A stretch of DNA of 64,000 bases from contig NZ_CP049838.1 of assembly GCF_013085465.1 (NCBI RefSeq), positions 7,068,001 through 7,132,000 on the forward strand, written 5' to 3'. Below, one piece after another: positions 1 to 64,000 of the stretch. Below the pieces are notes generated by a model that saw only the letters and a program-made list of their open reading frames with translations, had not been told where the DNA came from and did no database searches. The first letter of the stretch is position 1. The number at the start of each line of letters is the position of its first letter. Origin of the DNA: Streptomyces asoensis. GTDB taxonomy: Bacteria > Actinomycetota > Actinomycetes > Streptomycetales > Streptomycetaceae. A program made the translations under genes and the position numbers.

Positions 1-2
1 AG

Positions 3-227
3 TTCAAGGGCGTAGTCATCCGCCGCCAGGGTGCCGGTGTCCGCGAGACCTTCACGGTCCGCAAGGTCTCCTTCTCCGTCGGCGTCGAGCGCACCTTCCC
101 CGTGCACACCCCGATCGTCGAGAAGATCGAGCTCGTCACCCGCGGTGACGTGCGTCGCGCCAAGCTCTACTACCTGCGCGAGCTGCGCGGCAAGGCCGCG
201 AAGATCAAGGAGAAGCGCGACAACTGA
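3..227 (+). CDS. rplS: 50S ribosomal protein L19, C-terminal part
   Basis: This is the last 74 residues of ribosomal protein L19; the 5' end lies outside the window. The reading frame begins at base 3 and shows the typical L19 signature, with an FTVRK segment, [13 protein letters not shown] and a C-terminal RRAKLYYLR block. L19 sits at the interface of the two ribosomal subunits. It is followed after 45 bases by a signal peptidase gene, which matches the known rplS-sip order of Streptomyces. Confidence 0.97.
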
Positions 228-272
228 GTGCCCTGAGGGGTTCATAGAGCGGCCGGATAGCATCTGGCCCCG

Positions 273-1004
273 ATGGACACCGAAGCTCAGCCGACGACGG
301 AGCGCGACCGCTCCTCCCACCCTTCCGTTCCCGCGGACGTCTCCCAGGAGACCCCGGAGGCGGAAGGAGCGGAGGGACGGTCGCGTTTCGCGTTGGTGGG
401 GCGGATCACGGAGTGGCTCCCGGGTGGCCGGATCAGTCTGACCCTGCTGATCTGCCTGCTGTTTTTGCTGGTCCTCAACGCTTTCGTGGCGCAACCATTC
501 CAGATTCCCAGCGGATCCATGGAAAACGGATTGAGGATCGGTGACCGCGTTCTCGTAAATAAGTTGGCGTACCGTTTCGATGCCGAGCCGCGGCGCGGCG
601 ATGTCGTGGTGTTCGACGGCACCGGGTACTTCGGGAACTTCGACTACATCAAGCGCGTCGTGGGTGTAGGGGGAGACCACGTGGTCTGCTGCGACAAGGA
701 GGGGAGGATCAAGGTGAACGGCCGGTCGGTCGACGAGTCGACGTTCCTGTATCCCGGCGATCGTGCGTCCACGGTGGACTTCGACGTGGTCGTGCCCGAG
801 GGCACCCTGTTCGTCCTCGGTGACCACCGCAGCCACTCCAGTGACTCCCGGGACCACCTCGGTTCACCGGGCGGCGGCATGATCCCCGTCGACCGTGTGA
901 TCGGCCGCGCCGACTGGATCCTCTGGCCCTACGCGCACCTCACCCGCCTGTCCCGCCCGAGCGCCTACGCGCGAGTGCCCGGCGCGGAGGGTGCCCATGG
1001 GTAA
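273..1004 (+). CDS. sipW: Type I signal peptidase SipW
   Basis: This 243-residue membrane serine protease removes signal peptides from Sec and Tat exported proteins. After a hydrophilic N-terminus, one membrane segment spans about residues 53-72. The catalytic Ser82 lies in PSGSMENG, the general-base Lys127 in DYIKRVVG, and the conserved GDHR...SDSRDH box at about 183-194. There is no clear C-terminal membrane segment. A -10-like TAGCAT at 258-263 suggests a promoter with a very short leader. It overlaps sipX by 8 bases (ATGGGTAA), indicating translational coupling. Assignment to W rests on gene order. Confidence 0.9.
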   Translation: MDTEAQPTTERDRSSHPSVPADVSQETPEAEGAEGRSRFALVGRITEWLPGGRISLTLLICLLFLLVLNAFVAQPFQIPSGSMENGLRIGDRVLVNKLAYRFDAEPRRGDVVVFDGTGYFGNFDYIKRVVGVGGDHVVCCDKEGRIKVNGRSVDESTFLYPGDRASTVDFDVVVPEGTLFVLGDHRSHSSDSRDHLGSPGGGMIPVDRVIGRADWILWPYAHLTRLSRPSAYARVPGAEGAHG

Positions 1005-2094
1005 CCGCGGCAAGCCGCGCTCCATCCCCACCAGCGCCGCGGACAACCTGCTGCCCACCGGCGCCCGGCGCACCTCCAGCTCGGCCGGCGGTCGCACCCG
1101 CGCGGAGCGGCGCAAGCTCCAGCGCAAGGTCAAGCGCAAGCGCAGGCGCTCGGCCGTCCGGGAGATACCGCTGCTGGTCGGTGTCGCCGTCCTGATAGCC
1201 CTGGTTCTGAAGACCTTCCTCGTGCAGGCCTTCGTGATCCCGTCCGGCTCCATGGAGCAGACGATCCGGATCGGCGACCGGGTCCTGGTCGACAAGTTCA
1301 CCCCGTGGTTCGGCTCCAAGCCCGAGCGCGGGGACGTCGTCGTCTTCAAGGACCCCGGCGGCTGGCTCAACGACGAGCAGACCACCACCAAGAAGGAGGA
1401 CCCGGTCGTCGTCAAGCAGATCAAGGAAGGGCTCACCTTCATCGGTCTGCTGCCGTCCGACGACGAGAAGGACCTCATCAAGCGGGTCGTCGGGGTGGGT
1501 GGCGACCGCGTCGTGTGCTGTGACACGCAAGGACGGGTCACCGTCAACGGCGTTCCCCTGGAGGAGGGGGCGTATCTGTATCCCGGCAACGACCCCTCCA
1601 GCACGGCGTTCGACATCACCGTCCCCCAGGGGCGGCTGTGGGTGATGGGCGACCACCGGGCCAACTCCGCCGACTCCCGGGCCCACCAGAACACCGACTA
1701 CGGCGGCACCGTCTCGGAGGACGAGGTGGTGGGACGTGCCATGGTCATCGCCTGGCCGCTGGGGCACTGGGTCCGTCTCAAGGAACCGCAAACTTTCGCA
1801 TCCGTGACCGGCTCGGCCGCCACGGCGACTGCATCCGCCCAGCTGTCGCATAGGGTTGCCCCCGGCGATCCGAACGGATCGGTTCGACAACTCCCGAGCC
1901 CTGCGGAACTCCCGCTCGTTATGGGAGTGGTGGGCCTGCGTCGTACGTGGGGCAGGCAGCGGCACAGAGTGAGGAGTTGGCGTGGGGGATGTGGCGGTTG
2001 GCGCACGGTCCGGGCACGACGGCGAGGAGCACCGCGGTCATCCGGTGGAAGCCGCCGACCCGGCTTCCGACAGCGCCGTGACCTCCGGGAGTGA
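997..2094 (+). CDS. sipX: Type I signal peptidase SipX
   Basis: This is the second of four paralogous signal peptidases. ATG at 997 is preferred over GTG at 991 because GCGGAGG at 984-990 is well placed for it. A very basic cytoplasmic N-terminus (KRKRRR) precedes the membrane segment at about residues 58-79. Catalytic Ser85 is in PSGSMEQT and Lys162 in DLIKRVVG, followed by the GDHRANSADSR box. The C-terminal 60 or so residues are Arg-rich, have no family resemblance, and overlap the start of sipY by 113 bases, so the true stop or function of this tail is uncertain. Confidence 0.88.
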   Translation: MGNRGKPRSIPTSAADNLLPTGARRTSSSAGGRTRAERRKLQRKVKRKRRRSAVREIPLLVGVAVLIALVLKTFLVQAFVIPSGSMEQTIRIGDRVLVDKFTPWFGSKPERGDVVVFKDPGGWLNDEQTTTKKEDPVVVKQIKEGLTFIGLLPSDDEKDLIKRVVGVGGDRVVCCDTQGRVTVNGVPLEEGAYLYPGNDPSSTAFDITVPQGRLWVMGDHRANSADSRAHQNTDYGGTVSEDEVVGRAMVIAWPLGHWVRLKEPQTFASVTGSAATATASAQLSHRVAPGDPNGSVRQLPSPAELPLVMGVVGLRRTWGRQRHRVRSWRGGCGGWRTVRARRRGAPRSSGGSRRPGFRQRRDLRE

Positions 2095-2965
2095 CCCGGC
2101 GGCGGGCGGCGACGGCCCGCCGGCGGACGAGCCGCCCCGGACCGGTGGCGAAGGGTCCGGTGGCCCGGCCCCGAAGCCGAAGAAGCCCCGTTCCTTCTGG
2201 AAGGAGCTGCCGATCCTGATCGGTATCGCGCTCGTTCTGGCGCTGCTGATCAAGACGTTCCTGGTGCAGGCGTTCTCCATCCCGTCCGCCTCGATGGAGA
2301 ACACCCTCAAGGAGGGCGACCGGGTCCTCGTCGACAAGCTGACCCCGTGGTTCGGTTCCGAGCCGGAGCGCGGCGAGGTGGTCGTCTTCCACGACCCCGA
2401 CAACTGGCTGGCGGGCGAGGCCACCGTCGATCCGAACGCCTTCCAGACCGTCCTCAGCTGGATCGGCCTGATGCCGTCCGCCGAGGAGAAGGACCTGATC
2501 AAGCGGGTCATCGGCGTCGGCGGCGACACCGTCGCGTGCAAGGGCACGGGCCCGCTCACGGTCAACGGCAAGGCGCTGAACGAGGCGTCGTACGTGTACC
2601 CCGGCAACACCCCGTGCAGCCAGGACGACCAGGGCGGCCAGTTCACCGTGAAGGTCCCCAAGGGCTTCATCTGGGTCATGGGCGACCACCGTCAGAACTC
2701 GCGCGACTCGCGCTACAACCAGTCGGACAAGAACCACGGCATGGTGCCCGTCGACCAGGTCGTCGGCCGTGCCGTCGTCAAGGCCTGGCCGATCACCCGC
2801 TGGGGCACGCTGCCGGTGCCGGACACCTTCGACCAGGACGGCCTGAACACCCAGTCCGCGGGATCCGCGGCCCTGACGGTCGCCCCGCAGGGCCTCGCCC
2901 TCGTCGGTGTCGTCCCGGTGGTTCTGTGGCGTCGTCGGCGCACGGAGGACTCCGCGGTCCGCTGA
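1982..2965 (+). CDS. sipY: Type I signal peptidase SipY
   Basis: This 327-residue signal peptidase starts at GTG 1982, behind a good GAGGAG ribosome site at 1971-1976. A long Gly/Pro/Asp-rich cytoplasmic N-terminus precedes a membrane segment near residues 75-95. Catalytic Ser104 is in IPSASMENT and Lys174 in DLIKRVIG; the GDHRQNSRDSR box follows. A hydrophobic stretch near residues 295-317, followed by Arg residues, would give a second, C-terminal anchor. It is the last gene of the apparent sipWXY operon; about 120 bases separate it from sipZ. Confidence 0.9.
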   Translation: MGDVAVGARSGHDGEEHRGHPVEAADPASDSAVTSGSDPAAGGDGPPADEPPRTGGEGSGGPAPKPKKPRSFWKELPILIGIALVLALLIKTFLVQAFSIPSASMENTLKEGDRVLVDKLTPWFGSEPERGEVVVFHDPDNWLAGEATVDPNAFQTVLSWIGLMPSAEEKDLIKRVIGVGGDTVACKGTGPLTVNGKALNEASYVYPGNTPCSQDDQGGQFTVKVPKGFIWVMGDHRQNSRDSRYNQSDKNHGMVPVDQVVGRAVVKAWPITRWGTLPVPDTFDQDGLNTQSAGSAALTVAPQGLALVGVVPVVLWRRRRTEDSAVR

Positions 2966-3049
2966 CCTTCCGGCTTCCGCGTCGGCCGTCACTCGGCAAA
3001 CCCTTTCCCAAGCTTGTGACCAAGGCTCGGGAAGACCGGGGAAGAAGGG

Positions 3050-3079
3050 CTGACCCGGTTCGGTACCGCCGGGTAGGGT
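3050..3079 (+). promoter_or_regulatory. Probable sipZ promoter
   Basis: CTGACC at 3050-3055 and TAGGGT at 3074-3079 are separated by 18 bases, a reasonable match to a SigA/HrdB-type promoter. The ATG of sipZ lies only 8 bases beyond the -10, so the transcript would be leaderless or nearly so. This fits the published finding that sipZ heads a separate operon in S. lividans. Confidence 0.5.
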
Positions 3080-3087
3080 GCGGATCC

Positions 3088-3864
3088 ATGGGTGGCGAGA
3101 GCACAACGCGTACGGCCCCGCACAGTGGCGGTGGCACCAGCAGTGGCCCGGTGGGCAGCCGGACCGGACAGCGTCTGTCCGGACTGGCCGTCGCACTGGG
3201 CCTTGTGCTGTTCCTCGGCGGATTCGGGTGGGGAGCCCTGCTCTACCGGCCGTACACCGTGCCCACCAGTTCCATGAGCCCGACGATCGCCGCCGGCGAC
3301 CGAGTGCTGGCCGAGCGCATCGACGGCGACGAGGTGCGCCGCGGGGACGTCGTCGTCTTCACCGACAAGACCTGGGCGAGCAACGCGCCCGTGGTCAAGC
3401 GGGTCGTCGCGGTCGGCGGCGACACGGTCTCCTGCTGCACCGACGGCAAGCTGAACGTCAACGGCAAGGAGATCGAGGAACCGTATCTGCCCGCGGGCAG
3501 CCTGGCCGAGATCAAGAACTTCCCGACCGTGAAGGTCCCGGACGGCCGGCTCTTCCTGCTCGGCGACGAGCGGGAGGGTTCCCTGGATTCCACCGCCCAC
3601 CTCACGGACGCGGCCCAGGGCACGGTCGCGCGCAGCGCCGTCGCGGCCCGTGTCGACGCCGTCGTCTGGCCCATGAACGGCATGCTGGAGCGCCCCACGG
3701 GCTTCAAGACGCTCGGCGCCCTCTCCCAGCCGGGCCCGCTGGGCACGATCGGCTGGCTGATCGTCGCCGGTGGTGTGCTGGTCCTCGGTGGCGGGGCGTA
3801 CGGCCCGATCGCCAAGCGGACGTCCGGCCGCCGTGCCCGGCCGGAGGCGGCCGGTGCCCGCTGA
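3088..3864 (+). CDS. sipZ: Type I signal peptidase SipZ
   Basis: This 258-residue member is the most diverged of the four. The N-terminal membrane segment is at about residues 31-52, catalytic Ser62 is in PTSSMSPT, and Lys104 is in VVKRVVAVGG. The usual GD(H/N)R box is changed to GDEREGSLDSTAH. A C-terminal hydrophobic segment near residues 220-241 predicts two anchors. It overlaps the downstream NUDIX gene by 11 bases, so the two are likely co-transcribed. Confidence 0.9.
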   Translation: MGGESTTRTAPHSGGGTSSGPVGSRTGQRLSGLAVALGLVLFLGGFGWGALLYRPYTVPTSSMSPTIAAGDRVLAERIDGDEVRRGDVVVFTDKTWASNAPVVKRVVAVGGDTVSCCTDGKLNVNGKEIEEPYLPAGSLAEIKNFPTVKVPDGRLFLLGDEREGSLDSTAHLTDAAQGTVARSAVAARVDAVVWPMNGMLERPTGFKTLGALSQPGPLGTIGWLIVAGGVLVLGGGAYGPIAKRTSGRRARPEAAGAR

Positions 3865-4390
3865 GACCACGGACGAGCCGACGGGCGCGGGCGTCGACTC
3901 CTACGAGGGCGGGCTGCGCAAGGTCGCCCGGGTCGTCCTCCTCGACCCGCAGGACCGCATCCTGCTGTTGCACGGCCATGAACCGGACGACCCGTCCGAC
4001 AACTGGTGGTTCACCCCCGGCGGCGGCGTGGAGGGCGACGAGACCCGTGAGGAGGCGGCTCTGCGGGAACTCGTCGAGGAGACCGGCATCACCGAGGTCG
4101 AGCTCGGCCCGGTGCTGTGGCGGCGGATGTGTTCCTTCCCGTTCGCCGGCCGCCGCTGGGACCAGGACGAGTGGTACTACCTGGCCCGTACGACAGTGAC
4201 GGCGACCCGTGCCACGGCCCTGACCGAGCTGGAGCGTCGCAGTGTCGCCGGAGCGCGTTGGTGGACCTGTCAGGAACTGACCCGGGCACATGAGACGGTG
4301 TATCCGACCAGACTCGCCGAGCTGCTGCGCAGGCTGCTCGACGAAGGTCCTCCGGCCGGACCCGTAACCCTGGACACGGAAATCGTCTAG
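3854..4390 (+). CDS. NUDIX hydrolase
   Basis: This 178-residue enzyme has a perfect Nudix box (GX5EX7REUXEEXGU) from Gly57 to Gly78, with Glu72, Glu75 and Glu76 as expected metal ligands. Nudix proteins hydrolyse nucleoside diphosphates linked to other groups; the substrate cannot be read from sequence. GTG at 3854 is chosen because GGAGGCGG lies just upstream and it overlaps the sipZ stop. Confidence 0.9.
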   Translation: MPAETTDEPTGAGVDSYEGGLRKVARVVLLDPQDRILLLHGHEPDDPSDNWWFTPGGGVEGDETREEAALRELVEETGITEVELGPVLWRRMCSFPFAGRRWDQDEWYYLARTTVTATRATALTELERRSVAGARWWTCQELTRAHETVYPTRLAELLRRLLDEGPPAGPVTLDTEIV

Positions 4391-4446
4391 CGGCTCACGG
4401 GACTGGCGCACAATGGGGAGATCGCACGGCTGAAGGGGAACATGCC

Positions 4447-4755
4447 ATGAGCGCCGAGGACCTCGAGAAGTACGAGACCGAGATGGAGCTGAAGCTCTAC
4501 CGGGAGTACCGCGATGTCGTCGGTCTGTTCAAATACGTGATCGAGACCGAGCGGCGGTTCTACCTCACCAACGACTACGAGATGCAGGTGCACTCGGTCC
4601 AGGGCGAGGTGTTCTTCGAGGTGTCGATGGCGGACGCCTGGGTGTGGGACATGTACCGGCCGGCCCGGTTCGTGAAGCAGGTGCGGGTGCTCACGTTCAA
4701 GGACGTGAACATCGAAGAGCTCAACAAGAGCGACCTGGAGCTTCCGGGGAGCTGA
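4447..4755 (+). CDS. DUF2469 family protein
   Basis: This small acidic 102-residue protein matches the actinobacterial DUF2469 family (start MSAEDLEKYETE, then an aromatic-rich core with YLTNDYEMQVH and WVWDMYRPARFVKQ). No biochemical role is known to me. An AAGGGGAA ribosome site lies 7 bases upstream of the ATG. It sits between the NUDIX gene and yraN, as is usual in Streptomyces. Confidence 0.85.
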   Translation: MSAEDLEKYETEMELKLYREYRDVVGLFKYVIETERRFYLTNDYEMQVHSVQGEVFFEVSMADAWVWDMYRPARFVKQVRVLTFKDVNIEELNKSDLELPGS

Positions 4756-4872
4756 GTCCCGCAGGGGAGCGCTCGTGCGGGTGACGGGGTTTTCCACAGC
4801 CCCCGGGTTGTCCACCAAGATCCTTTTCGTGGCGGCGGATGCGTGAGCGTGGGTGCCGGAGGTGGTGCCCAC

Positions 4873-5250
4873 ATGAACACGAACACCGATCTGGCCCGAG
4901 GCGCACTCGGCAGGTACGGCGAGGAACTGGCCGCACGGCGGCTGGTCGAGGCCGGGATGACGGTCCTGGAGCGCAACTGGCGCTGCGGCAGGACCGGTGA
5001 GATCGACATCGTCGCGAGGGACGGCGACGTCCTGGTCGCCTGCGAGGTGAAGACCCGCAGCGGCGGCGGATTCCAGCACCCGATGGCATCGGTGACACCG
5101 GAGAAGGCCGAACGCCTGCGTGGCCTGGCCGAGCGGTGGATCCAGGCGCACGGAGGGGCCCCGCCGGGCGGCGTCCGCATCGATCTGGTCGGCGTCGTCC
5201 TGCCCCGCCGCGGGGCGGCCGTCGTCGAGCACGCGCGGGGGGTGGCCTGA
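4873..5250 (+). CDS. YraN/UPF0102 family endonuclease-like protein
   Basis: This 125-residue protein has the YraN PD-(D/E)XK-like core: [21 protein letters not shown] near residues 45-66, with Asp, Glu and Lys in the usual spacing. Family members are thought to act on DNA but remain poorly characterised. ATG at 4873 is preferred over GTG 4843 because GGAGGTGG lies 8 bases upstream. It ends one base before the comM start, so yraN, comM and dprA form one operon in the uninterrupted chromosome. Confidence 0.88.
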
Positions 5251-5251
5251 G

Positions 5252-5502
5252 ATGGGGTTCGCGCGTACGTGCTCGGTGGCGCTGGTGGGCGTCGAAGGGG
5301 TCGTCGTCGAGGTGCAGGCCGACCTCGAACCGGGAGTGGCCGCGTTCACGCTGGTGGGGCTGCCGGACAAGAGTCTGACCGAAAGCCGGGACCGGGTACG
5401 GGCGGCGGTGGTGAACTCGGGCGGCGACTGGCCGCAGAAGAAGCTCACCGTCGGACTCAGCCCGGCATCGGTGCCCAAGGGCGGCAGCGGCTTCGATCTG
5501 GC
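5252..5502 (+). pseudogene. comM: comM/yifB 5' fragment, cut off by prophage insertion
   Basis: The first 83 codons of a Mg-chelatase-like AAA+ ATPase (ComM/YifB/RadA-like Lon-fold N-domain) are present: VVVEVQADLEPG, FTLVGLPD, SLTESRDRVRAA and LTVGLSPASVPK are family signatures. The frame meets the 14-bp attL core exactly at the GFDLA motif and then runs on into phage DNA until a stop at 5836, giving a chimeric product of about 195 residues. The remaining codons are at 59146-60534. In Gram-negative bacteria ComM aids branch migration during transformation; its role in Streptomyces is unclear. Confidence 0.93.
5489..5502. repeat. attL core (14-bp direct repeat)
   Basis: GGCTTCGATCTGGC is identical to 59146-59159; the flanking bases differ on both sides (C/G before, G/C after), so 14 bp is the maximal identity. 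It encodes Gly-Phe-Asp-Leu-Ala of ComM in frame. The integrase gene begins 41 bases to the right, as expected for a serine-integrase phage. Confidence 0.92.
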
Positions 5503-5543
5503 GAACACCTGCGAAACACCGTTCTACCGTGTCATGCTGGACC

Positions 5544-7160
5544 ATGGCCCACGACGCACCCGGCATCCCCACCCGCGCGATCATCTACTGCCGCATCAGC
5601 CGCGACCGAGAAGGCGCCGGCCTCGGCGTCGAACGGCAGCGCGAGGACTGCGCAGCCCTCGCCGCGCAGCTCGGCATCGAGATCCACGCGACGTACTCCG
5701 ACAACGACCTGAGCGCCTACAGCGGCAAACCGCGGCCCGGATACCAGCGGCTCCTCGACGACCTGCGAGCGGGCCGCGCAGACACCGTCCTGGCCTGGCA
5801 CACGGACCGCCTCCACCGCTCCCCGGCCGAGCTTGAGGAGTACATCGACGTCTGCGAGCCTCGCGCCGTCCAGACCCGCACCGTGAAGGCCGGCAACCTC
5901 GACCTCACCACCGCCAGCGGCCGGATGATCGCACGACAGCTCGGCGTGCAGGCCCGCTACGAGGTCGAGCGGATGGCCGAGCGGCAGAAGCGCAAGCGCG
6001 ACGAGATGGCCCAGCGCGGGCAGTTCTTCGGCGGCCGCCGTCCCTTCGGCTACGAGGCCGACGGGGTGACCCCGCGGGCCCTGTTCTGCCTCGCCTGCGG
6101 CCGGGACGAGCCCGCGGACTTCGAAGTCGTCATCAAGTGCCAGCACTGCGACGCGGCCGAGCGGGACCTGACCGGCTGGGCGTGCGAGCGATGCGGGGCG
6201 CCGGACGGACGGCACGTCCTGAGCGAATGCCGCACCTGCCGCACGGCCGCCACCGTCGCCCCGGGCAGCGAGTTCGAGCGGATCCGGGAGGCCGCCGACA
6301 TCCTCCTGGCCGGCGGGTCCCTCGGCGCGATCGTCGCCGAGTGGAACGACGTCCCCGTCCCCACCAGCACGGGCCATGAGTGGCAGCGCACCGAGCTCCG
6401 CACCATGCTGCTCCGGCCCCGGAACGCGGGCATCGTCAAACATCGCGGCCAGGAAGGGGGCCCCGCCGGGTGGCCGGCCGCGCTGGACGAGCCGACCTGG
6501 CGCAGCCTCGCCGCCCTCCTCGGCGACCCGGACCGGTGCAACACCCCCGGCAACGAGCGCAAGCACCTCGGGTCCGGGCTCTACGAGTGCGGGCTGTGCG
6601 CCGACGGGACCACGGTGCGGGTCACCTCGAGCAACAAGACCCGCGGCGGTGGCGAGCGGGTGTGGGAGCAGGCGTACTCGTGCAAGGCGAGCAAGCACGT
6701 TGTGAAGAAGGCCGAGCCGCTGGACGCGTTCGTGCAGTGGCAGCTGTTGCAGAGGCTGGCCCGGCCGGATATGGCGGATCTCCTCGCGGCGCGGGAGGAG
6801 CCGGTGGATGTGCGGGGGGCGCAGGCGGAGATGCGGGCGGCGCGGCAGACGCTGGACGCGCTGGCGGCTGATCTGGGTGCGGGGGAGATGACGTTGCAGG
6901 AGTGGCGCATCGCGTCGAAGGGGGTGCGGGCGCGGCTGGAGGCGGCGGAGGGCACGTTGTCGCGGGCGGTGGAGGTGAACCCGGTGGCGGGGCTGCTGGC
7001 GGCGGACGATGTGGAGGCGGAGTGGAACCGGCTCGATCTGTCGCGGCGGCGTTCGGTGGTCGCGTTCATGATGACCGTCAGGCTGCGGCCGGCGCGGCGG
7101 GGGCGTCTGCCGGGTGGGACGTACTTCGATGCGGAGTCGGTGGACATCATGTGGAAGTAG
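5544..7160 (+). CDS. int: Large serine integrase with an extra Cys-rich insertion
   Basis: This 538-residue site-specific recombinase integrates and excises the prophage. The resolvase-type catalytic domain (about 11-150) carries nucleophile Ser19 in IYCRISRDREG, with DNDLSAYSGK and RLHRSPAELEEY downstream. The recombinase domain starts at GGRRPFGYEADG (about 163-174) but is interrupted by four CxxC pairs (Cys182/185, 199/202, 214/217, 229/232) before it resumes near residue 243. The zinc domain uses Cys349, Cys352 and Cys380, followed by a likely coiled coil near 415-460. ATG 5544 is chosen because homology to resolvases begins just after it; GTG 5529 is possible. No strong ribosome site is visible. 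In the lysogen it lies downstream of the host operon. Confidence 0.95.
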   Translation: MAHDAPGIPTRAIIYCRISRDREGAGLGVERQREDCAALAAQLGIEIHATYSDNDLSAYSGKPRPGYQRLLDDLRAGRADTVLAWHTDRLHRSPAELEEYIDVCEPRAVQTRTVKAGNLDLTTASGRMIARQLGVQARYEVERMAERQKRKRDEMAQRGQFFGGRRPFGYEADGVTPRALFCLACGRDEPADFEVVIKCQHCDAAERDLTGWACERCGAPDGRHVLSECRTCRTAATVAPGSEFERIREAADILLAGGSLGAIVAEWNDVPVPTSTGHEWQRTELRTMLLRPRNAGIVKHRGQEGGPAGWPAALDEPTWRSLAALLGDPDRCNTPGNERKHLGSGLYECGLCADGTTVRVTSSNKTRGGGERVWEQAYSCKASKHVVKKAEPLDAFVQWQLLQRLARPDMADLLAAREEPVDVRGAQAEMRAARQTLDALAADLGAGEMTLQEWRIASKGVRARLEAAEGTLSRAVEVNPVAGLLAADDVEAEWNRLDLSRRRSVVAFMMTVRLRPARRGRLPGGTYFDAESVDIMWK

Positions 7161-7162
7161 AA

Positions 7163-7195
7163 CGCCCCCGGCCGGGATAGTCCGTGCCGGGGGCG
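7163..7195 (+). terminator. Terminator after the integrase
   Basis: A perfect 10-bp stem (CGCCCCCGGC with GCCGGGGGCG) and a 13-base loop starts 3 bases after the integrase stop codon. There is no clear U-tract, as is common in Streptomyces. Confidence 0.75.
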
Positions 7196-7283
7196 CCTTG
7201 GCCGTGCCGCCGTGCCTGGGGGGCGTACGGCGGTCGGCCGGTTCCGTGGGGGGTGCAGCAATACTTGGCTGAAGTGTTGCCGT

Positions 7284-7330
7284 TTGACAATGAGTCAATA
7301 GCCACATCACCCGAACGGGTGTTTTATTTT
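7284..7330 (+). promoter_or_regulatory. AT-rich control region: TTGAC dyad and U-tailed hairpin
   Basis: The stretch 7260-7400 is clearly lower in GC than its surroundings. It contains a dyad TTGAC-N5-GTCAA at 7284-7298 that overlaps a perfect -35 hexamer, and a short stem CACCC-GAAC-GGGTG (7308-7321) followed by TTTTATTTT, which looks like an intrinsic terminator. A possible -10 TAAGAT lies at 7392-7397. The dyad may be an operator for the XRE protein at 7422; this is inference. Confidence 0.45.
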
Positions 7331-7421
7331 GTCAGGCATTGCGCAGCACGGAGAGTCTTGATCTAAAAATGCCCGGTATACCGTGCTGACTTAAGATCAT
7401 GCACGCCAGAGCGTTTGTCGA

Positions 7422-7655
7422 GTGCTCGACCCCTCCGCCGACGACTGGCTCCAAGAGCGCCGCCATGCCATCGGCGACCGCATCCGCACCGAACGCATAC
7501 ACCGGAACCTGACACAGGAACGCCTCCACCTCGCGGCAGGAATCAGCCGCTGGAGCCTCCAGGAACTCGAAGCCGGCCGGAGCAACCCCACCTTGGACAC
7601 GCTGCTCCGCATCGCCCGGGCCCTCGACACCCCGCTCGCCGACCTCGTCCGGTGA
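7422..7655 (+). CDS. Small XRE-family helix-turn-helix protein
   Basis: This 77-residue protein is almost entirely one Cro/CI-type HTH: RIRTERIHRNLTQERLHLA, then ISRWSLQELEAG and a closing LDTLLRIARALDTPLADLV. It lacks any effector domain, so it is likely a simple DNA-binding repressor. It starts with GTG and has no obvious ribosome site. It is convergent with the next gene, with only 2 bases between the stop codons. Confidence 0.8.
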   Translation: MLDPSADDWLQERRHAIGDRIRTERIHRNLTQERLHLAAGISRWSLQELEAGRSNPTLDTLLRIARALDTPLADLVR

Positions 7656-7657
7656 CG

Positions 7658-7987
7658 TCACCCGCACTCCAGCGCCAGCGCGCGCAGTGCACGGCTGTCC
7701 GGGCAGTAGTCGCGGTGCGAGCAGCGCGCACACGAGCCGATGTGAATGCGGTACACCCGCGCGGCCTGTACGCCGACGCACTTCCGGCAGGCGCGCGGCA
7801 GCCAGCGGCGGACGGCCCCGTCCGCGACGCGGATCCGGGGGCCGAGCTTCATCCCCGTATCCCCCAGCGGCTTGCTGCACCACGGGCACGCCGTCCCGTC
7901 GATCTGCTCGGGGGTGAGAGTGTGCACCTTCGGCATGGGCAGCATCTCGGCCGCGGGCGGGTCGTCCCACGAAGGCGCGTCGATCAT
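7658..7987 (-). CDS. Small zinc-ribbon-like protein
   Basis: This 109-residue protein has CPWC (34-37), CRKC (67-70), CARC (86-89) and further Cys at 95 and 108, suggesting two zinc sites. No enzymatic motif is seen. Similar cysteine-rich small proteins are frequent in Streptomyces plasmids and prophages, without known function. Its ATG overlaps the stop of the upstream gene by 4 bases (ATGA), so the two are co-translated. Confidence 0.65.
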   Translation of the reverse strand: MIDAPSWDDPPAAEMLPMPKVHTLTPEQIDGTACPWCSKPLGDTGMKLGPRIRVADGAVRRWLPRACRKCVGVQAARVYRIHIGSCARCSHRDYCPDSRALRALALECG

Positions 7988-8322
7988 CGCCCGTTCTCCA
8001 TCTGCGCCCACAGACCGCACTCGTCCGTGGTGAGCCCGGTCTGCTGCGACAGTCCGGCGATGATGCGCCAGCCGGGGCCGTGGCTGTGGCGGGCCGGTAA
8101 CGGGGCCGGGCCGCTTGCGGTGATGCGGAGCCGGGGTCCGGCCGTGGACAGCTCGAGGGTGATGATGTCGGCGCCGCTGCCGAGGAGGGCGACGAACAGT
8201 TCGTGGGCGACCGGCGGGGCGTCGGGGTGGTGGACTCGCTCCCGGACCCATGCGCGGACGGCGGAGGCGTCGGCGGCGTGGCCTTTGAAGTTCAGCCGCC
8301 AGGTGTGTCCCGATTCAGGCAT
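7984..8322 (-). CDS. Small protein with weak anti-sigma/HATPase resemblance
   Basis: This 112-residue protein starts at ATG 8322. Its layout (AHELFVALLGSGADIITLEL, then a strand pair and a Gly-rich HSHGPGWRIIAGLSQQTG segment) recalls the short SpoIIAB/RsbW-like ATPases common in Streptomyces next to regulators. The canonical N-box Asn is not visible, so ATP binding is doubtful. It is divergent from the GntR gene across an operator-rich spacer and coupled to the zinc-ribbon gene. Confidence in the family is low; confidence that it is a gene is fair. Confidence 0.5.
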   Translation of the reverse strand: MPESGHTWRLNFKGHAADASAVRAWVRERVHHPDAPPVAHELFVALLGSGADIITLELSTAGPRLRITASGPAPLPARHSHGPGWRIIAGLSQQTGLTTDECGLWAQMENGR

Positions 8323-8349
8323 GAGTGTCCCCTGTGGCCGGTGGCTATC

Positions 8350-8432
8350 TGAATACACGAAAACGCTTTGTGTATTCACAATGTCGTGGCGATTGGCACT
8401 GGTCAAGCCAGGCGGGACAGTATGTGTATTCA
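8350..8432. promoter_or_regulatory. GTGTATTCA operator array of the GntR regulator
   Basis: Three copies of one 9-mer lie in the divergent spacer: TGAATACAC at 8350-8358, GTGTATTCA at 8370-8378 (forming a dyad with an 11-base gap) and GTGTATTCA at 8424-8432. GntR/HutC-type dimers often bind such dyads, so this is probably the autoregulatory site controlling both the GntR gene and the minus-strand pair. Confidence 0.7.
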
Positions 8433-8465
8433 GATTGACGCGATCACCGGATGGGGAGTACAGCC

Positions 8466-9221
8466 GTGGCACAGCCCGAGTACCTGCGCATCGCCGCCGA
8501 CCTGCGGCGCCGCATCTCCTCCGGTGAATGGGCTCCCGGCGAGGCGATCCCGACGCTGCGGGTCCTGACCGAGGCGTACGGCGTCTCTGAGATCACCATC
8601 CGCAACGCGCTCAAGTTGCTCGTCGGGGAGGGCCTCGTCGAGACCCGGGCCCGCGCCGGGACCATCGTCCGTGAGCGGCCGCCCGTGCACCGCATGCCCG
8701 CCGACCGCTACCGCGCCACCCCGGGCGCCAGGTCCACGCCGTACACGCGGGACCAGGGCATCGGCTGGCAGGAGTACCGGCTCGACAAGAGGTTCGAGCG
8801 GGTCGAAGCGACCCCGGAGCTGGCGGCGCTGTTCGAGGGCGAGGCGGGCGAGCAGCTCCTCGCGCGGCATTTCGTGTTCTACGACAACGACCAGCCCACC
8901 CAGATGTCCACGTCGTATGTGCGGTGGACGGACGTGGCGGACACTCCGGTCGCCGACCCGATCCATGAGCCCTGGCCCGGCGGCACCCGCGCCCAGATGG
9001 CGTCCCTCGGTTTCCAGGTCACCCGCGTGACCGAGTCCTTCACCGCGGCCATGCCCACCGAGCTCGAGGCCGCGACGCTCCGGATCGGCGCCGGGATCCC
9101 CGTGCTGCGCTACACGCGCCGGCACATCGCCGACACCGGGCGGGTCGTCGAGGTCGCGCACCCGATCGTCCGGCGCGGGGATACGACGGTCGTCGATTTC
9201 GTGATCGACCTGAAGGACTGA
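8466..9221 (+). CDS. GntR/HutC-family transcriptional regulator
   Basis: This 251-residue protein has a GntR winged helix (about residues 5-70: YLRIAADLRRRISSGEW, then VLTEAYGVSEITIRNALKLLVGEGLV) and a UTRA-type effector domain (YDNDQPTQMSTSYV and VEVAHPIVRRGDT). GTG 8466 is chosen because GGGGAG at 8453-8458 is correctly spaced; ATG 8451 would overlap that site. Regulators of this class control transfer or kil genes in Streptomyces integrative plasmids, so it may be a plasmid-derived part of the prophage. The ligand is unknown. Confidence 0.88.
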   Translation: MAQPEYLRIAADLRRRISSGEWAPGEAIPTLRVLTEAYGVSEITIRNALKLLVGEGLVETRARAGTIVRERPPVHRMPADRYRATPGARSTPYTRDQGIGWQEYRLDKRFERVEATPELAALFEGEAGEQLLARHFVFYDNDQPTQMSTSYVRWTDVADTPVADPIHEPWPGGTRAQMASLGFQVTRVTESFTAAMPTELEAATLRIGAGIPVLRYTRRHIADTGRVVEVAHPIVRRGDTTVVDFVIDLKD

Positions 9222-9282
9222 GGGCCCGCATCTGGCGGGATCGCGATGAGTGGGCGGGGCCTGCGATCACTAGAATGAAGGC

Positions 9283-9468
9283 ATGCCCCCCACCCCTTCC
9301 GAGCGTGGCTCTGTGCGGTCTGCCGCGGCCGTGAACGAGGCGATTCGGGCGATTGCGTGGCGGGCCAGGGGCAGGGAGTGGAAGCAGGCAGAGAAGGCCC
9401 TGTACCGGCTGCTGGTGGAGGAGTGGGTGGCGGCGGAGCAGCGGGCGAAGATGGTCACTGCGGCGTAG
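9283..9468 (+). CDS. Small unknown protein, leaderless promoter
   Basis: This 61-residue, mostly helical protein is rich in Ala, Arg and Glu (AVNEAIRAIAWRARGREW). A -10 hexamer TAGAAT at 9271-9276 ends exactly 6 bases before the ATG, the geometry of leaderless transcripts in actinobacteria. It lies just upstream of another small gene with the same arrangement. Function unknown. Confidence 0.55.
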   Translation: MPPTPSERGSVRSAAAVNEAIRAIAWRARGREWKQAEKALYRLLVEEWVAAEQRAKMVTAA

Positions 9469-9477
9469 GATCCCCGC

Positions 9478-9681
9478 GTGGCACAGACCTTCGATTTCCC
9501 CGACACCCTGCTGGCCCTGGAGTCTCGCGCCTGGGAGGAGATTCAGGCCGGGCGGCTGACTGTCGGTACGGCGGCTGCCGTGCAGGTGGCGGTGCGCGAG
9601 TTCGCGGCCGAGGGTGGGCACGATCGGTACGCCGTCGAGATGGGGCTAAAGAAGACCGTTCGGCACCCCGATGTGACCTGA
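9478..9681 (+). CDS. Small unknown protein, leaderless promoter
   Basis: This 67-residue protein begins at GTG 9478, again 6 bases after a TAGGAT hexamer (9466-9471) that overlaps the stop codon of the preceding gene. The sequence is acidic and helical (DTLLALESRAWEEIQAG). No family is recognised. The tandem pair of tiny genes could be a toxin-antitoxin or anti-repressor unit, but nothing in the sequence proves it. Confidence 0.5.
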   Translation: MAQTFDFPDTLLALESRAWEEIQAGRLTVGTAAAVQVAVREFAAEGGHDRYAVEMGLKKTVRHPDVT

Positions 9682-9706
9682 GCTACTCCCCATGAGGCGG
9701 CGGGGG

Positions 9707-10006
9707 CTAAGCCGTTTCCCACCACTCGTCTGCACCCTCATAGTCCGGCTCGGGCGCGTTGACCGTGACCGTGAGGAAGCCGTGGGCGGTGCCGTACCGG
9801 ATGAATTCCAGGAGAGCAGCGGCCTGCGGGGCGGTGGTGTCGCGGTCGATGACGAAGGTGCGGTTGCTTCCGGTACCGCGCCGGGAGCTCCTGCCCTGGG
9901 CCCAACGGCGAGCTCCGGTGGCTCGGAGCATGGCCATGGCGGTCTCAAAGTCCTCGATGCCGCCGAGCTCCAGGACGATCGGCGGCGGCGTGGTGGGCTC
10001 ACTCAT
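9707..10006 (-). CDS. Unknown protein, 99 residues
   Basis: Starts at the internal ATG near 10006 (MSEPTTPP). It has a predicted alternating strand/helix pattern (IEDFETAMAMLRATG, then FVIDRDTTAPQAAALLEFI) and an acidic tail ending EWWETA. No family is recognised. It closes a short minus-strand group with the 65- and 74-residue genes and lies downstream of the LexA-type gene. Confidence 0.5.
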   Translation of the reverse strand: MSEPTTPPPIVLELGGIEDFETAMAMLRATGARRWAQGRSSRRGTGSNRTFVIDRDTTAPQAAALLEFIRYGTAHGFLTVTVNAPEPDYEGADEWWETA

Positions 10007-10027
10007 GCGCGCCAGCATGGCAGAGGA

Positions 10028-10225
10028 TCATCCGCCGTCCGGCCAGCTCGTCAACGTCTTGCCGGACTCCTCGTCGGTGAGCTCGATCCGTGCGCCCGGC
10101 AGCTCGCCCCACGACCGCTTCCAGGTGTTGTACTGCGAGCGCGCCACGGCCTCGCTTCCCCACCAGCCGTGCATGACGGGCCGGCCGGTGGAGGTGAGGG
10201 TGAGGTGGTAGCGGTCGGCGGTCAT
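10028..10225 (-). CDS. Unknown small protein, 65 residues
   Basis: This short protein has alternating beta-like segments (YHLTLTSTGRPVMHGWW, then ARIELTDEESGKTL). Its ATG overlaps the stop of the LexA-type gene by 4 bases, so it is translated with it and could be a partner or modulator. No family is recognised. Confidence 0.55.
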   Translation of the reverse strand: MTADRYHLTLTSTGRPVMHGWWGSEAVARSQYNTWKRSWGELPGARIELTDEESGKTLTSWPDGG

Positions 10226-10446
10226 GCGAGCCGGATTCCGCGCGCCCGGTGCGGCTCCCGCGTGATCGCACCCTTCCGTTCCATCTCCCCCAGTTGGTAG
10301 GCGACGGCGCTTCGCGACCCGAGGCCGACCTGTGCGCCGATCTCCTCGAAGGTGGGCGACGCACCCTTGTCCGCGATGGTCTGTCGGATGCAGCGGAGGA
10401 TGCGTTCCTGGGTGTCGGTGAGGTGATCTACGCGGTGCCTGGCCAT
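10222..10446 (-). CDS. LexA-type winged-helix DNA-binding protein without protease domain
   Basis: This 74-residue protein corresponds to the N-terminal DNA-binding domain of LexA: LTDTQERILRCIRQTIADKGASPTFEEIGAQVGL, then SRSAVAYQLGEMERKG and a closing ARGIRLA. The S24 autoprotease half is absent, so RecA-driven self-cleavage is not expected. It is therefore either a constitutive repressor or a competitor for LexA sites. A LexA-box-like sequence lies just upstream of its ATG. Confidence 0.8.
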   Translation of the reverse strand: MARHRVDHLTDTQERILRCIRQTIADKGASPTFEEIGAQVGLGSRSAVAYQLGEMERKGAITREPHRARGIRLA

Positions 10447-10456
10447 GACTCGACTA

Positions 10457-10470
10457 GAGCACGTGTTCGA
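10457..10470. promoter_or_regulatory. LexA-box-like site
   Basis: GAGC-ACGT-GTTCGA differs at one position in the left half from the actinobacterial SOS consensus (GAAC-N4-GTTC). It lies about 11-24 bases upstream of the LexA-type gene start, overlapping where the promoter should be, so autoregulation or control by host LexA is plausible. Confidence 0.5.
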
Positions 10471-10528
10471 ATAATGCGGCAAGTCGAGGACGCCGCGAAG
10501 CCTCCCGTGGGGAGCCGGGAGGCGCGGC

Positions 10529-10563
10529 GGGCCCTGCCGAAACAGCAACGCACGGCAGGGCCC
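10529..10563. terminator. Perfect 11-bp hairpin in intergenic region
   Basis: GGGCCCTGCCG pairs with CGGCAGGGCCC across a 13-base loop. It lies between the end of the lysis operon and the LexA-type gene, in a 263-base spacer with no convincing ORF, and may back up the terminator at 10677-10706. Confidence 0.6.
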
Positions 10564-10676
10564 GAGAGGGGGATTCCACCCGGGGGTGGAGCGGGATCCC
10601 ACCCCCACACCATGCACCACAATCCGGCCAGTGGGATAGATCACGGCCGGAAGTAGTACTCCGGGCATGACGAAAC

Positions 10677-10706
10677 GGCCCCCACCGCCCGAAGGCAGTG
10701 GGGGCC
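10677..10706 (-). terminator. Terminator of the late/lysis operon
   Basis: GGCCCCCAC and GTGGGGGCC form a 9-bp stem with a 12-base loop, 3 bases beyond the stop codon of the last lysis gene. It marks the end of the long leftward late transcript. Confidence 0.7.
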
Positions 10707-10709
10707 ATC

Positions 10710-11069
10710 TCAGACTCCAGTTCGGTTGTACTCATCCACCCTGTCCGGCGGCGCCGGCGGCTCGATCCTGTGCTCCCGCATCTGCGACGTCAGCTCATTG
10801 ACATACCCGGCAAACGCCCGCACCAGCGACCGCAGCGACCGCACCTCATCCCGCGTCGAGATCAGCTCCTCCCGCAGCTCCGTCTTGATCGTGTCGAACG
10901 CCGCCCGGTCCTCAGCCCGCTGGTTCGGCTCCGCCTGCGCCTGCGCAGCCGCCCGAGTAGCCTCAGCCGTCGCCGCGGCCGCCTGCTTCGTAGCCCTGGC
11001 CGCGAACAGCCCAGCCAGCACCATGCCGACCGTGCCGAACGCAGCCACCAGCCCCGCCCAGATACTCAC
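10710..11069 (-). CDS. Membrane-anchored coiled-coil protein (DUF2746-like)
   Basis: This 119-residue protein has one N-terminal membrane segment (about residues 4-23) followed by a long charged helix (AAQAQAEPNQRAEDRAAFD and on). This matches the shape of the actinophage DUF2746 family, often next to lysis genes; the link is by general resemblance only. GTG 11069 overlaps the upstream stop by 4 bases. It may be a spanin- or holin-accessory protein. Confidence 0.6.
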   Translation of the reverse strand: MSIWAGLVAAFGTVGMVLAGLFAARATKQAAAATAEATRAAAQAQAEPNQRAEDRAAFDTIKTELREELISTRDEVRSLRSLVRAFAGYVNELTSQMREHRIEPPAPPDRVDEYNRTGV

Positions 11070-11506
11070 CCAGGCCCGCCTTCCCGGGCGGACTGCGGCG
11101 CTGGGGGGACCGAGTATTCGGGCACCGTCGCCGCCCACAAGATGACCCCGACGTGCGAGGTGAGATACCAGAGTGCGACGTAGGCGCCGCGGGAGAACTG
11201 GCCGCTCACGACGGCGGCCATGTAGGCGATCGCCCACACAATGGGGGGAATCAGGGCGACGACGAAGCCGACGCGGTCGCGGCCGATGCGGAGGAACGCG
11301 GACACGGTCGTGATGATCCCGGCGCTGATCCACAGCCAGGCCCAGTGTCGGATGTCGCACCACTGCGTCAGCAGGTACAGGCCTGCTGTGGAGGGCGGGT
11401 CGACGAGCATGCCGATGCCCCAGCAGGTCTTACCGATGCCGAGGATCAACAAGAAGGCGCCGCGGCGGCCCAGCATTTCGCGGAGGAGGGACGCCCGGCA
11501 CCCCAC
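11066..11506 (-). CDS. Four-helix membrane protein, lysis region
   Basis: This 146-residue protein has four hydrophobic segments (near residues 15-36, 54-73, 79-101 and 107-130) separated by short charged loops. It is coupled to the DUF2746-like gene. Position next to the holin-like gene and endolysin suggests a holin or antiholin role, but no family is recognised. The start is taken as ATG 11506, directly after the stop of the upstream gene. Confidence 0.6.
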   Translation of the reverse strand: MGCRASLLREMLGRRGAFLLILGIGKTCWGIGMLVDPPSTAGLYLLTQWCDIRHWAWLWISAGIITTVSAFLRIGRDRVGFVVALIPPIVWAIAYMAAVVSGQFSRGAYVALWYLTSHVGVILWAATVPEYSVPPAPQSAREGGPG

Positions 11507-11881
11507 TCATGCCGCCTTGATGGGGCTGGTCTGCTCCGTCCGCAGGGCCGAAGGCGGGACCGGGGCTGTGACCTCGCGGTGGATGACCAGGGCCACCAGC
11601 GCCTCGACTGCGAACATCCACAGTGCCTGCTGCTCCGCCGAGATCTCCAGGCCGAACGCGAGGAACAGTGCCAGTCCGCCCTGCGCGAGGTTCACGATGG
11701 CCGCGCCGACCGCGCCCGTCTTCAGGACGACCGCGTTGACGATCGCGACGATCAGCGACAGGACGGCCATGATGGCGCCCTGCTGCTCGTCGGACACGTT
11801 GAAGCCGTAGGCGGCCGACAGCTTCAGGACGACCGCGATGGCGGCCAGGATGTAGACCGGCTCTCTGCCGAAGATACGCAT
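11507..11881 (-). CDS. Holin-like membrane protein
   Basis: This 124-residue protein starts at ATG 11881 with AAGGAA upstream. It has three hydrophobic stretches (YILAAIAVVLKLSAAYG; AIMAVLSLIVAIVNAVVL; ALWMFAVEALVALVI) and short polar turns. It lies 20 bases downstream of the endolysin gene, so a phage holin is the best call. Holins form membrane lesions that release the endolysin. Confidence 0.65.
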   Translation of the reverse strand: MRIFGREPVYILAAIAVVLKLSAAYGFNVSDEQQGAIMAVLSLIVAIVNAVVLKTGAVGAAIVNLAQGGLALFLAFGLEISAEQQALWMFAVEALVALVIHREVTAPVPPSALRTEQTSPIKAA

Positions 11882-11901
11882 GAGGGATTCCTTCCGAAGG
11901 G

Positions 11902-12822
11902 TCAGACGTTGGGGACCTTGAGCGCTGCCCACGAGGTGGCGCCCGGCCACCCGTCGGCGGCCGCGCCGGTGTAGCCGAGCTTTCGCTGCCACCGGGCGTA
12001 CGACTTCCGGTCGGCCTCAGTCCACTGCGGGCCCGGACCGTCCTCATAGGCGGAGCAGCCGACGGCGACCAGGCGCTTGCCCAGCGCGGTGACGATCGCC
12101 GACCTGGGGTTCTTCCGGAACCAGGCGGCGCCCGGGAACGGCTCATACTTCGCCTCGACCACGGGCGTCGACGGCGCGCCCGCGGCCTCCTTGGCGAACG
12201 CGAGCAGCTTGGCGAAGTCGAGAGCGCCCGGGTCGCCGTGCGAGTTCTCGTCCACGTGCATGTGCCCGCACACGCCCCTGAAGGCGTTCCAGGCGGCGTC
12301 GTTCATCCGCTGCCCGCCGCCGTTGGCGTAGGACGTCGGGTAGGCCGGCCACTTCGACGGGCCCGACAGCGGCACGCTGTGCTTCGTGTGCATCCATGCG
12401 AGGAACTCGGCCACGTCGCGCAGCGCCCAGTCGGGAGCCTGCGGCCAGTAGATGAAGTCCTTGTCCTGGACGAGTCCGGCCTTCAGCCACTTGGCGCGGG
12501 TGGCCGGGTCGCAGGTTCCGACCATCTCCAGCTGACAGACGTTGTTCGTGTTCGTCTCGACGCCGCCCGCCAGGTTGAGGAGGGCGCGGGCAGAGGTGTC
12601 GATGTCGAAGTGCTGCCACCACTTCAGCCGCCTCGCCGCGAAGTCCGGCACGCAGGTGAGGGTCGGTGCTGATGCGCCGCCGCCGTAGTCGGGGAGGGTG
12701 CGGCCCTCGGTGGTGTGGAGGACGACGACGTTGACCTCCATGTCGTCGCCGCCGAACTTGCCCTGGTAGCGGTGCGCCTGGCTGGCCCCGGGGTAGGTCT
12801 GGGGGCCGGTTCTCGTCGTCAT
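11902..12822 (-). CDS. Endolysin: N-acetylmuramoyl-L-alanine amidase with C-terminal binding domain
   Basis: This 306-residue lysis enzyme has an amidase_2 (PGRP-like) domain, with a zinc-ligand His36 in VVVLHTTEG and further ligands in CGHMHVDENSHGDPGALDF near 213-231. The C-terminal 70 or so residues (QWTEADRKSYARWQRKLGY, then DGWPGATSWAAL) resemble a peptidoglycan-binding repeat. ATG 12822 overlaps the upstream stop. It would cut the amide bond between MurNAc and the stem peptide at the end of the lytic cycle. Confidence 0.9.
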   Translation of the reverse strand: MTTRTGPQTYPGASQAHRYQGKFGGDDMEVNVVVLHTTEGRTLPDYGGGASAPTLTCVPDFAARRLKWWQHFDIDTSARALLNLAGGVETNTNNVCQLEMVGTCDPATRAKWLKAGLVQDKDFIYWPQAPDWALRDVAEFLAWMHTKHSVPLSGPSKWPAYPTSYANGGGQRMNDAAWNAFRGVCGHMHVDENSHGDPGALDFAKLLAFAKEAAGAPSTPVVEAKYEPFPGAAWFRKNPRSAIVTALGKRLVAVGCSAYEDGPGPQWTEADRKSYARWQRKLGYTGAAADGWPGATSWAALKVPNV

Positions 12823-13010
12823 CGCGCGCCACCGTCCTGCGCCGAGTCCCAGATGGCCCGGGCCGCCACAGTCCAGGCCATCTGGACCTGCTCGCCGAGG
12901 TTCTCCCACGCCGGCATGCGGCGCCCGTCGTGCGTGAGGCCGCCGGTCGCCTCGCCGTACGCGGCATACGCCCGTGGGCCGAGGTCGGCGGGAATCGGTT
13001 GCTGTGCCAT
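12819..13010 (-). CDS. Small protein coupled to the endolysin
   Basis: This 63-residue protein starts at ATG 13010 behind GGAGGGCCC. It is helical, with a WENLGEQVQMAWTVAARAIWD segment. The stop overlaps the endolysin start by 4 bases. Function unknown; translational coupling suggests a role in lysis or control of endolysin levels. Confidence 0.6.
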   Translation of the reverse strand: MAQQPIPADLGPRAYAAYGEATGGLTHDGRRMPAWENLGEQVQMAWTVAARAIWDSAQDGGAR

Positions 13011-13029
13011 GGGCCCTCCAGGGCATGAG

Positions 13030-13056
13030 AAAAGCCCCGGCCAGCAGGCACGGGGC
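13030..13056 (-). terminator. Intrinsic terminator between tail and lysis genes
   Basis: On the minus strand the stem GCCCCG/CGGGGC (13056-13034) with an 11-base loop is followed by four T residues. It lies between the tail-fibre-region genes and the lysis cassette, so lysis genes may need readthrough or their own promoter. Confidence 0.65.
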
Positions 13057-13073
13057 ATCAGGGGCGAGCGGGG

Positions 13074-13451
13074 TCAGGCAGCGGGTAGCAGCAGGTAGCC
13101 AGTCACCCAGAGGTTGCCGTTCGTGGCGGCGACCGTGGCCGGATTGAGGGGTGTCGCACTCGCCCCGCTGTAGAGGTACAGGTTGGACAGGGCCAGCCCA
13201 GCCGACGCGCCCACGCGCAGGCCCGACGCGGCATACGTCTCGTCCACGGTGACGAGCATCGACACGACGTGCGTCGCGCTCACCGCGTGCTGGAGCTCGA
13301 GGCGGTCAGCGTGCTGGACGACTCCCGTCACCCCGGACGGCTGGTGCGCCGAGTTGGTGATCAGCCCCCAGTCGGTACCGGTGTTCCGCAGCGCGCACGC
13401 CACCAGCTGGAGCCGGGCCCCGGCCTCCGTCGTCAGAACATGCGCGGTCAC
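13074..13451 (-). CDS. Putative tail-tip or fibre-associated protein
   Basis: This 125-residue, beta-rich protein (LELQHAVSATHVVSMLVTV, then LYLYSGASATPLNP) starts with GTG 13451 immediately next to the previous stop. Its position at the distal end of the tail cluster suggests a structural accessory, possibly host-contacting. No family is recognised. Confidence 0.5.
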   Translation of the reverse strand: MTAHVLTTEAGARLQLVACALRNTGTDWGLITNSAHQPSGVTGVVQHADRLELQHAVSATHVVSMLVTVDETYAASGLRVGASAGLALSNLYLYSGASATPLNPATVAATNGNLWVTGYLLLPAA

Positions 13452-13889
13452 TCACGCCACCTCATAGATCGTCACCGTGATCGAGCTGTAAATGTTGATC
13501 TGCTGTCCGGCAACCGGCGAGGCGACCAATTTGATGGTGTGCGAGCCCGCCGCCCCCAGAGTCCCCCGGTAGACCTGCGTCACCGTTGCCGAGGTGCCGG
13601 CGCTGCCGCCGCCGTCTCGGAAGACGGCGAACTCGGCCTGGACGACGCCGTCGACGTGGATGTTGCCGGAGCCGAGGGTCGTCGGTGTGCCCGTGAGGCG
13701 GTAGTCGAAGACGGCGTTCACCACGTAGACCGCGTTCGCGGTCTCCGACGTGAACGTGACCGTGGCGCCCGGTACATCGGCCAGCGTCGCTGCACCAGCG
13801 AGCGCCGACGTGGCCGCGGCCCGGTACGTGGCTGGCTGGAGCCTGTTGAGGCGCCCTGCGGTGATCGTCTCTCCGGCGAGGAAAGCCAT
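13452..13889 (-). CDS. Putative minor tail / receptor-associated protein
   Basis: This 145-residue protein begins MAFLAGETITAGRLNRLQP, an N-terminus typical of phage tail appendage proteins (ITA..LN). The rest is beta-sandwich-like (VTFTSETANAVYVVNAVFDY). It follows the large tail protein after 8 bases. Likely part of the tail tip or a short fibre. Confidence 0.6.
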   Translation of the reverse strand: MAFLAGETITAGRLNRLQPATYRAAATSALAGAATLADVPGATVTFTSETANAVYVVNAVFDYRLTGTPTTLGSGNIHVDGVVQAEFAVFRDGGGSAGTSATVTQVYRGTLGAAGSHTIKLVASPVAGQQINIYSSITVTIYEVA

Positions 13890-13897
13890 ACGTACTC

Positions 13898-16800
13898 CTA
13901 CAGGGCCGAGGTGGCGGGCTGGGCGAGCCGCAGAGCCTCGCCTGCGGCCTGGGCTTTGACGATCCCGTTGACGGACCGGGTGACGGTGAACCGCTGAACG
14001 TTGAGAACCAGCAGGTCGTCATAGCGGACCTGTGGGCTGCTGTTGCTGTTCGCGGCCGCGCTGATCGACCGGGTGCCGACAAAGTTCGAGGTGGTCACCG
14101 AGGTGTCCACCACGTCGACGTGCCACTCCGGAGGCTCCGGCGCCGACGCCAGCCACACCTTCGTGCGGACCGCGCTGCCCGCGATCTGGAGACGGCAGCG
14201 GACGTAAGTGCCTGCCGCGTGGGTGAGGCTGGTGGTGTAAGTGCCGATCGACGACTCGACCGTTGCGACCCTTTTCCGCAGGTCGATGAGGATCGCGTTG
14301 CCGGTGGTGAACTCGATCCGGGTCATGTACAGGTTGTCGGCGTCGACGTAGCGGCCGACCGGCCCCCCGTACAGCGAGCCGCCCGTCGCGGTCGCCGATG
14401 TCGTCAGCGATACGTACACGTCCACGTCCGGGAACGCGTACGGCAGGCTGGACCGGCGCGATGCGTTCGTCGTCGTCAGGACATGAGCCGCGACGCCGGA
14501 GCCGACCGTGTAGTCGGTGCCGACTGTGCCGCCGGCCGACCCCCACGCCTGGCCCGAATCGGCCGTGCCCCAGCCGCCGGACACCGACCGGCCGAACGCG
14601 TCTCGGTATTCGTTCGCGATGGCCGTGGCCGTCATCCGCTCGCCGCCTACCAGCACGTCGAACGGGAACTGCGTCGGGTCCTGCGTCCACTGTGGGCCCG
14701 TCGTCGTCCGGACCAGGAGTGAGGTGTCCGTCGCGGTCGCCGATGTCGTCAGGACCGAGCCCTCCGTGTCCGCCTTGCCGAGGACCGTATCGCCCACGAC
14801 CGCGACTCTCCACGGCCCCGCTGGCACGCACACGAGGTCGATCTCCCACGTGCGGACGCCGATACGTTCCGTGTAGCCCTGCACCATCAGGTCCACCGGG
14901 CCCGGCGGCAGCCAGTCCGGGAGGTCCGTCAGACGGAGCGTGTCGCCTTCGATCAGGTCGAGGATCACGGGGATCAGCGCCGGGTTGCGGTGCAGGCGGA
15001 TCCTGATGGTCGGGTAGCGGGCCTCGTCCCACGTGCCCAGGTGCATCAGCCAGGCCGCCATGGGCTCGGTCTGGTCGTCCGAGTAGAGGTTGAGCTCGAC
15101 GCTGGTGTCGTAGCGGCCCACCCCGTTGGGCGGGTCCTGCGTCGACAGGGCACCCGTGGTCAGCTCCGCGCGGGCCGACGAGCCGCCGGTCCGCGCCGCG
15201 GTGACGTCGTTGCGGACGATGGCGTCATCGTCGACGGGCTCCAGCGCGCCCAGTCCTGGCGCGTTGTAGGACAGCGTCAGCACCGGGACCTGGTTGTACA
15301 GCGTGGTCCGGGCCCGGTACAGCAGCCCGAGCCGCTCCCGGTCCTCGACGAGGATCCCGCTGTCTGCGTCGGCGCACTGCTCCAGCTGCTCAAGCAGGAT
15401 GGCCGGCCGCTGCGGGCCCATGCGGGCGGTCGTGCCCTGAACACCGGCGACCCGGACCGGCACGCCCTCCTCGACGGCGAGGCGACGCAGGCGTGCGGCG
15501 GCGGTTTCGCCGAGGTAGCCGTCATCCGCGCCGTCCATGACCTTGGTGTTGTCGGCCTGGAAAACACTGAGGTGGCCGATGGTGGTGCCCTCCATGCCCG
15601 CCCCGAAGGAGCTGGACACCCTGCGGACGCGGCCCACGGTGCCGGTGAAGCTGGTGGACTGGAAGACGCCGCTGGCGGAGACACTCAGCCAGGCGATGTC
15701 GACAAGGACGCTGCCGCCGGACTGGCGGGCGAACAGGCGGACGCGGTTTTCGCTGCCGAAGAAGGAGGGCGATGATCCTGACCCGCTGTTGATGAAGAAC
15801 AGCTGTGTGCCGTCGTTGTCGTAGGCCTTGATCTGGACGTTGTCCGTTTGGACCTGGACCGTGTAGCGGACGGCCGTGCCTGTGGTCTGCACCTCGAAGA
15901 ACGTGGCGAGCGCGCCCGGCGCAGTAGGGATGCGGTACACCATCTCGACCTGCCACGGCCCCGTGCCGGAAGCGGGCGCGGGCACCTCCGCGGACAGCGT
16001 TGCGCCGACCGCCACCACGGGCAGCGGCGCAGATCCGGAGAAGGTGTCGTCGCTGGCCATCGCGAAGTTCGTCAACTTCATCGGCTTGACGCCCGTCATC
16101 GGGCTGTACGCCTGCGTGGCCTCGCTGTCGTCCTCCATCGGCCAGTACGCGAGCAGCGTCGAATCCGACGGGATCCGGCGCCGCAGAGTCGACTGGAGTG
16201 CCTTCTTGCCCTGGTTGAGGCGGCGCAGGATGCCCGCGCCCTCGCCCTCGACCCGGATCAGGTGCCCGGTCCGGCCCCAGCGCGGCGGCCAGTCCGAGTA
16301 CTCGCCGGAAAACCGGGTCCGCTTGGTGGAGATCGCGGCCCCTCCGGCGAGCGTCCACGTCAGCCCCACAGTGTCGACAAAGCTCGTCGCGCCCACCGCC
16401 TGCGCGGTGAAGTCGGCCTTCGCGACGATCGTGCCACCGATACCGCTGCGCATCTCGAAGCCGTAGTAGCTCCCGGCCGGCGGCTGGAACGCCGTCACCG
16501 TCTCGATGTCTCCGACGGTGACCGGCGCGGTGGACGCGAAGATGGTGGCAGCAGAGCCGGTGCTGGTGATGCCGAGTTGCGTCCACGGTCCGGCGATCGT
16601 GGGCGCGGTGTAGTGGCTGAACTGCCCGGTCGTCGAGTCGTAGGTGCTCCTGAGGGCGATGCGGCCTGACGGGGTGACGGGGATCGGGAGGGTAGAGCCG
16701 AACTGGACGAAGTTCGAGCCGTTCGTGGAGATGCGCAAGGTCAGAAACCCGTTCTCGACGAACATCAGCCAGGAGCGCTGGTTGCCGGTGACCAGGTGCT

Positions 16801-17212
16801 TGGCGCACAGCTCGAAGGCTTCGCCGGTGCCCCAGTTGGTGAGCTGGACATCCACACGGACGTCGAGACTTCCCGCGACGTTCAGGGCGGTCGCGGAGGG
16901 GGTGGTGGCCCGGGACAGTTGGTCCCCGGGCACCACCAGCCGCTGAGTGCCGGCGAGTACGGACACCCGCATCGGCGTATTCCGACCGATCAACCCGTAG
17001 AGCGGCGAGCGCGGGTTGCGCGGCGAGAAGAGGCCGTCCGGGCTCTTCAACGTGAGGGTGCAGGAGGCCGGATCGACCGCCGACCCCTCAGCCGTCTGCC
17101 CGCGCTGATGCGTGATGATGTCGCCCAGCTGGGCGTACTGCGTGATGTCGGTCCACACCCCGCCTACCTGCATCTCGACGATCGTGCCGAGCGGGTCCTC
17201 GGGGAATGCCAT
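13898..17212 (-). CDS. Large minor tail protein with lectin-like domain
   Basis: This 1104-residue tail-tip protein has an N-terminal region resembling tail hub proteins ([20 protein letters not shown], with a Cys-containing LTLKSPDG strand). The centre has a LamG/concanavalin-like segment near residues 350-560 ([15 protein letters not shown]), and the C-terminus has beta-sandwich repeats. The start ATG overlaps the stop of the tape measure gene by one base. It probably forms the tail tip and may bind cell-surface sugar; the lectin role is inferred from fold resemblance. Confidence 0.75.
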
Positions 17213-20200
17213 CAGCGGCTCCTCTTTCCTGAGAGTGCGAACTCGACATCGCCGCCCGTGGTGCGCTGGATGCCGCGCCGCATACGGCCCATCAGGTAGT
17301 CGTCCTCGCCTCGGGCCGGTGAGCGGAACTCCACGACGACGCGCTGCTGCCCGCCCGCGCGCCCGCCCGCGCCGCCTGCCCAGCTGTATGCGCCCGGCGC
17401 CGGAGTGTCGACCAGGCCGGCCATCGAGCTGTTCACGGCGGACCGCTGCGACTCGATGCCCTCGATCAGGCCCTGGCCGGTATACACGCCGACCTGCGCC
17501 ATCACTCGCGACGGCGACTTGATGCCGAGGGCCTTCTTGATGCTCTTCGACATGGCCTTCGCGATCGTCAGCATCTGCTGCTCGATGCGCTTCTGCTGCG
17601 ACTGGAGTCCACGCACCAGGCCTGCCGCGGCCTGAATTCCCGCCCCGTACATCGCGTCACCGGCCGTCGTGCCGGCCTTACCGGCCGCCGTGACGAGCGC
17701 GGCCTGCTCCGAGTTGATGGCTTTGATCTGGCCGGAGGTGGCCGATGCCAGCGCGGCGGCCGCCGATGAGCCCTGCTCCACCCCGGCCTGCGCGATCTGC
17801 GCCACCAGGTCCGAGCGGACGCCCTTGCTGCGGAGCGCCGCCAGGTTCTTCGCGAACTTTTCGGCGGCCGCCCGGTCCGCTTTCAGGCCGGACAGGATCG
17901 TCTCCGCCGTCTGCGGCCAGCCGCCCGTGTTCTCCTGGCTGGTGATGTTCGCGCCCGTGAGCACACCGGCCTTGACGTCGGCCGCCAACTTGTTGCGGGC
18001 CGTGACCAGGGCGGCGTAATTTTTCTGCGCCGTCTTCAGCCGGGCGGCGACCTTCTCCTCGGCACTGGCCAGCTTCACCAGCTTCTTGGTGCCCGTGCCC
18101 AGGGTGGAGAGAGCCTTCGACCGCTTCTTCCCGGAGAGGCTGTCGGCGATGATGTCGCTGAGCTTTTCACTGGCGGCCTTAACCTGCTTCGTCGAACCGG
18201 TGAGGCCGACGATGAGGCCCTTCGCGATCCATCGGCCTTGGGCCTTGGTCACCTTCGACGGCGACGCGATACCCAGCGCCTTCGCGATCGGGTCGGGGAT
18301 AGCGCTCTTTGCCCAGCCGACGAGCTTGGACGTGAGCCAGCCGGTCATGCTGGAGACGCCGGACCAGAAGCCCTGGACGAGGTTTTGGCCCTTGCCGTAC
18401 AGCAGGTTGTTCAGCGAGAGGTAGCTGACGATGCGGCCCGGCAGTCCCCGCACCCAGGCGAGGAACTCGCCGCCCTTCCTCGCCGCAGCGTTCTTGAAAT
18501 TCTGCCAGGCCGCGGACGCCTGAGCGCCGACCATGCCGTTCATCGGGTTGAGCGCGGCCACCGTCCGGGCCGGCAGGGTGCTCACGTAAGCGATGAACTT
18601 GGCCCACTCGCGGGACACCGGACCAGCCACGTAGCGGGACCACATGGTGGAGAACCACGCGCCGATCGCGAGCCCCAACCGGTTCATGACCGGTCCGGCT
18701 TCGTTGGCCTTCGCCGACACCCACGCGGTGAAGGAGGCCCACCACTCCGGCAGCTTTTCCTGCGTCTTGACGATGAGCTGCCCGACGAACCCGGAGATCA
18801 TCGTGATCGCCGCGGCGCCGAGTGCAGCAGCCACCAGCAGCGGCAGCTTGGCCAGCGCGCCGATGATTGCCGTAGCGATCACGCCGACCTTCAGGACCGT
18901 TTCGGGGTTCGCAGCCACATAGTCCGCGGCCTTCTGCCCCATCGTGGAGAGCGCTGTCACGAGCTTCGGCGCCATCTCCACGGCCTTGTCCACCAGCTTC
19001 TGGCCGACGAGCTCGAAGAACTTGACGACCCGGTCGGCGCCCTCCTCGCCGCCCTTGCCCGCGTCGTCCCACAGGCCGCCCACGGCCTTCTTCGCCTTGC
19101 CCAGCGCGTTGTAGACAGGCCCATTGAGGAAGTCGACGAGGTTCTGGGTGGCGGTGTTCTTGAACTTCTCGATCTTCGAACTGAGGTTGTCGCGCAGCGC
19201 GTTGCCGAGCCGGTCGGTGGCGCCGGCTGCCTTGTCCATCCCGGCCTGCGCTGCCGCACCCGCCGGGTCCAGCGCGAGAAGCGCGTCGCCCATCACGGTG
19301 CCCGGGTCACCGAACAGCGCGGTGGCAGCGTTCAGGCGGGTCGTCTTGTCCGTTGTCTTACGCAGCGCGTCCGTGGTCATCTGGAGCGCTTCCTGACCGT
19401 CCTTGCCGCCCTTCTTCAGCTTCGCCGCGACCTCGGCCGAGTCGAGGCCGATCGACTTGAACGCGGCCTGGACGCCCTTGCTCTGACCGATGGCGAGCTC
19501 ACCGAACTGCCCGATCGCATCCGCTACCTGGTCCGAGTCGCGGGCGCCGGCCCGGATCGCCTGGTTGATCAGGCCGATCGACATCTTCCCGTCCAAGCCC
19601 ACCCGCTTGAACTGCACCGAGTATTCGTTCAGCGTGTCCAAAAAATCATCCGCTTTGTTGGCGGATGTCCCAAATCCCGCAGCGATCAGGTCGAGAGCCT
19701 CGGTGGCGTTCTTCGCCAGGCCGGTACGGATCAGCTGGGTGGCTGCGTTGGTGACGCCCACCAGGTCCTGGTCGAAGGTGTTCGCGAGGTCGGCGACCTT
19801 CGTGGAGATCTTCTCGATCTCCTTGTTCGTCGCGCCCGACGAGATCAGCCCCGACCCCATCACGTTCGCGATGGTGTCCGCCGCCGTCTGGAAGTCCTCG
19901 ACAACCGCGTTCGCGTACAACTGGCCCGCGATGTGCCCGTACTTCTTCGCATCCGCGCCCGACGCGCCGAGCTGCGCCCCGAGCCGGGCCGTGATCTTGC
20001 CCTGGTCCATCGCCTCCTGAATGCCCGCGATCAGAGCCGCGCCGGCAGCCGCGCCAGCCGCAGCCGCCGCGCCCGCAGCCACAGTCTTGAGCTTCTCCAG
20101 CCGCGAGCCGGTCTCCTGCACCGCGTTGTCGGCGCCGTCCCCGGCACCGTCGGCCAGGCCGTCCCCGACCGCGTCCCCAGCATCCTGACCGGCCCGGCGG

Positions 20201-20523
20201 GCTTCGCCCTCCAGGTCGTCGAGTCCATCGGCCACGCGGTTGGCGATGCGCTGTCCCGCCCGGCGGGCCTCCGCCTCCGCCTCGGCGGCCGCCGCGGTGA
20301 CCGCGTCGACCAGCTGGCCGCGCATGTCCCGCCACTGGCCGTCCGCGCCCCGCACCAGGCCCTGCCCGAGCGCCTGCCCGGCCTGCTGCCCCGCGTCGTC
20401 GGCGTCGTCGCTCATGCGCTGCCCGGCCTGCCGCAGCGCCTGCTCGGCACGGCGCAGGCCCGGGTCCACGCCGCGATCGTCGATCGTGATGACGCCGTTG
20501 AGTTCGCCGACGGTGAGCGCCAC
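17212..20523 (-). CDS. Tail tape measure protein
   Basis: This 1103-residue protein is Ala-rich and largely helical. An N-terminal coiled-coil part ([22 protein letters not shown]) is followed by conserved tape-measure helices around residues 180-420, hydrophobic membrane-like stretches near 540-590, and a C-terminal region with repeated IKSPSRV / IASPSKV motifs. It sets tail length and may help DNA cross the membrane. It directly follows the frameshifted chaperone genes, the standard siphovirus order. Confidence 0.9.
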
Positions 20524-20525
20524 GT

Positions 20526-21262
20526 CTACCTCCTTCGGGCAGTGCGGGGGTTGTCCTCAGGAGGTGGTGCGAAGTGGCGCTGTAGCCGGGACTCGGTGGA
20601 GAGCAGGGCGAGGATGCGGAGCTGGAGCCACCGCCAGGTGCGCTGGGCGAGGACGCCGGACTCGACGTCGATGCCGTACACCTGGTGCAGGTCCGCCTCG
20701 ATCAGCGGCCACTGGGCGAGGAGGCCGGGCCAGCTCAGATCGGCCGGGGGCCCCTTGCGCGTCCGCTCCTTCGAGGCTGTGACGCCGCCCTCGTACCATT
20801 CGTAGAGGCCTGTTGCTTCGTCCCGTTTGCCGCAGCCTTTGCCGAGGAGGCGCGCGACATCTGCCGACGCTCCGCCCGGTTCCTCCCCGCTTTTCCCGGG
20901 GCCTCGCCGGTGGCCCAGTACTCCAGGGCGGTCTCCTCGTCGGCGGTGATCCAGAACATCGCGGTTAGCGCGACGTGCTTGAACATGCTCCAGTTGAGGT
21001 CGGCGAGGAGCTTTTCGTACGCCGCCCCGAGGCACAGCCGGTACAGGTCCAGCTCTTCCTTGTCGTCCAGGACAGGCTTGTCCGGCGCGCTGCCACCGGA
21101 TGCCAGGCGCGCGGCGAGTGTCGTGATCCGCTCGACCTTGATGCCGGCCTCGGCCGAAGGGTCGGGGATGTGGTACTCGGTGATCCGCCCGTCCTTGTCC
21201 CGCACGGGCAGGGTGAGGCCCTCGGAGAGGAAGTCGTCGAGAGCTTGGAACTGCGCCGCCAT
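20526..21262 (-). CDS. Tail assembly chaperone, -1 frameshift fusion (G-T)
   Basis: Ribosomes that slip -1 on the heptamer at 20897-20891 would join the first 124 residues of the upstream ORF to a 121-residue extension in the overlapping frame (beginning SGEEPGGASADVARLLGK), giving a 245-residue fusion. The extension has no ribosome site and no plausible independent start near the junction. Such G/G-T pairs lie upstream of the tape measure gene in nearly all long-tailed phages and chaperone tail assembly. Confidence 0.85.
20735..21262 (-). CDS. Tail assembly chaperone, unshifted form (G)
   Basis: This 175-residue protein starts at ATG 21262, overlapping the tail tube stop by one base. The N-terminal part (FQALDDFLSEGLTLPVRDKDGR, then LCLGAAYEKLLADLNWS) resembles actinophage tail assembly chaperones. 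The last 50 residues are basic and low complexity and would be replaced in the frameshifted form. Confidence 0.85.
   Translation of the reverse strand: MAAQFQALDDFLSEGLTLPVRDKDGRITEYHIPDPSAEAGIKVERITTLAARLASGGSAPDKPVLDDKEELDLYRLCLGAAYEKLLADLNWSMFKHVALTAMFWITADEETALEYWATGEAPGKAGRNRAERRQMSRASSAKAAANGTKQQASTNGTRAASQPRRSGRARGPRPI
20891..20897 (-). promoter_or_regulatory. Programmed -1 frameshift site GGGAAAA
   Basis: Read on the minus strand, the zero-frame codons are CCG-GGA-AAA, giving a canonical X-XXY-YYZ slippery heptamer (G-GGA-AAA). Slipping back one base puts the ribosome exactly in the frame of the downstream extension, which is open to 20526. Confidence 0.88.
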
Positions 21263-21735
21263 CAGGCGACCGGGTTCGTGATCAGGGAGAGCTGTCCGTT
21301 GCCGGTGAGGGTGACCTCGACCTGGTCCAGGGCGGTGGTCTCGCCGCCGGACGGCGCCCAGGTGACGATCGCGATGCCCTCGTACGCCTCCGGGAGGCCG
21401 TCGCGGTCGTAGTACCGCACGCGGACCTCGGACGCCGACCCGTAGCCGAACGCGGCAGCGCGGAGCGCCTCGTGGGTGGGGTGGTACACCTTGACCTGGT
21501 CGTTGATGCGCCGGTTGATGGTGAGGGACACCTCCCAGGACTGTCCCGTCTTGGTGTTGCCCGCCCAGCCGCCGCTGTCGTAGTCGGAGGAGTCCTCGAT
21601 GTTCGGCTCGGCATTCGGCTGGAAGTCCGTGACGCCGATGATGTTCTGGTAGTCCGAGCCGTCCTTCGCGGCCGCCATGTCGAGGTCGATCTTCCAGCGG
21701 CGGGCCAGAGCGTTCGTGGGCGTGGGAGTGCTCAT
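21262..21735 (-). CDS. Major tail (tube) protein
   Basis: This 157-residue protein starts MSTPTPTNALARRWKIDLD and is beta-rich (QSWEVSLTINRRIND, VRVRYYDRDG, LDQVEVTLTGNGQL), as expected of a tail tube monomer. It sits directly upstream of the tail chaperones, the conserved position of this gene. Confidence 0.82.
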   Translation of the reverse strand: MSTPTPTNALARRWKIDLDMAAAKDGSDYQNIIGVTDFQPNAEPNIEDSSDYDSGGWAGNTKTGQSWEVSLTINRRINDQVKVYHPTHEALRAAAFGYGSASEVRVRYYDRDGLPEAYEGIAIVTWAPSGGETTALDQVEVTLTGNGQLSLITNPVA

Positions 21736-21748
21736 CTGGCGGTTCCTC

Positions 21749-22183
21749 TCAATCGATCAGGTAGGTCCCGGGCCTGTCGGTCCGGAAGTAGAAGTTGCTG
21801 GTCAGCTCCATACGCCCGCGGGCGTCCTGACCGATCCACGCCTGCGACTGCCGCCACGACAGAACGACCGTCACAGAGCCGCAGGAGTAGTGCCGCCGGT
21901 TGTGCAGCGCATCGAAGACCGCGTCGGCGAGGTCGTCGATCGCGTCCGGGTCCCGGCCCGCGCGAATCCGGAACTGCACCCCGGTGATCGCGTCGGTGAG
22001 GTCGGTGTCCTCGACCGGGTAAGCGGTCAGCGCGATCGCCCGCTCCGGACCGTCCGGCATGACGCCCCGGAAGATCCCGGTGTCCGGGTCCTGGATCACG
22101 CCATCCGGGTCGAAGATGCCGACGCCGGCCCCTACAAGGAGACCGGCGATTCCGTCGAGGAGGCTGCTGGTGTATCCGCTCAC
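21749..22183 (-). CDS. Tail terminator / minor capsid-type connector
   Basis: This 144-residue protein has the layout of tail-terminator-type proteins: an N-terminal helix (SSLLDGIAGLLVGAGVG), a strand with VQFRIRAGRDPDAIDDLADAVFDALH and a closing FYFRTDRPGTY. It caps the tail and joins it to the head. Overlaps its upstream neighbour by 4 bases. Confidence 0.7.
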   Translation of the reverse strand: MSGYTSSLLDGIAGLLVGAGVGIFDPDGVIQDPDTGIFRGVMPDGPERAIALTAYPVEDTDLTDAITGVQFRIRAGRDPDAIDDLADAVFDALHNRRHYSCGSVTVVLSWRQSQAWIGQDARGRMELTSNFYFRTDRPGTYLID

Positions 22184-22530
22184 CGTGTCGCCCGCCTCAG
22201 CTGCGCCGCGATGATCGCGAGGACCTCGGCGCGCGCCCCGTTGAGGCTGTTCTCCAGGTATTTCGCGGTCCGGCCTGGGGCATGCCGGTATGCCAGGTTC
22301 TCGTGCTGGATCACCGCGTAGGGGGTGTCGTAGGACACCATCCCGGTCAGCGTGGACTCCTCCACGCTGGCCACCCCGGAGTGCATCAGCGGCGACTCGT
22401 CGAGCGGGACGACCTCCTGGGACTTGCCCAGCACGTGCTCGGCGGAGAGGAGCAGGCCGCGTGCGGCGCCCTGCCGCAACTGCCGCTCGACCGCGGGGCC
22501 GTGCCAGGTGAGTCGGAAGCTGCGCGCCAC
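22180..22530 (-). CDS. Neck / HK97 gp10-like minor capsid protein
   Basis: This 116-residue protein has the typical VSYDTPYAVIQHENLAYRH stretch near residues 65-83, followed by a Lys-Tyr-Leu-Glu helix. This pattern is found in HK97 gp10-like and minor capsid proteins that complete the head-tail joint. It starts ATG 22530 and precedes the tail terminator gene. Confidence 0.72.
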   Translation of the reverse strand: MARSFRLTWHGPAVERQLRQGAARGLLLSAEHVLGKSQEVVPLDESPLMHSGVASVEESTLTGMVSYDTPYAVIQHENLAYRHAPGRTAKYLENSLNGARAEVLAIIAAQLRRATR

Positions 22531-22540
22531 GGCTGACCTC

Positions 22541-22858
22541 CTACTGGAGAAAGACCTGCGTGTTGGAGGGGACCGGCAGGGTGCCGCCGTCCGCGCGGGC
22601 GATGGTGATGACCGTCGTGCGGCGTCCGTCCGGCAGCGTCACCCGCGAGTTCGGGGCCGGCCGGTGAGAGGGGACGGTGATGTACGACGAGCCCGAGGTG
22701 ACGGTCTGCCCGCCCGGGTTGGTGACCTGCTGGGTTTTCTCGTCGATCAGGCAGCGCACCGGCTCCGGGGCCGCGTACAGGTCGCCCTTGCTGCCCGAGC
22801 CGAGGTACGCCTCTACGGTCACCGTGTGCTGGAGGAGGAAGCCGGGGATCTGCCTCAC
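22541..22858 (-). CDS. Head closure-type protein
   Basis: This protein of about 105 residues begins VRQIPGFLLQHTVTVEAYLG and is beta-rich, with VRCLIDEKTQQV and a C-terminal PVPSNTQVFLQ strand, resembling head-closure (stopper) proteins. GTG 22858 is preferred over upstream GTGs because it overlaps the previous stop as GTGA. Lies in the standard connector-stopper-terminator order. Confidence 0.65.
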   Translation of the reverse strand: MRQIPGFLLQHTVTVEAYLGSGSKGDLYAAPEPVRCLIDEKTQQVTNPGGQTVTSGSSYITVPSHRPAPNSRVTLPDGRRTTVITIARADGGTLPVPSNTQVFLQ

Positions 22859-23529
22859 CACGAGGACCACGCCCCGACCCAGAAGTCACAGCCTGGGATC
22901 CGTTGCAGCGCGGCGAGCGCCCGAGGCGGCAGCACACCAGCAGCCACCGGAGTAGCGGCCGCGCTCCCGGACCGGCCGGACAGGCTCACCGGACCGGCCG
23001 ACACGGAGTCCCAGCCGCCGTCTGCGCCGACCGGGTCGCCGGTCTCGCCCCACCACTCGACGATCGCGCACACCGCTTCAGCGAACGCTGCTGCGACCTC
23101 TGCGTTGGTCGGGAGTTGGGTGAGGGTGTCGGTGTCGTAGACCGCGGCGCCGAGCGCGTCGTCGAGGGCCCGTGAGGCGTCGGTGAGGAGCTTCGGCGCG
23201 TTCAGCGGCGGTGCGGCGTGCAGGTATTCGGCGAGCTGCGTCGTCGTCGCATACACGCGGCCAGTCCCGACGATGGCCGGGGCCGGCGCGACGGACACGA
23301 TCTCGTGCTGCACCCCGGCGCCGGTCCCGGTGACCGTCCACGACAGCCGCCACAGCCCAGCAAGCGTGTACGTCACCGGCGCCGTCCACGTCGCCCCGCC
23401 GTCGGCGCCGGTGACGACCGGCGTCACGGTGGTGCCGTCCGGCCGGGTCACCACCAGCGTCGCGGCCGTGGTCACGTCGGCCGGGTCGACCGCCAGCCGC
23501 GCGGTCGCGAAGTCGCCTACGTCGGGCAT
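22855..23529 (-). CDS. Head-tail connector with N-terminal Ig-like domain
   Basis: This 224-residue protein has an N-terminal beta-sandwich (TLVVTRPDGTTVTPVVT; GLWRLSWTVTGTGAG) and a helical C-terminal half (TTTQLAEYLHAAPP, LLTDASRALDDALGAAVYD, AFAEAVCAIVEWWG) that looks like a gp6-type adaptor. The fusion of an Ig-like module to the adaptor is common in actinophages and may face outward. Confidence 0.68.
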   Translation of the reverse strand: MPDVGDFATARLAVDPADVTTAATLVVTRPDGTTVTPVVTGADGGATWTAPVTYTLAGLWRLSWTVTGTGAGVQHEIVSVAPAPAIVGTGRVYATTTQLAEYLHAAPPLNAPKLLTDASRALDDALGAAVYDTDTLTQLPTNAEVAAAFAEAVCAIVEWWGETGDPVGADGGWDSVSAGPVSLSGRSGSAAATPVAAGVLPPRALAALQRIPGCDFWVGAWSSW

Positions 23530-23541
23530 GGGCGCCTCCTC

Positions 23542-26514
23542 TCAGGTCGTCGAGGTCACGAGATGCGGCCCGCTGCTGGTCGCCGCTGCCGTGGGGCCGG
23601 TCGTGGCTGCCGTCAGTGCGGGACCGAGGGTGGACGGGTCCAGGCCGGGACCGGTGGTGGTCGCGTCGAGGTGGTCGGCTGGCTGTTGCCGACGGCCCGC
23701 CAGCGGCCGGGCCTCGCTGAGGTCGACGGCCTGGGTGAGCCGGATCTTCGGGCCGATCAGGGCCCGGCTGGTCTCCCCGGCGACGCCGAGGGTGCGCGCC
23801 TTCGTGCCGGTGAGGGGGCGTGCCGCCTCGATGCCGAGGGCAAGCGGTAGCGTCCGGGCCTTGCGCTGGCCGAGCGGCTGGGCTACGGCCGTCTCGGTGG
23901 CGCGGCTGAGGGCGAGCAGGGCGTGCGTGCCGAGCTGCTGCGCCTCCGCGGTCTCGGCCGCGAGGGTGAGGGCCAGGCGCTTCGCTCCGGCGAGGGTGCG
24001 GGCGGTGCTGGTCTCCACGGCCGGTACGGCGGTCCCGGGGACGAGGAGGCGCTGCGCCTCGCTCGTCTCGAGCGCCGTGCCGAGTGCCGTCTGCTTCGCG
24101 CGGCCGGGCGGCCGGGCGGTGTCTGTCTCGCTCGCGGTGCTGAGTGGGAGGGTCTTACGGCCCGTGACCGGCTGCGCGGACTCGACCACCAGCGGGGTGG
24201 TCAGGGCCTGCGTCTTGCGGCCGGTGACGGGCCGAGCCGTGTCGACCTCGGCACCCCGGGACAGTGCGGTGACCGCGCCGCCGGTGAGGCCGAGAGCCTC
24301 GCTCGTCTCGACTGCGGTAGCCAGCAGCCGGGCCCTCGATGCGGTGAGGGGGCGCGCCGTCCACGTCTCCTCAGCCGGTGTGAGGGCCCGGCTGCGGCTG
24401 CCCGTGAAGGGTTGGGCGGTCGCGGTCTCAGCCGCCACGGTGAGACCGCGTGCCCTGGCCCGGCCGAGCGGCCGAGCCTCCCCTACCTCACCCGCCACGC
24501 CCAGCGTGCGGGTCTTCGCACGGCCCAACGGACGGGCCGCGTCAGTCTCTTCGGTGGCGGCCAGCCCGGACGCCGAGACGATCGGCACCGCCGCATCGGT
24601 CTCCGCCGCGACCGGCAGTACGGCCGCTTTCGCGCCTGCGGCCGGTCGGGCCGTGGCCGTCTCCACCGCGGTGCCGAGGGGCAGGCTCCGCCGCCCCGTC
24701 AGGGGCTGCGCCTGCTCCACCTCGCTGGCCGCAGTGAGCGGGGACCGCTTCACCCGGCCGAGCGGCAGGCCGGTGTCGGTCTCTTCGGTCAGGCCGAGTG
24801 TCCGCTGCCCGGTACCCGTCAGGGGCTGTGCTGTCTCGACGGCCGCGGCGGCGGTCAGGGCGCGTGTCTTGCGTCGCCCGGCGGCCAGTGCGGTGTCCGT
24901 CTCTGCGGCCGGGGTGAGGCCCGCGCGGTGGGTGCCGGTCAGCGGCTGCGCTGCCTCGGTCCCCGAAGCGAGGCCCAGTGCCTTCCGCTTGGCCCCGGCC
25001 AGGACTTGGCTGGTGTCGACAGCCGTCGCCTGCGGGAGCGCGCGGGCTCGCGTTTGACCGGGCGCCTGCGCGCTGTCCGTCTCCGTCGCGGTCCCGAGCT
25101 GTCGGGACCGGCGGCCGGTGAGCGGCTGAGCTGTCTCTGTCTCGGCTGCAAGCGTTGCGGCCCTGGTCTTGCGCCGGGCGAGTGCCTGGCCGCTGCTCGT
25201 CTCCACGGCGGTGCCGAGTGCGACCGTCTTGCGGCGGCCGAGGGCCTGCGCTGTACCGGTCTCCGAGGCGACGCCGGCCGCCTGTGTCTTCGTCCGGCCG
25301 AGGGCCTGCCCGGTGTCGGTCTCGGAGGCGAGCGTCAGGGCTGCGCTGCTCGCGGGTACGAACTCGACCAGCGCCCACAGCGTGGAGACGCGGCGGGCCG
25401 TGGTCTGGGAGACGTTGCCGCGGTAGCCGATCTGTGCCGTGTCGAGGGTGGCCGCAGTCCATGCGGTGGAGGTCTGGGGGTTGGTGTACGCGGTCAGCTG
25501 GTACGGGAACGGGCTGCCCACCTTGTGGGTGGACCAGCCGTTCACTGCGACCGACACCGACGCGGACTCGCTGGTCGTGCCGGATGCCTGGCCCTTGATC
25601 CGGTACACGATGGAGGCCGCGGTCGCCGCGTTGGAGCCGACCCGGCCGCCGACCTGGACGAGGGTGATGCCGTCGCCCGAGCTGATCCCGGCGGAGGCCG
25701 CCGAGTCGATGTTGACGTCGTCGATGGTCGTGGTGCCGGTTGCCGTGGTCGCGTTGTACGACGTCGCGTCGTTCGGGGTGATCTCGTTGATGCGCGTGTA
25801 GTTGTTGCTCGCGCCCGCGGTGCCGCCGACGACCGTCGCGAAGCCGTTGTTGTCGCCTGCCGCGTTGGGCCGCAGGTGCACGACCGAGCCCGCGCCCGGG
25901 AGACCGGTCTGGACGCTGCCCGTGGTGTCGTTGACGGCTACGTCGTCGATGTAGATGTCCGTCGTCGCCGCGAACTGCACGCCCATGCGGATGCGGCTGA
26001 ACCCGGTGATGTTCGAGCACAGCGTGTCCGCGAACAGCGTGCCGTTCAGGTAGCCCTTGAACGCGGCGATCCCGGAGGCGATGACGCCGCCGTTATCGAC
26101 GTCGTTGTAGTCCAGCTCGATGCGGTGCCACACGCCGGTGGTGAGCGCCGACGAGGTCCCGGTGAGAGTGGTCTCCGTGAAACCGTCCCGCAGCACCAGC
26201 GTGCCATCGGTCTGGAGCCGCAGCAGGGCCGGGAAGTACCCGCTCTGTCCGATCCCATAGATGTTCGTTGCCGTGTTGGGGAGGGTGTCGACGCGGAGGT
26301 ACAGCCGGTGGAAGGTCCGCATGACCACGCCGGACGTGAGCTGGTGCTCGACGAAAGCCGTCGCGCTGGTCGGGTTGGACCGGAGGGAGGCCGCGCCGGC
26401 GCGGTGCACGGTGGTGGAGATTGACGGCGAGCCAGTGACGACGGCGCCTGAGTTGACGCCGAACTCCAGCGACGTCGACTGGAGCTCGAAGCCGCACGTC
26501 CACATCCGCGCCAT
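23542..26514 (-). CDS. Virion protein with about 28 tandem 20-residue repeats
   Basis: This 990-residue protein starts at ATG 26514 (MARMWTCGFE). The first 180 or so residues form a LamG-like beta-sandwich (FHRLYLRVDTLP; GVWHRIELDYND), followed by another beta region to about 390. From residue 393 to 943 it consists of degenerate 20-residue repeats of pattern LGxAxETxTAxPLxGRxxxx. A Thr/Pro/Ala tail ends the protein. It lies between capsid accessory genes and the connectors, so it is probably a head fibre, decoration or tail fibre protein. The repeat period suggests a solenoid or fibrous stalk. Confidence 0.7.
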   Translation of the reverse strand: MARMWTCGFELQSTSLEFGVNSGAVVTGSPSISTTVHRAGAASLRSNPTSATAFVEHQLTSGVVMRTFHRLYLRVDTLPNTATNIYGIGQSGYFPALLRLQTDGTLVLRDGFTETTLTGTSSALTTGVWHRIELDYNDVDNGGVIASGIAAFKGYLNGTLFADTLCSNITGFSRIRMGVQFAATTDIYIDDVAVNDTTGSVQTGLPGAGSVVHLRPNAAGDNNGFATVVGGTAGASNNYTRINEITPNDATSYNATTATGTTTIDDVNIDSAASAGISSGDGITLVQVGGRVGSNAATAASIVYRIKGQASGTTSESASVSVAVNGWSTHKVGSPFPYQLTAYTNPQTSTAWTAATLDTAQIGYRGNVSQTTARRVSTLWALVEFVPASSAALTLASETDTGQALGRTKTQAAGVASETGTAQALGRRKTVALGTAVETSSGQALARRKTRAATLAAETETAQPLTGRRSRQLGTATETDSAQAPGQTRARALPQATAVDTSQVLAGAKRKALGLASGTEAAQPLTGTHRAGLTPAAETDTALAAGRRKTRALTAAAAVETAQPLTGTGQRTLGLTEETDTGLPLGRVKRSPLTAASEVEQAQPLTGRRSLPLGTAVETATARPAAGAKAAVLPVAAETDAAVPIVSASGLAATEETDAARPLGRAKTRTLGVAGEVGEARPLGRARARGLTVAAETATAQPFTGSRSRALTPAEETWTARPLTASRARLLATAVETSEALGLTGGAVTALSRGAEVDTARPVTGRKTQALTTPLVVESAQPVTGRKTLPLSTASETDTARPPGRAKQTALGTALETSEAQRLLVPGTAVPAVETSTARTLAGAKRLALTLAAETAEAQQLGTHALLALSRATETAVAQPLGQRKARTLPLALGIEAARPLTGTKARTLGVAGETSRALIGPKIRLTQAVDLSEARPLAGRRQQPADHLDATTTGPGLDPSTLGPALTAATTGPTAAATSSGPHLVTSTT
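23682..25338 (-). repeat. Coding tandem repeats, 60-bp period
   Basis: About 28 in-frame units cover 1,657 bases. Most are 20 codons; a few are 17-19 or 21. Conserved positions are Leu1, Ala4, Glu6-Thr7, Ala10, Pro12-Leu13, Gly15 and Arg16. DNA identity between units is moderate, so the array is old and selected at the protein level. Confidence 0.85.
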
Positions 26515-26531
26515 GCCGGCCTCCCCAGGGG

Positions 26532-26978
26532 TCAGGCTGCCGAGCTGGCGCGCGCGAAGTCGCTGATGGTCAGCGTGAAGTCGCTGCCGTCCGGCGTCAT
26601 CGTCACGTCGTGCTTGGTCAGCGGGACCAGGTCTGCGTCGGTGCCGCCGGTGGTGTCCGGGTCGTAGCAGATGACCACCGCCGAGATCGCGTTCCCGGAG
26701 GCTGCGGTCCAGGTGACGTCGGCGGCGTCCATGTTCCAGCGGTCGTTGGTGTCGTCGACCGCGGAGGTGACGGACGCGAGCGTCTTGCGGCCCATGGTGG
26801 TCTGTTCGTTGGACGCGCCCGCGAGGAGCGTGGCGAGGTCGTCGTAGTCGCGCATGACCGAGTCGGCGACGATGCCGGACGTCTCGATGGGCACCATGAT
26901 CAGCGCGTCGTTGGTGGCGGGCAGGGACGTGTAGTACGCCAACCGGCCCAAGGCGATGTTGAAGACGATGTTGGCCAC
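26532..26978 (-). CDS. Putative capsid accessory protein
   Basis: This 148-residue protein begins MANIVFNIALGRLAYYTSLP and is beta-rich, with repeated short strands (VTWTAASGNAISAVVICYD). It lies between virion genes, starts 18 bases upstream of the repeat protein and is probably structural. No family name can be given. Confidence 0.6.
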   Translation of the reverse strand: MANIVFNIALGRLAYYTSLPATNDALIMVPIETSGIVADSVMRDYDDLATLLAGASNEQTTMGRKTLASVTSAVDDTNDRWNMDAADVTWTAASGNAISAVVICYDPDTTGGTDADLVPLTKHDVTMTPDGSDFTLTISDFARASSAA

Positions 26979-27002
26979 CGTCGGTCCCTTCAGGCATGCG
27001 GA

Positions 27003-27024
27003 AGGGGGCCCCGAGAGGCCCCCT
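27003..27024 (-). terminator. Hairpin inside the structural operon
   Basis: AGGGGGCC and GGCCCCCT pair across a 6-base loop, between the 169- and 148-residue virion genes. It may lower expression of the downstream minor proteins relative to the capsid. Confidence 0.6.
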
Positions 27025-27040
27025 CACCGCGGATGGTCGG

Positions 27041-27550
27041 CTACGCAGACGCGCCGATGATCAGGATGTCGTACGTCACCGACGTGCCCGCACCGGAGTT
27101 CGCGACCTTCAACAGGTCGCCCGTGGAGGCCGTCACCGCGTACGTCGTAGCGTCCGCCGCTCCCGCGATGGCGCAGAACGATGCGCCCGGCCGGAGCGTG
27201 ATGGTGCCGGTGCTGTTCAGGAGCGTCGCCCAGGGGTTCGAGGAAGCCGCGCCCACGACCACGCTGTTGGTGTTCGCGGCCGCCGCCTTGATGATCAGCC
27301 CCTTGACCCGGGCGAAAGTGATCGCCGACCCGAAAGCGTCCAGCAGGACACCCGCCAGGTCGAGATCCTCGGTCCCCGACGCGGCCAGCGTCCGCCTGTC
27401 CGACCACGCCTTGTCCGCCTTGCCCGCCGCGGTGCCCGTGCCGAGCTGCACCGAGCTGGACAGGCTCATCGGGAAGCTCACCGTGCCCAGGTCGAGGGCG
27501 GTGGAGAGGTTGCCGCTCGCCGACATGGCGAGCGCGCTGTTGAGTGGCAT
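27041..27550 (-). CDS. Putative head decoration / structural protein
   Basis: This 169-residue protein is Ala/Ser/Thr-rich and beta-structured (SALAMSASGNLSTALDLG; TITLRPGASFCAIAG; VTYDILIIGASA). It lies two genes downstream of the capsid, a frequent place for decoration proteins. Not recognised further. Confidence 0.6.
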   Translation of the reverse strand: MPLNSALAMSASGNLSTALDLGTVSFPMSLSSSVQLGTGTAAGKADKAWSDRRTLAASGTEDLDLAGVLLDAFGSAITFARVKGLIIKAAAANTNSVVVGAASSNPWATLLNSTGTITLRPGASFCAIAGAADATTYAVTASTGDLLKVANSGAGTSVTYDILIIGASA

Positions 27551-27569
27551 CCGATGTCACCCTTTCTGG

Positions 27570-28136
27570 TCAGGTCGCGATGACGAGCGGGACCTGGCGC
27601 TTGAACGCCGGGGTCGCGATCGTCGCCGGGGCCGTTCCGGTCAGCGAGCTGCCGGACGTCTGCGCGAGGTTGCCCTCGCCGGTCAGGACCGGCTTCGCGC
27701 CGATCGTGCCGACGAGAGTCGGGACGGTCGTCGCGGTGACGGAGATCGCCGCGTAGTAGATCCCCGACTTGGTGATCTTCTGCGCGGTCGACAGGGCAAG
27801 CGTCTTTGCCGTGTCCGCCGCCCACGCCGCGGTCAGCTGGTCCGCCGACTGCGCGAGCAGTGCCCCCGCGCCCGAGTACAGGGCGAAGAAGTAGTTCGTC
27901 GGGGTGCCGGCCGCGGTGCCGCCGCTGATGAACGTGAGGTTCGTGATGGTGTCGCCGTCCGCCAGGTACAGCGGGACCGAGCACATCACGCCGGTTGCTG
28001 CGGTGGCCACGTCGTCCAGGCCCACGCGGGGGAGGTTGGCCCTGTGGAAGGTGACGTCCGGGTCGGGGCGGCCGGCGGAGTTGAGCCAGCCGAGGTCGTT
28101 GCGGGGGTTCCCGCGGAAGGTGCCGAGGAGTGTCAC
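27570..28136 (-). CDS. Putative virion structural protein
   Basis: This 188-residue protein (MTLLGTFRGNPRNDLGW at the start) has beta strands such as MCSVPLYLADGDTITNLTF and a NYFFALYSGAGALLAQ segment typical of fibre or decoration domains. It overlaps the upstream gene by 4 bases and is probably a capsid- or tail-exposed protein. Confidence 0.6.
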   Translation of the reverse strand: MTLLGTFRGNPRNDLGWLNSAGRPDPDVTFHRANLPRVGLDDVATAATGVMCSVPLYLADGDTITNLTFISGGTAAGTPTNYFFALYSGAGALLAQSADQLTAAWAADTAKTLALSTAQKITKSGIYYAAISVTATTVPTLVGTIGAKPVLTGEGNLAQTSGSSLTGTAPATIATPAFKRQVPLVIAT

Positions 28137-28612
28137 TTCTGGTCCTCCTGGTTCTGCTCGCCGCGGGCGAGGATGGCCTTGCGCTTCTTGCCGTCGGCCT
28201 CGGCGTCGATGACGCGCTGGCGTTCGGCGGCGTCGTCGGTGCGGTCGAGGTAGGCGAGGACGTCGTCCTGGTTGTACTTGGACGGGTCGTACTCGGGGGC
28301 CGCGGTCGCGGTGACGGGCGGCTGCTCGTCCGGGATGCCGATGCCGAGTCCGACCGACGGCGCGGAGCCGTGGCCGAGGTTGGTCATCGCGTCCTCCGGG
28401 GAGGCCGGGCCGGTCGAGGCAGGCACTTCCTCGCCGTCCTCGATGGGCAGGAGCGCGTAGCCCTGGCGGCGGAAGTACTCGATGGCCGCCCTGCCCTCCT
28501 TCGAGGCGTCGTTGACGTAGCCGGTGCCCTTGGTGAACTGGACGCCGACGGAGTCGCCGCTGTAGGAGCGGACGGGGGCTTCGACCCTGTAGCTGTTCGT
28601 CATGGTGGTCAC
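28133..28612 (-). CDS. Capsid-adjacent protein, 159 residues
   Basis: The N-terminal 60 residues contain GYVNDASKEGRAAIEYFRRQGYALLP-type sequence. The middle is a disordered Pro/Gly linker, and the C-terminal 45 residues form a charged helical domain (VLAYLDRTDDAAERQRVIDAE) like the small binding domain seen on several phage head accessory proteins. GTG 28612 overlaps the capsid stop by 4 bases. Confidence 0.6.
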   Translation of the reverse strand: MTTMTNSYRVEAPVRSYSGDSVGVQFTKGTGYVNDASKEGRAAIEYFRRQGYALLPIEDGEEVPASTGPASPEDAMTNLGHGSAPSVGLGIGIPDEQPPVTATAAPEYDPSKYNQDDVLAYLDRTDDAAERQRVIDAEADGKKRKAILARGEQNQEDQK

Positions 28613-29673
28613 CGGACCTTCACGTTGCGGAGCACGCCGCAGCTCTTGGTGTTGCGGAGGACGGCCGCGACCGGGCCCATCTCGACCTCGCCGGACTTGA
28701 CGGCGCCGGGCTGGGAGAAGTCGGGCAGGTAGGTCTCGACGAGCGGGGTGCCCGCCATCGACGCCCCGTGGAACGCGTCCAGACCCAACGACACCGCGTA
28801 GATGTCGGTCAGGCCGGTGATGGTGCCGCCCGCGCCGCCGCCGTCGGTGTCCGCAGAGCGGATCGGGACGATCGGGGCGGAGCCGTCGGCGCGGTCGCCG
28901 AGGTCGACGAGGACCCAGTCGCCGTACCGGTCGATCTGCATGCCGAGGTCGTTGCGCTCGCTGGTGAACTGCGAGGCGCGCCGGGCCAGGGACTTGATGC
29001 GGGCGATGCTCGTGGTGTTGCCCAGGATCGCCTTCACGCCGGACGGGACGGACCCGTCGGCGCCGGTGTCACCGGAGCCGGTCTGCGAGCCCATGATCCG
29101 GGAGAGGAAGTCATCGAACGCGTCGAAGGCGCTCATGGCGAGGTCCTCGGACGTGACCGCAGCCGGGCTCCAGTTGAGGTAGCCGGTCGTGACGCCCTCG
29201 TTGAGCGGCAGGTACTCCGTCGACTGCCCGGTGAGCGCTTTGTCGAGACCGTCGAAGCCGGCATCGTCGACCGCGGTGTCGCCGAGGATCAGCTCCTGCT
29301 GGAAGCGGGTGCGGACCGAGGTGAGCTTCTGCGCGAGCTGGAAGCTGATCTCGTTCGACGCGGCCGGGCCGAGACGGGCCAGCTTGCGGTCGACGGTGAA
29401 CGCACCGCCGAGCGGGTGGAGCTCCACGCTCTTGCGCTCACGGGTGGCGGTGTTCGGGATGTATTCCTCGTTGAACCGGCGGAACGCCGCCAGGCTCGGG
29501 GCGAGGAGCCGGGTGTAACCGTAGGTGAGGGAGCCGCCGCCCGTACCCGGGGTGACGGTGTCGTCCCAGACGAAGTTGTTCAGCAGCCACGAGTTGCGGC
29601 GGAGGTTGTCGATGACGGCGAAGTCGATGTCCGCCTGGGTGTTGAGCTGCGCCTGAGCGAGCGTCACGGGCAT
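28609..29673 (-). CDS. Major capsid protein
   Basis: This 354-residue protein starts at ATG 29673 behind AGGGAGAA. It has a HK97-like plan: an N-terminal helix (AQAQLNTQADIDFAVIDNLR), a central spine helix region (ISFQLAQKLTSVRTRFQQEL) and a C-terminal domain ending VAAVLRNTKSCGVLRNVKVR. It follows the scaffold gene and precedes decoration-type genes, the standard order. Forms the icosahedral shell. Confidence 0.85.
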   Translation of the reverse strand: MPVTLAQAQLNTQADIDFAVIDNLRRNSWLLNNFVWDDTVTPGTGGGSLTYGYTRLLAPSLAAFRRFNEEYIPNTATRERKSVELHPLGGAFTVDRKLARLGPAASNEISFQLAQKLTSVRTRFQQELILGDTAVDDAGFDGLDKALTGQSTEYLPLNEGVTTGYLNWSPAAVTSEDLAMSAFDAFDDFLSRIMGSQTGSGDTGADGSVPSGVKAILGNTTSIARIKSLARRASQFTSERNDLGMQIDRYGDWVLVDLGDRADGSAPIVPIRSADTDGGGAGGTITGLTDIYAVSLGLDAFHGASMAGTPLVETYLPDFSQPGAVKSGEVEMGPVAAVLRNTKSCGVLRNVKVR

Positions 29674-29690
29674 GGGGTTCTCCCTGATGG

Positions 29691-30479
29691 TCAGGTCTGG
29701 TAAGCGTTCGCGATCGCCCCTGCGAGCGATCCGGTGCGCTTCTTGGCGGCGCCTTCGCCGGTGCCGCCGGACAGGTCCCCGCCGGACTTGCCAGCGGTCT
29801 GGGTGGCGATGCCGGGGTTGGCCTTCAGCTCGGCCTTGATCAGGTCGTCGACCTTGCCGCCGAATCCGCTGGACGACGGGTCGAGCTTGCCGAGCGCCTC
29901 GTAGAAGGAGCGGCTGTTGAGGAGCGGGGCAACCTTGACGCCCTGCTTCTCGGCCCGGCCGTACACGGCGAGCTGCGCCGTGAGGTCGCGGATCGTCGCG
30001 TCCTTGGTCTCGATGACCTTCGCGGATTCCTGCTCGGCGGCCGTGCGGCCTGCCTTCTCGGCTTCCTCGACGGCCTTTTCCTGATCGGTGAGCCTCTCCT
30101 TGCGGAGCTTCTCCAGCTCGGCGGCCGCTGCCTTGCCCTTCTCGGCTTCGGCCTTGTTCTCCTTGGCGCGCTCTTCCCACTTGCGGGCGTGCGCCTTCCA
30201 GTCCTCTTCCTTGCCGGATCCGGACTCGCCGGATTCCTGTCCGGACTGCTGTCCGCCCTGGCCAGCGGCTGTGCCGCCGCCTTCGGATCCGCCCTGTCCG
30301 GACTGGCCGGACTCACCGGATCCGGACTGTCCGCCGGACTCGGAGCCGCCTTCGCCCTCGCCGTTGCCACCCGCGATGGCGTAGATCGGCGCGCCGTTGC
30401 GGCGGTAGCCCAGTACGTCCAGAGCGGAGTGCGTCGCCAGAGGGTGCTGGAAGTGCGAGCGCGTGAAAGGGACCTGCAT
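29691..30479 (-). CDS. Capsid scaffolding protein
   Basis: This 262-residue protein has a Gly/Ser/Gln low-complexity stretch (about residues 38-92), then a long charged coiled coil (about 92-165: KARKWEERAKENKAEAEK-type) and a compact C-terminal part that would contact the capsid protein. This is the classic scaffold design; the protein is expected to be lost from the mature head. It lies just before the capsid gene. Confidence 0.85.
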   Translation of the reverse strand: MQVPFTRSHFQHPLATHSALDVLGYRRNGAPIYAIAGGNGEGEGGSESGGQSGSGESGQSGQGGSEGGGTAAGQGGQQSGQESGESGSGKEEDWKAHARKWEERAKENKAEAEKGKAAAAELEKLRKERLTDQEKAVEEAEKAGRTAAEQESAKVIETKDATIRDLTAQLAVYGRAEKQGVKVAPLLNSRSFYEALGKLDPSSSGFGGKVDDLIKAELKANPGIATQTAGKSGGDLSGGTGEGAAKKRTGSLAGAIANAYQT

Positions 30480-30574
30480 GGTGATCTACTCCCGTTTCGG
30501 GTTGCCCGACGCGCCGTGCGGCCGTCGGAAGTCGTTGGGCCGGAGTTGTCAGCGGCCGGGATTACCGTCGAGGC

Positions 30575-30763
30575 ATGACGCACCGAGAGAACGCCCCAGG
30601 CGCCTGCCGCCGCTGTCAGGGACCGCTGGTTCGCACCGTCACCGAGATACCGGCCTGGGGGCGTTCACTGCCTCCCCGCAGAGGCAAGCCCTTCTGCCCC
30701 TCATGCACCGCAACCGAGCTGCAAGAGTGGGACCGCGACAACACGCCACAGTCCGACCAGTAG
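30575..30763 (+). CDS. Small zinc-ribbon protein on the opposite strand (moron-like)
   Basis: This 62-residue protein carries two CxxC pairs (CRRC near residue 11 and CPSC near 42), enough for one zinc ribbon. It is the only rightward gene within the head cluster. A -10 hexamer TACCGT at 30563-30568 ends 6 bases before the ATG, giving a leaderless transcript independent of the late operon. It ends 1 base before the stop of the convergent MuF-like gene. Expression during lysogeny is plausible. Confidence 0.65.
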   Translation: MTHRENAPGACRRCQGPLVRTVTEIPAWGRSLPPRRGKPFCPSCTATELQEWDRDNTPQSDQ

Positions 30764-31879
30764 TCAGCGCGCCGCGCCAGAGCCGATCTGTTCGCGGTGG
30801 CTCTTGCGCGGCAGGCCGGTCTCCGCGGTCAGCGTGCGGATACGGCCCTGGTAGGCGCGCACCTTGGCGTTCGCCTTCGCCTTCTTGTCGTCGTCGATCG
30901 CCCCGGCCGCCTTGCGTTTCCACGCGCGGACCTGCCGCTCGAGATAGCGCTGCTGCTGCGACTGCTCGTACGTCGCCCGCGTCCGGTCGGCCTTCGGCGG
31001 TGCAGGCTGCGTCACGCCCGGCAGGTAGATCGAGATCGAGTGTCGGCAGTTCGGATGCATCAGCCCTGCCGCCCGCGCCTCCGGAAGCGACCCAGCCACC
31101 CGGACGGTGACCATCTCGCCGTCCTCCGTCGCGTGCTCCACCTCGACCGTGCCCGCGCCCTCCGCGCCTTCACGCCGTAGGACCTTGCCCTCCCACGGGC
31201 GGCAGCGCTCGCACTCCTCCGGCGCGTCCGATACCCGCACCAGGTCCACGCCGACGGAGGCGAGCTGGTCGGTGTGCGCCTGCACTGCGGCCCGGCCGAG
31301 TGCGGAGCGGGTGGCCATCTCCGTGTAAGAGGTGAGGTTCCAGGCGCGGCCGGCCCGGTCCACGAAGCCCGTCACCCCGCGGTCCGCGAACCGAGCCAGG
31401 GACCGCTCCGCCGCCTCACGCCGTGTCGATGTGCCCAGCAGTGGGGCGGATGTGGCCTCGGCGACGGTATGCCGGTACACGTCCATCCCCGTGCGGAGGA
31501 TCCGCGTGTGCGTGGCGCTCGTCTCCTGCACCAGCGCGGCAGCGAGCCGGTCCACAGCTCGTGTGCCCGCGGGGATCGCTGCCACGGTCGGGGCGACGGC
31601 GCCGAGTTCGACGACGGCCGCCTGTGTACCGCGGTTGTATGCCTCGGCGACCGCGCTGTGGATGGCGCCGGTCGCGTTGGACTGGAGGGCGGCGATGATG
31701 TCCTCGATCGCCGTGCGGACCTGGCCGATGGACTGCAACTTGAGCGCCGTCCACAGCGGGGAGTCGAGGCCCTCAGCGAGCGCTTTCGTCACCCGCTCGA
31801 TCAGGGCGAGTTCGGCCGCCTCGTACAACGTGGACACGGCGGACGCGAGGTCCTCGGCCATGTCGGGGCTGACCGGCAT
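30764..31879 (-). CDS. MuF-like minor capsid protein
   Basis: This 371-residue protein follows the portal gene. The helical N-terminus (LIERVTKALAEGLDSPLWTAL) leads into a region with YTEMATRSALGRAAVQAH, the CERCRPWEGK motif and MHPNCRHSISIYLPG, all typical of phage head morphogenesis / minor capsid protein 2 families. It is probably injected or sits inside the head near the portal. No toxin domain is visible at the C-terminus, which is basic and coiled. Confidence 0.8.
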   Translation of the reverse strand: MPVSPDMAEDLASAVSTLYEAAELALIERVTKALAEGLDSPLWTALKLQSIGQVRTAIEDIIAALQSNATGAIHSAVAEAYNRGTQAAVVELGAVAPTVAAIPAGTRAVDRLAAALVQETSATHTRILRTGMDVYRHTVAEATSAPLLGTSTRREAAERSLARFADRGVTGFVDRAGRAWNLTSYTEMATRSALGRAAVQAHTDQLASVGVDLVRVSDAPEECERCRPWEGKVLRREGAEGAGTVEVEHATEDGEMVTVRVAGSLPEARAAGLMHPNCRHSISIYLPGVTQPAPPKADRTRATYEQSQQQRYLERQVRAWKRKAAGAIDDDKKAKANAKVRAYQGRIRTLTAETGLPRKSHREQIGSGAAR

Positions 31880-31891
31880 GACGCCTCCCCG

Positions 31892-33496
31892 CTACTCCTC
31901 GGTGCTGGCGTCCTCCGACTCGGCGTCGTCGGCCGGCTGCTCCTCGTCGTCCTGCTCGTCGAAGACAGGCCGGTCCGCGCCGAGTGTCAGCGGGTCCTCA
32001 ACGAGACGGCCGGTCTCCTTCAGGATCCGGTCCACCTCCGCCTTCTGGTCCTTCTCGTCCCAGTCCGGGTGCACCAGCTCGACCAGCGCCTCAGTGGACG
32101 CGGCCTCGGCCTGCCGCAGCGCGTTCGCGGTCTCGGCGAGCGTCTTGATGTCGTCCTGCACGCTGTCCTGGAACACCACGTCGGGCCGCTCGACGTCGAC
32201 GGCCGTGACGCCCGGGAACATGGCCGACGCCTCCAGCATGAGGAGGACCTCCACGATGTCCGCGATCGCCGTCGCGGCCAGCTCGGACTTTCGCGCCCGC
32301 GTCGACATCGACCTCGCGGTGCGGGCCTTGATCTCCGTCGCCGTGACCGCACTCCCTGAGGAGTCGTCCCCGAAGGTGTTCCCGCTGTAGCCCGCGTTGC
32401 GGATTACCTTGCCCACGAGGTCCTCGACCGTGGCCCGGTGCTCCTCGTGGCGGATCGCGAACTGGTTCAGCGTGATGCCCTGTTCGGAGTTCGGCGGCAC
32501 GTTCAGCAGCGAGAACGCTTCACGGTCATCCCACACGCCGCCCATGCCGGGCCCCGTGACCGACAGGAACTGCGCCGGAACGATGATCCGCGACTTGGCG
32601 AGGCGGATGTCCCGCATCCACGACGTGTACGTCTCGTCGATCGCCGACAGGAATGTCTCCGCGCCCTGGTAGTCCGAGGTGCCGAGGCCGGCGCCGCCGG
32701 GGATGTCCCGCCAGTCCGGGGCGAACATCGTGTTCGGCAGGTAAGACACGGCGAGCCGCTTGCCGATGGGCAGTTCGCGGTAGGGCAGGAAGTGCTTCGT
32801 GGCTGCGAACTCGGTGAGGTCGCGCGGCTTGCCGAGGTTGTCCTCGGTGCCGTCGTACACGCCGTGCAGGATGATGCCGGGCTCGTGCCGCTCGAGGTGG
32901 CGGACGACGCGCTGCCCTTCGCAGGCGATGACGGTCCAGAACGTGACGGCGCGCAGCTTGTCGCCGTGGGCGAACTCGGGTGCGGCGCCGTCGGCGTGGA
33001 CCAGGCTGATCCACGGGCCGGGCTGGACATCTTCGTCCCACACGATCCGCAGGTACGAGCCGCCGAGGGCCGCCGTGGTCTCCCCGGACGCGATGAGGGT
33101 GCGCTTCATCCCGAGGTCCATGAGGTCCTCAAGACGCTTCTGCGTGGCCTTCGCCTTGGCCTTCAGGGCCGGGGGCTCGGAGTACAGCAGGTCCGAGGAT
33201 GTGCGGGCGATGTCGCGGGCGAGCGGCATGTGGAGGTTGGCGCGCTGCTCGCCGAGGGGGGTGGGCTGGCCCCAGAACCAGCGGGCCACGGTGCCGACGA
33301 GGCCGCCGCGGTACTGGCTCGGCCGGTTCTGGAGTTGTCCGGCCTGGCCGGTGGCGTAGGAGCGGGTGCCGCGGTTGCGGTAGCGGTAGGCGAGCCGGTC
33401 GGGGTTGGCGGAGAACCAGGCGGACCAGTCGTCCATGTCGGAGCGGATCGCGGGGTGGATCGGCGGCCAGGCGGTGTTCTTCTCAGGGAGTGCCAC
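31892..33496 (-). CDS. Portal protein
   Basis: This 534-residue protein starts at GTG 33496 behind GGAGG and has SPP1 gp6-like portal features: an N-terminal RYRNRGTRSYATGQ region, LARDIARTSSDLLYSEPPAL, a central MRDIRLAKSRIIVPAQFL, and a C-terminal helix with TATEIKARTARSMSTRARK. The acidic tail (DEQDDEEQPADDAE) is common in portals. It forms the dodecameric DNA channel and motor dock, between terminase and MuF. Confidence 0.88.
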   Translation of the reverse strand: MALPEKNTAWPPIHPAIRSDMDDWSAWFSANPDRLAYRYRNRGTRSYATGQAGQLQNRPSQYRGGLVGTVARWFWGQPTPLGEQRANLHMPLARDIARTSSDLLYSEPPALKAKAKATQKRLEDLMDLGMKRTLIASGETTAALGGSYLRIVWDEDVQPGPWISLVHADGAAPEFAHGDKLRAVTFWTVIACEGQRVVRHLERHEPGIILHGVYDGTEDNLGKPRDLTEFAATKHFLPYRELPIGKRLAVSYLPNTMFAPDWRDIPGGAGLGTSDYQGAETFLSAIDETYTSWMRDIRLAKSRIIVPAQFLSVTGPGMGGVWDDREAFSLLNVPPNSEQGITLNQFAIRHEEHRATVEDLVGKVIRNAGYSGNTFGDDSSGSAVTATEIKARTARSMSTRARKSELAATAIADIVEVLLMLEASAMFPGVTAVDVERPDVVFQDSVQDDIKTLAETANALRQAEAASTEALVELVHPDWDEKDQKAEVDRILKETGRLVEDPLTLGADRPVFDEQDDEEQPADDAESEDASTEE

Positions 33497-33680
33497 CGTC
33501 CGCCTCCTTCGCTGCTGCTGCTTCCATGGCGTCCGCCGTTTCCCGCAGGGCTGCGGCAACGTCCAGCGTGGTGAGCGTGATCGTGCCTGCCGCGTCCGCC
33601 GTCAGCTCGATCGCCCCGATCTCCATGGCGGAGCCAGCGCCGATGCTCAGGTACACGGGAATCGATGCCGTCGCAGCCAT
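33483..33680 (-). CDS. Small protein between terminase and portal
   Basis: This 65-residue protein (MAATASIPVYLSIGAGSAMEIG) is beta-rich at the start with a helical C-terminus. Its ATG overlaps the terminase stop by one base and its stop overlaps the portal start, so it is fully coupled. Function unknown; likely a head assembly accessory. Confidence 0.6.
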   Translation of the reverse strand: MAATASIPVYLSIGAGSAMEIGAIELTADAAGTITLTTLDVAAALRETADAMEAAAAKEADGGTP

Positions 33681-34975
33681 CAGGCAGCCACCTCCAGGGA
33701 TGTTGCGGGCAGCAGGTGCCGCCACTCGTTCACCGAGCTGTGCAGCCCGTACCGCAGACCGTCCACGCTGTGGTCGTTGACCTTCAGCGGCTGGTCGATG
33801 CCCTTCAACGAGGCCTTCTCGTCCCACACATACGCCGGAAGCTCCTCCAGCAGGCCGGAGCAGGAGCGGTGGATCGACAGCAAGTTCGCGCCGAACGCCG
33901 TCGACACCGACCGGATGCCGTCCTTCACCTCGTTGTCCGCCTGCGTCACGCCGAGCACCCCGTCCGACCACAACTGCGTCATGAAGCTCGCAGCGCTCGG
34001 GTCGACGTACAGCCACGACGGGGACACGCCCTTCGACCCGCGATGCTCGTAGGACGCCAGCCACTGGCGCACGCCCACGGAGTACTGCGCGTCCGTCAGC
34101 TGCCGGCGCGCGACCCGCGAGTCGTGCCGGTACTCCGACGCGACGTACAGCCGCGAGTCGGCGCCCACCCCGATCAGCAGCGCCGCGAACGGGTTGACCG
34201 TGCCGTAGTCGATGCCGACCGCCATCCAGCGGGAGATCTCCGGGACGATGTCGATGATGTGGCGGGCCTCGTCGAACGCGTCGTAGATGACGCCTTCCGC
34301 GAGGCACCACTCGCCGAGGATGTACCGGCGGAAGAACAAGCCCTGGTGCGACCGCTTCAGCGCGTCAACGTAGGCGGTGGGCAGGGACGGGTTGTCGTCG
34401 AGGATGAAACTGAAGCGGGCGACGTCCAGCGCGCTGGGGTCCTGGGACTCGACGAGCGTGCCGTCGCGCCGCACGTGGAGCCGCGCCCGGTCGAGGATCT
34501 GCTTCTTCAGCCAGTGGTTGGGGCCCTCGGGGTTCGTCGTGCCGAACCACTGTGCGCCCTCCACCGACAGGCGGGTCTCCAGCATCTGGAAGAACGACTG
34601 CGGGTACGTCGTCACCTCGTCGCAGTACGCGCCCGCCAGAGTGAGGCCCTTGATCTTGTCGACGGCCTTCTCATCGTTCGCGCCGGCCACGTAGATCGTG
34701 CGGCCGAAGATGACGACCTCACCCGCGCCCGCCCGGTACACGCACCGGCGTTTGCCCACCATCTGCTCGATGACGTCGATGATGTTCCGCTTCAGAGTGC
34801 GCTCCGTTTTTCCGACCATGAGGAGCGCGCCGGGCGGGCCCGTGCGGATGTACTTCAGCCACACGAAGATGCTCCCGATCGTCTTGCCCGACCGGACCGC
34901 GCCCTCCCACAGGTTCCCGCGCGCGGCCGCTAGCTGGGTTGCCCGCAGCGCCTTGCCAGAGAGAGCAGTGAACAT
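33680..34975 (-). CDS. terL: Terminase large subunit
   Basis: This 431-residue packaging motor has an ATPase with Walker A GAVRSGKT (25-32) and Walker B LAGAYCDEVT with Asp119-Glu120, then the GTTNPEGPNHWL coupling motif. The C-terminal RNase H-like nuclease has Asp in AVGIDYGTVNPFAALLIG and a late VDGLRYGLH site. This is the PBSX-like terminase group. It cuts and pumps DNA into the prohead with TerS. Confidence 0.93.
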   Translation of the reverse strand: MFTALSGKALRATQLAAARGNLWEGAVRSGKTIGSIFVWLKYIRTGPPGALLMVGKTERTLKRNIIDVIEQMVGKRRCVYRAGAGEVVIFGRTIYVAGANDEKAVDKIKGLTLAGAYCDEVTTYPQSFFQMLETRLSVEGAQWFGTTNPEGPNHWLKKQILDRARLHVRRDGTLVESQDPSALDVARFSFILDDNPSLPTAYVDALKRSHQGLFFRRYILGEWCLAEGVIYDAFDEARHIIDIVPEISRWMAVGIDYGTVNPFAALLIGVGADSRLYVASEYRHDSRVARRQLTDAQYSVGVRQWLASYEHRGSKGVSPSWLYVDPSAASFMTQLWSDGVLGVTQADNEVKDGIRSVSTAFGANLLSIHRSCSGLLEELPAYVWDEKASLKGIDQPLKVNDHSVDGLRYGLHSSVNEWRHLLPATSLEVAA

Positions 34976-34987
34976 CGTCCACCCCTC

Positions 34988-35497
34988 TCACTCGCCGGGC
35001 ATCATCCCCCTCAGCCACTGGTCCACGGCCGCCAGGCCCTCCAGGTCCTCGCGCTCCGGCGGGACGAGCTTCAGCGACTTCTCGATCGCGATGCTGGCCG
35101 CGGCCAGGAGGTCTCGCTTCGCGTCGGCCGGGGGCTCGTCGAGTTCGCGCTCGACGTACTTGTTCGCGGCGCCGCCGATCCGGAACACCTTCGCGGGCTG
35201 CCACAGCTGCTCGGTGAGTCGCTCCGCGTCGTCCTGGAGGGCCTCGGCGAGGATGGCGCGGCGTTCGGCGAGTTGAGCGACGCGGTGCCGGGTGGCTTCC
35301 TCGGTCACCGTGATCTCGAAGACGAGGTTCATCTCTGCGGCGAGGACGGACACGGTGCGGGTGCCGCGGTTGATGGTCCGAGCGATCTCGTTGCGGCCCA
35401 TGCCTTGCGCGTGGAGGCGGCGGACTGCGTCGTAGTCCTCTTGGGTGACGGCGCGCTGGCTGTGGCGCAGCCCGTTCTTCCTGGGCGGAGTGGGCAT
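34988..35497 (-). CDS. terS: Terminase small subunit-like HTH protein
   Basis: This 169-residue protein starts at ATG 35497 behind GAAGGAGG. An N-terminal HTH (DYDAVRRLHAQGMGRNEIARTI, then GTRTVSVLAAEMNL) precedes a helical oligomerisation part. It lies 12 bases before terL, the usual place of the DNA-recognition subunit. Confidence 0.8.
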   Translation of the reverse strand: MPTPPRKNGLRHSQRAVTQEDYDAVRRLHAQGMGRNEIARTINRGTRTVSVLAAEMNLVFEITVTEEATRHRVAQLAERRAILAEALQDDAERLTEQLWQPAKVFRIGGAANKYVERELDEPPADAKRDLLAAASIAIEKSLKLVPPEREDLEGLAAVDQWLRGMMPGE

Positions 35498-35518
35498 GGC
35501 CGCCTCCTTCTGGGCGTG

Positions 35519-35552
35519 CGAAGGCCCGGCCGCCATGGGTTACGGCCGGGCC
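35519..35552 (-). terminator. Terminator after the lipoprotein gene
   Basis: GGCCCGGCCG and CGGCCGGGCC form a 10-bp stem; the upstream bases CGAA are shared with a second, nearly identical hairpin at 36414-36454. It isolates the lipoprotein transcript from the terminase genes. Confidence 0.72.
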
Positions 35553-35573
35553 AGTCTGTGTGGGCGCTGGGGG

Positions 35574-35990
35574 TCAGCCCTTGTCGGGGCAGGTGCGGCC
35601 CGCGTTGGTGGAGAACTCGCTGCCGTCCTCGTCGAGGCCGGTCGCGGCCGCGCCCATGTTGCCGCGGGCGAGCTTGCCGTTGGCGAGCCGGTTGTCGACG
35701 CTGGCGGTGCCGCCGCTGGAGCAGTTGATGTCGATGAAGTAGCCGGCCTCGGCGGTGAGCTTCTTCGTGACGGCGGTGAACACGTCTTTCAGGCCGGTGA
35801 GGCTGTCGACTTCGACGACGACCTGGCGGGTGTTGCCGCTGGTCTCCTGCTCGACGATTTTGTACGCGGGCGTCTTGGCCGCGGGGGCCTTCTTGGTCGG
35901 CTTCGCGTCGTCGCTGGTGTCGGTGCTGGTGCAGCCGGTGAGCGCGAGGGCGGTGATGGTGATGGCGGCGGCGATGTGGCGGTTTCGCAT
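35574..35990 (-). CDS. Prophage lipoprotein
   Basis: This 138-residue secreted protein has a signal peptide (MRNRHIAAAITITALALTGC) with lipobox LTGC, so Cys20 would be lipidated. A Thr/Lys/Ala linker precedes a domain with strands VVVEVDSLTGLKDVFTAVT, INCSSGGTASVDNRLANG and a late CPDKG. Cysteines in the domain may form a disulfide. AGGGGGG precedes the ATG. With its own hairpin terminator and likely promoter it looks like a moron expressed in the lysogen, for example a superinfection-exclusion lipoprotein; this function is inferred only from location and type. Confidence 0.8.
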   Translation of the reverse strand: MRNRHIAAAITITALALTGCTSTDTSDDAKPTKKAPAAKTPAYKIVEQETSGNTRQVVVEVDSLTGLKDVFTAVTKKLTAEAGYFIDINCSSGGTASVDNRLANGKLARGNMGAAATGLDEDGSEFSTNAGRTCPDKG

Positions 35991-36092
35991 GTTCCCCCCT
36001 GGAACGTGGTGCTGTGAGGGGGCATCATGCCGTATCCGCGTTGATCGTTTCCGGGCACGCCAGATCTGCGGGTCAGTGTGGGGCATGATCGG

Positions 36093-36104
36093 CTGAAACG
36101 TCAA
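36093..36104 (-). promoter_or_regulatory. Possible promoter element of the lipoprotein gene
   Basis: TTGACG (read on the minus strand from 36104 to 36099) is a good -35 hexamer within the 127-base spacer upstream of the lipoprotein ATG. No convincing -10 stands at the ideal distance, so the call is tentative. Confidence 0.3.
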
Positions 36105-36117
36105 GCAAGGTTGAGGT

Positions 36118-36396
36118 TCACGCCCGGGCGGCGATCCACTCGCCATCCTCGTCCAGCACCATGCGCACGCCGCAGCGGACACACACGCCACTGGACCGGG
36201 CGTCCCCGAACCCGGTCACGTCGGCCGGGTCATGCTCGAGGCAGGTACCGGTCATCCGCATGGCGACGACCAAGGCGGCTGCGGTTCCGGGCTCGGGCGG
36301 GATGCCGAGGAGGTCGTGTTCGAGGACGGCGATCCGGGTGGGGTTCGCGCGCGGCTGTGCGGGCGCTGGGGCTGGACGGCGGCGCCAGAACTTCAT
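36118..36396 (-). CDS. Small zinc-binding protein, 92 residues
   Basis: Starts MKFWRRRPAPAPAQP behind GAGAGGA. Cysteines at CLEHD and VCVRCGVRM near the C-terminal half suggest a zinc knuckle. Such Pro-rich small proteins with a C-terminal CxxC are frequent in Streptomyces phages. It sits between two matching hairpins together with the lipoprotein gene. Confidence 0.6.
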   Translation of the reverse strand: MKFWRRRPAPAPAQPRANPTRIAVLEHDLLGIPPEPGTAAALVVAMRMTGTCLEHDPADVTGFGDARSSGVCVRCGVRMVLDEDGEWIAARA

Positions 36397-36413
36397 GGGG
36401 TGATCCTCTCGCG

Positions 36414-36454
36414 CGAAGGCCCGGCCGTCACAGGGGTGAACGGCCGGGCCTTCG
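36414..36454. terminator. Perfect 15-bp hairpin, twin of the one at 35519
   Basis: CGAAGGCCCGGCCGT pairs fully with ACGGCCGGGCCTTCG across an 11-base loop. Its left arm repeats the bases at 35519-35532. The two hairpins bracket a two-gene cassette. Confidence 0.7.
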
Positions 36455-36501
36455 TGTTGCCGAGCGGTCCCGGCGCGTAGCCCACAGTGTGTCAGGCCGA
36501 G

Positions 36502-36681
36502 TCAGTCGTCGTCCTCACCTACGGCAACCTCAACCTGCTTGATCTTCCCGCTCGTCGACAGCTCAGCACGCACGGGATTCGAGCCGGGCGCGCCGACCTT
36601 CCGTGCGTTCTCGACGAACTCGGCGAGCTCGTCCAACGTGAGGTCTTTGTCTTCCCCGGTGAAGCGCAGCGCAGCAGGCAT
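36502..36681 (-). CDS. Small acidic protein, 59 residues
   Basis: Reads MPAALRFTGEDKDLTLDELAEF and ends in VEVAVGEDDD. A pattern of strand, LTLDELAEFVENARKVG helix, strand is visible. A GTG at about 36699 is an alternative start. No family recognised. Confidence 0.55.
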   Translation of the reverse strand: MPAALRFTGEDKDLTLDELAEFVENARKVGAPGSNPVRAELSTSGKIKQVEVAVGEDDD

Positions 36682-36702
36682 GCCCTCATGGTGGCGCACG
36701 AA

Positions 36703-36733
36703 GGCCCCGCCGGGGGAGTGGTGCGGCGGGGCC
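36703..36733 (-). terminator. Terminator after the Spd-like cluster
   Basis: GGCCCCGCC and GGCGGGGCC form a 9-bp stem with a 13-base loop, 17 bases beyond the stop codon at 36750, ending the membrane-gene operon. Confidence 0.65.
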
Positions 36734-36749
36734 GGGCTGGTACGGAGGT

Positions 36750-37370
36750 CTACTTCACGGGCTGGTGGCGGTGCTCGTCGGACAGATCGTAGATGATCAG
36801 GCCCCCGTTGGTGCGCTGGACCCGCACCCCCTTCCCACCCTCCTCCCCTCCACCGTTGTTGCCGTTGTCGTTGTCGCCTGACCTGCAACAACAACCGACT
36901 CCATGCGGGTCGGCGGGAGAGGGAGAGGGGGCGGCCGGGATGGCCTCCTTACGTACGGCCGGCCCGTTCCCCTCTCGCGTGCGGCTGGCCTTCCAGGGGA
37001 TGCCCGCCTCCTCGAGGAGCGCCTTCACGACCTTGGTGTCGGAGAGCTTCAGGTCGTCGCGGAGGCGGGTGAGGAGGACTCCCTTGTCGTCACCGATGAG
37101 ACGGCGGAGGGCGGCGCCAACGTCCGGCTGCTCCCTCTCGACAGCTGCGCCCTCGTCGGGGTCGCGGCGGTCCCGGATCCACCCGCGGGTCTTCTGCCAG
37201 ACGCAGGTCCCGATGATCCCGACGATCACGTAGGCGATCTCGGGCCACACGGCGACGATCCCCCACACGGCGCCGAGCAGGACGAGGACGGCCTTCGCTG
37301 TCCGCTCGCTCATCCCGCCCGGCTCCCCCGCCTCCTCCGGATCGGTCCCGCCGGCCTCCTCGGTGCTCAC
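36750..37370 (-). CDS. Membrane protein with winged-helix-like C-terminus (Spd-cluster)
   Basis: This 206-residue protein has a hydrophobic pair near residues 25-58 (AVLVLLGAVWGIVAVW; IAYVIVGIIGTCVW), then a cytoplasmic domain with LLTRLRDDLKLSDTKVVKALLEEAGIP that looks like a winged helix, and an Asn/Gly/Asp low-complexity stretch near 165-185. GTG 37370 overlaps the previous stop as GTGA. The mix of membrane anchor and DNA-binding-like domain recalls proteins of Streptomyces conjugative plasmids. Confidence 0.55.
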   Translation of the reverse strand: MSTEEAGGTDPEEAGEPGGMSERTAKAVLVLLGAVWGIVAVWPEIAYVIVGIIGTCVWQKTRGWIRDRRDPDEGAAVEREQPDVGAALRRLIGDDKGVLLTRLRDDLKLSDTKVVKALLEEAGIPWKASRTREGNGPAVRKEAIPAAPSPSPADPHGVGCCCRSGDNDNGNNGGGEEGGKGVRVQRTNGGLIIYDLSDEHRHQPVK

Positions 37371-37873
37371 CCGAACACCCCCGTGAAGCCGGTCCCGGCC
37401 AGGTTCACGCCCGAGCCGAGCGGGATCGCAGCCACGCCGGCCACGTTCCCGGACAGAGCCACGAGGATCCCGGCCAGCGCGCCGAGCAGGATCTTCGACT
37501 TGGACTGCTGCGGCCCCCACTTCAGCAGAGCGATCAGCACGACCGTCAGCAGGAACACGATGACGTAGCCGCCGTCGGTGAGGACCAGCTGGTGCGCGCG
37601 GGTGACGTCGGGGGCGTTGCCGCCGATGCCGTAGACGAGCGCGCCGTAGCCGATGACGTTGCCTGCCCACAGGGCGAGCCAGGTGACGCCGCCGAGGAGG
37701 GAGAACGCGCCGAGGGCGGCGAGGGCGGCGAGCATCCCGTACAGCTTGGCGAGGACGTACGGCACGATGGCGCCCCACCGGCGTTTCTCCTTCATCCACC
37801 AGCGCATCAGGAACAGCAGGTCGATGCCGACGCCGAGGGCGACTCCCCCGAGGTTGATGGCCATGTACGGCAT
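37367..37873 (-). CDS. Multi-spanning membrane protein (Spd-cluster)
   Basis: This 168-residue protein has about five hydrophobic segments (for example AKLYGMLAALAALGAFSLL, GGYVIVFLLTVVLIALL and the Gly-rich C-terminus). It lies in an operon of four coupled membrane-protein genes. No precise family; general resemblance to spread proteins of Streptomyces plasmids. Confidence 0.55.
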   Translation of the reverse strand: MPYMAINLGGVALGVGIDLLFLMRWWMKEKRRWGAIVPYVLAKLYGMLAALAALGAFSLLGGVTWLALWAGNVIGYGALVYGIGGNAPDVTRAHQLVLTDGGYVIVFLLTVVLIALLKWGPQQSKSKILLGALAGILVALSGNVAGVAAIPLGSGVNLAGTGFTGVFG

Positions 37874-37874
37874 T

Positions 37875-38033
37875 TCAGTGGCTCCAGATCGTGGCGATGT
37901 AGGCGATGGGGAGTGTGAGGAGGATGACGGTGCAGGCGGCGGGGCCGAGGTAGGCGAGTGGGGCGCGGCGGGGGGCTATCGCGTGGAGGCCGACGGCGGC
38001 GAGGACCGCAGCCGTCGGCCAGAGGAGGCCCAT
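37875..38033 (-). CDS. Small two-helix membrane protein
   Basis: This 52-residue protein (MGLLWPTAAVLAAVGLHAI, then a second helix near 30-48) starts at ATG 38033, overlapping the stop of the upstream gene by one base (TGATG). It is similar in type to the tiny SpdA-like membrane proteins of Streptomyces plasmids. Function unproven. Confidence 0.6.
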   Translation of the reverse strand: MGLLWPTAAVLAAVGLHAIAPRRAPLAYLGPAACTVILLTLPIAYIATIWSH

Positions 38034-38875
38034 CACGCGCTCCGGAGGTAGCGGCCGACGGTGTCCGGGCGGGCGTTGGCGTCGGCGACCTTGTGGACGT
38101 ACCGCAGGACCGCGTCCGGATCGGTGATCCCGGAATCCCGGGCAGTCCGGACCGCGTCCTTCACGGTCATCGGCCCGGCGAGGGTCGGGAGCGGGCTGGC
38201 GGATCCGGACTGCGGATCGGATCCGCAGTCCGGATCCGCGGATCCGCGGTCCGGATCGCTGGTCAGGGAGCGCCGCTCGGCGTCGAGGACGGCCTCGCCG
38301 CGCTGCAACTCCCGCTGGATCGGGATCATCGCGAGCTTCCCGTCGAGGGCTGCGCGCCGCTTCGCCACCCACTGCTGCGTCCGCGAGTCGAGGGGTCGGG
38401 CGTGCACACGCATGGCGATGGTCCAGCCGCCCTTGGCGAGCGCGGACACGGCCGCGCCGACCGCGCCGACGACCATCTGGTCGAAGACGTAGCCGTGCGC
38501 AAAGACTGCGGCCATGGACACGGCGAGGGCCCAGCGCCCGGCTCTGCGGGGGGCCTTGGCGCGCTCAGGGTCGGAGCGCAGCAGCCACTCGACGGCCATG
38601 CACATGATCCATGTGAGGTCGAAGGCGACGCCGGCCGCGTAGGCGATGACCGCGACGACGGACATGGCGAGGAGTCCGCCGATCGCGCTGGTGCTCCAGA
38701 CGAGGGCGACGGTGACGAGGAGGGTGGCGCCGATGGTGACGGCGGTGCGGACGATCTGGTCCCAGTCGCGGGGCGGGGCAGGGACCTCGATGGTCTCGGT
38801 GTCGAGGACCATCTCGGTGACGCCGTCGACGGTGTGGGGTACGAGGCGGGTCCGCTCGATGCTGCGGGTCTTCAC
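38033..38875 (-). CDS. SpdB-like plasmid spread protein homologue
   Basis: This 280-residue protein has four hydrophobic segments (near residues 43-62, 66-90, 113-135 and 137-155), then a basic helical domain (TQQWVAKRRAALDGKLAMIP), a low-complexity Asp/Pro/Ser linker, and a C-terminal HTH-like end (DAVLRYVHKVADANARPDTVGRYL). This plan, membrane bundle plus cytoplasmic HTH, resembles DUF2637/SpdB-type proteins that help Streptomyces plasmids spread between hyphal compartments. No TraB/FtsK-like translocase is present in the window. Confidence 0.5.
   Translation of the reverse strand: MKTRSIERTRLVPHTVDGVTEMVLDTETIEVPAPPRDWDQIVRTAVTIGATLLVTVALVWSTSAIGGLLAMSVVAVIAYAAGVAFDLTWIMCMAVEWLLRSDPERAKAPRRAGRWALAVSMAAVFAHGYVFDQMVVGAVGAAVSALAKGGWTIAMRVHARPLDSRTQQWVAKRRAALDGKLAMIPIQRELQRGEAVLDAERRSLTSDPDRGSADPDCGSDPQSGSASPLPTLAGPMTVKDAVRTARDSGITDPDAVLRYVHKVADANARPDTVGRYLRSA
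38201..38237. repeat. Perfect 37-bp palindrome in the SpdB-like gene
   Basis: Two 18-base arms (beginning GGATCCGGACTGC) are exact reverse complements around a single central G at 38219. Further GGATCCG/CCGCGG repeats continue to about 38258. It encodes the low-complexity linker. It could be a cis-acting DNA site rather than only coding sequence. Confidence 0.8.
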
Positions 38876-38901
38876 GGTGCTCCTCCGGGAGCGGCATGGG
38901 A

Positions 38902-38945
38902 CCGGCCTCCCGCGGCCGTGGGGGAACGGAATCGCGGGAGGCCGG
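38902..38945 (-). terminator. Hairpin between small genes and the SpdB-like gene
   Basis: CCGGCCTCCCGCG and CGCGGGAGGCCGG form a perfect 13-bp stem with an 18-base loop, just upstream of the SpdB-like start codon and 17 bases after the stop of the 63-residue gene. Confidence 0.7.
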
Positions 38946-38961
38946 CCGATCTGGGGGTGGG

Positions 38962-39153
38962 TCAGGGGGCGTAGAGGCCGCGGCGGCGGCGCTCGTTCTC
39001 GCGGTCGCGCTGCTCCCAGGCGTCGGCTGCGGCTCCGGCGCGGCGGGCTCCGCTGGTCTTGGAGCGGAAGAACCGCCCGACCGACCCGGTGACGCTGGTT
39101 CCTGCGGCCGGGTAGGCGCGGGTGGACTGCTCGCGGGTGCGGCGCCAGGCCAT
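38962..39153 (-). CDS. Small basic protein, 63 residues
   Basis: Reads MAWRRTREQSTRAYPAAG and ends in a highly charged helix (DAWEQRDRENERRRRG). It overlaps its upstream neighbour by one base (TGATG). Proteins of this shape occur beside spread genes in Streptomyces integrative elements; function unknown. Confidence 0.55.
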   Translation of the reverse strand: MAWRRTREQSTRAYPAAGTSVTGSVGRFFRSKTSGARRAGAAADAWEQRDRENERRRRGLYAP

Positions 39154-39323
39154 CAGATGCACCGTCCTGGGAGGACGCCTTGCCGCTCGCCGGGCCCGCC
39201 TTGCGCCTGCTGCTCGCGGGTGACGCCTTGCTGCGTGGCGTAGTCGTCGGCGGCGCGGGCGAGGAGCTGTTCCGGGGTGGCGTTCGCGTCGTCGTGGTGG
39301 GGGCTCGGGGTCTGCTCGCTCAT
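39153..39323 (-). CDS. Small protein, 56 residues
   Basis: This polar protein (MSEQTPSPHHDDANATPEQ) has one helix with LLARAADDYATQQGVTREQQ. Coupled on both sides by short overlaps. No family recognised. Confidence 0.5.
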   Translation of the reverse strand: MSEQTPSPHHDDANATPEQLLARAADDYATQQGVTREQQAQGGPGERQGVLPGRCI

Positions 39324-39607
39324 GCGGTCACCGCCGGACGGCTCGCGCTGGCGAAGACGCAGATGGTGTCGAGGAACGTGGGGTCGGCGAGGCGGACCAC
39401 GCGGAGCGGCTGGCCGTCGCGGTCGGTGGTCTCCCACTCCTCGACGCCGCCGCCGGTGGCGCGTTCCACGGCGATCAACGCCTCGGTGGCCGGGACGGTG
39501 TCGGTTCCCCAGACGGTGCCGTAGTTGTCGAAGTTGACGACGGTGCCGGGCGGGAGGCCGGCGAAGGGGCTGGGCTGCTTGGGGGGCTGGTCGGTACGGT
39601 TGGCCAT
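39320..39607 (-). CDS. Unknown protein, 95 residues
   Basis: This protein starts MANRTDQPPKQPSPFAGLPP and contains a beta-rich core (GTVVNFDNYGTVWGTDT, then EEWETTDRDGQPLRVVRLAD). It is the first gene of a leftward group that begins opposite the HTH gene at 39774. AAGGCAGG serves as ribosome site. Function unknown. Confidence 0.55.
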   Translation of the reverse strand: MANRTDQPPKQPSPFAGLPPGTVVNFDNYGTVWGTDTVPATEALIAVERATGGGVEEWETTDRDGQPLRVVRLADPTFLDTICVFASASRPAVTA

Positions 39608-39643
39608 GAGGGCCTGCCTTTTCGTGATGGTTGAGGTGGGCCT

Positions 39644-39686
39644 GGCCCCGTCCCGGAGCGCCAACTCAGCGGGACGGGGCCGTTTT
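39644..39686 (+). terminator. Strong hairpin with T-tract in divergent spacer
   Basis: GGCCCCGTCCCG pairs with CGGGACGGGGCC across a 14-base loop and is followed on the plus strand by GTTTT. It lies in the leader of the minus-strand group, upstream of the plus-strand HTH gene, and could insulate that gene or act as an attenuator for the opposite strand. Confidence 0.6.
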
Positions 39687-39716
39687 GCATCAGTAGCGCG
39701 GTGCCACTTCCAGCAC

Positions 39717-39735
39717 TGTAGGGGAACCCCCTACA
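39717..39735. promoter_or_regulatory. Operator-like palindrome TGTAGGGG-N3-CCCCTACA
   Basis: A perfect 8-bp dyad with a 3-base spacer overlaps a -10-like TACACT (39732-39737). It sits just upstream of the HTH gene at 39774 and is its likely autoregulatory site. Confidence 0.6.
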
Positions 39736-39773
39736 CTTTGGCCAGTGGCCCGCCCAAGGAGAAGGGGCCGGGT

Positions 39774-40067
39774 GTGACCGAGGAGGCGCAGCGGGTGTTC
39801 GATGCCATCGACGCTGTCAAGGCGATCGCCGACCCGACCGAGAGAGCGCGAGCCCTCGGCGAGGTGCTGAAGGCTCTGCCGGGGCAGAACAAGGCGCTGA
39901 AGGAGGCGCGGCAGGCGGCCGTGAGTGAGCTGCTCGCGCGGCCGGGTGCGTCGCTGCGCACGGTCGGTGCAGAGTTGAACATCAGCTTCAGCACGGTGCA
40001 GGACATCGTGAAGGGCTACTCGGGCTCGGGGAAGAACCGGCCGAAGACGGAGGCGTCGGATGGATGA
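39774..40067 (+). CDS. Small HTH regulator, plus strand
   Basis: This 97-residue protein has an acidic helical N-terminus (RVFDAIDAVKAIADPTERARAL) and a C-terminal HTH (LLARPGASLRTVGAELNISFSTVQDIV). It starts at GTG 39774 behind AAGGAGAAGGGG. An 11-codon leader ORF (GTG 39745, VARPRRRGRV) ends in a TGA that overlaps this GTG, so translation may be coupled to a short leader. It is isolated between two leftward operons. Confidence 0.7.
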   Translation: MTEEAQRVFDAIDAVKAIADPTERARALGEVLKALPGQNKALKEARQAAVSELLARPGASLRTVGAELNISFSTVQDIVKGYSGSGKNRPKTEASDG

Positions 40068-40169
40068 GCTGGTGCGGTCGCTGCATGCCACGCGTCCGAC
40101 CGAGGGGTAGCTCGCGGGCAGGGCCTGGGCGTACGGTCGGTCTGCACCATGATGGGGGGCGCCCATCGA

Positions 40170-40202
40170 CGGCCCGCCGATCCTCACGGGGACGGCGGGC
40201 CG
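40170..40202. terminator. Bidirectional terminator between convergent genes
   Basis: CGGCCCGCCG and CGGCGGGCCG form a 10-bp stem with a 13-base loop between the HTH gene (ending 40067) and the minus-strand gene ending at 40211. Confidence 0.7.
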
Positions 40203-40210
40203 CGTGCTGC

Positions 40211-40417
40211 TCACGGCCGCACGGTCTCCTCGTAGGCGTAGTCCATCCTGAGGCAGTCGCCTTGCAGGCTCATGCCGCGCAGGAGGTAGTGGGCAACAGC
40301 GCCCGGATCGTGGTCCAGCGGCCGACTGACGCGTCCTCCCGCTGAGGCCGGGGCAGCTTGGTCCCAGCTGAGTCCGTCGAGCGGACCACCGTAGAGAGTG
40401 ATGCGAAGGGCGCGCAT
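40211..40417 (-). CDS. Small unknown protein, 68 residues
   Basis: Begins MRALRITLYGGPLDGLSWDQ, a start motif (LYGGPLDG) seen in many actinophage small proteins of unknown function, then VAHYLLRGMSLQGDCLRMDYAYE. GAGGCAC precedes the ATG 40417. It appears to be its own transcription unit between two terminators. Confidence 0.6.
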   Translation of the reverse strand: MRALRITLYGGPLDGLSWDQAAPASAGGRVSRPLDHDPGAVAHYLLRGMSLQGDCLRMDYAYEETVRP

Positions 40418-40470
40418 AGGGCCGTGCCTCCCACTGAGGAGTTCTGGGCCCCGCGCCTGCAAGAAGTCTA

Positions 40471-40494
40471 GGGCGCGGCACTGACACCGCGCCC
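40471..40494 (-). terminator. Terminator after the 237-residue gene
   Basis: GGGCGCGG and CCGCGCCC form an 8-bp stem with an 8-base loop, starting 5 bases beyond the stop codon at 40500. Confidence 0.65.
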
Positions 40495-40499
40495 CAGCC

Positions 40500-41213
40500 C
40501 TACGCTGCGATCACTCCCTCAGCCCAGACCACCCCGCACCCCGTGCAGTGCGCGAGCGGCGGCCGGCCCTCCCCGCCGTGGACGTCGATCGCCCCACCAC
40601 AGCCGTGCCGCTGCTCCAGCGTCCGCCGCTGCGCCGCAATGTCCAGCGCCCGCTCGACTCGCTCGGCGGCGCCGGCCGCGACCACACCGATCTGCTCCAG
40701 CTGCACCACCGTCAACGCGCGGAACGGGCCGCCCTTCCCCTCGATCCGGGCCAGCAGCCACAGCGCGGTGTACGAGGCGGAGCGGCGGCGGCCGGTCCAC
40801 CTCCAGCGGCGCGGGTCCGCCGCGTCGGCGCGTGCGAGTTGGTTGCGGCGTTCCCGGTCGGCGGCCGGCCAGTTGCTGGGGGCGAACGGCATGGGCGCGC
40901 GCTGTACGTCGGCGGCGATCTGGTCGGCGGTTCCGTGGAGGGAGGCCTCGACGGCACGCATGGTGTCGAGGATGTGGAGTCGGACGGGGACGGGGCGGAC
41001 GCCGATCTGGATCGGGTCGCGTTCCTGGCTGCGGAGGTGGGCGGCGTGGGCGCGGTCGTAGTTGAACTCGGCGCGGTCGGCATCTTCGAGGCGGGCGAGG
41101 TAGCCGCGGAGGCCGAGGCCGAACGCGCCGAGTTGGGTGGGCTGGCCTACGGCTTCGTGGAGGTCCGCCCAATGCAGGGCGACGGTGCGAAGGTTCGTGG
41201 CGGCGGTGGTCAT
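40500..41213 (-). CDS. Unknown protein with C-terminal zinc ribbon
   Basis: This 237-residue protein is helical, with LHWADLHEAVGQPTQLGAFG at the start, a basic centre and a C-terminal CGGAIDVHGGEGRPP...CTGCG ribbon (two Cys pairs with a His nearby). Similar proteins are common in Streptomyces prophages and integrative elements; function unknown. Confidence 0.6.
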   Translation of the reverse strand: MTTAATNLRTVALHWADLHEAVGQPTQLGAFGLGLRGYLARLEDADRAEFNYDRAHAAHLRSQERDPIQIGVRPVPVRLHILDTMRAVEASLHGTADQIAADVQRAPMPFAPSNWPAADRERRNQLARADAADPRRWRWTGRRRSASYTALWLLARIEGKGGPFRALTVVQLEQIGVVAAGAAERVERALDIAAQRRTLEQRHGCGGAIDVHGGEGRPPLAHCTGCGVVWAEGVIAA

Positions 41214-41310
41214 CGTGACTCCCGTGGTGCGGTGGGGCGGTACGGTGATCGCACCGGATGGGGCGTGCCTGGCCTGGGGAGGTCGAGTGGGCGCGCCCCT
41301 TCGTCGTTGC

Positions 41311-41472
41311 TCAGTCGTCGGCGGAGATCAGGCTGGCGATGCCGAGCCACGTGAGGACGGTGGCGATAACGCCGACGATCCCGGCGAGCTGGCCGTCCGC
41401 AGTGAGGCCGTAGGTGACGCCTCCGGAGACGGCGCCGAGGATGACGCCGAGGATGAAGGTGGGCACGGTCAC
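41311..41472 (-). CDS. Tiny membrane protein, 53 residues
   Basis: Two hydrophobic segments (VPTFILGVILGAVSGGVTYG and GIVGVIATVLTWLGIASLI) make up nearly the whole protein. GTG 41472 overlaps the upstream stop (GTGA). Function unknown. Confidence 0.55.
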   Translation of the reverse strand: MTVPTFILGVILGAVSGGVTYGLTADGQLAGIVGVIATVLTWLGIASLISADD

Positions 41473-41741
41473 TGCTCCTTGGTCTGGTCGGTGCCGGGCT
41501 GCTGCTCCGGCGGGTGGATCGCGTGGTGCAGCTCGACGAGCCGCCGGTCCCACCAGCGGGACAGGCTCGTGCCGAGCGGCGGCGGCCCGGCCTTCACCCA
41601 CCGCTCGTAGAGGGCGATGACGCGGGTGACGTCCTGCTCGGCGGATCGGTGGAGCGCGGCGAACACGCGGGTGGTCTTCTCGGCCCGGTCGCTTCGGTCG
41701 CTGCCGGGCCGGGCAGGCCGAGGGCGTCGCACATCGAGCAC
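41469..41741 (-). CDS. Small helical protein overlapping the next gene in another frame
   Basis: This 90-residue frame reads EKTTRVFAALHRSAEQDVTRVIALYERWVKAG and ends RWWDRRLVELHHAIHPPEQQ. Its start codon (GTG 41741) has no ribosome site and overlaps the preceding ORF by 148 bases in the -1 frame. The two may be one gene joined by frameshifting, or one may carry a sequence error. Confidence 0.5.
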   Translation of the reverse strand: MLDVRRPRPARPGSDRSDRAEKTTRVFAALHRSAEQDVTRVIALYERWVKAGPPPLGTSLSRWWDRRLVELHHAIHPPEQQPGTDQTKEQ

Positions 41742-41875
41742 AGCGCGAAGGACGTGCCCTCGCCTCGGGCGATGCGGCGTGCCTCGCTGTGGACTTGGCG
41801 GGCCCGCTCGACGACGGCGTACAGCTGGTCGAGGGCGTCGCTGGTGATGCTGTCGACGGTGTGGCGGTCGGTCAC
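41594..41875 (-). CDS. Small helical protein (DALDQLY type), possibly frameshifted
   Basis: Begins MTDRHTVDSITSDALDQLYAVVERARQ, a pattern common in Streptomyces phage and plasmid proteins of unknown function, with CSMC near residue 46. After about residue 63 the frame turns into a low-complexity Pro/Ser tail, while the -1 frame (ending at 41469) keeps a normal helical composition. The real product may switch frames near 41690. The ATG overlaps the next upstream gene. Confidence 0.5.
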   Translation of the reverse strand: MTDRHTVDSITSDALDQLYAVVERARQVHSEARRIARGEGTSFALCSMCDALGLPGPAATEATGPRRPPACSPRSTDPPSRTSPASSPSTSGG

Positions 41876-42252
41876 TGGCCGTTCCTGTCGTGGAGGCCGA
41901 GGGCGTGGCGCACCCCGGGGAAGCGGTCGTTGGCGTAGCTCATGCGCTGGATCTGGAAGTCGACCGGCAGACCTGTGCGGAACCGGGCGAGTTCGCTAAT
42001 CGCGGCGCAGATCAGGCCCCACCTGCCGTCCTCGTGGGCCGGTCGGTCCTGGGGAAACAGGGCATCGAACTCGTCGTCAGGCAGGATCAGCCGGACGTCG
42101 ACGTCCCGCCACGTCTTGCCGATGGCAGCCGTGCCGACGAGGTAGGGGACGTGGCCGAACGCGGCGTCGATCTCGCGTCCGAACGCGTCGAGGTGGAGGG
42201 CGGCGGGCATGCCGACGCCGACCATGGGGCGGGGTGCGGGTTGGTTGGTCAT
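41872..42252 (-). CDS. Minimal nucleotidyltransferase-like protein
   Basis: This 126-residue protein has a Pol-beta superfamily signature: VGTAAIGKTWRDVDVRLIL, with G40-T41 and Asp50-x-Asp52, plus a third acidic residue Asp98 in LPVDFQIQRM. Minimal NTases of this size usually modify proteins or RNA, or act as antitoxins; target unknown. ATG 42252 overlaps the previous stop by 4 bases. No HEPN partner with a convincing motif is adjacent. Confidence 0.65.
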   Translation of the reverse strand: MTNQPAPRPMVGVGMPAALHLDAFGREIDAAFGHVPYLVGTAAIGKTWRDVDVRLILPDDEFDALFPQDRPAHEDGRWGLICAAISELARFRTGLPVDFQIQRMSYANDRFPGVRHALGLHDRNGQ

Positions 42253-42638
42253 GCTGCGGTCCCGTGGTCGAAGCCTGCGGTGATCGCCTCGAACTGGGCG
42301 CGGGCTGCCGGGTCGAGGCGGTAGGTGTCGCGGCGCGGCAAGACCGGGCGGGTGCAGCCGGGGCCGTGGACCTGGCCGTCGGAGTGGAGCCAGAACGAGC
42401 AGCACGGCACGAGCGGCTCGACCTGCTCGCCACGCTTCAGCCTCGCCGCGCGCTGCGCCTCGGCCCGCTTCCGGTGGTGCGCCCGTCGGGCGAGCGCGTC
42501 GACGCACAGCAGACCGGGCGCGATGCAGGCAACAAGGGCAGCGATCCACCATGCGGAGGTGACGGCGAGCCAGGCGGCGCCGGCCAGCTCGAGGACGGCG
42601 ATGGCGCGGCAGGTGCGGGCGATGGCGAGGTTGGTCAC
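42249..42638 (-). CDS. Membrane protein with Cys/His C-terminal motif
   Basis: This 129-residue protein has two hydrophobic helices near residues 12-48, then a basic helix and a VPCCSFWLHSDGQVHGPGCTR motif that may bind metal. This motif is typical of small actinophage and Streptomyces proteins of unknown role. Coupled on both sides by 4-base overlaps. Confidence 0.55.
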   Translation of the reverse strand: MTNLAIARTCRAIAVLELAGAAWLAVTSAWWIAALVACIAPGLLCVDALARRAHHRKRAEAQRAARLKRGEQVEPLVPCCSFWLHSDGQVHGPGCTRPVLPRRDTYRLDPAARAQFEAITAGFDHGTAA

Positions 42639-42886
42639 TGCTGCTCGCCTCCTTCCAGCCGGAGGGGCGGGACGTCGAGCGCGGCCCGGACCATGCAGTC
42701 CTTCGCCTCCAGGAGCTTCCGGAGTCCGGCGGTGAGCTCGGGTCCGTCGGGGAGGTGGTCGACCATCTCGTGTGCGAGGGCGTGGAATGGGGCGCTGAAC
42801 CAGGCGAGGTTGGCGGGCAGGTGGTCGTACTCGAAGTACCGGAGGATGTGGGTGGTGCTGGGGTGGCGGTTGCTCTTCTCGGTCAT
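42635..42886 (-). CDS. Acb2/Tad1 hairpin-domain-like protein (candidate anti-CBASS/Thoeris sponge)
   Basis: This 83-residue protein reads ILRYFEYDHLPANLAWFSAP, then LAHEMVDHLPDGPELTAGL and RKLLEAKDCMVRAAL. The order of a Phe/Tyr-His-Leu-Pro start, two long helices, and an LEAKDCxVRAAL end resembles the small phage proteins now grouped with Acb2 and Tad1, which bind cyclic di/trinucleotides or gcADPR and so silence CBASS or Thoeris defence. Confidence in gene reality is high, in the function moderate: I judge by remembered family pattern only. It lies in an early accessory operon, the expected place. Confidence 0.5.
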   Translation of the reverse strand: MTEKSNRHPSTTHILRYFEYDHLPANLAWFSAPFHALAHEMVDHLPDGPELTAGLRKLLEAKDCMVRAALDVPPLRLEGGEQQ

Positions 42887-43140
42887 GCGGCTTCCTTGTA
42901 GGTCGAGGGCCCTGTGTGGCCCGTGTGGGCGCGAACTCTGCGTGCGGCGTAGATCCGGGCTCGCGTCCGCCCGTAGCCCCAGGAGGGGTGGACGACGCCG
43001 CGCCACAGGCCGGTTGCGGCCCACCCGCCGAGGAGGGCGAGGGTGAGCAGCGCGATGGTGCCGACGACGCCGAAGACCACGGTCCAGCCGAGGAGCCACC
43101 AGCCGAGGGTGAGCGCGGTGTCGATGGCCTCCCCGATCAC
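42883..43140 (-). CDS. Small membrane protein, 85 residues
   Basis: Two hydrophobic helices near residues 10-48 (LGWWLLGWTVVFGVVGTIALL and a Gly/Ala-rich one) are followed by a basic tail. GTG 43140 overlaps the upstream stop. Function unknown. Confidence 0.55.
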   Translation of the reverse strand: MIGEAIDTALTLGWWLLGWTVVFGVVGTIALLTLALLGGWAATGLWRGVVHPSWGYGRTRARIYAARRVRAHTGHTGPSTYKEAA

Positions 43141-43550
43141 GGCCGCTCCCCGGGGGTGTGCTCGGCCTCGGCGACGTATGACGTGACCTTGCGGACGAGG
43201 CGCAGCGGCCCGCTGTTTCCGTCGGCGAGGCTCTCGTACAGGCGGCGGGCGTCGTCTCGGTTCGGGTAGGCCGGGCCCCAGTCCTCCCACTTGCCGGACC
43301 TTCGCTGCGCCTGGACGATCCAGCCGGTGTCGGTGGGGATCGGTGGGTGGCGGAGCTGGAGGAGTTCGGCGGGCAGGACGTGGCGGCCGACGTACACGGC
43401 GACCGCGAGGGTGAGTTCGGCGACGAGGTCGTCGGTGCCGCCGAGGCAGTGGCGGACGGGGACGGTGGACACCTTGTCGGCGATGACGGCGGCGAGGGGC
43501 GCGAGTTCGTTGAGCTGCTCGGTGGTGAGGGTGCTGGTCGGGTCAGCCAC
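43137..43550 (-). CDS. Unknown protein, 137 residues
   Basis: The N-terminal helical part (TEQLNELAPLAAVIADKVST) is followed by WIVQAQRRSGKWEDWGPAYP and EDARRLYESLADG-like sequence near the C-terminus, a small alpha/beta domain found in many Streptomyces phage proteins. Function unknown. Overlaps the next gene by 8 bases. Confidence 0.55.
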   Translation of the reverse strand: MADPTSTLTTEQLNELAPLAAVIADKVSTVPVRHCLGGTDDLVAELTLAVAVYVGRHVLPAELLQLRHPPIPTDTGWIVQAQRRSGKWEDWGPAYPNRDDARRLYESLADGNSGPLRLVRKVTSYVAEAEHTPGERP

Positions 43551-44490
43551 GGCTGGTCTCCTCGTCGCTCAGGACGTCCCGGCTGCACGCGGTGCAGATC
43601 CCGCCGTCCTCCAGCTCCTCGGCCGTGACTGGGGTCCAGATGTCTCCGGCCGGGTTCGGGGCGCAGCGCAGGCAGTGCAGCTCTGTGCGGGTGGTGGGGA
43701 CGTAGGCGACGACACGGTCGGCCTCTCGTGTCTGGGTGTCGGGCTGCTCCCCGACGGCGGGCCGCTCGTCCGTCGGCTCGTCAGGGAAGAGGGCGTTCAA
43801 CTCGTCCACGTCTGCCTGAGCCGCCGCCAGTTCCTCGGCGGTGAACCGGCCCTCGCAGCAGTGGTCGCCTGCCGAGCAGGGGCTCGGGATGGAGGCGAGC
43901 CGGCCGCACGGGGCCTGCGCCTCGGTGGGCTTGAAGCCGCCTCGCTCGACCGCTCGCCGGACGGCCCGCGCCTGGTGCTCCCAGTACGACTGGTCGTCTG
44001 TGTCGAGGTTCTCCCAGCCCACGCCGTCTGGCATGAACCGCTGGTACAGCCAGGCGGGCAGCGAGTCGAGCGTCTCGGCGGGCTGTTCCTCGGCGGCCAC
44101 ACGGCTCGGACCGTCGGCGGGCGCGGACAGCGCGGCGTCAACGGCCTGCACCGTCGGGCACGGCCAGGGCATCCACCAGCCGACCGGCTGCGGCTGCCGC
44201 TCCTCCTGGGTGCAGGTCTCGCAGTACTGGCCACCCTCGCCCTCGATGGGCTGGTGCAGTGCGGCGATCGCTTCCCGGAGCAGCGTGGCCCGGTCGGCGG
44301 ACACGACAGCAGACGGCGAGACGGCCAGCACCGCGTCTCGGGCCGCGTCCATCGCAGCCTCCAAGCCGTCGTCCCAGCCGGACTGGTAGTGCTGCGATCC
44401 GTCGGGCGACGGGGTCTTGAGGGCGAAGATCGCTCGGGTGACGTGCTTCGCCAGCTCCTCGGCGGCCTGCGGGTTGGTGGTGTGGTTCAT
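43543..44490 (-). CDS. Cys-rich accessory protein, 315 residues
   Basis: This protein has an N-terminal helix region (SGWDDGLEAAMDAARDAVLAV), CETCTQEE near residue 90, a central segment with CSAGDHCCEGRF and LHCLRCAPN, and a C-terminal CTACSRD. The spaced Cys pairs suggest several zinc sites. It is a composite of short modules common to Streptomyces prophages; no enzymatic role is seen. A hairpin at 44516-44544 separates it from the methyltransferase. Confidence 0.6.
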   Translation of the reverse strand: MNHTTNPQAAEELAKHVTRAIFALKTPSPDGSQHYQSGWDDGLEAAMDAARDAVLAVSPSAVVSADRATLLREAIAALHQPIEGEGGQYCETCTQEERQPQPVGWWMPWPCPTVQAVDAALSAPADGPSRVAAEEQPAETLDSLPAWLYQRFMPDGVGWENLDTDDQSYWEHQARAVRRAVERGGFKPTEAQAPCGRLASIPSPCSAGDHCCEGRFTAEELAAAQADVDELNALFPDEPTDERPAVGEQPDTQTREADRVVAYVPTTRTELHCLRCAPNPAGDIWTPVTAEELEDGGICTACSRDVLSDEETSRG

Positions 44491-44515
44491 CGGTCCTCCG
44501 TAGGGTGGGCTGGCC

Positions 44516-44544
44516 GGCCGCCGGTACTTCCGATACCGGCGGCC
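44516..44544 (-). terminator. Terminator after the DNA methyltransferase
   Basis: GGCCGCCGGTA and TACCGGCGGCC form a perfect 11-bp stem with a 7-base loop, 16 bases beyond the methyltransferase stop. Confidence 0.75.
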
Positions 44545-44560
44545 GGTCCTGCGTGGGTGG

Positions 44561-45199
44561 TCAGGCCGCCTGGTCGGCGTGCAGCGCCAGGAACTGCCGG
44601 CCGATCCACTCGGAGTAGGCGGGCGGGACGGCTTGGCGGGCCTCGGTCTTGTTCATCCACGTGCAGCCCATCGCGTCCGCATAGGCGCGCTCGCCCTTGT
44701 GCATGAACGGCAGCAGCCCCTTGTGGTGCCAGCACGGCGGGAGCAGCTCACCGCCACCGCCCCACGAGGTTTCGAAGCTGCGGTGCCGGCGGACGTTCAG
44801 GCCGAACTGCGAGCCGCACAGCAGGTAGTCCGGGCGCAGCGGCGCTTCGGGCACGTTCTCGATGACCCGCGGGCGGCCGGACTTGTCCATCAGCTTCCGG
44901 CCCGGGGTGAGGAGGTCCTCGTGGTCGGCCTGGTCGCCGCGCCACTGGGTGACGTTGGCGAACGCCTGGCAGGGCCAAGAGGCGTGCACGAGGGCGTACC
45001 GCTCGACTTCGCCGGTGGTGATGATCCGGTCGAGGTACTCCAGCGCGTCGGCCTGGTGGAACTCGAACGGGTAATTCGGCATCGGGTTGACGTCCACGCC
45101 GACGACGTCGTATCCGGCGAGCCAGTAGCCCCACGACAATCCGCCGGCGCCGCAGCACAGGTCGAGGACGGTCAGCCCGTTCGGGGTACGCCCGGTCAT
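44561..45199 (-). CDS. DNA (cytosine-5) methyltransferase, short phage type
   Basis: This 212-residue enzyme has motif I VLDLCCGAGGLSWGYWLAGY, the catalytic motif IV WPCQAFANV and the ENVPEA motif VI (PRVIENVPEAPL). The target-recognition part is short, as in orphan phage methylases. It likely protects phage DNA from host restriction, as no cognate nuclease is nearby. GTG/ATG 45199 overlaps the upstream stop by 4 bases. Confidence 0.85.
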   Translation of the reverse strand: MTGRTPNGLTVLDLCCGAGGLSWGYWLAGYDVVGVDVNPMPNYPFEFHQADALEYLDRIITTGEVERYALVHASWPCQAFANVTQWRGDQADHEDLLTPGRKLMDKSGRPRVIENVPEAPLRPDYLLCGSQFGLNVRRHRSFETSWGGGGELLPPCWHHKGLLPFMHKGERAYADAMGCTWMNKTEARQAVPPAYSEWIGRQFLALHADQAA

Positions 45200-45714
45200 G
45201 CGGGCCTGCTGTCGGCCGCACCAGACACGGCAGACGCGGCGGGGCGGCGGTCGGCGAGCATCCGCAGCCAGGACGCGACCGCCGTGCCGTGGTTGCCGCC
45301 GAAGAACGACACCTCGGGCGGCTCCGGGTCGGCCATGTCGGCGACCTCGTGCAGGACTTCGGATGCGTGCTGCGCCAGGGCGAGGGCCGCGTCGTCTCGC
45401 GGCGCTTCCACACCGGCGGTGGCCTGCTGGAGGAGGTAGAGCGCGCCGAGGGCTGCCGTGCCGGGGTCGTCGAGGTCGTAGCAGAGCGCGGCCAGGGCGG
45501 CGCGGGCTTCGACGGCCGGGCCCTCCAGCTCGGTGATGCGGGCGCGGAGCCTGCGGACCTCGGTGAGCAGCGCGGGCACGTCGGTGTCGGTGAGCTGACC
45601 GAAGTCGGGATGCGCGTTGGGGTCGATGGTGGCGGTGCGCTCGTACAGGTGGGCGGCACGGGTCTCGATTTCGTCGAGCTGCTGCTCGGTGAGCGGGATG
45701 GTCTGGTCGGTCAT
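45196..45714 (-). CDS. Helical protein, 172 residues (LTEQQLDEIETRA type)
   Basis: Begins MTDQTIPLTEQQLDEIETRA, a start seen in many Streptomyces phage and plasmid accessory proteins. A coiled coil (VRRLRARITELEGPAVEARAAL) is followed by a less regular C-terminal part with VSFFGGNHGTAVASWLRML. Function unknown. Coupled to the methyltransferase. Confidence 0.6.
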   Translation of the reverse strand: MTDQTIPLTEQQLDEIETRAAHLYERTATIDPNAHPDFGQLTDTDVPALLTEVRRLRARITELEGPAVEARAALAALCYDLDDPGTAALGALYLLQQATAGVEAPRDDAALALAQHASEVLHEVADMADPEPPEVSFFGGNHGTAVASWLRMLADRRPAASAVSGAADSRPA

Positions 45715-45787
45715 GTGGATTTCCTTTCGCGCGGGCCCTGGTAGAACCGGGTCCTCGGGTTGGTGTGGGGCGGTATGGGCTGGCCGG

Positions 45788-46411
45788 TCAGGCGTGGCCG
45801 AACTCGATGTCGGCCAGTTCGGCGCGTGCTTCGGCGACGGTGGTGCGGCTCATGGCCAGGTCGTAGATGAGGCCGACGGCGTGGTATTCGCCGCTGTCGG
45901 TGGCGTCGCGGAGGCGGGAGGCGATGTCGGAGATGAGGTCGAAGACGTCGCTGTCGGAGTCGACGGGTTCGTCTTCTTCCTCGTCGTCGGCTTCGTCCGG
46001 TGCGGTGTCCTCGTGCACGGCGGCGATCACGGAGGCTCGCAGTTCCTCGGGCATGCCGGGGTGGAACGCGAAGTGGATCCGCACTCCGGTCACATCGGCG
46101 TGGGTGATGTCGACGTGCTCGGCGTCGGGGATCAGGCCGTCGGCGCCGAGGTTGATGGCCCACTCGGAGATGTCGGCCGCGCCTTCGATCAGCGTGTGGA
46201 TCGCCGTGGCCGGCGTGTTGAGGTCGCGGCATTCGAGTGCCTCGTCCCACGTGAGTCCGTCGTCTCCCGTGTCGGTGCGTGTGCTTTCGATGTGGGCGTC
46301 GAGCATTGCGGCGAGGGTGGCGTTGGGGTGTTGGTGGCCGCGGTGTGCGGAGAGCTGTCGGGCTGCTTCGGTGCGGAGGTCGTCGTCGGTGTAGGGGCGG
46401 TTGGTGGTCAT
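45788..46411 (-). CDS. Acidic unknown protein, 207 residues
   Basis: An N-terminal helix region (DDLRTEAARQLSAHRG), a middle with VDITHADVTGVRIHFAFHPG, an acidic low-complexity stretch (DEADDEEEDEPVDSDSD, near 135-152) and a C-terminal helical part. Its ATG overlaps the helicase stop by 4 bases. Acidic proteins of this sort may mimic DNA, but there is no direct evidence. Confidence 0.55.
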   Translation of the reverse strand: MTTNRPYTDDDLRTEAARQLSAHRGHQHPNATLAAMLDAHIESTRTDTGDDGLTWDEALECRDLNTPATAIHTLIEGAADISEWAINLGADGLIPDAEHVDITHADVTGVRIHFAFHPGMPEELRASVIAAVHEDTAPDEADDEEEDEPVDSDSDVFDLISDIASRLRDATDSGEYHAVGLIYDLAMSRTTVAEARAELADIEFGHA

Positions 46412-48234
46412 GCGGTGTGCCTCGTTTCGGTGTCGGTGTCGGGGTGTGTGGGTCGGTCGGGGTGGCTGCCGGTGGCGGGGTCGCAGCCGAGGTGGGTGTC
46501 GTATCCGCGGTTGGCCCAGTCGGTGGTCATGGGTCGGGTGCAGATGGTGCAGAGGGGTTCTTCTGAGGCTGGCCGTTCCGGGGTTCCCTCCCCGTTCCCC
46601 CTCTTCGAGGGGGGAACGTGGGGAACGGGGGGCGTTCCGGGTGTTTCCGGGGGCGTTCCGGGAAACGTCTGACCTGGGGTTTTGTGTGTTCCGGGGTGCG
46701 TTCCGGGAAACGTTTCCGGGAACGCTGTTTGGGAGGGGGTCGGGGAACGCTCCGGGGAAACGTCGATACCTGGCATTTCGGACCGTGCTTTGCGGCGTCG
46801 GATGGCGTCAGCGATCTTGTTATTACCGCCCGGTACGCGGAGCTCGGCGAGCTTGTCCCGCGCAGCCCGGTTGCCCGCGTCGTTGGGCAGGCCGGCGCGG
46901 TCGAGGGCGGCGATGATGTGCTCGACGGTGCCGGGGATGGCGGCCATGCCGTGCGGCTCGCCGGGCTCGGTCTCCCACGTCATGACGACGTGGCGGGTGC
47001 CGCCGACGGCCCAGTTGTCGCCGTCGCGCTGCGCCTGGCGGAGCAGGGTGAACTGTTCGGGGCCGATGCCGGTGCGGGTGTGGGTCCGCTTGAGGGCGAG
47101 GGTGCCGCCGCCCTGCGCGGTGAGTTCCCACACGTGGTCGACGTCCTGCGTTTTGGCGGAGGAGCCTCGGCCGCCGCGGTCCTTGTCCTTGCCGAAGTGG
47201 TCGAGGCGCACACTCGCGATGCGGTCGCGCTTGAGGGGCAGCAGCGTGTGCCGGTAGAGGGACAGCCAGGTGTCGGCGTCGTTCTCGGGGCCGCCGATGA
47301 ACCGGCTGACGGTGTCGATGACGACGAGTTCGGCGCCGGTGGCTTTCACCAGGGCGAGGAGGTCGGCGCCGCCGCCCGCGGTGTCGAGGGGGCGGATCGG
47401 CGGGAACGACGCGTACCGGAGTTCGCCCATGTTCCGCGGCCCGGCGCCGAACGACAGGAACCGTTCCTGGACCTGCTCCTGACCGTTCTCCGCGTCGAGG
47501 TAGAGGATGCGCACCGGGTCCTGCGGGGCGTCGCCGAGGAAGGGCTGGCCGGTGGCCATGCGCCACATCCACTCCTGGCAGAACAGGGACTTGCCGGCCT
47601 TGCCGTCGCCGACGAGGGTGATCTGCTGGCCCGGTCCCATGAGCTTGCCGGGCAGGAGCTGGATCGCGCCGAAGTCGGTGGCGAAGAACGTGCCCCAGTT
47701 GAGGAGGCTGGCGACGAGGTGGGAGGGGCCGCGGCCGGTGTTCTCGCGGAGGGTCTCGGCCTGCTGGAAGTCGGCGACGAGGGCGGCGAGTTCGTCGCCG
47801 TCTGCCTTCCGGTCGATCGCCGTCTTGAGGAGGGTGGAGTGGGCGTCGTAGCGGCGCTGCCGTGCGGTCTCGGCGATGCGCTCGGCGAACGCGGCGGCCA
47901 TGCCGGGGGTGATGGTGTCGGTGCCGAGCCGGTAGACGAGGGCGCCGCCTTCGACGCGGTGGAGCTGGCCCTGCTTCTCGAGTTCGGCGCGGACGAGGGC
48001 GGGGTGGCAGTGCTGGCCGGTGGCGTGCAGGCCCGCAGCGGTGTCCCAGATGAGCTGGTGGGCGGGCTTGTAAAGGTCGTCGCGGGTGATGAGGAGCGCG
48101 CACTCGTCGTAGGCCTGCTTCGAGTGCATGACGATGCCGACGACGTACTCTTCGGCCTCCGCGTCGTGGGGGCTGGTGCGATTGAGGCCGTCGTGGTCCG
48201 CCTGGTCTGGCGCAAGGTGGCGGACGTTGCTCAC
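46408..48234 (-). CDS. Replicative helicase-like ATPase (DnaB-N plus RecA fold)
   Basis: This 608-residue protein has a DnaB-like N-terminal helical part (DAEAEEYVVGIVMHSKQAYDE) and a RecA-type ATPase with Walker A LVGDGKAGKS and Walker B-like ELVVIDTVSRFIGG; RepA-type single-domain helicases share this. A C-terminal Pro/Thr/Gly low-complexity part and a CTICTRP...C zinc-like end follow. GTG 48234 is the chosen start. It probably loads or drives phage replication. No separate primase was recognised. Confidence 0.78.
   Translation of the reverse strand: MSNVRHLAPDQADHDGLNRTSPHDAEAEEYVVGIVMHSKQAYDECALLITRDDLYKPAHQLIWDTAAGLHATGQHCHPALVRAELEKQGQLHRVEGGALVYRLGTDTITPGMAAAFAERIAETARQRRYDAHSTLLKTAIDRKADGDELAALVADFQQAETLRENTGRGPSHLVASLLNWGTFFATDFGAIQLLPGKLMGPGQQITLVGDGKAGKSLFCQEWMWRMATGQPFLGDAPQDPVRILYLDAENGQEQVQERFLSFGAGPRNMGELRYASFPPIRPLDTAGGGADLLALVKATGAELVVIDTVSRFIGGPENDADTWLSLYRHTLLPLKRDRIASVRLDHFGKDKDRGGRGSSAKTQDVDHVWELTAQGGGTLALKRTHTRTGIGPEQFTLLRQAQRDGDNWAVGGTRHVVMTWETEPGEPHGMAAIPGTVEHIIAALDRAGLPNDAGNRAARDKLAELRVPGGNNKIADAIRRRKARSEMPGIDVSPERSPTPSQTAFPETFPGTHPGTHKTPGQTFPGTPPETPGTPPVPHVPPSKRGNGEGTPERPASEEPLCTICTRPMTTDWANRGYDTHLGCDPATGSHPDRPTHPDTDTETRHTA
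46654..46713. repeat. Iteron-like repeats CGTTCCGGGAAACGT within helicase gene
   Basis: The 15-mer occurs at 46654-46668 and 46699-46713, with imperfect copies nearby (inverted at about 46711-46724 and a variant near 46749-46763). It encodes repeated Thr-Phe-Pro-Gly-Thr units. Position in the replication gene raises the possibility of an origin, but a coding-repeat explanation is sufficient. Confidence 0.55.
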
Positions 48235-48245
48235 GGGCGGTCTCC

Positions 48246-48554
48246 TCAAAACAGGGGCTGGGTCGGGCACTTGTGGGCGGTGAGGTGCTGGTGCGGGCAG
48301 TCCGGCGGGTGCCGGCCGGTCGTCCAGCGCAGTCGCAGGGCCCGGTGTGGGAGGCGAGGCAGGCACCAGACGAGGTCGTTGGGGCTGCTGTCCGCGAGGG
48401 CGGCGCGGTAGGGGCGTGGCTCGTCGGGGGGTGGGAGCGGCACGCTGGCTTTGAGGGCTGCGGTGTGGCCGACCCACTGGACGAGGAGGGGTGCCCGGCA
48501 CGCGGGGCAGCGCGAGGTGATGCTGTTGCTGCCCCGCGGCCGGGCCCCGGTCAC
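48246..48554 (-). CDS. Small zinc-finger-like protein, 102 residues
   Basis: CPACRAPLLVQWVGH near residues 16-30 and DCPHQHLTAHKC near the end provide two Cys/His clusters, typical of small actinophage zinc proteins. Coupled to the DUF2303 gene by GTGA. It precedes the helicase gene. Confidence 0.6.
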   Translation of the reverse strand: MTGARPRGSNSITSRCPACRAPLLVQWVGHTAALKASVPLPPPDEPRPYRAALADSSPNDLVWCLPRLPHRALRLRWTTGRHPPDCPHQHLTAHKCPTQPLF

Positions 48555-49360
48555 GCCGGTGCGCCGTTCATGACCGGGCTGTCGATCTGCTCGCCGATCG
48601 CCTTGACGACGTCGGCGAACGCCTGGTCGCGGATCTCGCCGGGGCGCTCCAGCTTGTAGCCGAGGGTGAGTCCGTTCTGGCCGATGCGGTGGCGGAGGCG
48701 GGCGGTGAGCCGGTAGCCCTCGCTGCCTTCGAAGGGGACGAGGCCGATGACGAACGTCTCGGGGACGACCAGCTGTCCCTTCTGGCCGGCCTTCGTGGTC
48801 TGGGTCTCGACGAACTGGAACTGCCGCTGCCCGCTGCTCAGTCGGGTCGCGGACTGGAAGTCGACCTTCACCGCGGCCTGGAAGGACTGGGCGATCTCCA
48901 GCATCTCGGCGGACGACGGCTCCAGCAGCTCGGGGAGGTGGTCCTCAAGGAACTCGGCGAACTCCTCCTGCTTCATCAGCTGGCCGTCGCAGCGCCGCCA
49001 CTGCTGCCACGCGGTGGTCTCGCGCAGGGCGAGGTGGAGGCGGTGGCCGGACCAGCGGGCGCCGTTGGGGGTGTGGGCGTCGAGGACGGCGGTGACGGTG
49101 AGGCGCTCGCTGTCGGCGTACACCTCCGAGTTGTCGTCGTGGTGCTTGGTCCAGTAGGCGAGGAAGGACTCGGCGTCGCGGACGGTGGTGGTGCCTTGCT
49201 TGCGGGGCGGGGTGCCGGTGTGCTCGGGTCCGGTGAGGTCGATCGTCTTCACGCCGGTGGGGGTGTTGAAGGCGTGGACTTTGCCGGGGTCGAGTACGAC
49301 GGGCTGCGCGGAGCGGAGCGCGGTGTCGACGATGACCTGTGCGTTGTCGGTGTTGGTCAT
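48551..49360 (-). CDS. DUF2303 (YfdQ) family protein
   Basis: This 269-residue protein matches DUF2303: DAESFLAYWTKHHDDNSEVYAD and LTVTAVLDAHT, then WRRCDGQLMKQEEFAEFLEDHL, and SATRLSSGQRQFQFVE. It is widespread in phages, normally in the replication/recombination module, with no proven role. Here it precedes the helicase gene. Confidence 0.85.
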   Translation of the reverse strand: MTNTDNAQVIVDTALRSAQPVVLDPGKVHAFNTPTGVKTIDLTGPEHTGTPPRKQGTTTVRDAESFLAYWTKHHDDNSEVYADSERLTVTAVLDAHTPNGARWSGHRLHLALRETTAWQQWRRCDGQLMKQEEFAEFLEDHLPELLEPSSAEMLEIAQSFQAAVKVDFQSATRLSSGQRQFQFVETQTTKAGQKGQLVVPETFVIGLVPFEGSEGYRLTARLRHRIGQNGLTLGYKLERPGEIRDQAFADVVKAIGEQIDSPVMNGAPA

Positions 49361-49362
49361 GA

Positions 49363-49743
49363 TCAGGCGTCCTTGAAGGTCTGGTTCGCGGGGGCGGTGC
49401 GGAACTCGATGGCCATCTGGCGGGGGTCCTCACGGACGGGCTGGCCGTCGTCGTCGAGGAAGTACAAGTTCTTGACCGGCGTGGGCTTCGGGGCCTTCAC
49501 CGCGGACTCGACGCCGATCGGCATCGGGGCGGACTCGACGCCGTTGGCGGGCGGGTCGACGACGATGGTGATCGTCAGGGAGCCCTTCTTGCCGTGGGTG
49601 CGGACGGCGTCGAGCAGCTGGTGGAACTCGGCGGACAGCTCTTCGTCGGTGCGGCCGTTGAGGTGGCTGGCGAGGAACGCGGCGACGGGTGCCTGCGGCT
49701 GCTCGGCGATCTCGCCGGTGGTCTTGTCGACGTTGCTGCTCAT
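49363..49743 (-). CDS. Partner protein of DUF2303, 126 residues
   Basis: N-terminal helix (AEFHQLLDAVRTHGKKGSL), a beta strand SLTITIVVDPP, and a C-terminal NLYFLDDDGQPVREDPRQM segment. Genes like this usually lie beside DUF2303 genes in actinophages. Function unknown. Confidence 0.65.
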   Translation of the reverse strand: MSSNVDKTTGEIAEQPQAPVAAFLASHLNGRTDEELSAEFHQLLDAVRTHGKKGSLTITIVVDPPANGVESAPMPIGVESAVKAPKPTPVKNLYFLDDDGQPVREDPRQMAIEFRTAPANQTFKDA

Positions 49744-49793
49744 GTGCTGGTGGTGCCTTTCTGGTTGGTGGTGCTGGTGTGGTGTGTGGGGGT

Positions 49794-49830
49794 GGGCCCG
49801 CCCGCTGGTTCAGGGGGAGCAGGCGGGCCC
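49794..49830 (-). terminator. Terminator within the early operon
   Basis: GGGCCCGCC and GGCGGGCCC pair (9 bp, 19-base loop) between the 48-residue gene and the DUF2303 partner gene, ending the chain of coupled early genes. Confidence 0.65.
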
Positions 49831-49878
49831 GGGTGGCGGCCGCGGCGCTGGGGGGTGCGCCGAGGGGGAGGCCGCCGG

Positions 49879-50025
49879 TCAGGTGGTCTTGGCGGCGGGC
49901 TGCGGTTCGCGGGCCCGCGGCCTGGGCGCGTGCGCGGTGCACTTCCAGCCGGTGAGGTAGAAGCGGACGGGCCCGTCGTGTTCGCCGGTGAGGCCGTCGC
50001 ACGGCTCCGGCTCCCGGGCGCTCAC
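49879..50025 (-). CDS. Small protein, 48 residues
   Basis: Reads VSAREPEPCDGLTGEHDG and VRFYLTGWKCTAHAP, with two Cys. GTG 50025 overlaps the WhiB-like stop. Below the usual size limit for annotation, but its overlaps on the operon support it. Confidence 0.55.
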   Translation of the reverse strand: MSAREPEPCDGLTGEHDGPVRFYLTGWKCTAHAPRPRAREPQPAAKTT

Positions 50026-50357
50026 GTCGTCGCCTCGGTTCGCTGCTCTTCCTGCTGCCGCATCCGGCGCAGGTGCTCGTACCGGTTGCGGCGGGCGCGC
50101 GGGGCCATCCCGCCTCGGATGCCGTGCCGGTTCTCGTGTCCGCGTCCGCCTTCCTCGGCGAGCGCGTCTTCGAGGCAGGCGATCCGGACGGGGCATGAGG
50201 CGCAGATCTGCTTGGCGGCCTCGGCCTTGGCCTTCTCTCCGGGGTGGGGGAAGAACAGGTGGCGGTACTTCGCCATGTCGGGCCGGACGCAGAGTGCTTG
50301 GGTGAGCCAGGCGCGGCCGGGTTCGGTGTCGTGGGTGTTGTAGTTGAGGCGTGTCAT
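50022..50357 (-). CDS. Phage WhiB-like iron-sulfur regulator
   Basis: This 111-residue protein has the Wbl signature: Cys23, then Cys52, Cys55 and Cys61 in CASCPVRIAC (4Fe-4S ligands), followed by the GIRGG turn (79-83) and a basic tail (PRARRNRYEHLRR). Phage Wbl proteins are known to bind SigA and control host or phage genes; the one of phage TM4 represses host whiB2 and causes superinfection exclusion. Coupled by 4-base overlaps on both sides. Confidence 0.9.
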   Translation of the reverse strand: MTRLNYNTHDTEPGRAWLTQALCVRPDMAKYRHLFFPHPGEKAKAEAAKQICASCPVRIACLEDALAEEGGRGHENRHGIRGGMAPRARRNRYEHLRRMRQQEEQRTEATT

Positions 50358-51259
50358 GCCGCGCTCCCGAAGATCCCGGCGTACAGGCGATCAAGTTGCG
50401 TCTCCTGCCGCTCCTCCTGCTGTCGGCGCTCCCGCATCGGCCGGTCCTCGACGTGCGCGCCGGCCACGCAGTGCGGGACGTCGCAGCCGGACGTCACAGT
50501 GCCCTCCGGATTCCGGCCGTGGTGCAGACGGAAAGCGACCTTGTACGCGGAGTACGTCGTGCCGCCGAACCACACCGACGGCGTGGTGTGCGACGTCGAC
50601 CCGATCCAACGGACGTGGCCACCGTCGATCGGTTCGGCGTGCTGGTTGAACGCCTCCTCCAGCGAGGTCAGCCGCCGCCGGGCGGGGCGGGGGATGGACG
50701 GGTCGCGCTGGGCCCGCTTGTCGAGGGCCTTGCACAGGCCGCAGTACGCCGTGCCGTCACTCTCGAACTTCGCGTGCACGGCGAGGTCGTGGCCGCTGAC
50801 GCACCTGGCCGGGACGTCGCCCAGGCCGCGCTCGGCGCGCACTCTCTGGCGGGCCTGCTGGCGTCCGGCCTCATCGTTGACGTGGTCGGGTGCGACGCAG
50901 TGCGGGTAGTCGCACTCGGCCTTGACGTAGCCCTGGGGCGGGCGGCCGTGCTTCTGCTCGAAGGCGATGCCGGCCGGGCTGTATCCGGCCTCCTTGTACC
51001 GCATGAGCGGGGTGCCGGTGGCCTTGGCGCGTTCGCCGGTCCATTCGAGGTGGCCGCCGTCGACGGGCCGGGTCTTGCTGGCCCACTTCTGTTCGAGGGT
51101 GAGGGGCTGGATGGCCACCTGGGGGAGGCCGAGGTGGGTGCGGAGGCGGGCGACGCGGACTTTGTCGCAGCGCAGTTCGCGGGAGATCCGCAGGTTGCTG
51201 TAGCCGTCGCGGAGCATGGCGATGATGTCCGTGTCTGTGGCGTTGCGTGGCGTGGGCAT
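50354..51259 (-). CDS. Twin HNH-like zinc protein with N-terminal HTH
   Basis: This 301-residue protein has an HTH start (TDTDIIAMLRDGYSNLRISREL) and then two similar modules, each ending in an HNH-type motif: CDYPHCVAPDHV near residue 128 and CDVPHCVAGAHV near residue 265. Between them lie further Cys pairs (CGLC). HNH phage proteins nick DNA in packaging, homing or recombination; two modules in one chain is unusual. Catalytic His and Asn appear present in the first copy only partly, so activity is uncertain. Confidence 0.7.
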   Translation of the reverse strand: MPTPRNATDTDIIAMLRDGYSNLRISRELRCDKVRVARLRTHLGLPQVAIQPLTLEQKWASKTRPVDGGHLEWTGERAKATGTPLMRYKEAGYSPAGIAFEQKHGRPPQGYVKAECDYPHCVAPDHVNDEAGRQQARQRVRAERGLGDVPARCVSGHDLAVHAKFESDGTAYCGLCKALDKRAQRDPSIPRPARRRLTSLEEAFNQHAEPIDGGHVRWIGSTSHTTPSVWFGGTTYSAYKVAFRLHHGRNPEGTVTSGCDVPHCVAGAHVEDRPMRERRQQEERQETQLDRLYAGIFGSAA

Positions 51260-51879
51260 CAGCGGGTCACCGCCGAGAGGTTGTGCCACTCCACGCCGCG
51301 CAGCGCCTGCTCCGCCCACTCCTGCGGCACCTCTGCCAGGACATGACCCAAGGAGTGAAGGCCGAGAGCGAGAAGCATGTACGCGTCGCTCTCGTCGTAG
51401 CGGTGCTTGCCCTCTGTCAGCAGCCCGTACCGCTCGTGCACGACGTCGCGGATCATGCCCTTGCCGACCTTGTACCGGTCCTTCTGCGGCACGGTGGTCG
51501 GGACGGGGCGGGTCTTGCCGGTGGCGTACACGTTGCGGGACTGGGGGTTGATGACGGCGTACGGAATGCCGCGCTTCCACAGGTCTTGGCGGATCATCCA
51601 GCGCATGGCGGCGAGGGCGTCGGCGCCGGTGTTGTTCTTGCTGAAGGCGGCGCCTTCGATGACGACGTAGTCGGCGTGGCGGTAGAAGGTGGCGCAGCCT
51701 TCGAGCTGCTGGGCGAACCGCTCGTGGAGGTTCTTGGCGGGGGCGTGGACGTGGTCGGTCCAGCCGACGCCGGCGGTGCCTGTGACGATGGTCGCGGCGT
51801 CGAGGGCGATGAGGAGGGGGCGGGGCCCGGCCGCCGCGGGTGCGGCCGGGATCTCGGTGGTGTCGAAGAGTGTGGTCAC
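51259..51879 (-). CDS. RuvC-like Holliday junction resolvase
   Basis: This 206-residue protein has the RNase H fold motifs of Ruv[20 protein letters not shown] with Asp27, YVVIEGAAF with an acidic Glu, a [11 protein letters not shown] helix, and [11 protein letters not shown] with a closing Asp. It would resolve branched DNA before packaging. It starts at GTG 51879 with GGAGG upstream. Confidence 0.82.
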
Positions 51880-52013
51880 GGGGTGCCTCCCTGCGGGGTG
51901 TTGGCGCGGTGCCGGCCGGACGGGACCGGGGTGACCCACCAGCGGGCGAGGCCGGTGGCTCCGACGAGCGCGGCCATGACGGCGGCGGCGCCGAGGGTGA
52001 TCTCGTGGATCAC
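51876..52013 (-). CDS. Tiny membrane protein, 45 residues
   Basis: Reads [20 protein letters not shown], one hydrophobic segment, then a basic polar tail. It starts at GTG 52013 and overlaps both neighbours by 4 bases. Function unknown; reality is supported by the tight coupling. Confidence 0.55.
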
Positions 52014-52843
52014 AACTCCTCACCCGCCTCGCGCTGGGCGGGCACCGGGCGCAGCGGCCACTCGCCGGGGATCACGGCCTCCGGGTCGTACTTCTCCTTG
52101 GCCTTCGCCTCGTTGCGCAGCCAGGCCTGGTACCGGACGGCGTCCTCCCAGTACCACTGGACCTGCCGCGCGTGGAGCTCCTCGACCGTGAGGTCCCGCA
52201 GCGAGTTGAAGCGGTTCGTGCGCAGCGCCTGCACCCACGCGGGGCGCTCCCGGTACGGGGTGTGCGCGATGACGCCCATCTGGTACGCGGCCCGCGCTGA
52301 CATGAACGCGTCGTACTCGGCGCCGTGCGCCTGCTCCTCGTCCCAGGGCAGTCCGTACGTCTCCGCGGTGGTCCGCATCTGGTACGGGCCCTGCGTCTCC
52401 GAGACGCGCTTGCGGAACGGGGCGACCTGCCGGTCGAGGACCATCGTGTCGATCACCCGCAGCGGCTCGCGGACGATGCCTTCGAGGCTGTCACCGAGGT
52501 GGCGGCGGCACTCGCGGTCGAGGAGGTTGAGGTCGTAGCCGCCCAGGTTGTGGCCAACCAGCGGGATGCCGGCGGCGACGACTTCGGCGATGGCCTTCGC
52601 GATCTCGCCGACGCCCTGCTCTGCGGGCTGGCCGTGTTCGGCGGCGTACTCGTCGGTGATCTTGTGGACTGCGATGGCGCCGGGCTCCATCGGGATACCG
52701 GGGTTGAGGAGCCAGGTGCGGATGTCGGGGGTGCGGCCGAGGCCGCCGAGGATGAGGGCGCAGGTGACGATGCGGGCGGTGTCGGCGTCTTTGTCGCTGG
52801 CCTCGAAGTCGAGGGCGGCCATGTGCTCGAGGTGCCAGCTCAC
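52010..52843 (-). CDS. DEDD-type 3'-5' exonuclease
   Basis: This 277-residue protein has Exo [11 protein letters not shown], Exo [19 protein letters not shown] and Exo [19 protein letters not shown], the DnaQ-like pattern. A C-terminal helical extension ([22 protein letters not shown]) is unique to the phage version. It may proofread or process recombination intermediates with Erf. GTG 52843 overlaps the erf stop by 4 bases. Confidence 0.85.
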
Positions 52844-53622
52844 GCGCCACCCCCGACGCGCTCCTTGTAGATGCGCGGGCCGAGACTGTCGAGCGTCTCC
52901 ATGTCGCCGTTCTCGTTGGCGACCTGCGCGTTCAGCATCCGCAGGTTCGAGACCTCGTAGCCGATCTGCTGGATCCGCGCAGCCGACGTCTTCGGGTCGA
53001 GGATCTCGTCGCGGTACGACTCCGCCGACCGGGCCGGCGCCTCGATCCCGCGCTCGATCCGGTCCAGGTCCGGTTCCGTGTCGTGCGTCGGCGTCAGGCC
53101 GAAGCCCAGCAGCAGCGTTCGCAGCGCGACGGACTGCGCTTTCGTCGTGGCTTTGTCCGCGGTGTCCAGGGCCTCGCCCATGGTCTGGAGGGTGAAGCTG
53201 TCCCCCATCGGGCCCATGACGGTCCAGGTCACGACGACGGAGCACTCACGCATCGTGCCGCCGGACTTGGTGTTCTTGGTGCTGTATGTGGCTTCGACCT
53301 TGGAGGACATGACGTGCACGCCGTGCTTCAGCGTGACCGGGCCAAAAACGTTGACGACGGTGTCGACGCCACGGAAGTTGAAGCGGGTGCCGGACTGGTT
53401 GTACAACTCGCCCTTGCCGATGGCGCGGATGTCGCGGCGGACGCGGAGCCAGGCGACGCCGACGGGCACCATGTCCGGGTCTTCGGTGCCGGGCTCGTAG
53501 TCGGCCATCGGGTCCGGCGCCGGGAACTGGTCCACGTACCCGTCCGGGAGCTGCAAGTCGTCCTGCTGCTCAGCGGGCTGGGTGCGGCCTGCGGCCGAGG
53601 CTGCGTTCTCTCGCAGTCCCAT
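52840..53622 (-). CDS. erf: Erf-family single-strand annealing protein
   Basis: This 260-residue protein has YNQSGTRFNFRGVDTVVNVF, then SKVEATYSTKNTKSGG and the helix ALDTADKATTKAQSVALRTLL, all typical of ERF recombinases. It anneals ssDNA after resection by the YqaJ exonuclease encoded next door. The Asp/Glu-rich N-terminal 50 residues are disordered. Confidence 0.88.
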   Translation of the reverse strand: MGLRENAASAAGRTQPAEQQDDLQLPDGYVDQFPAPDPMADYEPGTEDPDMVPVGVAWLRVRRDIRAIGKGELYNQSGTRFNFRGVDTVVNVFGPVTLKHGVHVMSSKVEATYSTKNTKSGGTMRECSVVVTWTVMGPMGDSFTLQTMGEALDTADKATTKAQSVALRTLLLGFGLTPTHDTEPDLDRIERGIEAPARSAESYRDEILDPKTSAARIQQIGYEVSNLRMLNAQVANENGDMETLDSLGPRIYKERVGGGA

Positions 53623-53623
53623 G

Positions 53624-54661
53624 TCAGATCTCCCCCTTGTACTGCTTGGCGATGTCGATGCGTTCGGTCGGGTTCGGGGCCACGCACGCGGCGTAGGCGT
53701 CCGGGAACCGCTCGGCCATCAGCTCGAGGTCGACCTTCGGTGCGGCCTGGCTGGGCTCCAGGGAGTAGGCGCGCTCGCCGCCGATCAGCGCGGACTGCGC
53801 GTCGCCGAGGGCGGCGATCATGCGGGCCTTTGCTGCGGCCTTCGCCTTCTTCGCCTTGGCTTCGGCGCGCTGGTGGGTGCCGTAGTCGAGGAGCGCGTCG
53901 AGGGCGTCGTCGTGGCGGTCGATGTCGACTGCGCCGGAGCGGGTGGGGTGAAGGCGGCGGAACATCTTGGCGACCGCTTCGCCGTCCCCCGACGGGGCGG
54001 GCGGGACCTCGGCTTGCACGTGCTCGGTCCAGAACTTGTCGACCGCGGTGGTGATGTCGGCCATCACGTCGGTGTACTGGTCGGCGCGGATGACGCCCTG
54101 GTGGTACTCGTTGCCGCCGATGAGGACGGCGTAGTGCATGTGCTCGTAGCCGTTGACGATGATCTGCCACAGCACCTGGGCGGTGACGTCGTCGGGTGCT
54201 CCGGCGTGCCACTGCGCGGCCTTGAACGCGGACCGGGTCTTCACTTCGAGGGCACAGGGTGCCTGCTCGTCCTCGGACAGGGGGCACTCGGTGACGCGCC
54301 GGTCGAGGGTGGTCATCCAGTGCGGGTGGGTGTCGTGGGCGACGAGGCCGACGCGGCGGATGACGGAGCGGGACTGCATGGCCCAGCGGCGGGCGACGTT
54401 CTCTTCGTTGGCGGTGCCCCAGTAGGCGGCTTCGCCTGCGTCGTCGACGTCGAAGCCGAGCTTGTCGTAGTAGACCTTGATTGGGGGCTTCTGCTCGATG
54501 AGGCCGAGGATGCCGGGGACGTCGCTGGAGCCGATGCCGGAGCGGCGGGCGGTGAGCCAGTCGGCGCGGTCGGCGGTGGCGGGGAGGATGAGGCGGCCGG
54601 TCGGTGTTACCCGGCGGCCGGCGGCCGGGGCCGAGGCCCCGACCGGCGCGGACGTTGTCAT
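53624..54661 (-). CDS. YqaJ-family viral recombinase exonuclease
   Basis: This 345-residue protein has RSGIGSSDVPGILGL, YWGTANEENVARRW, CALEVKTRSAFKAAQW (catalytic Glu and Lys) and AQVLWQIIVNGYEHMHYAVLIGG, the full YqaJ/lambda-exo set. It degrades one DNA strand to feed the Erf annealase. A Lys/Ala-rich helix near 280-310 follows the core. Confidence 0.92.
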   Translation of the reverse strand: MTTSAPVGASAPAAGRRVTPTGRLILPATADRADWLTARRSGIGSSDVPGILGLIEQKPPIKVYYDKLGFDVDDAGEAAYWGTANEENVARRWAMQSRSVIRRVGLVAHDTHPHWMTTLDRRVTECPLSEDEQAPCALEVKTRSAFKAAQWHAGAPDDVTAQVLWQIIVNGYEHMHYAVLIGGNEYHQGVIRADQYTDVMADITTAVDKFWTEHVQAEVPPAPSGDGEAVAKMFRRLHPTRSGAVDIDRHDDALDALLDYGTHQRAEAKAKKAKAAAKARMIAALGDAQSALIGGERAYSLEPSQAAPKVDLELMAERFPDAYAACVAPNPTERIDIAKQYKGEI

Positions 54662-54885
54662 CGGGCGTCGCCTCCGCTCGGCGCTGAGAGTGCGGCCACG
54701 GCGGCAGCCCAGGTCGAGTCACCGTCGTCGCCGGTGGCGGCACCCCACACGGCGTCTCCGTATGCGGCCTGGTGGCGGGCGGCGATCTCGCGGGCCGCGT
54801 CGGCGCCGCAGCGGATTTCACCGCGGTCGATCTGGCCGAGGACGCGGTCTGTGTCGGCGCTCGGGGTGATGGTCGGGAAGCTCAC
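54658..54885 (-). CDS. Small protein, 75 residues
   Basis: Reads VSFPTITPSADTDRVLGQID, GEIRCGADAAREIAARHQ, then an acidic-to-neutral tail. Coupled upstream and downstream by 4-base overlaps. Function unknown. Confidence 0.55.
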   Translation of the reverse strand: MSFPTITPSADTDRVLGQIDRGEIRCGADAAREIAARHQAAYGDAVWGAATGDDGDSTWAAAVAALSAPSGGDAR

Positions 54886-55115
54886 GGGCGGGCCTCTCTG
54901 GTCGTGGTAGGGAAGTAGGTGCGGCGACCGGAGGCGTCCTGCGGGGCGAGGAACCCGCGGGCGGCCAGCGCCCGCAGGTCCTTGCGCGCGGTGTTCCGCC
55001 CGGCCGTCGGCCACGGGGAGGCAGCGAGAAGCCACTCGGCCCGGGCGGTGGTGACCGGCTGCCCGTCGGCCTGTATGGCGGCGAGGAGGTAGGTGCGGCG
55101 GGAGACGTCAGCCAC
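54882..55115 (-). CDS. Winged-helix-like small protein, 77 residues
   Basis: VSRRTYLLAAIQADGQPVTTARAEWL followed by ARKDLRALAARGFLA and a RTYFPTT strand pair fits a DNA-binding winged helix of the kind found in many Streptomyces mobile elements. It may regulate the early operon. GTG 55115 start. Confidence 0.65.
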   Translation of the reverse strand: MADVSRRTYLLAAIQADGQPVTTARAEWLLAASPWPTAGRNTARKDLRALAARGFLAPQDASGRRTYFPTTTREARP

Positions 55116-55569
55116 GGGCCACCTCGCTGGTGACGTCGACCCACGCGCTGTACTCCCAGTCGAAGACCGTGAGCGACTCGGCTTTCCACCGGTCGGTTCG
55201 GCCGTCGCATGCCCAGCCGACGGCGTGGATTGATCCGCTGACGGGGTGGGTGTCGAAGCCGACGACGCGGAACAGCCAGCCGTTGGAGCTGTAGGTGCGG
55301 CCGGGCTGGAAGAAGTCGGGGCCGCCGTGCTGCGCGGGCCGGTCGGCGGCGCGGTCGAGGAGGACGGCGCCCGCGATCAGGCCGCTGTTGTGGGCGGTGC
55401 GTCCGGTTCTCGCGTCGGACTGGCGGCGGAGGAGCGCGGCACCCTCAGCGAGGACCTCGGCGCGGTGAGCGGTGACGAGGGTCTCGGCGCGGTCGACGTC
55501 GTGCAGGGTGGCGATCCCGCCGTGGCTGTCCTCGGACAGGGCGGCGATGATCTGACGGCGGGCGCTCAC
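55108..55569 (-). CDS. Unknown protein, 153 residues
   Basis: An N-terminal helical part (RQIIAALSEDSHGGIATLHD) and a C-terminal beta domain with PGRTYSSNGWLFRVVGFDTHP and SLTVFDWEYSAWVDV. The latter resembles a small domain common in Streptomyces phage accessory proteins. Function unknown. Confidence 0.55.
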   Translation of the reverse strand: MSARRQIIAALSEDSHGGIATLHDVDRAETLVTAHRAEVLAEGAALLRRQSDARTGRTAHNSGLIAGAVLLDRAADRPAQHGGPDFFQPGRTYSSNGWLFRVVGFDTHPVSGSIHAVGWACDGRTDRWKAESLTVFDWEYSAWVDVTSEVARG

Positions 55570-56012
55570 GCGGACCGCCGATCCTGCTGAGTCGGCAGCG
55601 GGTTGGCCTTCAGGTGGCGGCGGGTCGCGGCGTGCGTCGGGTGCTTGATCAGCGACGCACCCCGCATCACCACCGCCGCCGTCTTCGCCGACAGATCCGC
55701 CAACGGCTTCGCCAACTTCGCCATCCGGGCCGCCACCCGCATCGCCTGCGGCCCCGTCAGCGCGACCTTCGTCGACATCCGCTCGACGAGCCGGGCCTGA
55801 AGCGTCTCGAACGCCAGCTTCTGGGCGTTCCGCTCGTCGGCGTCGCGAGGGGTCTCCTCGCAGACCATCGCGGTGAACTCCTCGAAGAACTCGCCGGACA
55901 GGAGGTCGAGGAGTTCGCCGACGTTGGCGTGGACGAGGGGCTCGACGTCGGCGGTGACCATGAGGGGGGTGGCCTCGATGTACATGGGGCCACGCACGGA
56001 GTTGTCGGTCAT
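55566..56012 (-). CDS. Unknown protein, 148 residues
   Basis: Helical, with GELLDLLSGEFFEEFTAMV, LAFETLQARLVERMSTKVA and a basic C-terminus (SLIKHPTHAATRRHLKAN). ATG 56012. No family recognised. Confidence 0.55.
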   Translation of the reverse strand: MTDNSVRGPMYIEATPLMVTADVEPLVHANVGELLDLLSGEFFEEFTAMVCEETPRDADERNAQKLAFETLQARLVERMSTKVALTGPQAMRVAARMAKLAKPLADLSAKTAAVVMRGASLIKHPTHAATRRHLKANPLPTQQDRRSA

Positions 56013-56329
56013 CGGAGTGCGCCCTTCGGGGAGGTGAGCAGGAGGATGGCGAGGGCGGCCGCGTCCCGGAGAGCCTCACGAGACGGGCGGCAGGCCTGGC
56101 GGGCGGAGTGCTTGGCGTTGTCCCACTCGCGCAGCAGCGGGTACACGGCGTCCGACCGGACGACGTCCCACACCACGGGCTTCACCGCTTCGAGCGGGCG
56201 GGGCCACGCCCACACCTCCGCCCCGACGAGCAGGAAGTACGGGACGCTGCACGCCGCGAACAGGCCGCAGGTTCCGCTCACGGCGCTGGCCGGGGTCAGA
56301 TCGGCGAACAGGAAGACCAGGACGTTCAC
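56009..56329 (-). CDS. Membrane protein, 106 residues
   Basis: Hydrophobic N-terminus with two short segments (VNVLVFLFADLTPASAV; LFAACSVPYFLLVGAEVW), then a basic region with helix-forming SREALRDAAALAILLL. GTG start overlaps the previous stop. Function unknown. Confidence 0.5.
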   Translation of the reverse strand: MNVLVFLFADLTPASAVSGTCGLFAACSVPYFLLVGAEVWAWPRPLEAVKPVVWDVVRSDAVYPLLREWDNAKHSARQACRPSREALRDAAALAILLLTSPKGALR

Positions 56330-56691
56330 CGCGGGCCACCCGTCTCGGGCAGGTCGTGACCCACCAGGTACGAGTGGTGCACAAACACCTCGTGCTCACC
56401 CGCAGGCGACGGCGCGAGGATCCGCGACAACTTCTCCGCCGACCGGTCGGGGTCCGGCGTCTTCCGGGCCCGGAGTTCCCGAACCACGTCGTCGAGCGCC
56501 TCGTTCGTGGTGTGCCGCTCCGCCCGCAGCGCGGCCACCTCTGCCCGCAGCTTCTCCAGCTCGGCCGCCGTCTCCGGCGACATCAGCATCTGAGCCGACT
56601 CCAGCGCCAACGCGATACCCGCCGCCGTCCGGTTCTGCGTCAGCGCCGCCAGGATCACACCCGCCGCCGAGTTCACTCGCTTCGTGTTCAC
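56326..56691 (-). CDS. Coiled-coil protein, 121 residues
   Basis: The centre contains a leucine-zipper-like coil (AAELEKLRAEVAALRAERHT) and the end reads HEVFVHHSYLVGHDLPE. GTG start, 4-base overlaps on both sides. Function unknown. Confidence 0.55.
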   Translation of the reverse strand: MNTKRVNSAAGVILAALTQNRTAAGIALALESAQMLMSPETAAELEKLRAEVAALRAERHTTNEALDDVVRELRARKTPDPDRSAEKLSRILAPSPAGEHEVFVHHSYLVGHDLPETGGPR

Positions 56692-57161
56692 GCGGCACCG
56701 CCCTCGGCCAGCGCCGGGATCCCACGCTCCGCACGGAACTCAGCGATCGCCGCCTCGCAGCAGACCGGCTCGCCCTCGACGGAGTGCTCGTCCTGGACCA
56801 TGCGCTCGTCGAACGCGTCGTCAGCGGTCAGTACCTCCCAGCCGAGGTCACAGTGCGAGCAGACATGCGTCTCCTTGCAGGTGACCCGGCCGGCCTTCAC
56901 ATGCGGCCGCTTCAGCAGCTCCGCGAGCAGCTCCTCGCAGCGCCTGCGGTAGTCACCGTCGATGTCCCGGCTGGCCAGGCGGTCGCTCACGTACACCCCG
57001 CCCAGGTCACCGAGCGGACGCGGTGCGATCTCGATGTCGAAGGGGAGCCCGGCGAGTTCGCCGTCCAGTCCCTCGAAGCCGAGGGCGCTGATCGGGATGT
57101 GGGTGGCCTGGGGCGCGATGGTCACGATCACGCGCCAGTCGTCGCGGTAGGTCTTCTTCAC
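56688..57161 (-). CDS. Cys-rich unknown protein, 157 residues
   Basis: The N-terminal half has strands WRVIVTIAPQATHIPIS and LPFDIEIAPRPL. The C-terminal half has CKETHVCSHCDLGWEVLT and VCCEAAIAEF, suggesting a zinc-binding ribbon. GTG 57161 overlaps the upstream stop by 4 bases. Confidence 0.6.
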   Translation of the reverse strand: MKKTYRDDWRVIVTIAPQATHIPISALGFEGLDGELAGLPFDIEIAPRPLGDLGGVYVSDRLASRDIDGDYRRRCEELLAELLKRPHVKAGRVTCKETHVCSHCDLGWEVLTADDAFDERMVQDEHSVEGEPVCCEAAIAEFRAERGIPALAEGGAA

Positions 57162-57376
57162 GCCGCACCGCCCAGCAGCGGCAGCTCCGTACCGAAGATG
57201 GCCTCAAGTTCCATCCGCGTCGACATCACCAGACGCGGGCACTTCTCCGGGTCGACGCCGTCGATCACGTACAGCGCCGCACCGTTCCGCGTGTGCTCGG
57301 TGGCGCGCCAGATCTTGCCGTTCGGGGCGACCAGGTCGCCGGTCGTGTTCTCGGGGCCGCTAATCTGAGTGGTCAC
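57158..57376 (-). CDS. Small protein, first of the coupled early chain
   Basis: This 72-residue protein (VTTQISGPENTTGDLVAPNG, then MELEAIFGTELPLL) begins the run of overlapping early genes. GTG 57376 is preceded by AAAGAGGT. Beta-rich; no family recognised. Confidence 0.55.
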   Translation of the reverse strand: MTTQISGPENTTGDLVAPNGKIWRATEHTRNGAALYVIDGVDPEKCPRLVMSTRMELEAIFGTELPLLGGAA

Positions 57377-57463
57377 GGTGACCTCTTTCTGTGATGAGGG
57401 GTTGCCGAAGTCGGGGGCTGCTCAGGCCGGCAAGCTGCGAGCGGCCCTTCGGCGTGTGTGGGA

Positions 57464-57652
57464 TCAGGCGGCGTCGGCCGTAAGCGCCGCGACCGGGCGT
57501 GACTTGGGGGCCGAGGCGAACACCGCGCGGACCTGCTCGCGGAGTTCGGGCCGCATTGGCGGCGCCGCGTCGACACTGCGGCGGGCCGCTTCGATGACGG
57601 CCGGGCCGAGAAGGCGCTCAGCCTCCGCGAGGGAGAACCGGGGCGCGATCAT
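57464..57652 (-). CDS. Small protein coupled to the Cro-like gene
   Basis: This 62-residue protein (MIAPRFSLAEAERLLGPAVI, then REQVRAVFASAPK) is helical. Its ATG overlaps the stop of the XRE gene by 4 bases, so the pair is expressed together from the leftward early promoter. It may be an antirepressor or partner. Confidence 0.6.
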   Translation of the reverse strand: MIAPRFSLAEAERLLGPAVIEAARRSVDAAPPMRPELREQVRAVFASAPKSRPVAALTADAA

Positions 57653-57942
57653 GCTGGTACCGCGGCCAAGCACGGGGGCTCGGTGGGGGCTTCGACGGTG
57701 CGGCCGGTGTGCTCCCACAGGACGAGGAGGTCTACTCCAAGCCGTTTGGCAATTGCCAGGGCTTCGTCGTGGGTGGCGGTGCTGCGTTCACCGGAGCGCA
57801 GGTGGCCGATCTTGCTGGGGTGGCATCCGGCCGCGTCGGCGAGTTCGCGGACGCTGACTTCGCGGCCGTTGCCCGTGCGCTTCATGAGCCGGACCAGGAG
57901 GTCAGGGTCGACGAGCACCATGGGGTTGTGCTGGGGTCGCAT
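57649..57942 (-). CDS. Cro-like XRE regulator, leftward early gene
   Basis: This 97-residue protein has an XRE HTH (VSVRELADAAGCHPSKIGHLRSG then DEALAIAKRLGVDLLVL). GGAGGTG precedes the ATG at 57942. It is divergent from the larger XRE protein at 58198 across the CGTAGACA operators, so it fits the Cro-like arm of the lytic/lysogenic switch. Host-plasmid type BldC/AlpA excisionase-like role is less likely. Confidence 0.78.
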   Translation of the reverse strand: MRPQHNPMVLVDPDLLVRLMKRTGNGREVSVRELADAAGCHPSKIGHLRSGERSTATHDEALAIAKRLGVDLLVLWEHTGRTVEAPTEPPCLAAVPA

Positions 57943-57950
57943 GTTCACCT

Positions 57951-58165
57951 CCGTAGACAGAGTGTGCGTTTGCGTGAACAAGGACGACAGTACACGTCCG
58001 TAGACAAGCTGTCTACGCAAACGCACAGCGCGTCAAAATCCGGTCATCAGCCCTGGAGGGGATGGCGCTCACAGTGTCTTTGCGTAGACACTTTGTGCCG
58101 GGGGGTGAATGGTTGTGCCCACTGACCTGGTATTTACTCAGTGATCAACACGATTACCGTAGACA
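57951..58165. promoter_or_regulatory. Immunity operator region with five CGTAGACA sites
   Basis: The 8-mer CGTAGACA occurs at 57952-57959, 57999-58006, inverted at 58010-58017, at 58083-58090 and at 58158-58165. Two form the dyad GTAGACA-N3-TGTCTAC (58000-58016), and AGTGTCT-N6-AGACACT (58073-58092) is a further dyad. GTGCGTTTGCGT (57964-57975) is repeated inverted at 58014-58025. The sites lie between the two divergent XRE genes and are the probable repressor and Cro operators. Confidence 0.82.
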
Positions 58166-58197
58166 TCAAACGTCACGTAGGGGATCGAGAGGGCACA

Positions 58198-58641
58198 ATG
58201 CATGCCATGACCGAGCAGCGGTTCGACTTCAGGGATCTCCTCCGGCGGCGCCGGGCGGAACTCGGCCTCAGCCTGCGTGACATGGAGGACCGCTCCATCG
58301 ACCCGGCGAGCGGCGCCCAGGCCAAGTTCGGATGGCTCTCCAAAGTCGAGAACGGCAAGCCGACCGACCCCCCGAAGGAAGACGTACTCCTCGCGATCTC
58401 CATCGGGTACGGGCTCCCCGAGACAGTGGTCAAGGCTGCGGCGGCGAAGCAGTTCATGGGATTCGATCCGGCCTCCGATCCCACCGTGATGTGGAGCGGC
58501 GACCTCACGACGCGAGTCATCGTGGCGCACGCGGAGGGGCTGTCCGAGGAGGAGCGCCGGCAGTTGGCCGATATCGCGGAGACCTTTGCCCGGAGGAAGA
58601 CGCAGCGTAGCGGCTCCGCAGAGGGCAAGTCGGACGAATAG
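58198..58641 (+). CDS. XRE-family prophage repressor
   Basis: This 147-residue protein has an N-terminal HTH (FRDLLRRRRAELGLSLRDM, FGWLSKVENGKPT) and a C-terminal part of about 70 residues (EERRQLADIAETFARRK) for oligomerisation. It reads away from the leftward early genes, so it is the best candidate for the immunity repressor. ATG 58198 lies 4 bases after GAGAGGG; ATG 58207 is the alternative. No peptidase domain is present. Confidence 0.78.
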   Translation: MHAMTEQRFDFRDLLRRRRAELGLSLRDMEDRSIDPASGAQAKFGWLSKVENGKPTDPPKEDVLLAISIGYGLPETVVKAAAAKQFMGFDPASDPTVMWSGDLTTRVIVAHAEGLSEEERRQLADIAETFARRKTQRSGSAEGKSDE

Positions 58642-58798
58642 TACGACTTTCCATTACTCAGTGATTCGCACTGGTCACACCCTGATCGGTATGGCAGTGT
58701 CTGTGATCCGCCTGGGGGGCGCAAACAGATCACTCCACATGTGCGCTCGAACGTCAGAGCGAGAGCGCGCGTGAGGCTGTACCTGGGGAGGCAGTGCG

Positions 58799-59086
58799 AT
58801 GGCGGACGAGGAGTACGAGGGGAACGAAGAGCCGCGCGAAGACCCGTCCGGCGAGGACGCGCCCCAGCCGGAACCTGACGCGCCTCGGGCGGTCTTCCGG
58901 ATGGAGCTGGTCGACAGCCTCCCCGGAGACCGCGCCGTAGTAGGGGTAGAGCAGGAGGGCGAGTTCATGTGGCTCGCCTCCAAGAAGCATGTGACCCAGC
59001 AGGCGGTCGAGGAGTTCACCGATCAGCTGACGCGGATCGTGAGCGAGGGCTGGTGGGTGCAGAACTGGCCCGGAGCCCGCGGCTGA
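58799..59086 (+). CDS. Small acidic lysogeny-region protein
   Basis: This 95-residue protein has a disordered acidic N-terminus (EEPREDPSGEDAPQPEPD) and a compact C-terminal domain (VFRMELVDSLPGDRAVVGVE; HVTQQAVEEFTDQLTRIV). GGGGAGG precedes the ATG. Co-directional with the repressor and last before attR, so probably expressed in the lysogen. Function unknown; an immunity or ATPase-inhibitor type role cannot be told. Confidence 0.6.
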   Translation: MADEEYEGNEEPREDPSGEDAPQPEPDAPRAVFRMELVDSLPGDRAVVGVEQEGEFMWLASKKHVTQQAVEEFTDQLTRIVSEGWWVQNWPGARG

Positions 59087-59091
59087 CGCAG

Positions 59092-59134
59092 TAGTAATGG
59101 AACCCGCAGGTGCGGCACCTGCGGGTTTATTACG
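59092..59134 (+). terminator. Terminator before attR
   Basis: AACCCGCAGGTGC and GCACCTGCGGGTT form a perfect 13-bp dyad around a single G (59101-59127), and outer bases GTAAT/ATTAC extend it. It ends the repressor operon 19 bases before the core and stops transcription from entering comM. Confidence 0.75.
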
Positions 59135-59145
59135 GTCATAGCAGG

Positions 59146-59159
59146 GGCTTCGATCTGGC
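59146..59159. repeat. attR core (14-bp direct repeat)
   Basis: Second copy of GGCTTCGATCTGGC. To its right the ComM frame continues without a break (IASAVLGAAERID). A reconstructed attP would place the terminator dyad 18 bases to the left of the core and the integrase start 41 bases to the right. Confidence 0.92.
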
Positions 59160-60534
59160 CATCGCCAGCGCCGTGCTCGGCGCGGCCGAACGGATCGACC
59201 CACGGGTGCTCGCCGACATCGTCATGATCGGAGAGCTCGGCCTGGACGGACGGGTGCGCCCGGTCCGGGGCATCCTGCCCGCCGTACTGGCCGCGGTAGA
59301 CGCCGGATACGAGCAGGTGGTCGTGCCGGAGTGCGCCGCCGCCGAGGCGGCACTGGTCCCCGGCGTGTCCGTGCTCGGGGTGCGCAGCCTGCGGCAGCTG
59401 ATCGCCGTCCTCGCCGACGAGCCGGTCCCCGACGAGGAACCGGACGAGGCGGGCCGCCCGGATCCGCTCCTGGCCGGCCTGCGGATGCCCGGCACGGGAG
59501 CGGCCACCGGGATGCACAGCATGGGCGCCGCCCATCAGGACCAGGAGCACGACCTCGCGGACGTGGTCGGACAGAGTTCGGCTCGGACCGCGGTGGAGGT
59601 GGCCGCGGCCGGCGGACACCACCTCTTCCTGGAGGGACCGCCCGGGACCGGCAAGACCATGCTCGCTGAGCGCCTGCCGGCCGTCCTGCCCCGGCTGAGC
59701 CGGCAGGAGTCGCTGGAGGTCACCGCGGTCCACTCGGTGGCCGGGCTGCTGCCGCCGGGCAAGCCCCTCATCGACGTGGCCCCGTACTGCGCCCCGCACC
59801 ACTCGGCCACGATGCAGTCGCTGGTCGGGGGCGGGGCCGGGTTCGCCCGACCGGGCGCCGTCTCGCTGGCCCATCGGGGGGTGCTCTTCCTCGACGAGAC
59901 CCCCGAGTTCGGCAGCCACGCCCTCGACGCCCTGCGGCAGCCCCTGGAGGCCGGGCACGTGGTGATCGCGCGCAGCGCCGGAGTGGTGCGGTTCCCGGCA
60001 CGGTTCCTGATGGTGCTCGCCGCGAATCCCTGCCCGTGCGGCCGGTTCTCGCAGCGGGACACCCAGTGCGAATGCCCGCCCTCGGCGATCCGCCGCTACC
60101 AGGCACGGCTCTCCGGCCCGCTGCTCGACCGGGTCGACCTGCGCGTCGAGGTCGACCCGGTCAGCCGGGCCGAGCTCGCGCACCGTGGTCCCGGAGGCGA
60201 GTCCACGGCGATCGTCGCCGACCGGGTCAGGGCCGCCCGGGAACGTGCGGCGGCCCGGCTGGCGGGCACTCCGTGGCGGACCAACAGCGAGGTGCCGGGG
60301 CGGGAGCTGCGCAACCGGTGGCATGCCGCGATCGGTGCCATGGACGAGGCGGAGCGCAGCCTGGAGCGAGGGGTGCTGACCGCCCGGGGGCTCGACCGGG
60401 TCCTGCGCGTCGCCTGGACCGTCGCCGACCTGGTCGGCCACGACCGGCCCGGCACGATGGACGTGAACCTGGCCCTCCAACTGCGCACGGGGGTGCCGCG
60501 CGGGGTGCCGATGGCCCTCGGGGCGCTGACGTGA
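59146..60534 (+). pseudogene. comM: comM/yifB 3' fragment, cut off by prophage insertion
   Basis: This carries codons 80-541 of the chromosomal ATPase, starting at GFDLAIASA. Walker A GPPGTGKT is encoded at about 59637-59660 and Walker B GVLFLDETPEF near 59878, with a Mg-chelatase C-terminal region after NPCPCGRFSQRD. It lacks its own start; a GTG at 59110 in the phage hairpin is in frame but not backed by a ribosome site. Excision restores the gene. In the lysogen the ATPase function should be lost. Confidence 0.93.
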
Positions 60535-61691
60535 ACGGCGGCGGCGAACCGGCCGGCGAGCGGCTCGCCCGGGTCTTCCTCGGGCGGGTCCTCGAGCCCG
60601 GCGACGAGGTGGGCGGGCAGTGGGTGCGGGAGCGGGGCGTGCCGGAGGTGGTGCGTCGGCTGCGGGACGACGGGGAGCCGTTGCCCGGGGTGACCGCGCG
60701 GCGCTGGGCCGGCCTGCGGGCGCGGGCCGGGCAGGCCGAGCCGGAGCGGGATCTGGCCCTCGCGCGGGAGGCCGGGGTGCGGTTCGTGTGCCCGGGAGAC
60801 GCCGAGTGGCCGGGGACGCTGGACGAACTCGGGGACGCCCGGCCGCTCGGGCTCTGGGTGCGCGGGCGGCCCAGTCTGCGGATGTGGGCGCTGCGGTCGG
60901 TCGCCGTCGTCGGTGCCCGTGCCTGCACCGAGTACGGCGCCCATATGGCGGCCACCCTCTCCGCCGGCCTCGCCGAACAGGGCTGGGTCGTGGTGTCGGG
61001 CGGCGCCTACGGGGTGGACGGCGCGGCCCACCGGGGCGCCCTCGGCGCGGGCGGCGCCACCGTCGCCGTCCTCGCCTGCGGAGTCGACCAGCCCTACCCG
61101 CGCGGCCACACGGCGTTGATCAACAGGATCGCCGAACAGGGGCTGGTGATCGGCGAGTTGCCGCCCGGCGATCATCCGACCCCGAGCAGGTTCATCCTGC
61201 GCAACCGGGTGATCGCCGCGCTCACCCGGGGCACGGTCGTCGTCGAGGCCGCCTACCGCAGCGGCTCGCTGGTCACGGCTCGGGCAGCCCAGCGATTGGG
61301 CCGGCACACGATAGGGGTGCCGGGGCCGGCCACGAGTGGTCTCTCCGCCGGTGTGCACGAACTGCTACGGGGAGAGGCCGTACTGGTCACCGATGCCGCG
61401 GAGGTCGTCGAACTGGTCGGCGACATGGGTGAGCTGGCCCCCGACCGGCGTGGCCCCGCGCTGCCGCGCGATCTGCTGGAGCCGGCTGCCCGAAGGGTCC
61501 TGGCCGCGCTGCCCGCCCGCAGACCCGCGGCGGTCGACGAGGTCGCCCGCGAGGCCCGGACCACACCGGACGACGCGATCGCGAGACTGTACGAACTCAG
61601 AGCGCTCGGCTACGTCGAACGACACGGCGACGGCTGGAAGTTGACACGCCAGGCGGTGGTCTCCGTTCGAGGAGGTCGACGTCCATGTTGA
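60531..61691 (+). CDS. dprA: DNA processing protein DprA
   Basis: This 386-residue protein has an N-terminal helical domain and a Rossmann-type core (VAVVGARACTEYG; VVSGGAYGVDGAAHRGAL; PFILRNRVIAALTRG-type sequence; VVEAAYRSGSLVTA) and a C-terminal winged-helix-like domain (DEVAREARTTPDDAIARLYEL). DprA loads RecA on incoming ssDNA. GTG 60531 overlaps the comM stop by 4 bases. It loses its upstream operon promoter in the lysogen, so expression may fall. Confidence 0.92.
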   Translation: MNGGGEPAGERLARVFLGRVLEPGDEVGGQWVRERGVPEVVRRLRDDGEPLPGVTARRWAGLRARAGQAEPERDLALAREAGVRFVCPGDAEWPGTLDELGDARPLGLWVRGRPSLRMWALRSVAVVGARACTEYGAHMAATLSAGLAEQGWVVVSGGAYGVDGAAHRGALGAGGATVAVLACGVDQPYPRGHTALINRIAEQGLVIGELPPGDHPTPSRFILRNRVIAALTRGTVVVEAAYRSGSLVTARAAQRLGRHTIGVPGPATSGLSAGVHELLRGEAVLVTDAAEVVELVGDMGELAPDRRGPALPRDLLEPAARRVLAALPARRPAAVDEVAREARTTPDDAIARLYELRALGYVERHGDGWKLTRQAVVSVRGGRRPC

Positions 61692-61954
61692 CCCGGGGGG
61701 TTCGGCCGTCCGGGGGAACGCCGAAAGCCTTGGGGATTCAGGCAGTTGACCCGCCCCGGGGTCGACCGCCGTGACCGCCGTGACCCTGGAGTGCGCCCAG
61801 CGGAACGTATCTGCGTACCGGTCCGGGCTCGCCCTTCGCGCACCGCGACACTTCAGTCACGCTACGCTCACGAGGATTCCGGCACAGAACGGCACCTCTG
61901 CACCACGCGGTACCCACCTCACGCACTTCACGGCAGAACGGCACAAGGCGACGA

Positions 61955-62797
61955 ATGCCCCAGCACACCTCCGGGTCCGACCGGGCGGCGATCACCCCAG
62001 CCGCCCGTGACGGTGGCAGCGTGCGGCCGCCCGCTCCCTCGACACTCGACGAGCTGTGGCGGTCGTACAAGGCGACGGGGGACGAACGGCTGCGGGAGCA
62101 GCTGATCCTGCACTACTCACCGCTGGTGAAGTACGTGGCGGGCCGGGTGAGCGTCGGCCTGCCGCCCAACGTGGAGCAGGCCGACTTCGTGTCCTCCGGG
62201 GTCTTCGGGCTGATCGACGCGATCGAGAAGTTCGACATCGAACGGGAGATCAAGTTCGAGACCTACGCGATCACCCGGATCCGGGGCGCGATGATCGACG
62301 AGCTCCGGGCGCTGGACTGGATCCCGCGGTCGGTGCGGCAGAAGGCGCGCAACGTCGAGCGGGCCTACGCGACGCTGGAGGCCCGGCTGCGGCGGACCCC
62401 CTCGGAGTGCGAGGTGGCCGCCGAGCTGGGCATCGCGGTGGACGAACTGCACGCCGTGTTCAGTCAGCTGTCGCTGGCCAACGTGGTGGCGCTGGAGGAG
62501 CTGCTGCATGTCGGGGGTGAGGACGGGGACGGCCTCAGCTTCATGGACACGCTGGAGGACACCGCCGCGGACAACCCCGTGGAGGTGGCCGAGGACCGGG
62601 AGCTCAGACGGTTCCTCGCGCGGGCGATCAACACGCTGCCCGACCGGGAGAAGACGGTCGTCACCCTCTACTACTACGAGGGCCTGACGCTGGCCGAGAT
62701 CGGGAACGTGCTGGGCGTGACCGAGAGCAGGGTCAGTCAGATCCACACCAAGTCCGTCCTCCAGCTGCGCGCGAAACTGGCGAGCTTCGGCCGCTGA
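61955..62797 (+). CDS. whiG: Sporulation sigma factor WhiG
   Basis: This 280-residue sigma factor of the FliA type has region 2 ([40 protein letters not shown]), region 3 ([17 protein letters not shown]) and region 4 with the [26 protein letters not shown]. Length and sequence match Streptomyces WhiG, which starts spore formation in aerial hyphae and is inhibited by RsiG with c-di-GMP. It starts at ATG 61955 with AAGGCGA upstream. The 263 bases before it hold no convincing gene and should contain its promoter. Confidence 0.95.
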
Positions 62798-62868
62798 ACC
62801 GGGCGGACCGGCCCGGCCGGACGACGGAAGTGCGGGCGGAGTCACTCCCGCCGGGGGTGGTGCGTCCG

Positions 62869-62874
62869 TAGAGT
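62869..62874 (+). promoter_or_regulatory. -10 hexamer of the TetR gene
   Basis: TAGAGT ends 7 bases before GTG 62882, the arrangement of a leaderless transcript; this supports 62882 rather than 62873 as start. Confidence 0.45.
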
Positions 62875-62881
62875 GGTCGAC

Positions 62882-63463
62882 GTGCCAAGGATTCGAGCGG
62901 CCTCCGTGGCCGAGCACCGGTCGATGCAGCGTGCCGCCCTGCTGGACGCGGCACGCTCCCTGTTGTCCGAGGGCGGTACGGAGGCGCTGACCTTCCCGGC
63001 CCTCGCCGAGCGCACGGGACTCGCGCGCTCGTCCGTGTACGAGTACTTCCGGTCGCGGGCCGCCGTGGTCGAGGAGCTGTGCGAGGTCGACTTCCCCGTA
63101 TGGGCGGCGGAGGTCGAGGCGGCGATGGCCGCGGCCGACGGGGCCGAGGCCAAGGTCGAGGCGTATGTGCGCCGGCAGCTCGCCCTGGTGGGTGACCGGC
63201 GGCACCGGGCCGTCGTGGCGATCTCGGCGAGCGAACTGGACGCGGGGGCCCGGGAGAAGATCCGGGCGGCGCACGGCGGGCTCGTGGCGATGATCGGGGC
63301 GGCGCTGGCGGAGCTGGGGCACGCGGAGCCCCGGCTGGCGGCGATGCTGTTGCAGGGCGTGGTGGACGCGGCGGTGCGGCGGATCGAGCTCGGGGCCGCG
63401 GAGGATCCGTCGGCGATCACGGACGCCGCGGTGGGAATGGTGCTGCGGGGCGTCCGGGGCTGA
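62882..63463 (+). CDS. TetR-family regulator
   Basis: This 193-residue protein has the TetR HTH (AALLDAARSLLSEGG, LTFPALAERTGLARSSVYEYF) and a helical ligand domain (VEAYVRRQLALVGDRRH, AMLLQGVVDAAVRR). The ligand and targets are unknown. Located between whiG and the M23 gene, as expected for the Streptomyces chromosome. It converges with the peptidase gene with a 1-base gap. Confidence 0.88.
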   Translation: MPRIRAASVAEHRSMQRAALLDAARSLLSEGGTEALTFPALAERTGLARSSVYEYFRSRAAVVEELCEVDFPVWAAEVEAAMAAADGAEAKVEAYVRRQLALVGDRRHRAVVAISASELDAGAREKIRAAHGGLVAMIGAALAELGHAEPRLAAMLLQGVVDAAVRRIELGAAEDPSAITDAAVGMVLRGVRG

Positions 63464-63464
63464 G

Positions 63465-63998
63465 TCACGGCAGGGGTACGCCGAGCACCGGCAGCAGCCG
63501 TGACGGGCCGCTCCGCCGTAGCCACGGAGGCAGCAGCGACAGCGGGTCCAGATAGGTCCTGCCGCTCAGCAGCCCCCAGTGCACACATGTTCTTGCGCAG
63601 TGCGAGCCCGTCGGCTCCACCGTGCCGACGACCTGGCCCGGCGCCACCTCGTCGCCCTTGCGCACCGACGTTCGTACCGGCTCGTAGGTGGTCCGCAGGG
63701 GCGGCAGGCCCGTCCCCGACAGTTCCACCGAGACGACGCCCCGGCCGGCCACCCGGCCCGCGAAGGACACCCGGCCGGCAGCCACCGCCCGTACCGGAGC
63801 GTCCGGCGGAGCCGCGAGGTCGACGCCCCGGTGGCCGCGGGCGTACGGGCCGGCCGGTGGCTCCCAGCCCCGCAGCACCGCCGGACGGGTGCCCACCGGC
63901 CAGGCCCGGCCGATCGCCGGGACGGGCGGCGCGGTGAGTGCCCGGGTTCCCGGTGCGACCTGCGGGGCCGCCCACGCCACCGTGGCCAGCGTCGTCAT
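63465..63998 (-). CDS. M23-family metallopeptidase
   Basis: At least 177 residues; the start (ATG 63998) is close to the window end and the true start may lie upstream. The LytM core is visible: GHRGVDLAAPPDAPVRAV with the zinc ligands His and Asp, then GDEVAPGQVVGTVEPTG and CVHWGLLSG with the closing His. An N-terminal signal region ending in an Ala-rich stretch suggests export. It would cut or bind peptidoglycan cross-links. Confidence 0.85.
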   Translation of the reverse strand: MTTLATVAWAAPQVAPGTRALTAPPVPAIGRAWPVGTRPAVLRGWEPPAGPYARGHRGVDLAAPPDAPVRAVAAGRVSFAGRVAGRGVVSVELSGTGLPPLRTTYEPVRTSVRKGDEVAPGQVVGTVEPTGSHCARTCVHWGLLSGRTYLDPLSLLPPWLRRSGPSRLLPVLGVPLP

Positions 63999-64000
63999 CG

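What the first reader, a model, noticed from the sequence alone, without database searches (positions are those of the whole stretch)
42635..42886. Candidate Acb2/Tad1-like sponge against CBASS or Thoeris signalling
The 83-residue protein has the compact two-helix plan and LRKLLEAKDCxVRAAL ending that I associate with the Acb2/Tad1 hairpin family, and it lies in a phage early accessory operon. If confirmed, it would be an anti-defence gene in a Streptomyces prophage, which are little studied in this respect.
Basis: inference. Interest (0 to 1): 0.75.

Follow-up and report, generated by a model that had tools for sequence, protein, structure and literature searches.

The report
Acb2-related phage hairpin protein, probable sponge
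A small gene in what is probably a Streptomyces prophage belongs to a very large, unnamed family of phage proteins that is distantly related to Acb2, a protein phages use to soak up bacterial alarm molecules, so it is probably a counter-defence protein, though its target molecule is unknown.

Summary
The 83-aa gene is real (minus strand, 42886-42635, 4-base overlaps with both neighbours) and lies in a prophage at about 5.49-59.16 kb that splits a host Mg-chelatase (ComM-like) gene. It is not an Acb2 or Tad1 by the usual test: no Pfam, NCBIfam or PADLOC match. It belongs to a large unnamed family (PHROG 5120/1761; 3,724 proteins at E<=1e-3; 369 of 50,697 phage records). That family is remotely related to the Acb2/Tad1 hairpin: PHROG profiles cross-hit both ways (best 5.8e-5 and 2.4e-4), profile-profile comparison of deep alignments gives 86-91%, 0 of 200 column shuffles reach the score, and the score to typical Acb2 nearly equals that of the proven T4 Acb2 (Vs.4). 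The family hairpin also shares a fused N-terminal module with Tad2-like sponges (63 of 120 listed). Of the T4 Acb2 contacts I could place, the cGAMP-contacting lysine is replaced by serine; an aromatic and, in an uncertain register, an arginine are kept, as are most packing positions. Verdict: a new branch of the Acb2/Tad1 hairpin superfamily, most likely a nucleotide-signal sponge with an altered pocket.

The parts
42635..42886 (-). 83-aa hairpin-family gene (P0001; PHROG 5120/1761)
42749..42796 (-). first helix segment of the hairpin, S31-P46, aligned to Acb2's first long helix
   Evidence: hhalign register; coordinates; helix itself inferred, no structure
42674..42739 (-). second helix segment E50-D71 (ELTAGLRKLLEAKDCMVRAALD), aligned to Acb2 EKSLALTKLEEAVMWANAAIA
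   Evidence: coordinates; register after C64 uncertain
42883..43290 (-). upstream neighbour, 135-aa ORF with a hydrophobic stretch (by eye), overlaps by ATGA
   Evidence: no family found
42249..42638 (-). downstream neighbour, 129-aa ORF with a hydrophobic N-terminal part (by eye), overlaps by GTGA
   Evidence: no significant family
44561..45199 (-). DNA methyltransferase-like gene of the same early region (phrog_363)
   Evidence: E 2.2e-31; Pfam DNA_methylase below its cut-off
46408..48501 (-). DnaB-N plus AAA_25 replication protein
5489..59159 (.). prophage between two copies of a 14-bp sequence (GGCTTCGATCTGGC at 5489 and 59146) that lie where a Mg-chelatase (ComM-like) gene is split; serine recombinase at 5529-7160 (+)
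   Evidence: shared stretches of 16 and 15 bases elsewhere in the flanks do not lie at the split and were taken as chance

Best explanation
The protein is a prophage-encoded counter-defence protein of a separate, large branch of the Acb2/Tad1 hairpin superfamily. Made early in infection or on induction, it most likely assembles into a small oligomer of helical hairpins, as Acb2 does. It would hold a defence-made nucleotide second messenger between subunits, so that the abortive-infection effector is not switched on. Its pocket differs from that of Acb2, so the ligand is probably a different or differently contacted nucleotide. Shown here: the gene, the prophage, the family, the remote homology and the domain sharing with Tad2-like proteins. 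Inferred: hairpin fold, oligomer, ligand binding and anti-defence effect.
For: Independent PHROG profiles cross-hit. 32 of 69 family members match phrog_1454 (best E 5.8e-5, limit 0.1), which 45 of 45 PF24729 proteins tested also match. 11 of 45 Acb2-hairpin proteins match the family's phrog_1761 (best 2.4e-4, limit 0.01). hhalign of deep alignments gives probability 86% (66 Acb2-type representatives) and 91% (30 typical ones), scores 30.7 and 34.9, against best shuffled scores of 17.3 and 19.2 in 200 column shuffles each. With the selection motifs masked the score still exceeds all 200 shuffles (24.3 v 16.1; 21.5 v 19.2). Among 22 ORF clusters of the fetched loci, the family scored 32.5 against typical Acb2, the T4 Vs.4 cluster 33.1, and the best of the others (the Acb2 cluster itself aside) 19.1. 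Domain sharing: the N-terminal module of a Vibrio phage family member is, in the 120 best hits listed of 589, joined to Tad2-like PF11195 in 63, PF24729 in 1 and the family hairpin in 6, one of them a near-copy of the query. A second module is joined to Tad2-like in 4 and to the family hairpin in 2 of 120 listed of 5,705, one of the 2 a near-copy of the query. Two unrelated phages carry a Tad2-like gene within 1 kb of the family gene. The gene sits among differing neighbours in very different phages, as accessory genes do.
Against: No curated family model calls it. A first, shallower profile comparison gave only 36%. There is no direct match to the T4 Acb2 cluster (hhalign scores 9.4 and 9.3). 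Of the T4 Vs.4 cGAMP contacts reported in PMC10097602 (Y8, H11, K23, R79, F82), K23 corresponds to serine in 89% of the family and F82 to leucine in 68%, and Acb2's conserved tryptophan is absent. A77, needed for hexamer formation, corresponds to F/M/L in the ungapped register. 56% of members have a proline in the first helix segment. The module partners also include families of unknown function (32 PF21825, 7 PF13876, 6 PF26760 of 120), so fusion is not proof. Only 4 of 50 family-bearing records (of 157 family loci then held) hold a Tad2-like gene at all. Several of the 22 control clusters look like non-coding ORFs, which weakens that control.
Confidence: 0.6

Rival explanations
1. Same ancestry and fold, but not a nucleotide sponge: the hairpin has become a protein-binding adaptor or inhibitor with an unrelated phage function.
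For: Part of the cGAMP-contacting set of Acb2 is lost, while a new strongly conserved set (H22, R56, K57, K62, D63, C64, R67) has appeared. The domain is fused to several different N-terminal pieces, including a P-loop-like one in Erwinia jumbo phages.
Against: The modules it shares with Tad2-like proteins point to signal sequestration. Polar conserved residues on a small hairpin suit ligand binding as well as protein binding.
Confidence: 0.2
2. A functional Acb2 of the classical kind, sequestering 3'3'-cGAMP-type and cA3-type signals as a hexamer.
For: Profile similarity to typical Acb2 nearly equal to that of T4 Vs.4. Aromatic Y20, R67, G54 and A61 line up with Vs.4 Y8, R79, A66 and A73 in the ungapped register.
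Against: K23, F82 and the tryptophan are not kept. PF24729 threshold not reached. A CD-NTase (SMODS, PF18144) was found in 15 of 101 genomes of the genus but not in this one.
Confidence: 0.1
3. No relation to Acb2: two short amphipathic helices with a K-L-x-E-A stretch arose independently, and the gene is an ordinary conserved phage accessory gene of another function.
For: The aligned domain is short (36 to about 60 columns) and the identity in the alignments is 21-22%. Single-sequence searches find nothing. The masked test clears the shuffles only narrowly with the full Acb2 set (21.5 v 19.2).
Against: Two independent PHROG cross-hits, 0 of 200 shuffles reaching the score in each of four tests, and no other ORF cluster of the same loci close to the score.
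Confidence: 0.1

Closest known systems
Acb2 (anti-CBASS 2; T4 Vs.4, p26; PF24729 Acb2_Tad1_hairpin; phrog_1454/717)
   Same: Small phage protein with remote but significant profile homology over the hairpin; shared F-x-Y start, E-K/L-S/T turn, K-L-x-E-A core, leucine and small residues at the L29, A66 and A73 positions.
   Different: Below the Pfam threshold; Acb2's tryptophan after KLEEA-x-M/F and the K/R at the K23 position absent; own conserved H-L-P and L-R-K-L-L-E-A-K-D-C-x-V-R; ligand and oligomer unknown.
Tad1 (Thoeris anti-defence 1)
   Same: Its C-terminal helices are related to the Acb2 hairpin: the Acb2 profile matches Tad1 chains at E 1.4e-4 over about 30 residues.
   Different: The review PMC12043709 describes an N-terminal four-stranded sheet in Tad1 (passages); the 83-aa protein has no room for it.
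Tad2 (Thoeris anti-defence 2; PF11195 Tad2-like)
   Same: Shares the same fused N-terminal modules and, in a few phages, the gene neighbourhood with the family.
   Different: Unrelated domain; the protein itself does not match PF11195.
Acb2 annotated in actinobacteriophages (Xandras gp101, Statler gp57)
   Same: Short phage proteins of actinobacterial hosts, named as CBASS antagonists by annotators (PMC13348362 and PMC11953737; part 1 of 2 of each text seen).
   Different: Xandras gp101 fits the canonical Acb2 profile (68.8 bits, against 2.0 bits for this family). Statler's record was not held, so gp57 is untested.

Membership tests
Acb2/Tad1 hairpin (PF24729) | Curated Pfam score over 27 bits | tested here: not met
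   No match for P0001 (limits 1 and 10); 2 of 69 family members match, best E 0.11
Acb2/Tad1 hairpin (PF24729) | Statistically supported common ancestry of the hairpin | tested here: met
   PHROG cross-hits, hhalign 86-91%, shuffle and ORF-cluster controls, masked test; the shallow comparison gave 36%
Acb2 | cGAMP-contacting residues of Vs.4 (Y8, H11, K23, R79, F82) | tested here: inconclusive
   Y8 kept as aromatic in most members, R79 kept in the ungapped register; K23 and F82 not kept; H11 cannot be placed
Acb2 | M-W (or F-W) after KLEEA-x in the Acb2 set | tested here: not met
   66 of 66 Acb2-type rows have M-W, but all save T4 were fetched with a pattern containing it; Xandras gp101 has F-W; the family has D-C
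Acb2 | Hexamer of two long antiparallel helices per protomer | not testable with these tools
   Structure prediction switched off
Acb2 | Binds cyclic di- and trinucleotides and blocks CBASS | not testable with these tools
   needs biochemistry
Tad1 | N-terminal beta-sheet domain before the hairpin | tested here: not met
   83 aa in all; the alignment to Acb2 begins at residue 11
Tad2 (PF11195) | Tad2-like domain | tested here: not met
   No Pfam match at E<=1
PHROG 5120 / 1761 | Profile match | tested here: met
   E 4.4e-31 and 2.9e-28; 69 of 69 family members match both

The most novel reading that the evidence does not exclude
PHROG 5120/1761 is a major, so far unnamed family of phage signal sponges, spread over actinobacterial, proteobacterial and jumbo phages, that binds a nucleotide signal other than those known for Acb2, through a pocket built on H22, R56, K62, D63, C64 and R67. 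Finding its ligand would reveal a defence signal that these phages commonly meet.
Probability: 0.3. Interest if true: 0.82.

Novelty: new variant of a known kind. Interest (0 to 1): 0.6.

Why it matters
If the reading is right, thousands of phage genes now called hypothetical get a testable role in counter-defence. Prophages of this genus (probably Streptomyces) gain a sponge candidate that the sequence libraries miss. The altered pocket also predicts a ligand outside the set already assigned to Acb2, so a straightforward binding screen could identify a new or under-studied defence signal. No paper in the held library contains the strings PHROG 1761, 5120 or 1454. A search for Acb2, Tad1 and Streptomyces together found one review. 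A search for Acb2 or anti-CBASS with mycobacteriophage or actinobacteriophage found 215 papers, of which I saw 12 in the listing and read parts of three; the Acb2 annotation I could check there was canonical.

Tried and rejected
Direct library hits: Pfam, NCBIfam, PADLOC and PDB gave nothing relevant for the protein itself. The PDB profile hit to Gp22 (8jaj, E 0.0085) covers 44 profile positions of a 529-aa protein; I treated it as chance. A paper on the phage P1 tail cites that entry (search listing only).

Occludin_ELL matches in 13 of 69 members (best 0.006) were rejected as coiled-helix noise, although one public record carries that label.

'Canonical Acb2 is missing from Actinomycetota' was considered after 0 of 396 genomes of the phylum exceeded the PF24729 cut-off. 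I rejected it as a general claim: Xandras gp101 has relatives in 303 phage records, 188 of them Mycobacterium.

Mutual exclusion with canonical Acb2: 0 of 50 family records (of 276 family loci held) were over the PF24729 cut-off, one weak match at E 0.009 aside. 1 of 50 Acb2 records (of 120 loci fetched) was hit by the family profile (E 5.1e-4), and that hit lies inside the Acb2 gene itself. I did not count this as evidence for exclusion, because the expected number is small and many records are fragments.

Rows used and dropped. A1 holds P0001, 15 of the 120 listed homologues and 53 locus proteins of the 67 references printed. A2 holds T4 Vs.4 and 44 of the 78 ORFs; most of those left out have long N-terminal pieces, are fragments, or near-copies. 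Loci L191-L230 were not used. The deep alignments used the ORFs, reduced at 75% identity.

Conservation figures: many family rows were fetched with patterns containing KLLEAKDC, so the near-invariance there is inflated. Roseobacter-phage members read SLWEAKNLAVFA or KLWEAKNLAVYA. The Acb2 rows were likewise fetched with a pattern for K-x-EEA-x-MW; the masked test addresses this.

Full report
What is there. The coordinates hold an 83-residue ORF on the minus strand starting ATG at 42886 and stopping at 42635, with 4-base overlaps to the genes before and after it. The window is 7068001-7132000 of a single 10.04 Mb contig. The bases from about 5.49 to 59.16 kb are a prophage. A serine recombinase (Resolvase PF00239, Recombinase PF07508) sits at 5529-7160 on the plus strand. 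The ChlI domain of a Mg-chelatase (ComM-like, name recalled) is split into profile positions 1-64 at window 5312-5503 and 59-119 at 59143-59331. A 14-base sequence occurs at both junctions; two longer shared stretches (16 and 15 bases) elsewhere in the flanks do not lie at the split. Between the junctions lie RecE-like, Erf-like, RuvC-like, methyltransferase, DnaB/AAA, terminase, portal, minor head, tail and endolysin genes on the minus strand. The gene lies on the early side of this region.

The family. P0001 matches PHROG 5120 and 1761, both of unknown function, 3,724 database proteins and 369 of 50,697 phage records: Vibrio 99, Mycobacterium 53, Erwinia 48, Acinetobacter 43, Brevibacterium 32, Gordonia 30 and others. 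Of 101 genomes of the same genus, 8 including this one hold a match. In the 60 rows listed of 369 in each the gene is called hypothetical, save one record without annotation, one 'occludin homology domain protein' and one 'sliding clamp DNA polymerase'. Neighbours differ from phage to phage: a minor tail gene, capsid-side genes, baseplate genes, DNA polymerase and RecA-like, thymidylate synthase, topoisomerase and RNA ligase, holin. This is what an accessory gene looks like.

Relation to Acb2. No library calls the protein. I therefore built a family alignment (A1, 69 rows) and fetched genuine PF24729 proteins (A2, 45 rows including T4 Vs.4; 45 of 45 match PF24729 at E<=0.01). 32 of 69 family members reach phrog_1454, the PHROG that 45 of 45 Acb2-type rows match (best 5.8e-5, limit 0.1); the next PHROG outside the family's own reaches 0.0012 in 2 members. 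Conversely 11 of 45 Acb2-type rows reach phrog_1761 (best 2.4e-4, limit 0.01). hhalign of A1 against A2 gave only 36% probability. With deeper representatives (169 family, 66 Acb2-type, 30 of these typical) it gave 86% and 91%. Column shuffles never came near (0 of 200 twice), nor did reversed profiles (scores 14.6 and 13.8). Masking the two conserved octapeptides used to fetch sequences left a score above all 200 shuffles, by a wide margin with the typical set and by a small one with the full set. Among 22 clusters of ORFs from the same loci, only the Acb2 cluster itself, the T4 Vs.4 cluster (33.1) and the family (32.5) stood out against typical Acb2; the next was 19.1. Several of those clusters look like non-coding ORFs, so this control is weaker than a set of curated families. 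The family did not match the T4 cluster directly (scores 9.4 and 9.3), so the link runs through typical Acb2. Acb2 is itself very divergent: the A2 profile reaches the proven p26 chains only at E 0.39 and 0.66.

Residues. From PMC10097602 (passages), Vs.4 stacks cGAMP between Y8 and F82, contacts it with Y8, H11, K23 and R79, and packs its hexamer through L29, A66, A73 and A77. In the hhalign register and its ungapped continuation these correspond in P0001 to Y20 (Y8), S31 (K23), L37 (L29), G54 (A66), A61 (A73), M65 (A77), R67 (R79) and L70 (F82). Across 170 family rows the column frequencies are Y 65% with F and W beyond, S 89%, L 79%, G 93%, A 99%, mostly F/M/L, R 98% and L 68%. The aromatic, the arginine and three of four packing positions are kept (one as glycine for alanine); the lysine, the phenylalanine and A77 are not. 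The register after C64 is uncertain, since the forced alignment opens a gap there. The family has its own strongly conserved set: F18, H22, L23, E50, R56, K57, L58, E60, A61, K62, D63, C64, V66, R67, with the caution on selection given under Tried and rejected. I read this as the same scaffold with a rebuilt pocket; that is inference.

Domain and neighbourhood evidence. In Vibrio phage 1.205.O the hairpin follows an N-terminal module in a 141-aa protein, and the gene just upstream is Tad2-like. The module's best 120 hits listed (of 589) carry Tad2-like PF11195 in 63, PF21825 in 32, PF13876 in 7, PF26760 in 6 and PF24729 in 1. The remaining 11 have no Pfam domain; 6 of these end in the family hairpin, five by motif and P0129 by eye, and one of the 6 (P0123) is a near-copy of the query. 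The PF24729 label of P0201 is the database's own; my scan gave only 13.8 bits, and its likeness to Tad1 is by eye. A second module, from an IMG/VR contig, gave 4 Tad2-like and 2 family fusions (one a near-copy of the query) in 120 listed of 5,705. Tad2-like genes were found in 4 of 50 family-bearing records (of 157 family loci then held). In 3 of these 4 the gene lies within 1 kb of the family gene, two of the 3 looking like copies of one Alteromonas phage type (for the third the distance is read from the match that fetched it). These facts tie the family to signal sponges but do not prove the function.

Defence context. CD-NTases of the SMODS type occur in 15 of 101 genomes of the genus but not in this host. 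The host has five TIR-domain matches, which I did not resolve into systems.

Conclusion. The protein should not be filed as an Acb2 or Tad1. It is best described as a member of a separate, large branch of the Acb2/Tad1 hairpin superfamily and most likely works as a nucleotide-signal sponge (0.6). Its ligand is open.

Noticed in passing
window 5489-59159: The prophage is inserted in a Mg-chelatase (ComM-like) gene, with a serine recombinase just inside one end; a 14-bp sequence (GGCTTCGATCTGGC) stands at both junctions and the ChlI domain is divided between them.
   Followed up: partly
L045:4782-5207, L046, L047, L054 (jumbo phage contigs; Erwinia relatives): The family hairpin is fused behind an about 80-aa segment with a P-loop-like GPVGVGKS start, which would explain the longer PHROG 1761; only sub-threshold AAA-type Pfam matches.
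   Followed up: partly
L311:1288-1510 and P0123-P0242: A recurrent phage N-terminal module (YRGW...EGYLVEY...YISWSPK) joins Tad2-like, crAss001_48-related, PF13876, PF26760, PF24729 and family domains; its partners of unknown function may be further counter-defence domains.
   Followed up: partly
L309:1489-1731 (Brevibacterium phage 1T): A 51-base tandem duplication annotated inside the gene repeats LPDGPEKSTALRKLLE; rows for phages 4T and AGM11 carry the same repeat label, those for AGM6 and AGM16 do not.
   Followed up: no
L299, L300, L301, L308 (Schitoviridae of marine roseobacters): A divergent subgroup with LWEAKNLAVFA (or LWEAKNLAVYA) in place of LLEAKDCMVRA, near thymidylate synthase genes and, in two, a metallophosphoesterase or exonuclease gene.
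   Followed up: no
window 44561-45199: A DNA methyltransferase-like gene (phrog_363, E 2.2e-31) in the same early region, another possible counter-defence gene.
   Followed up: no
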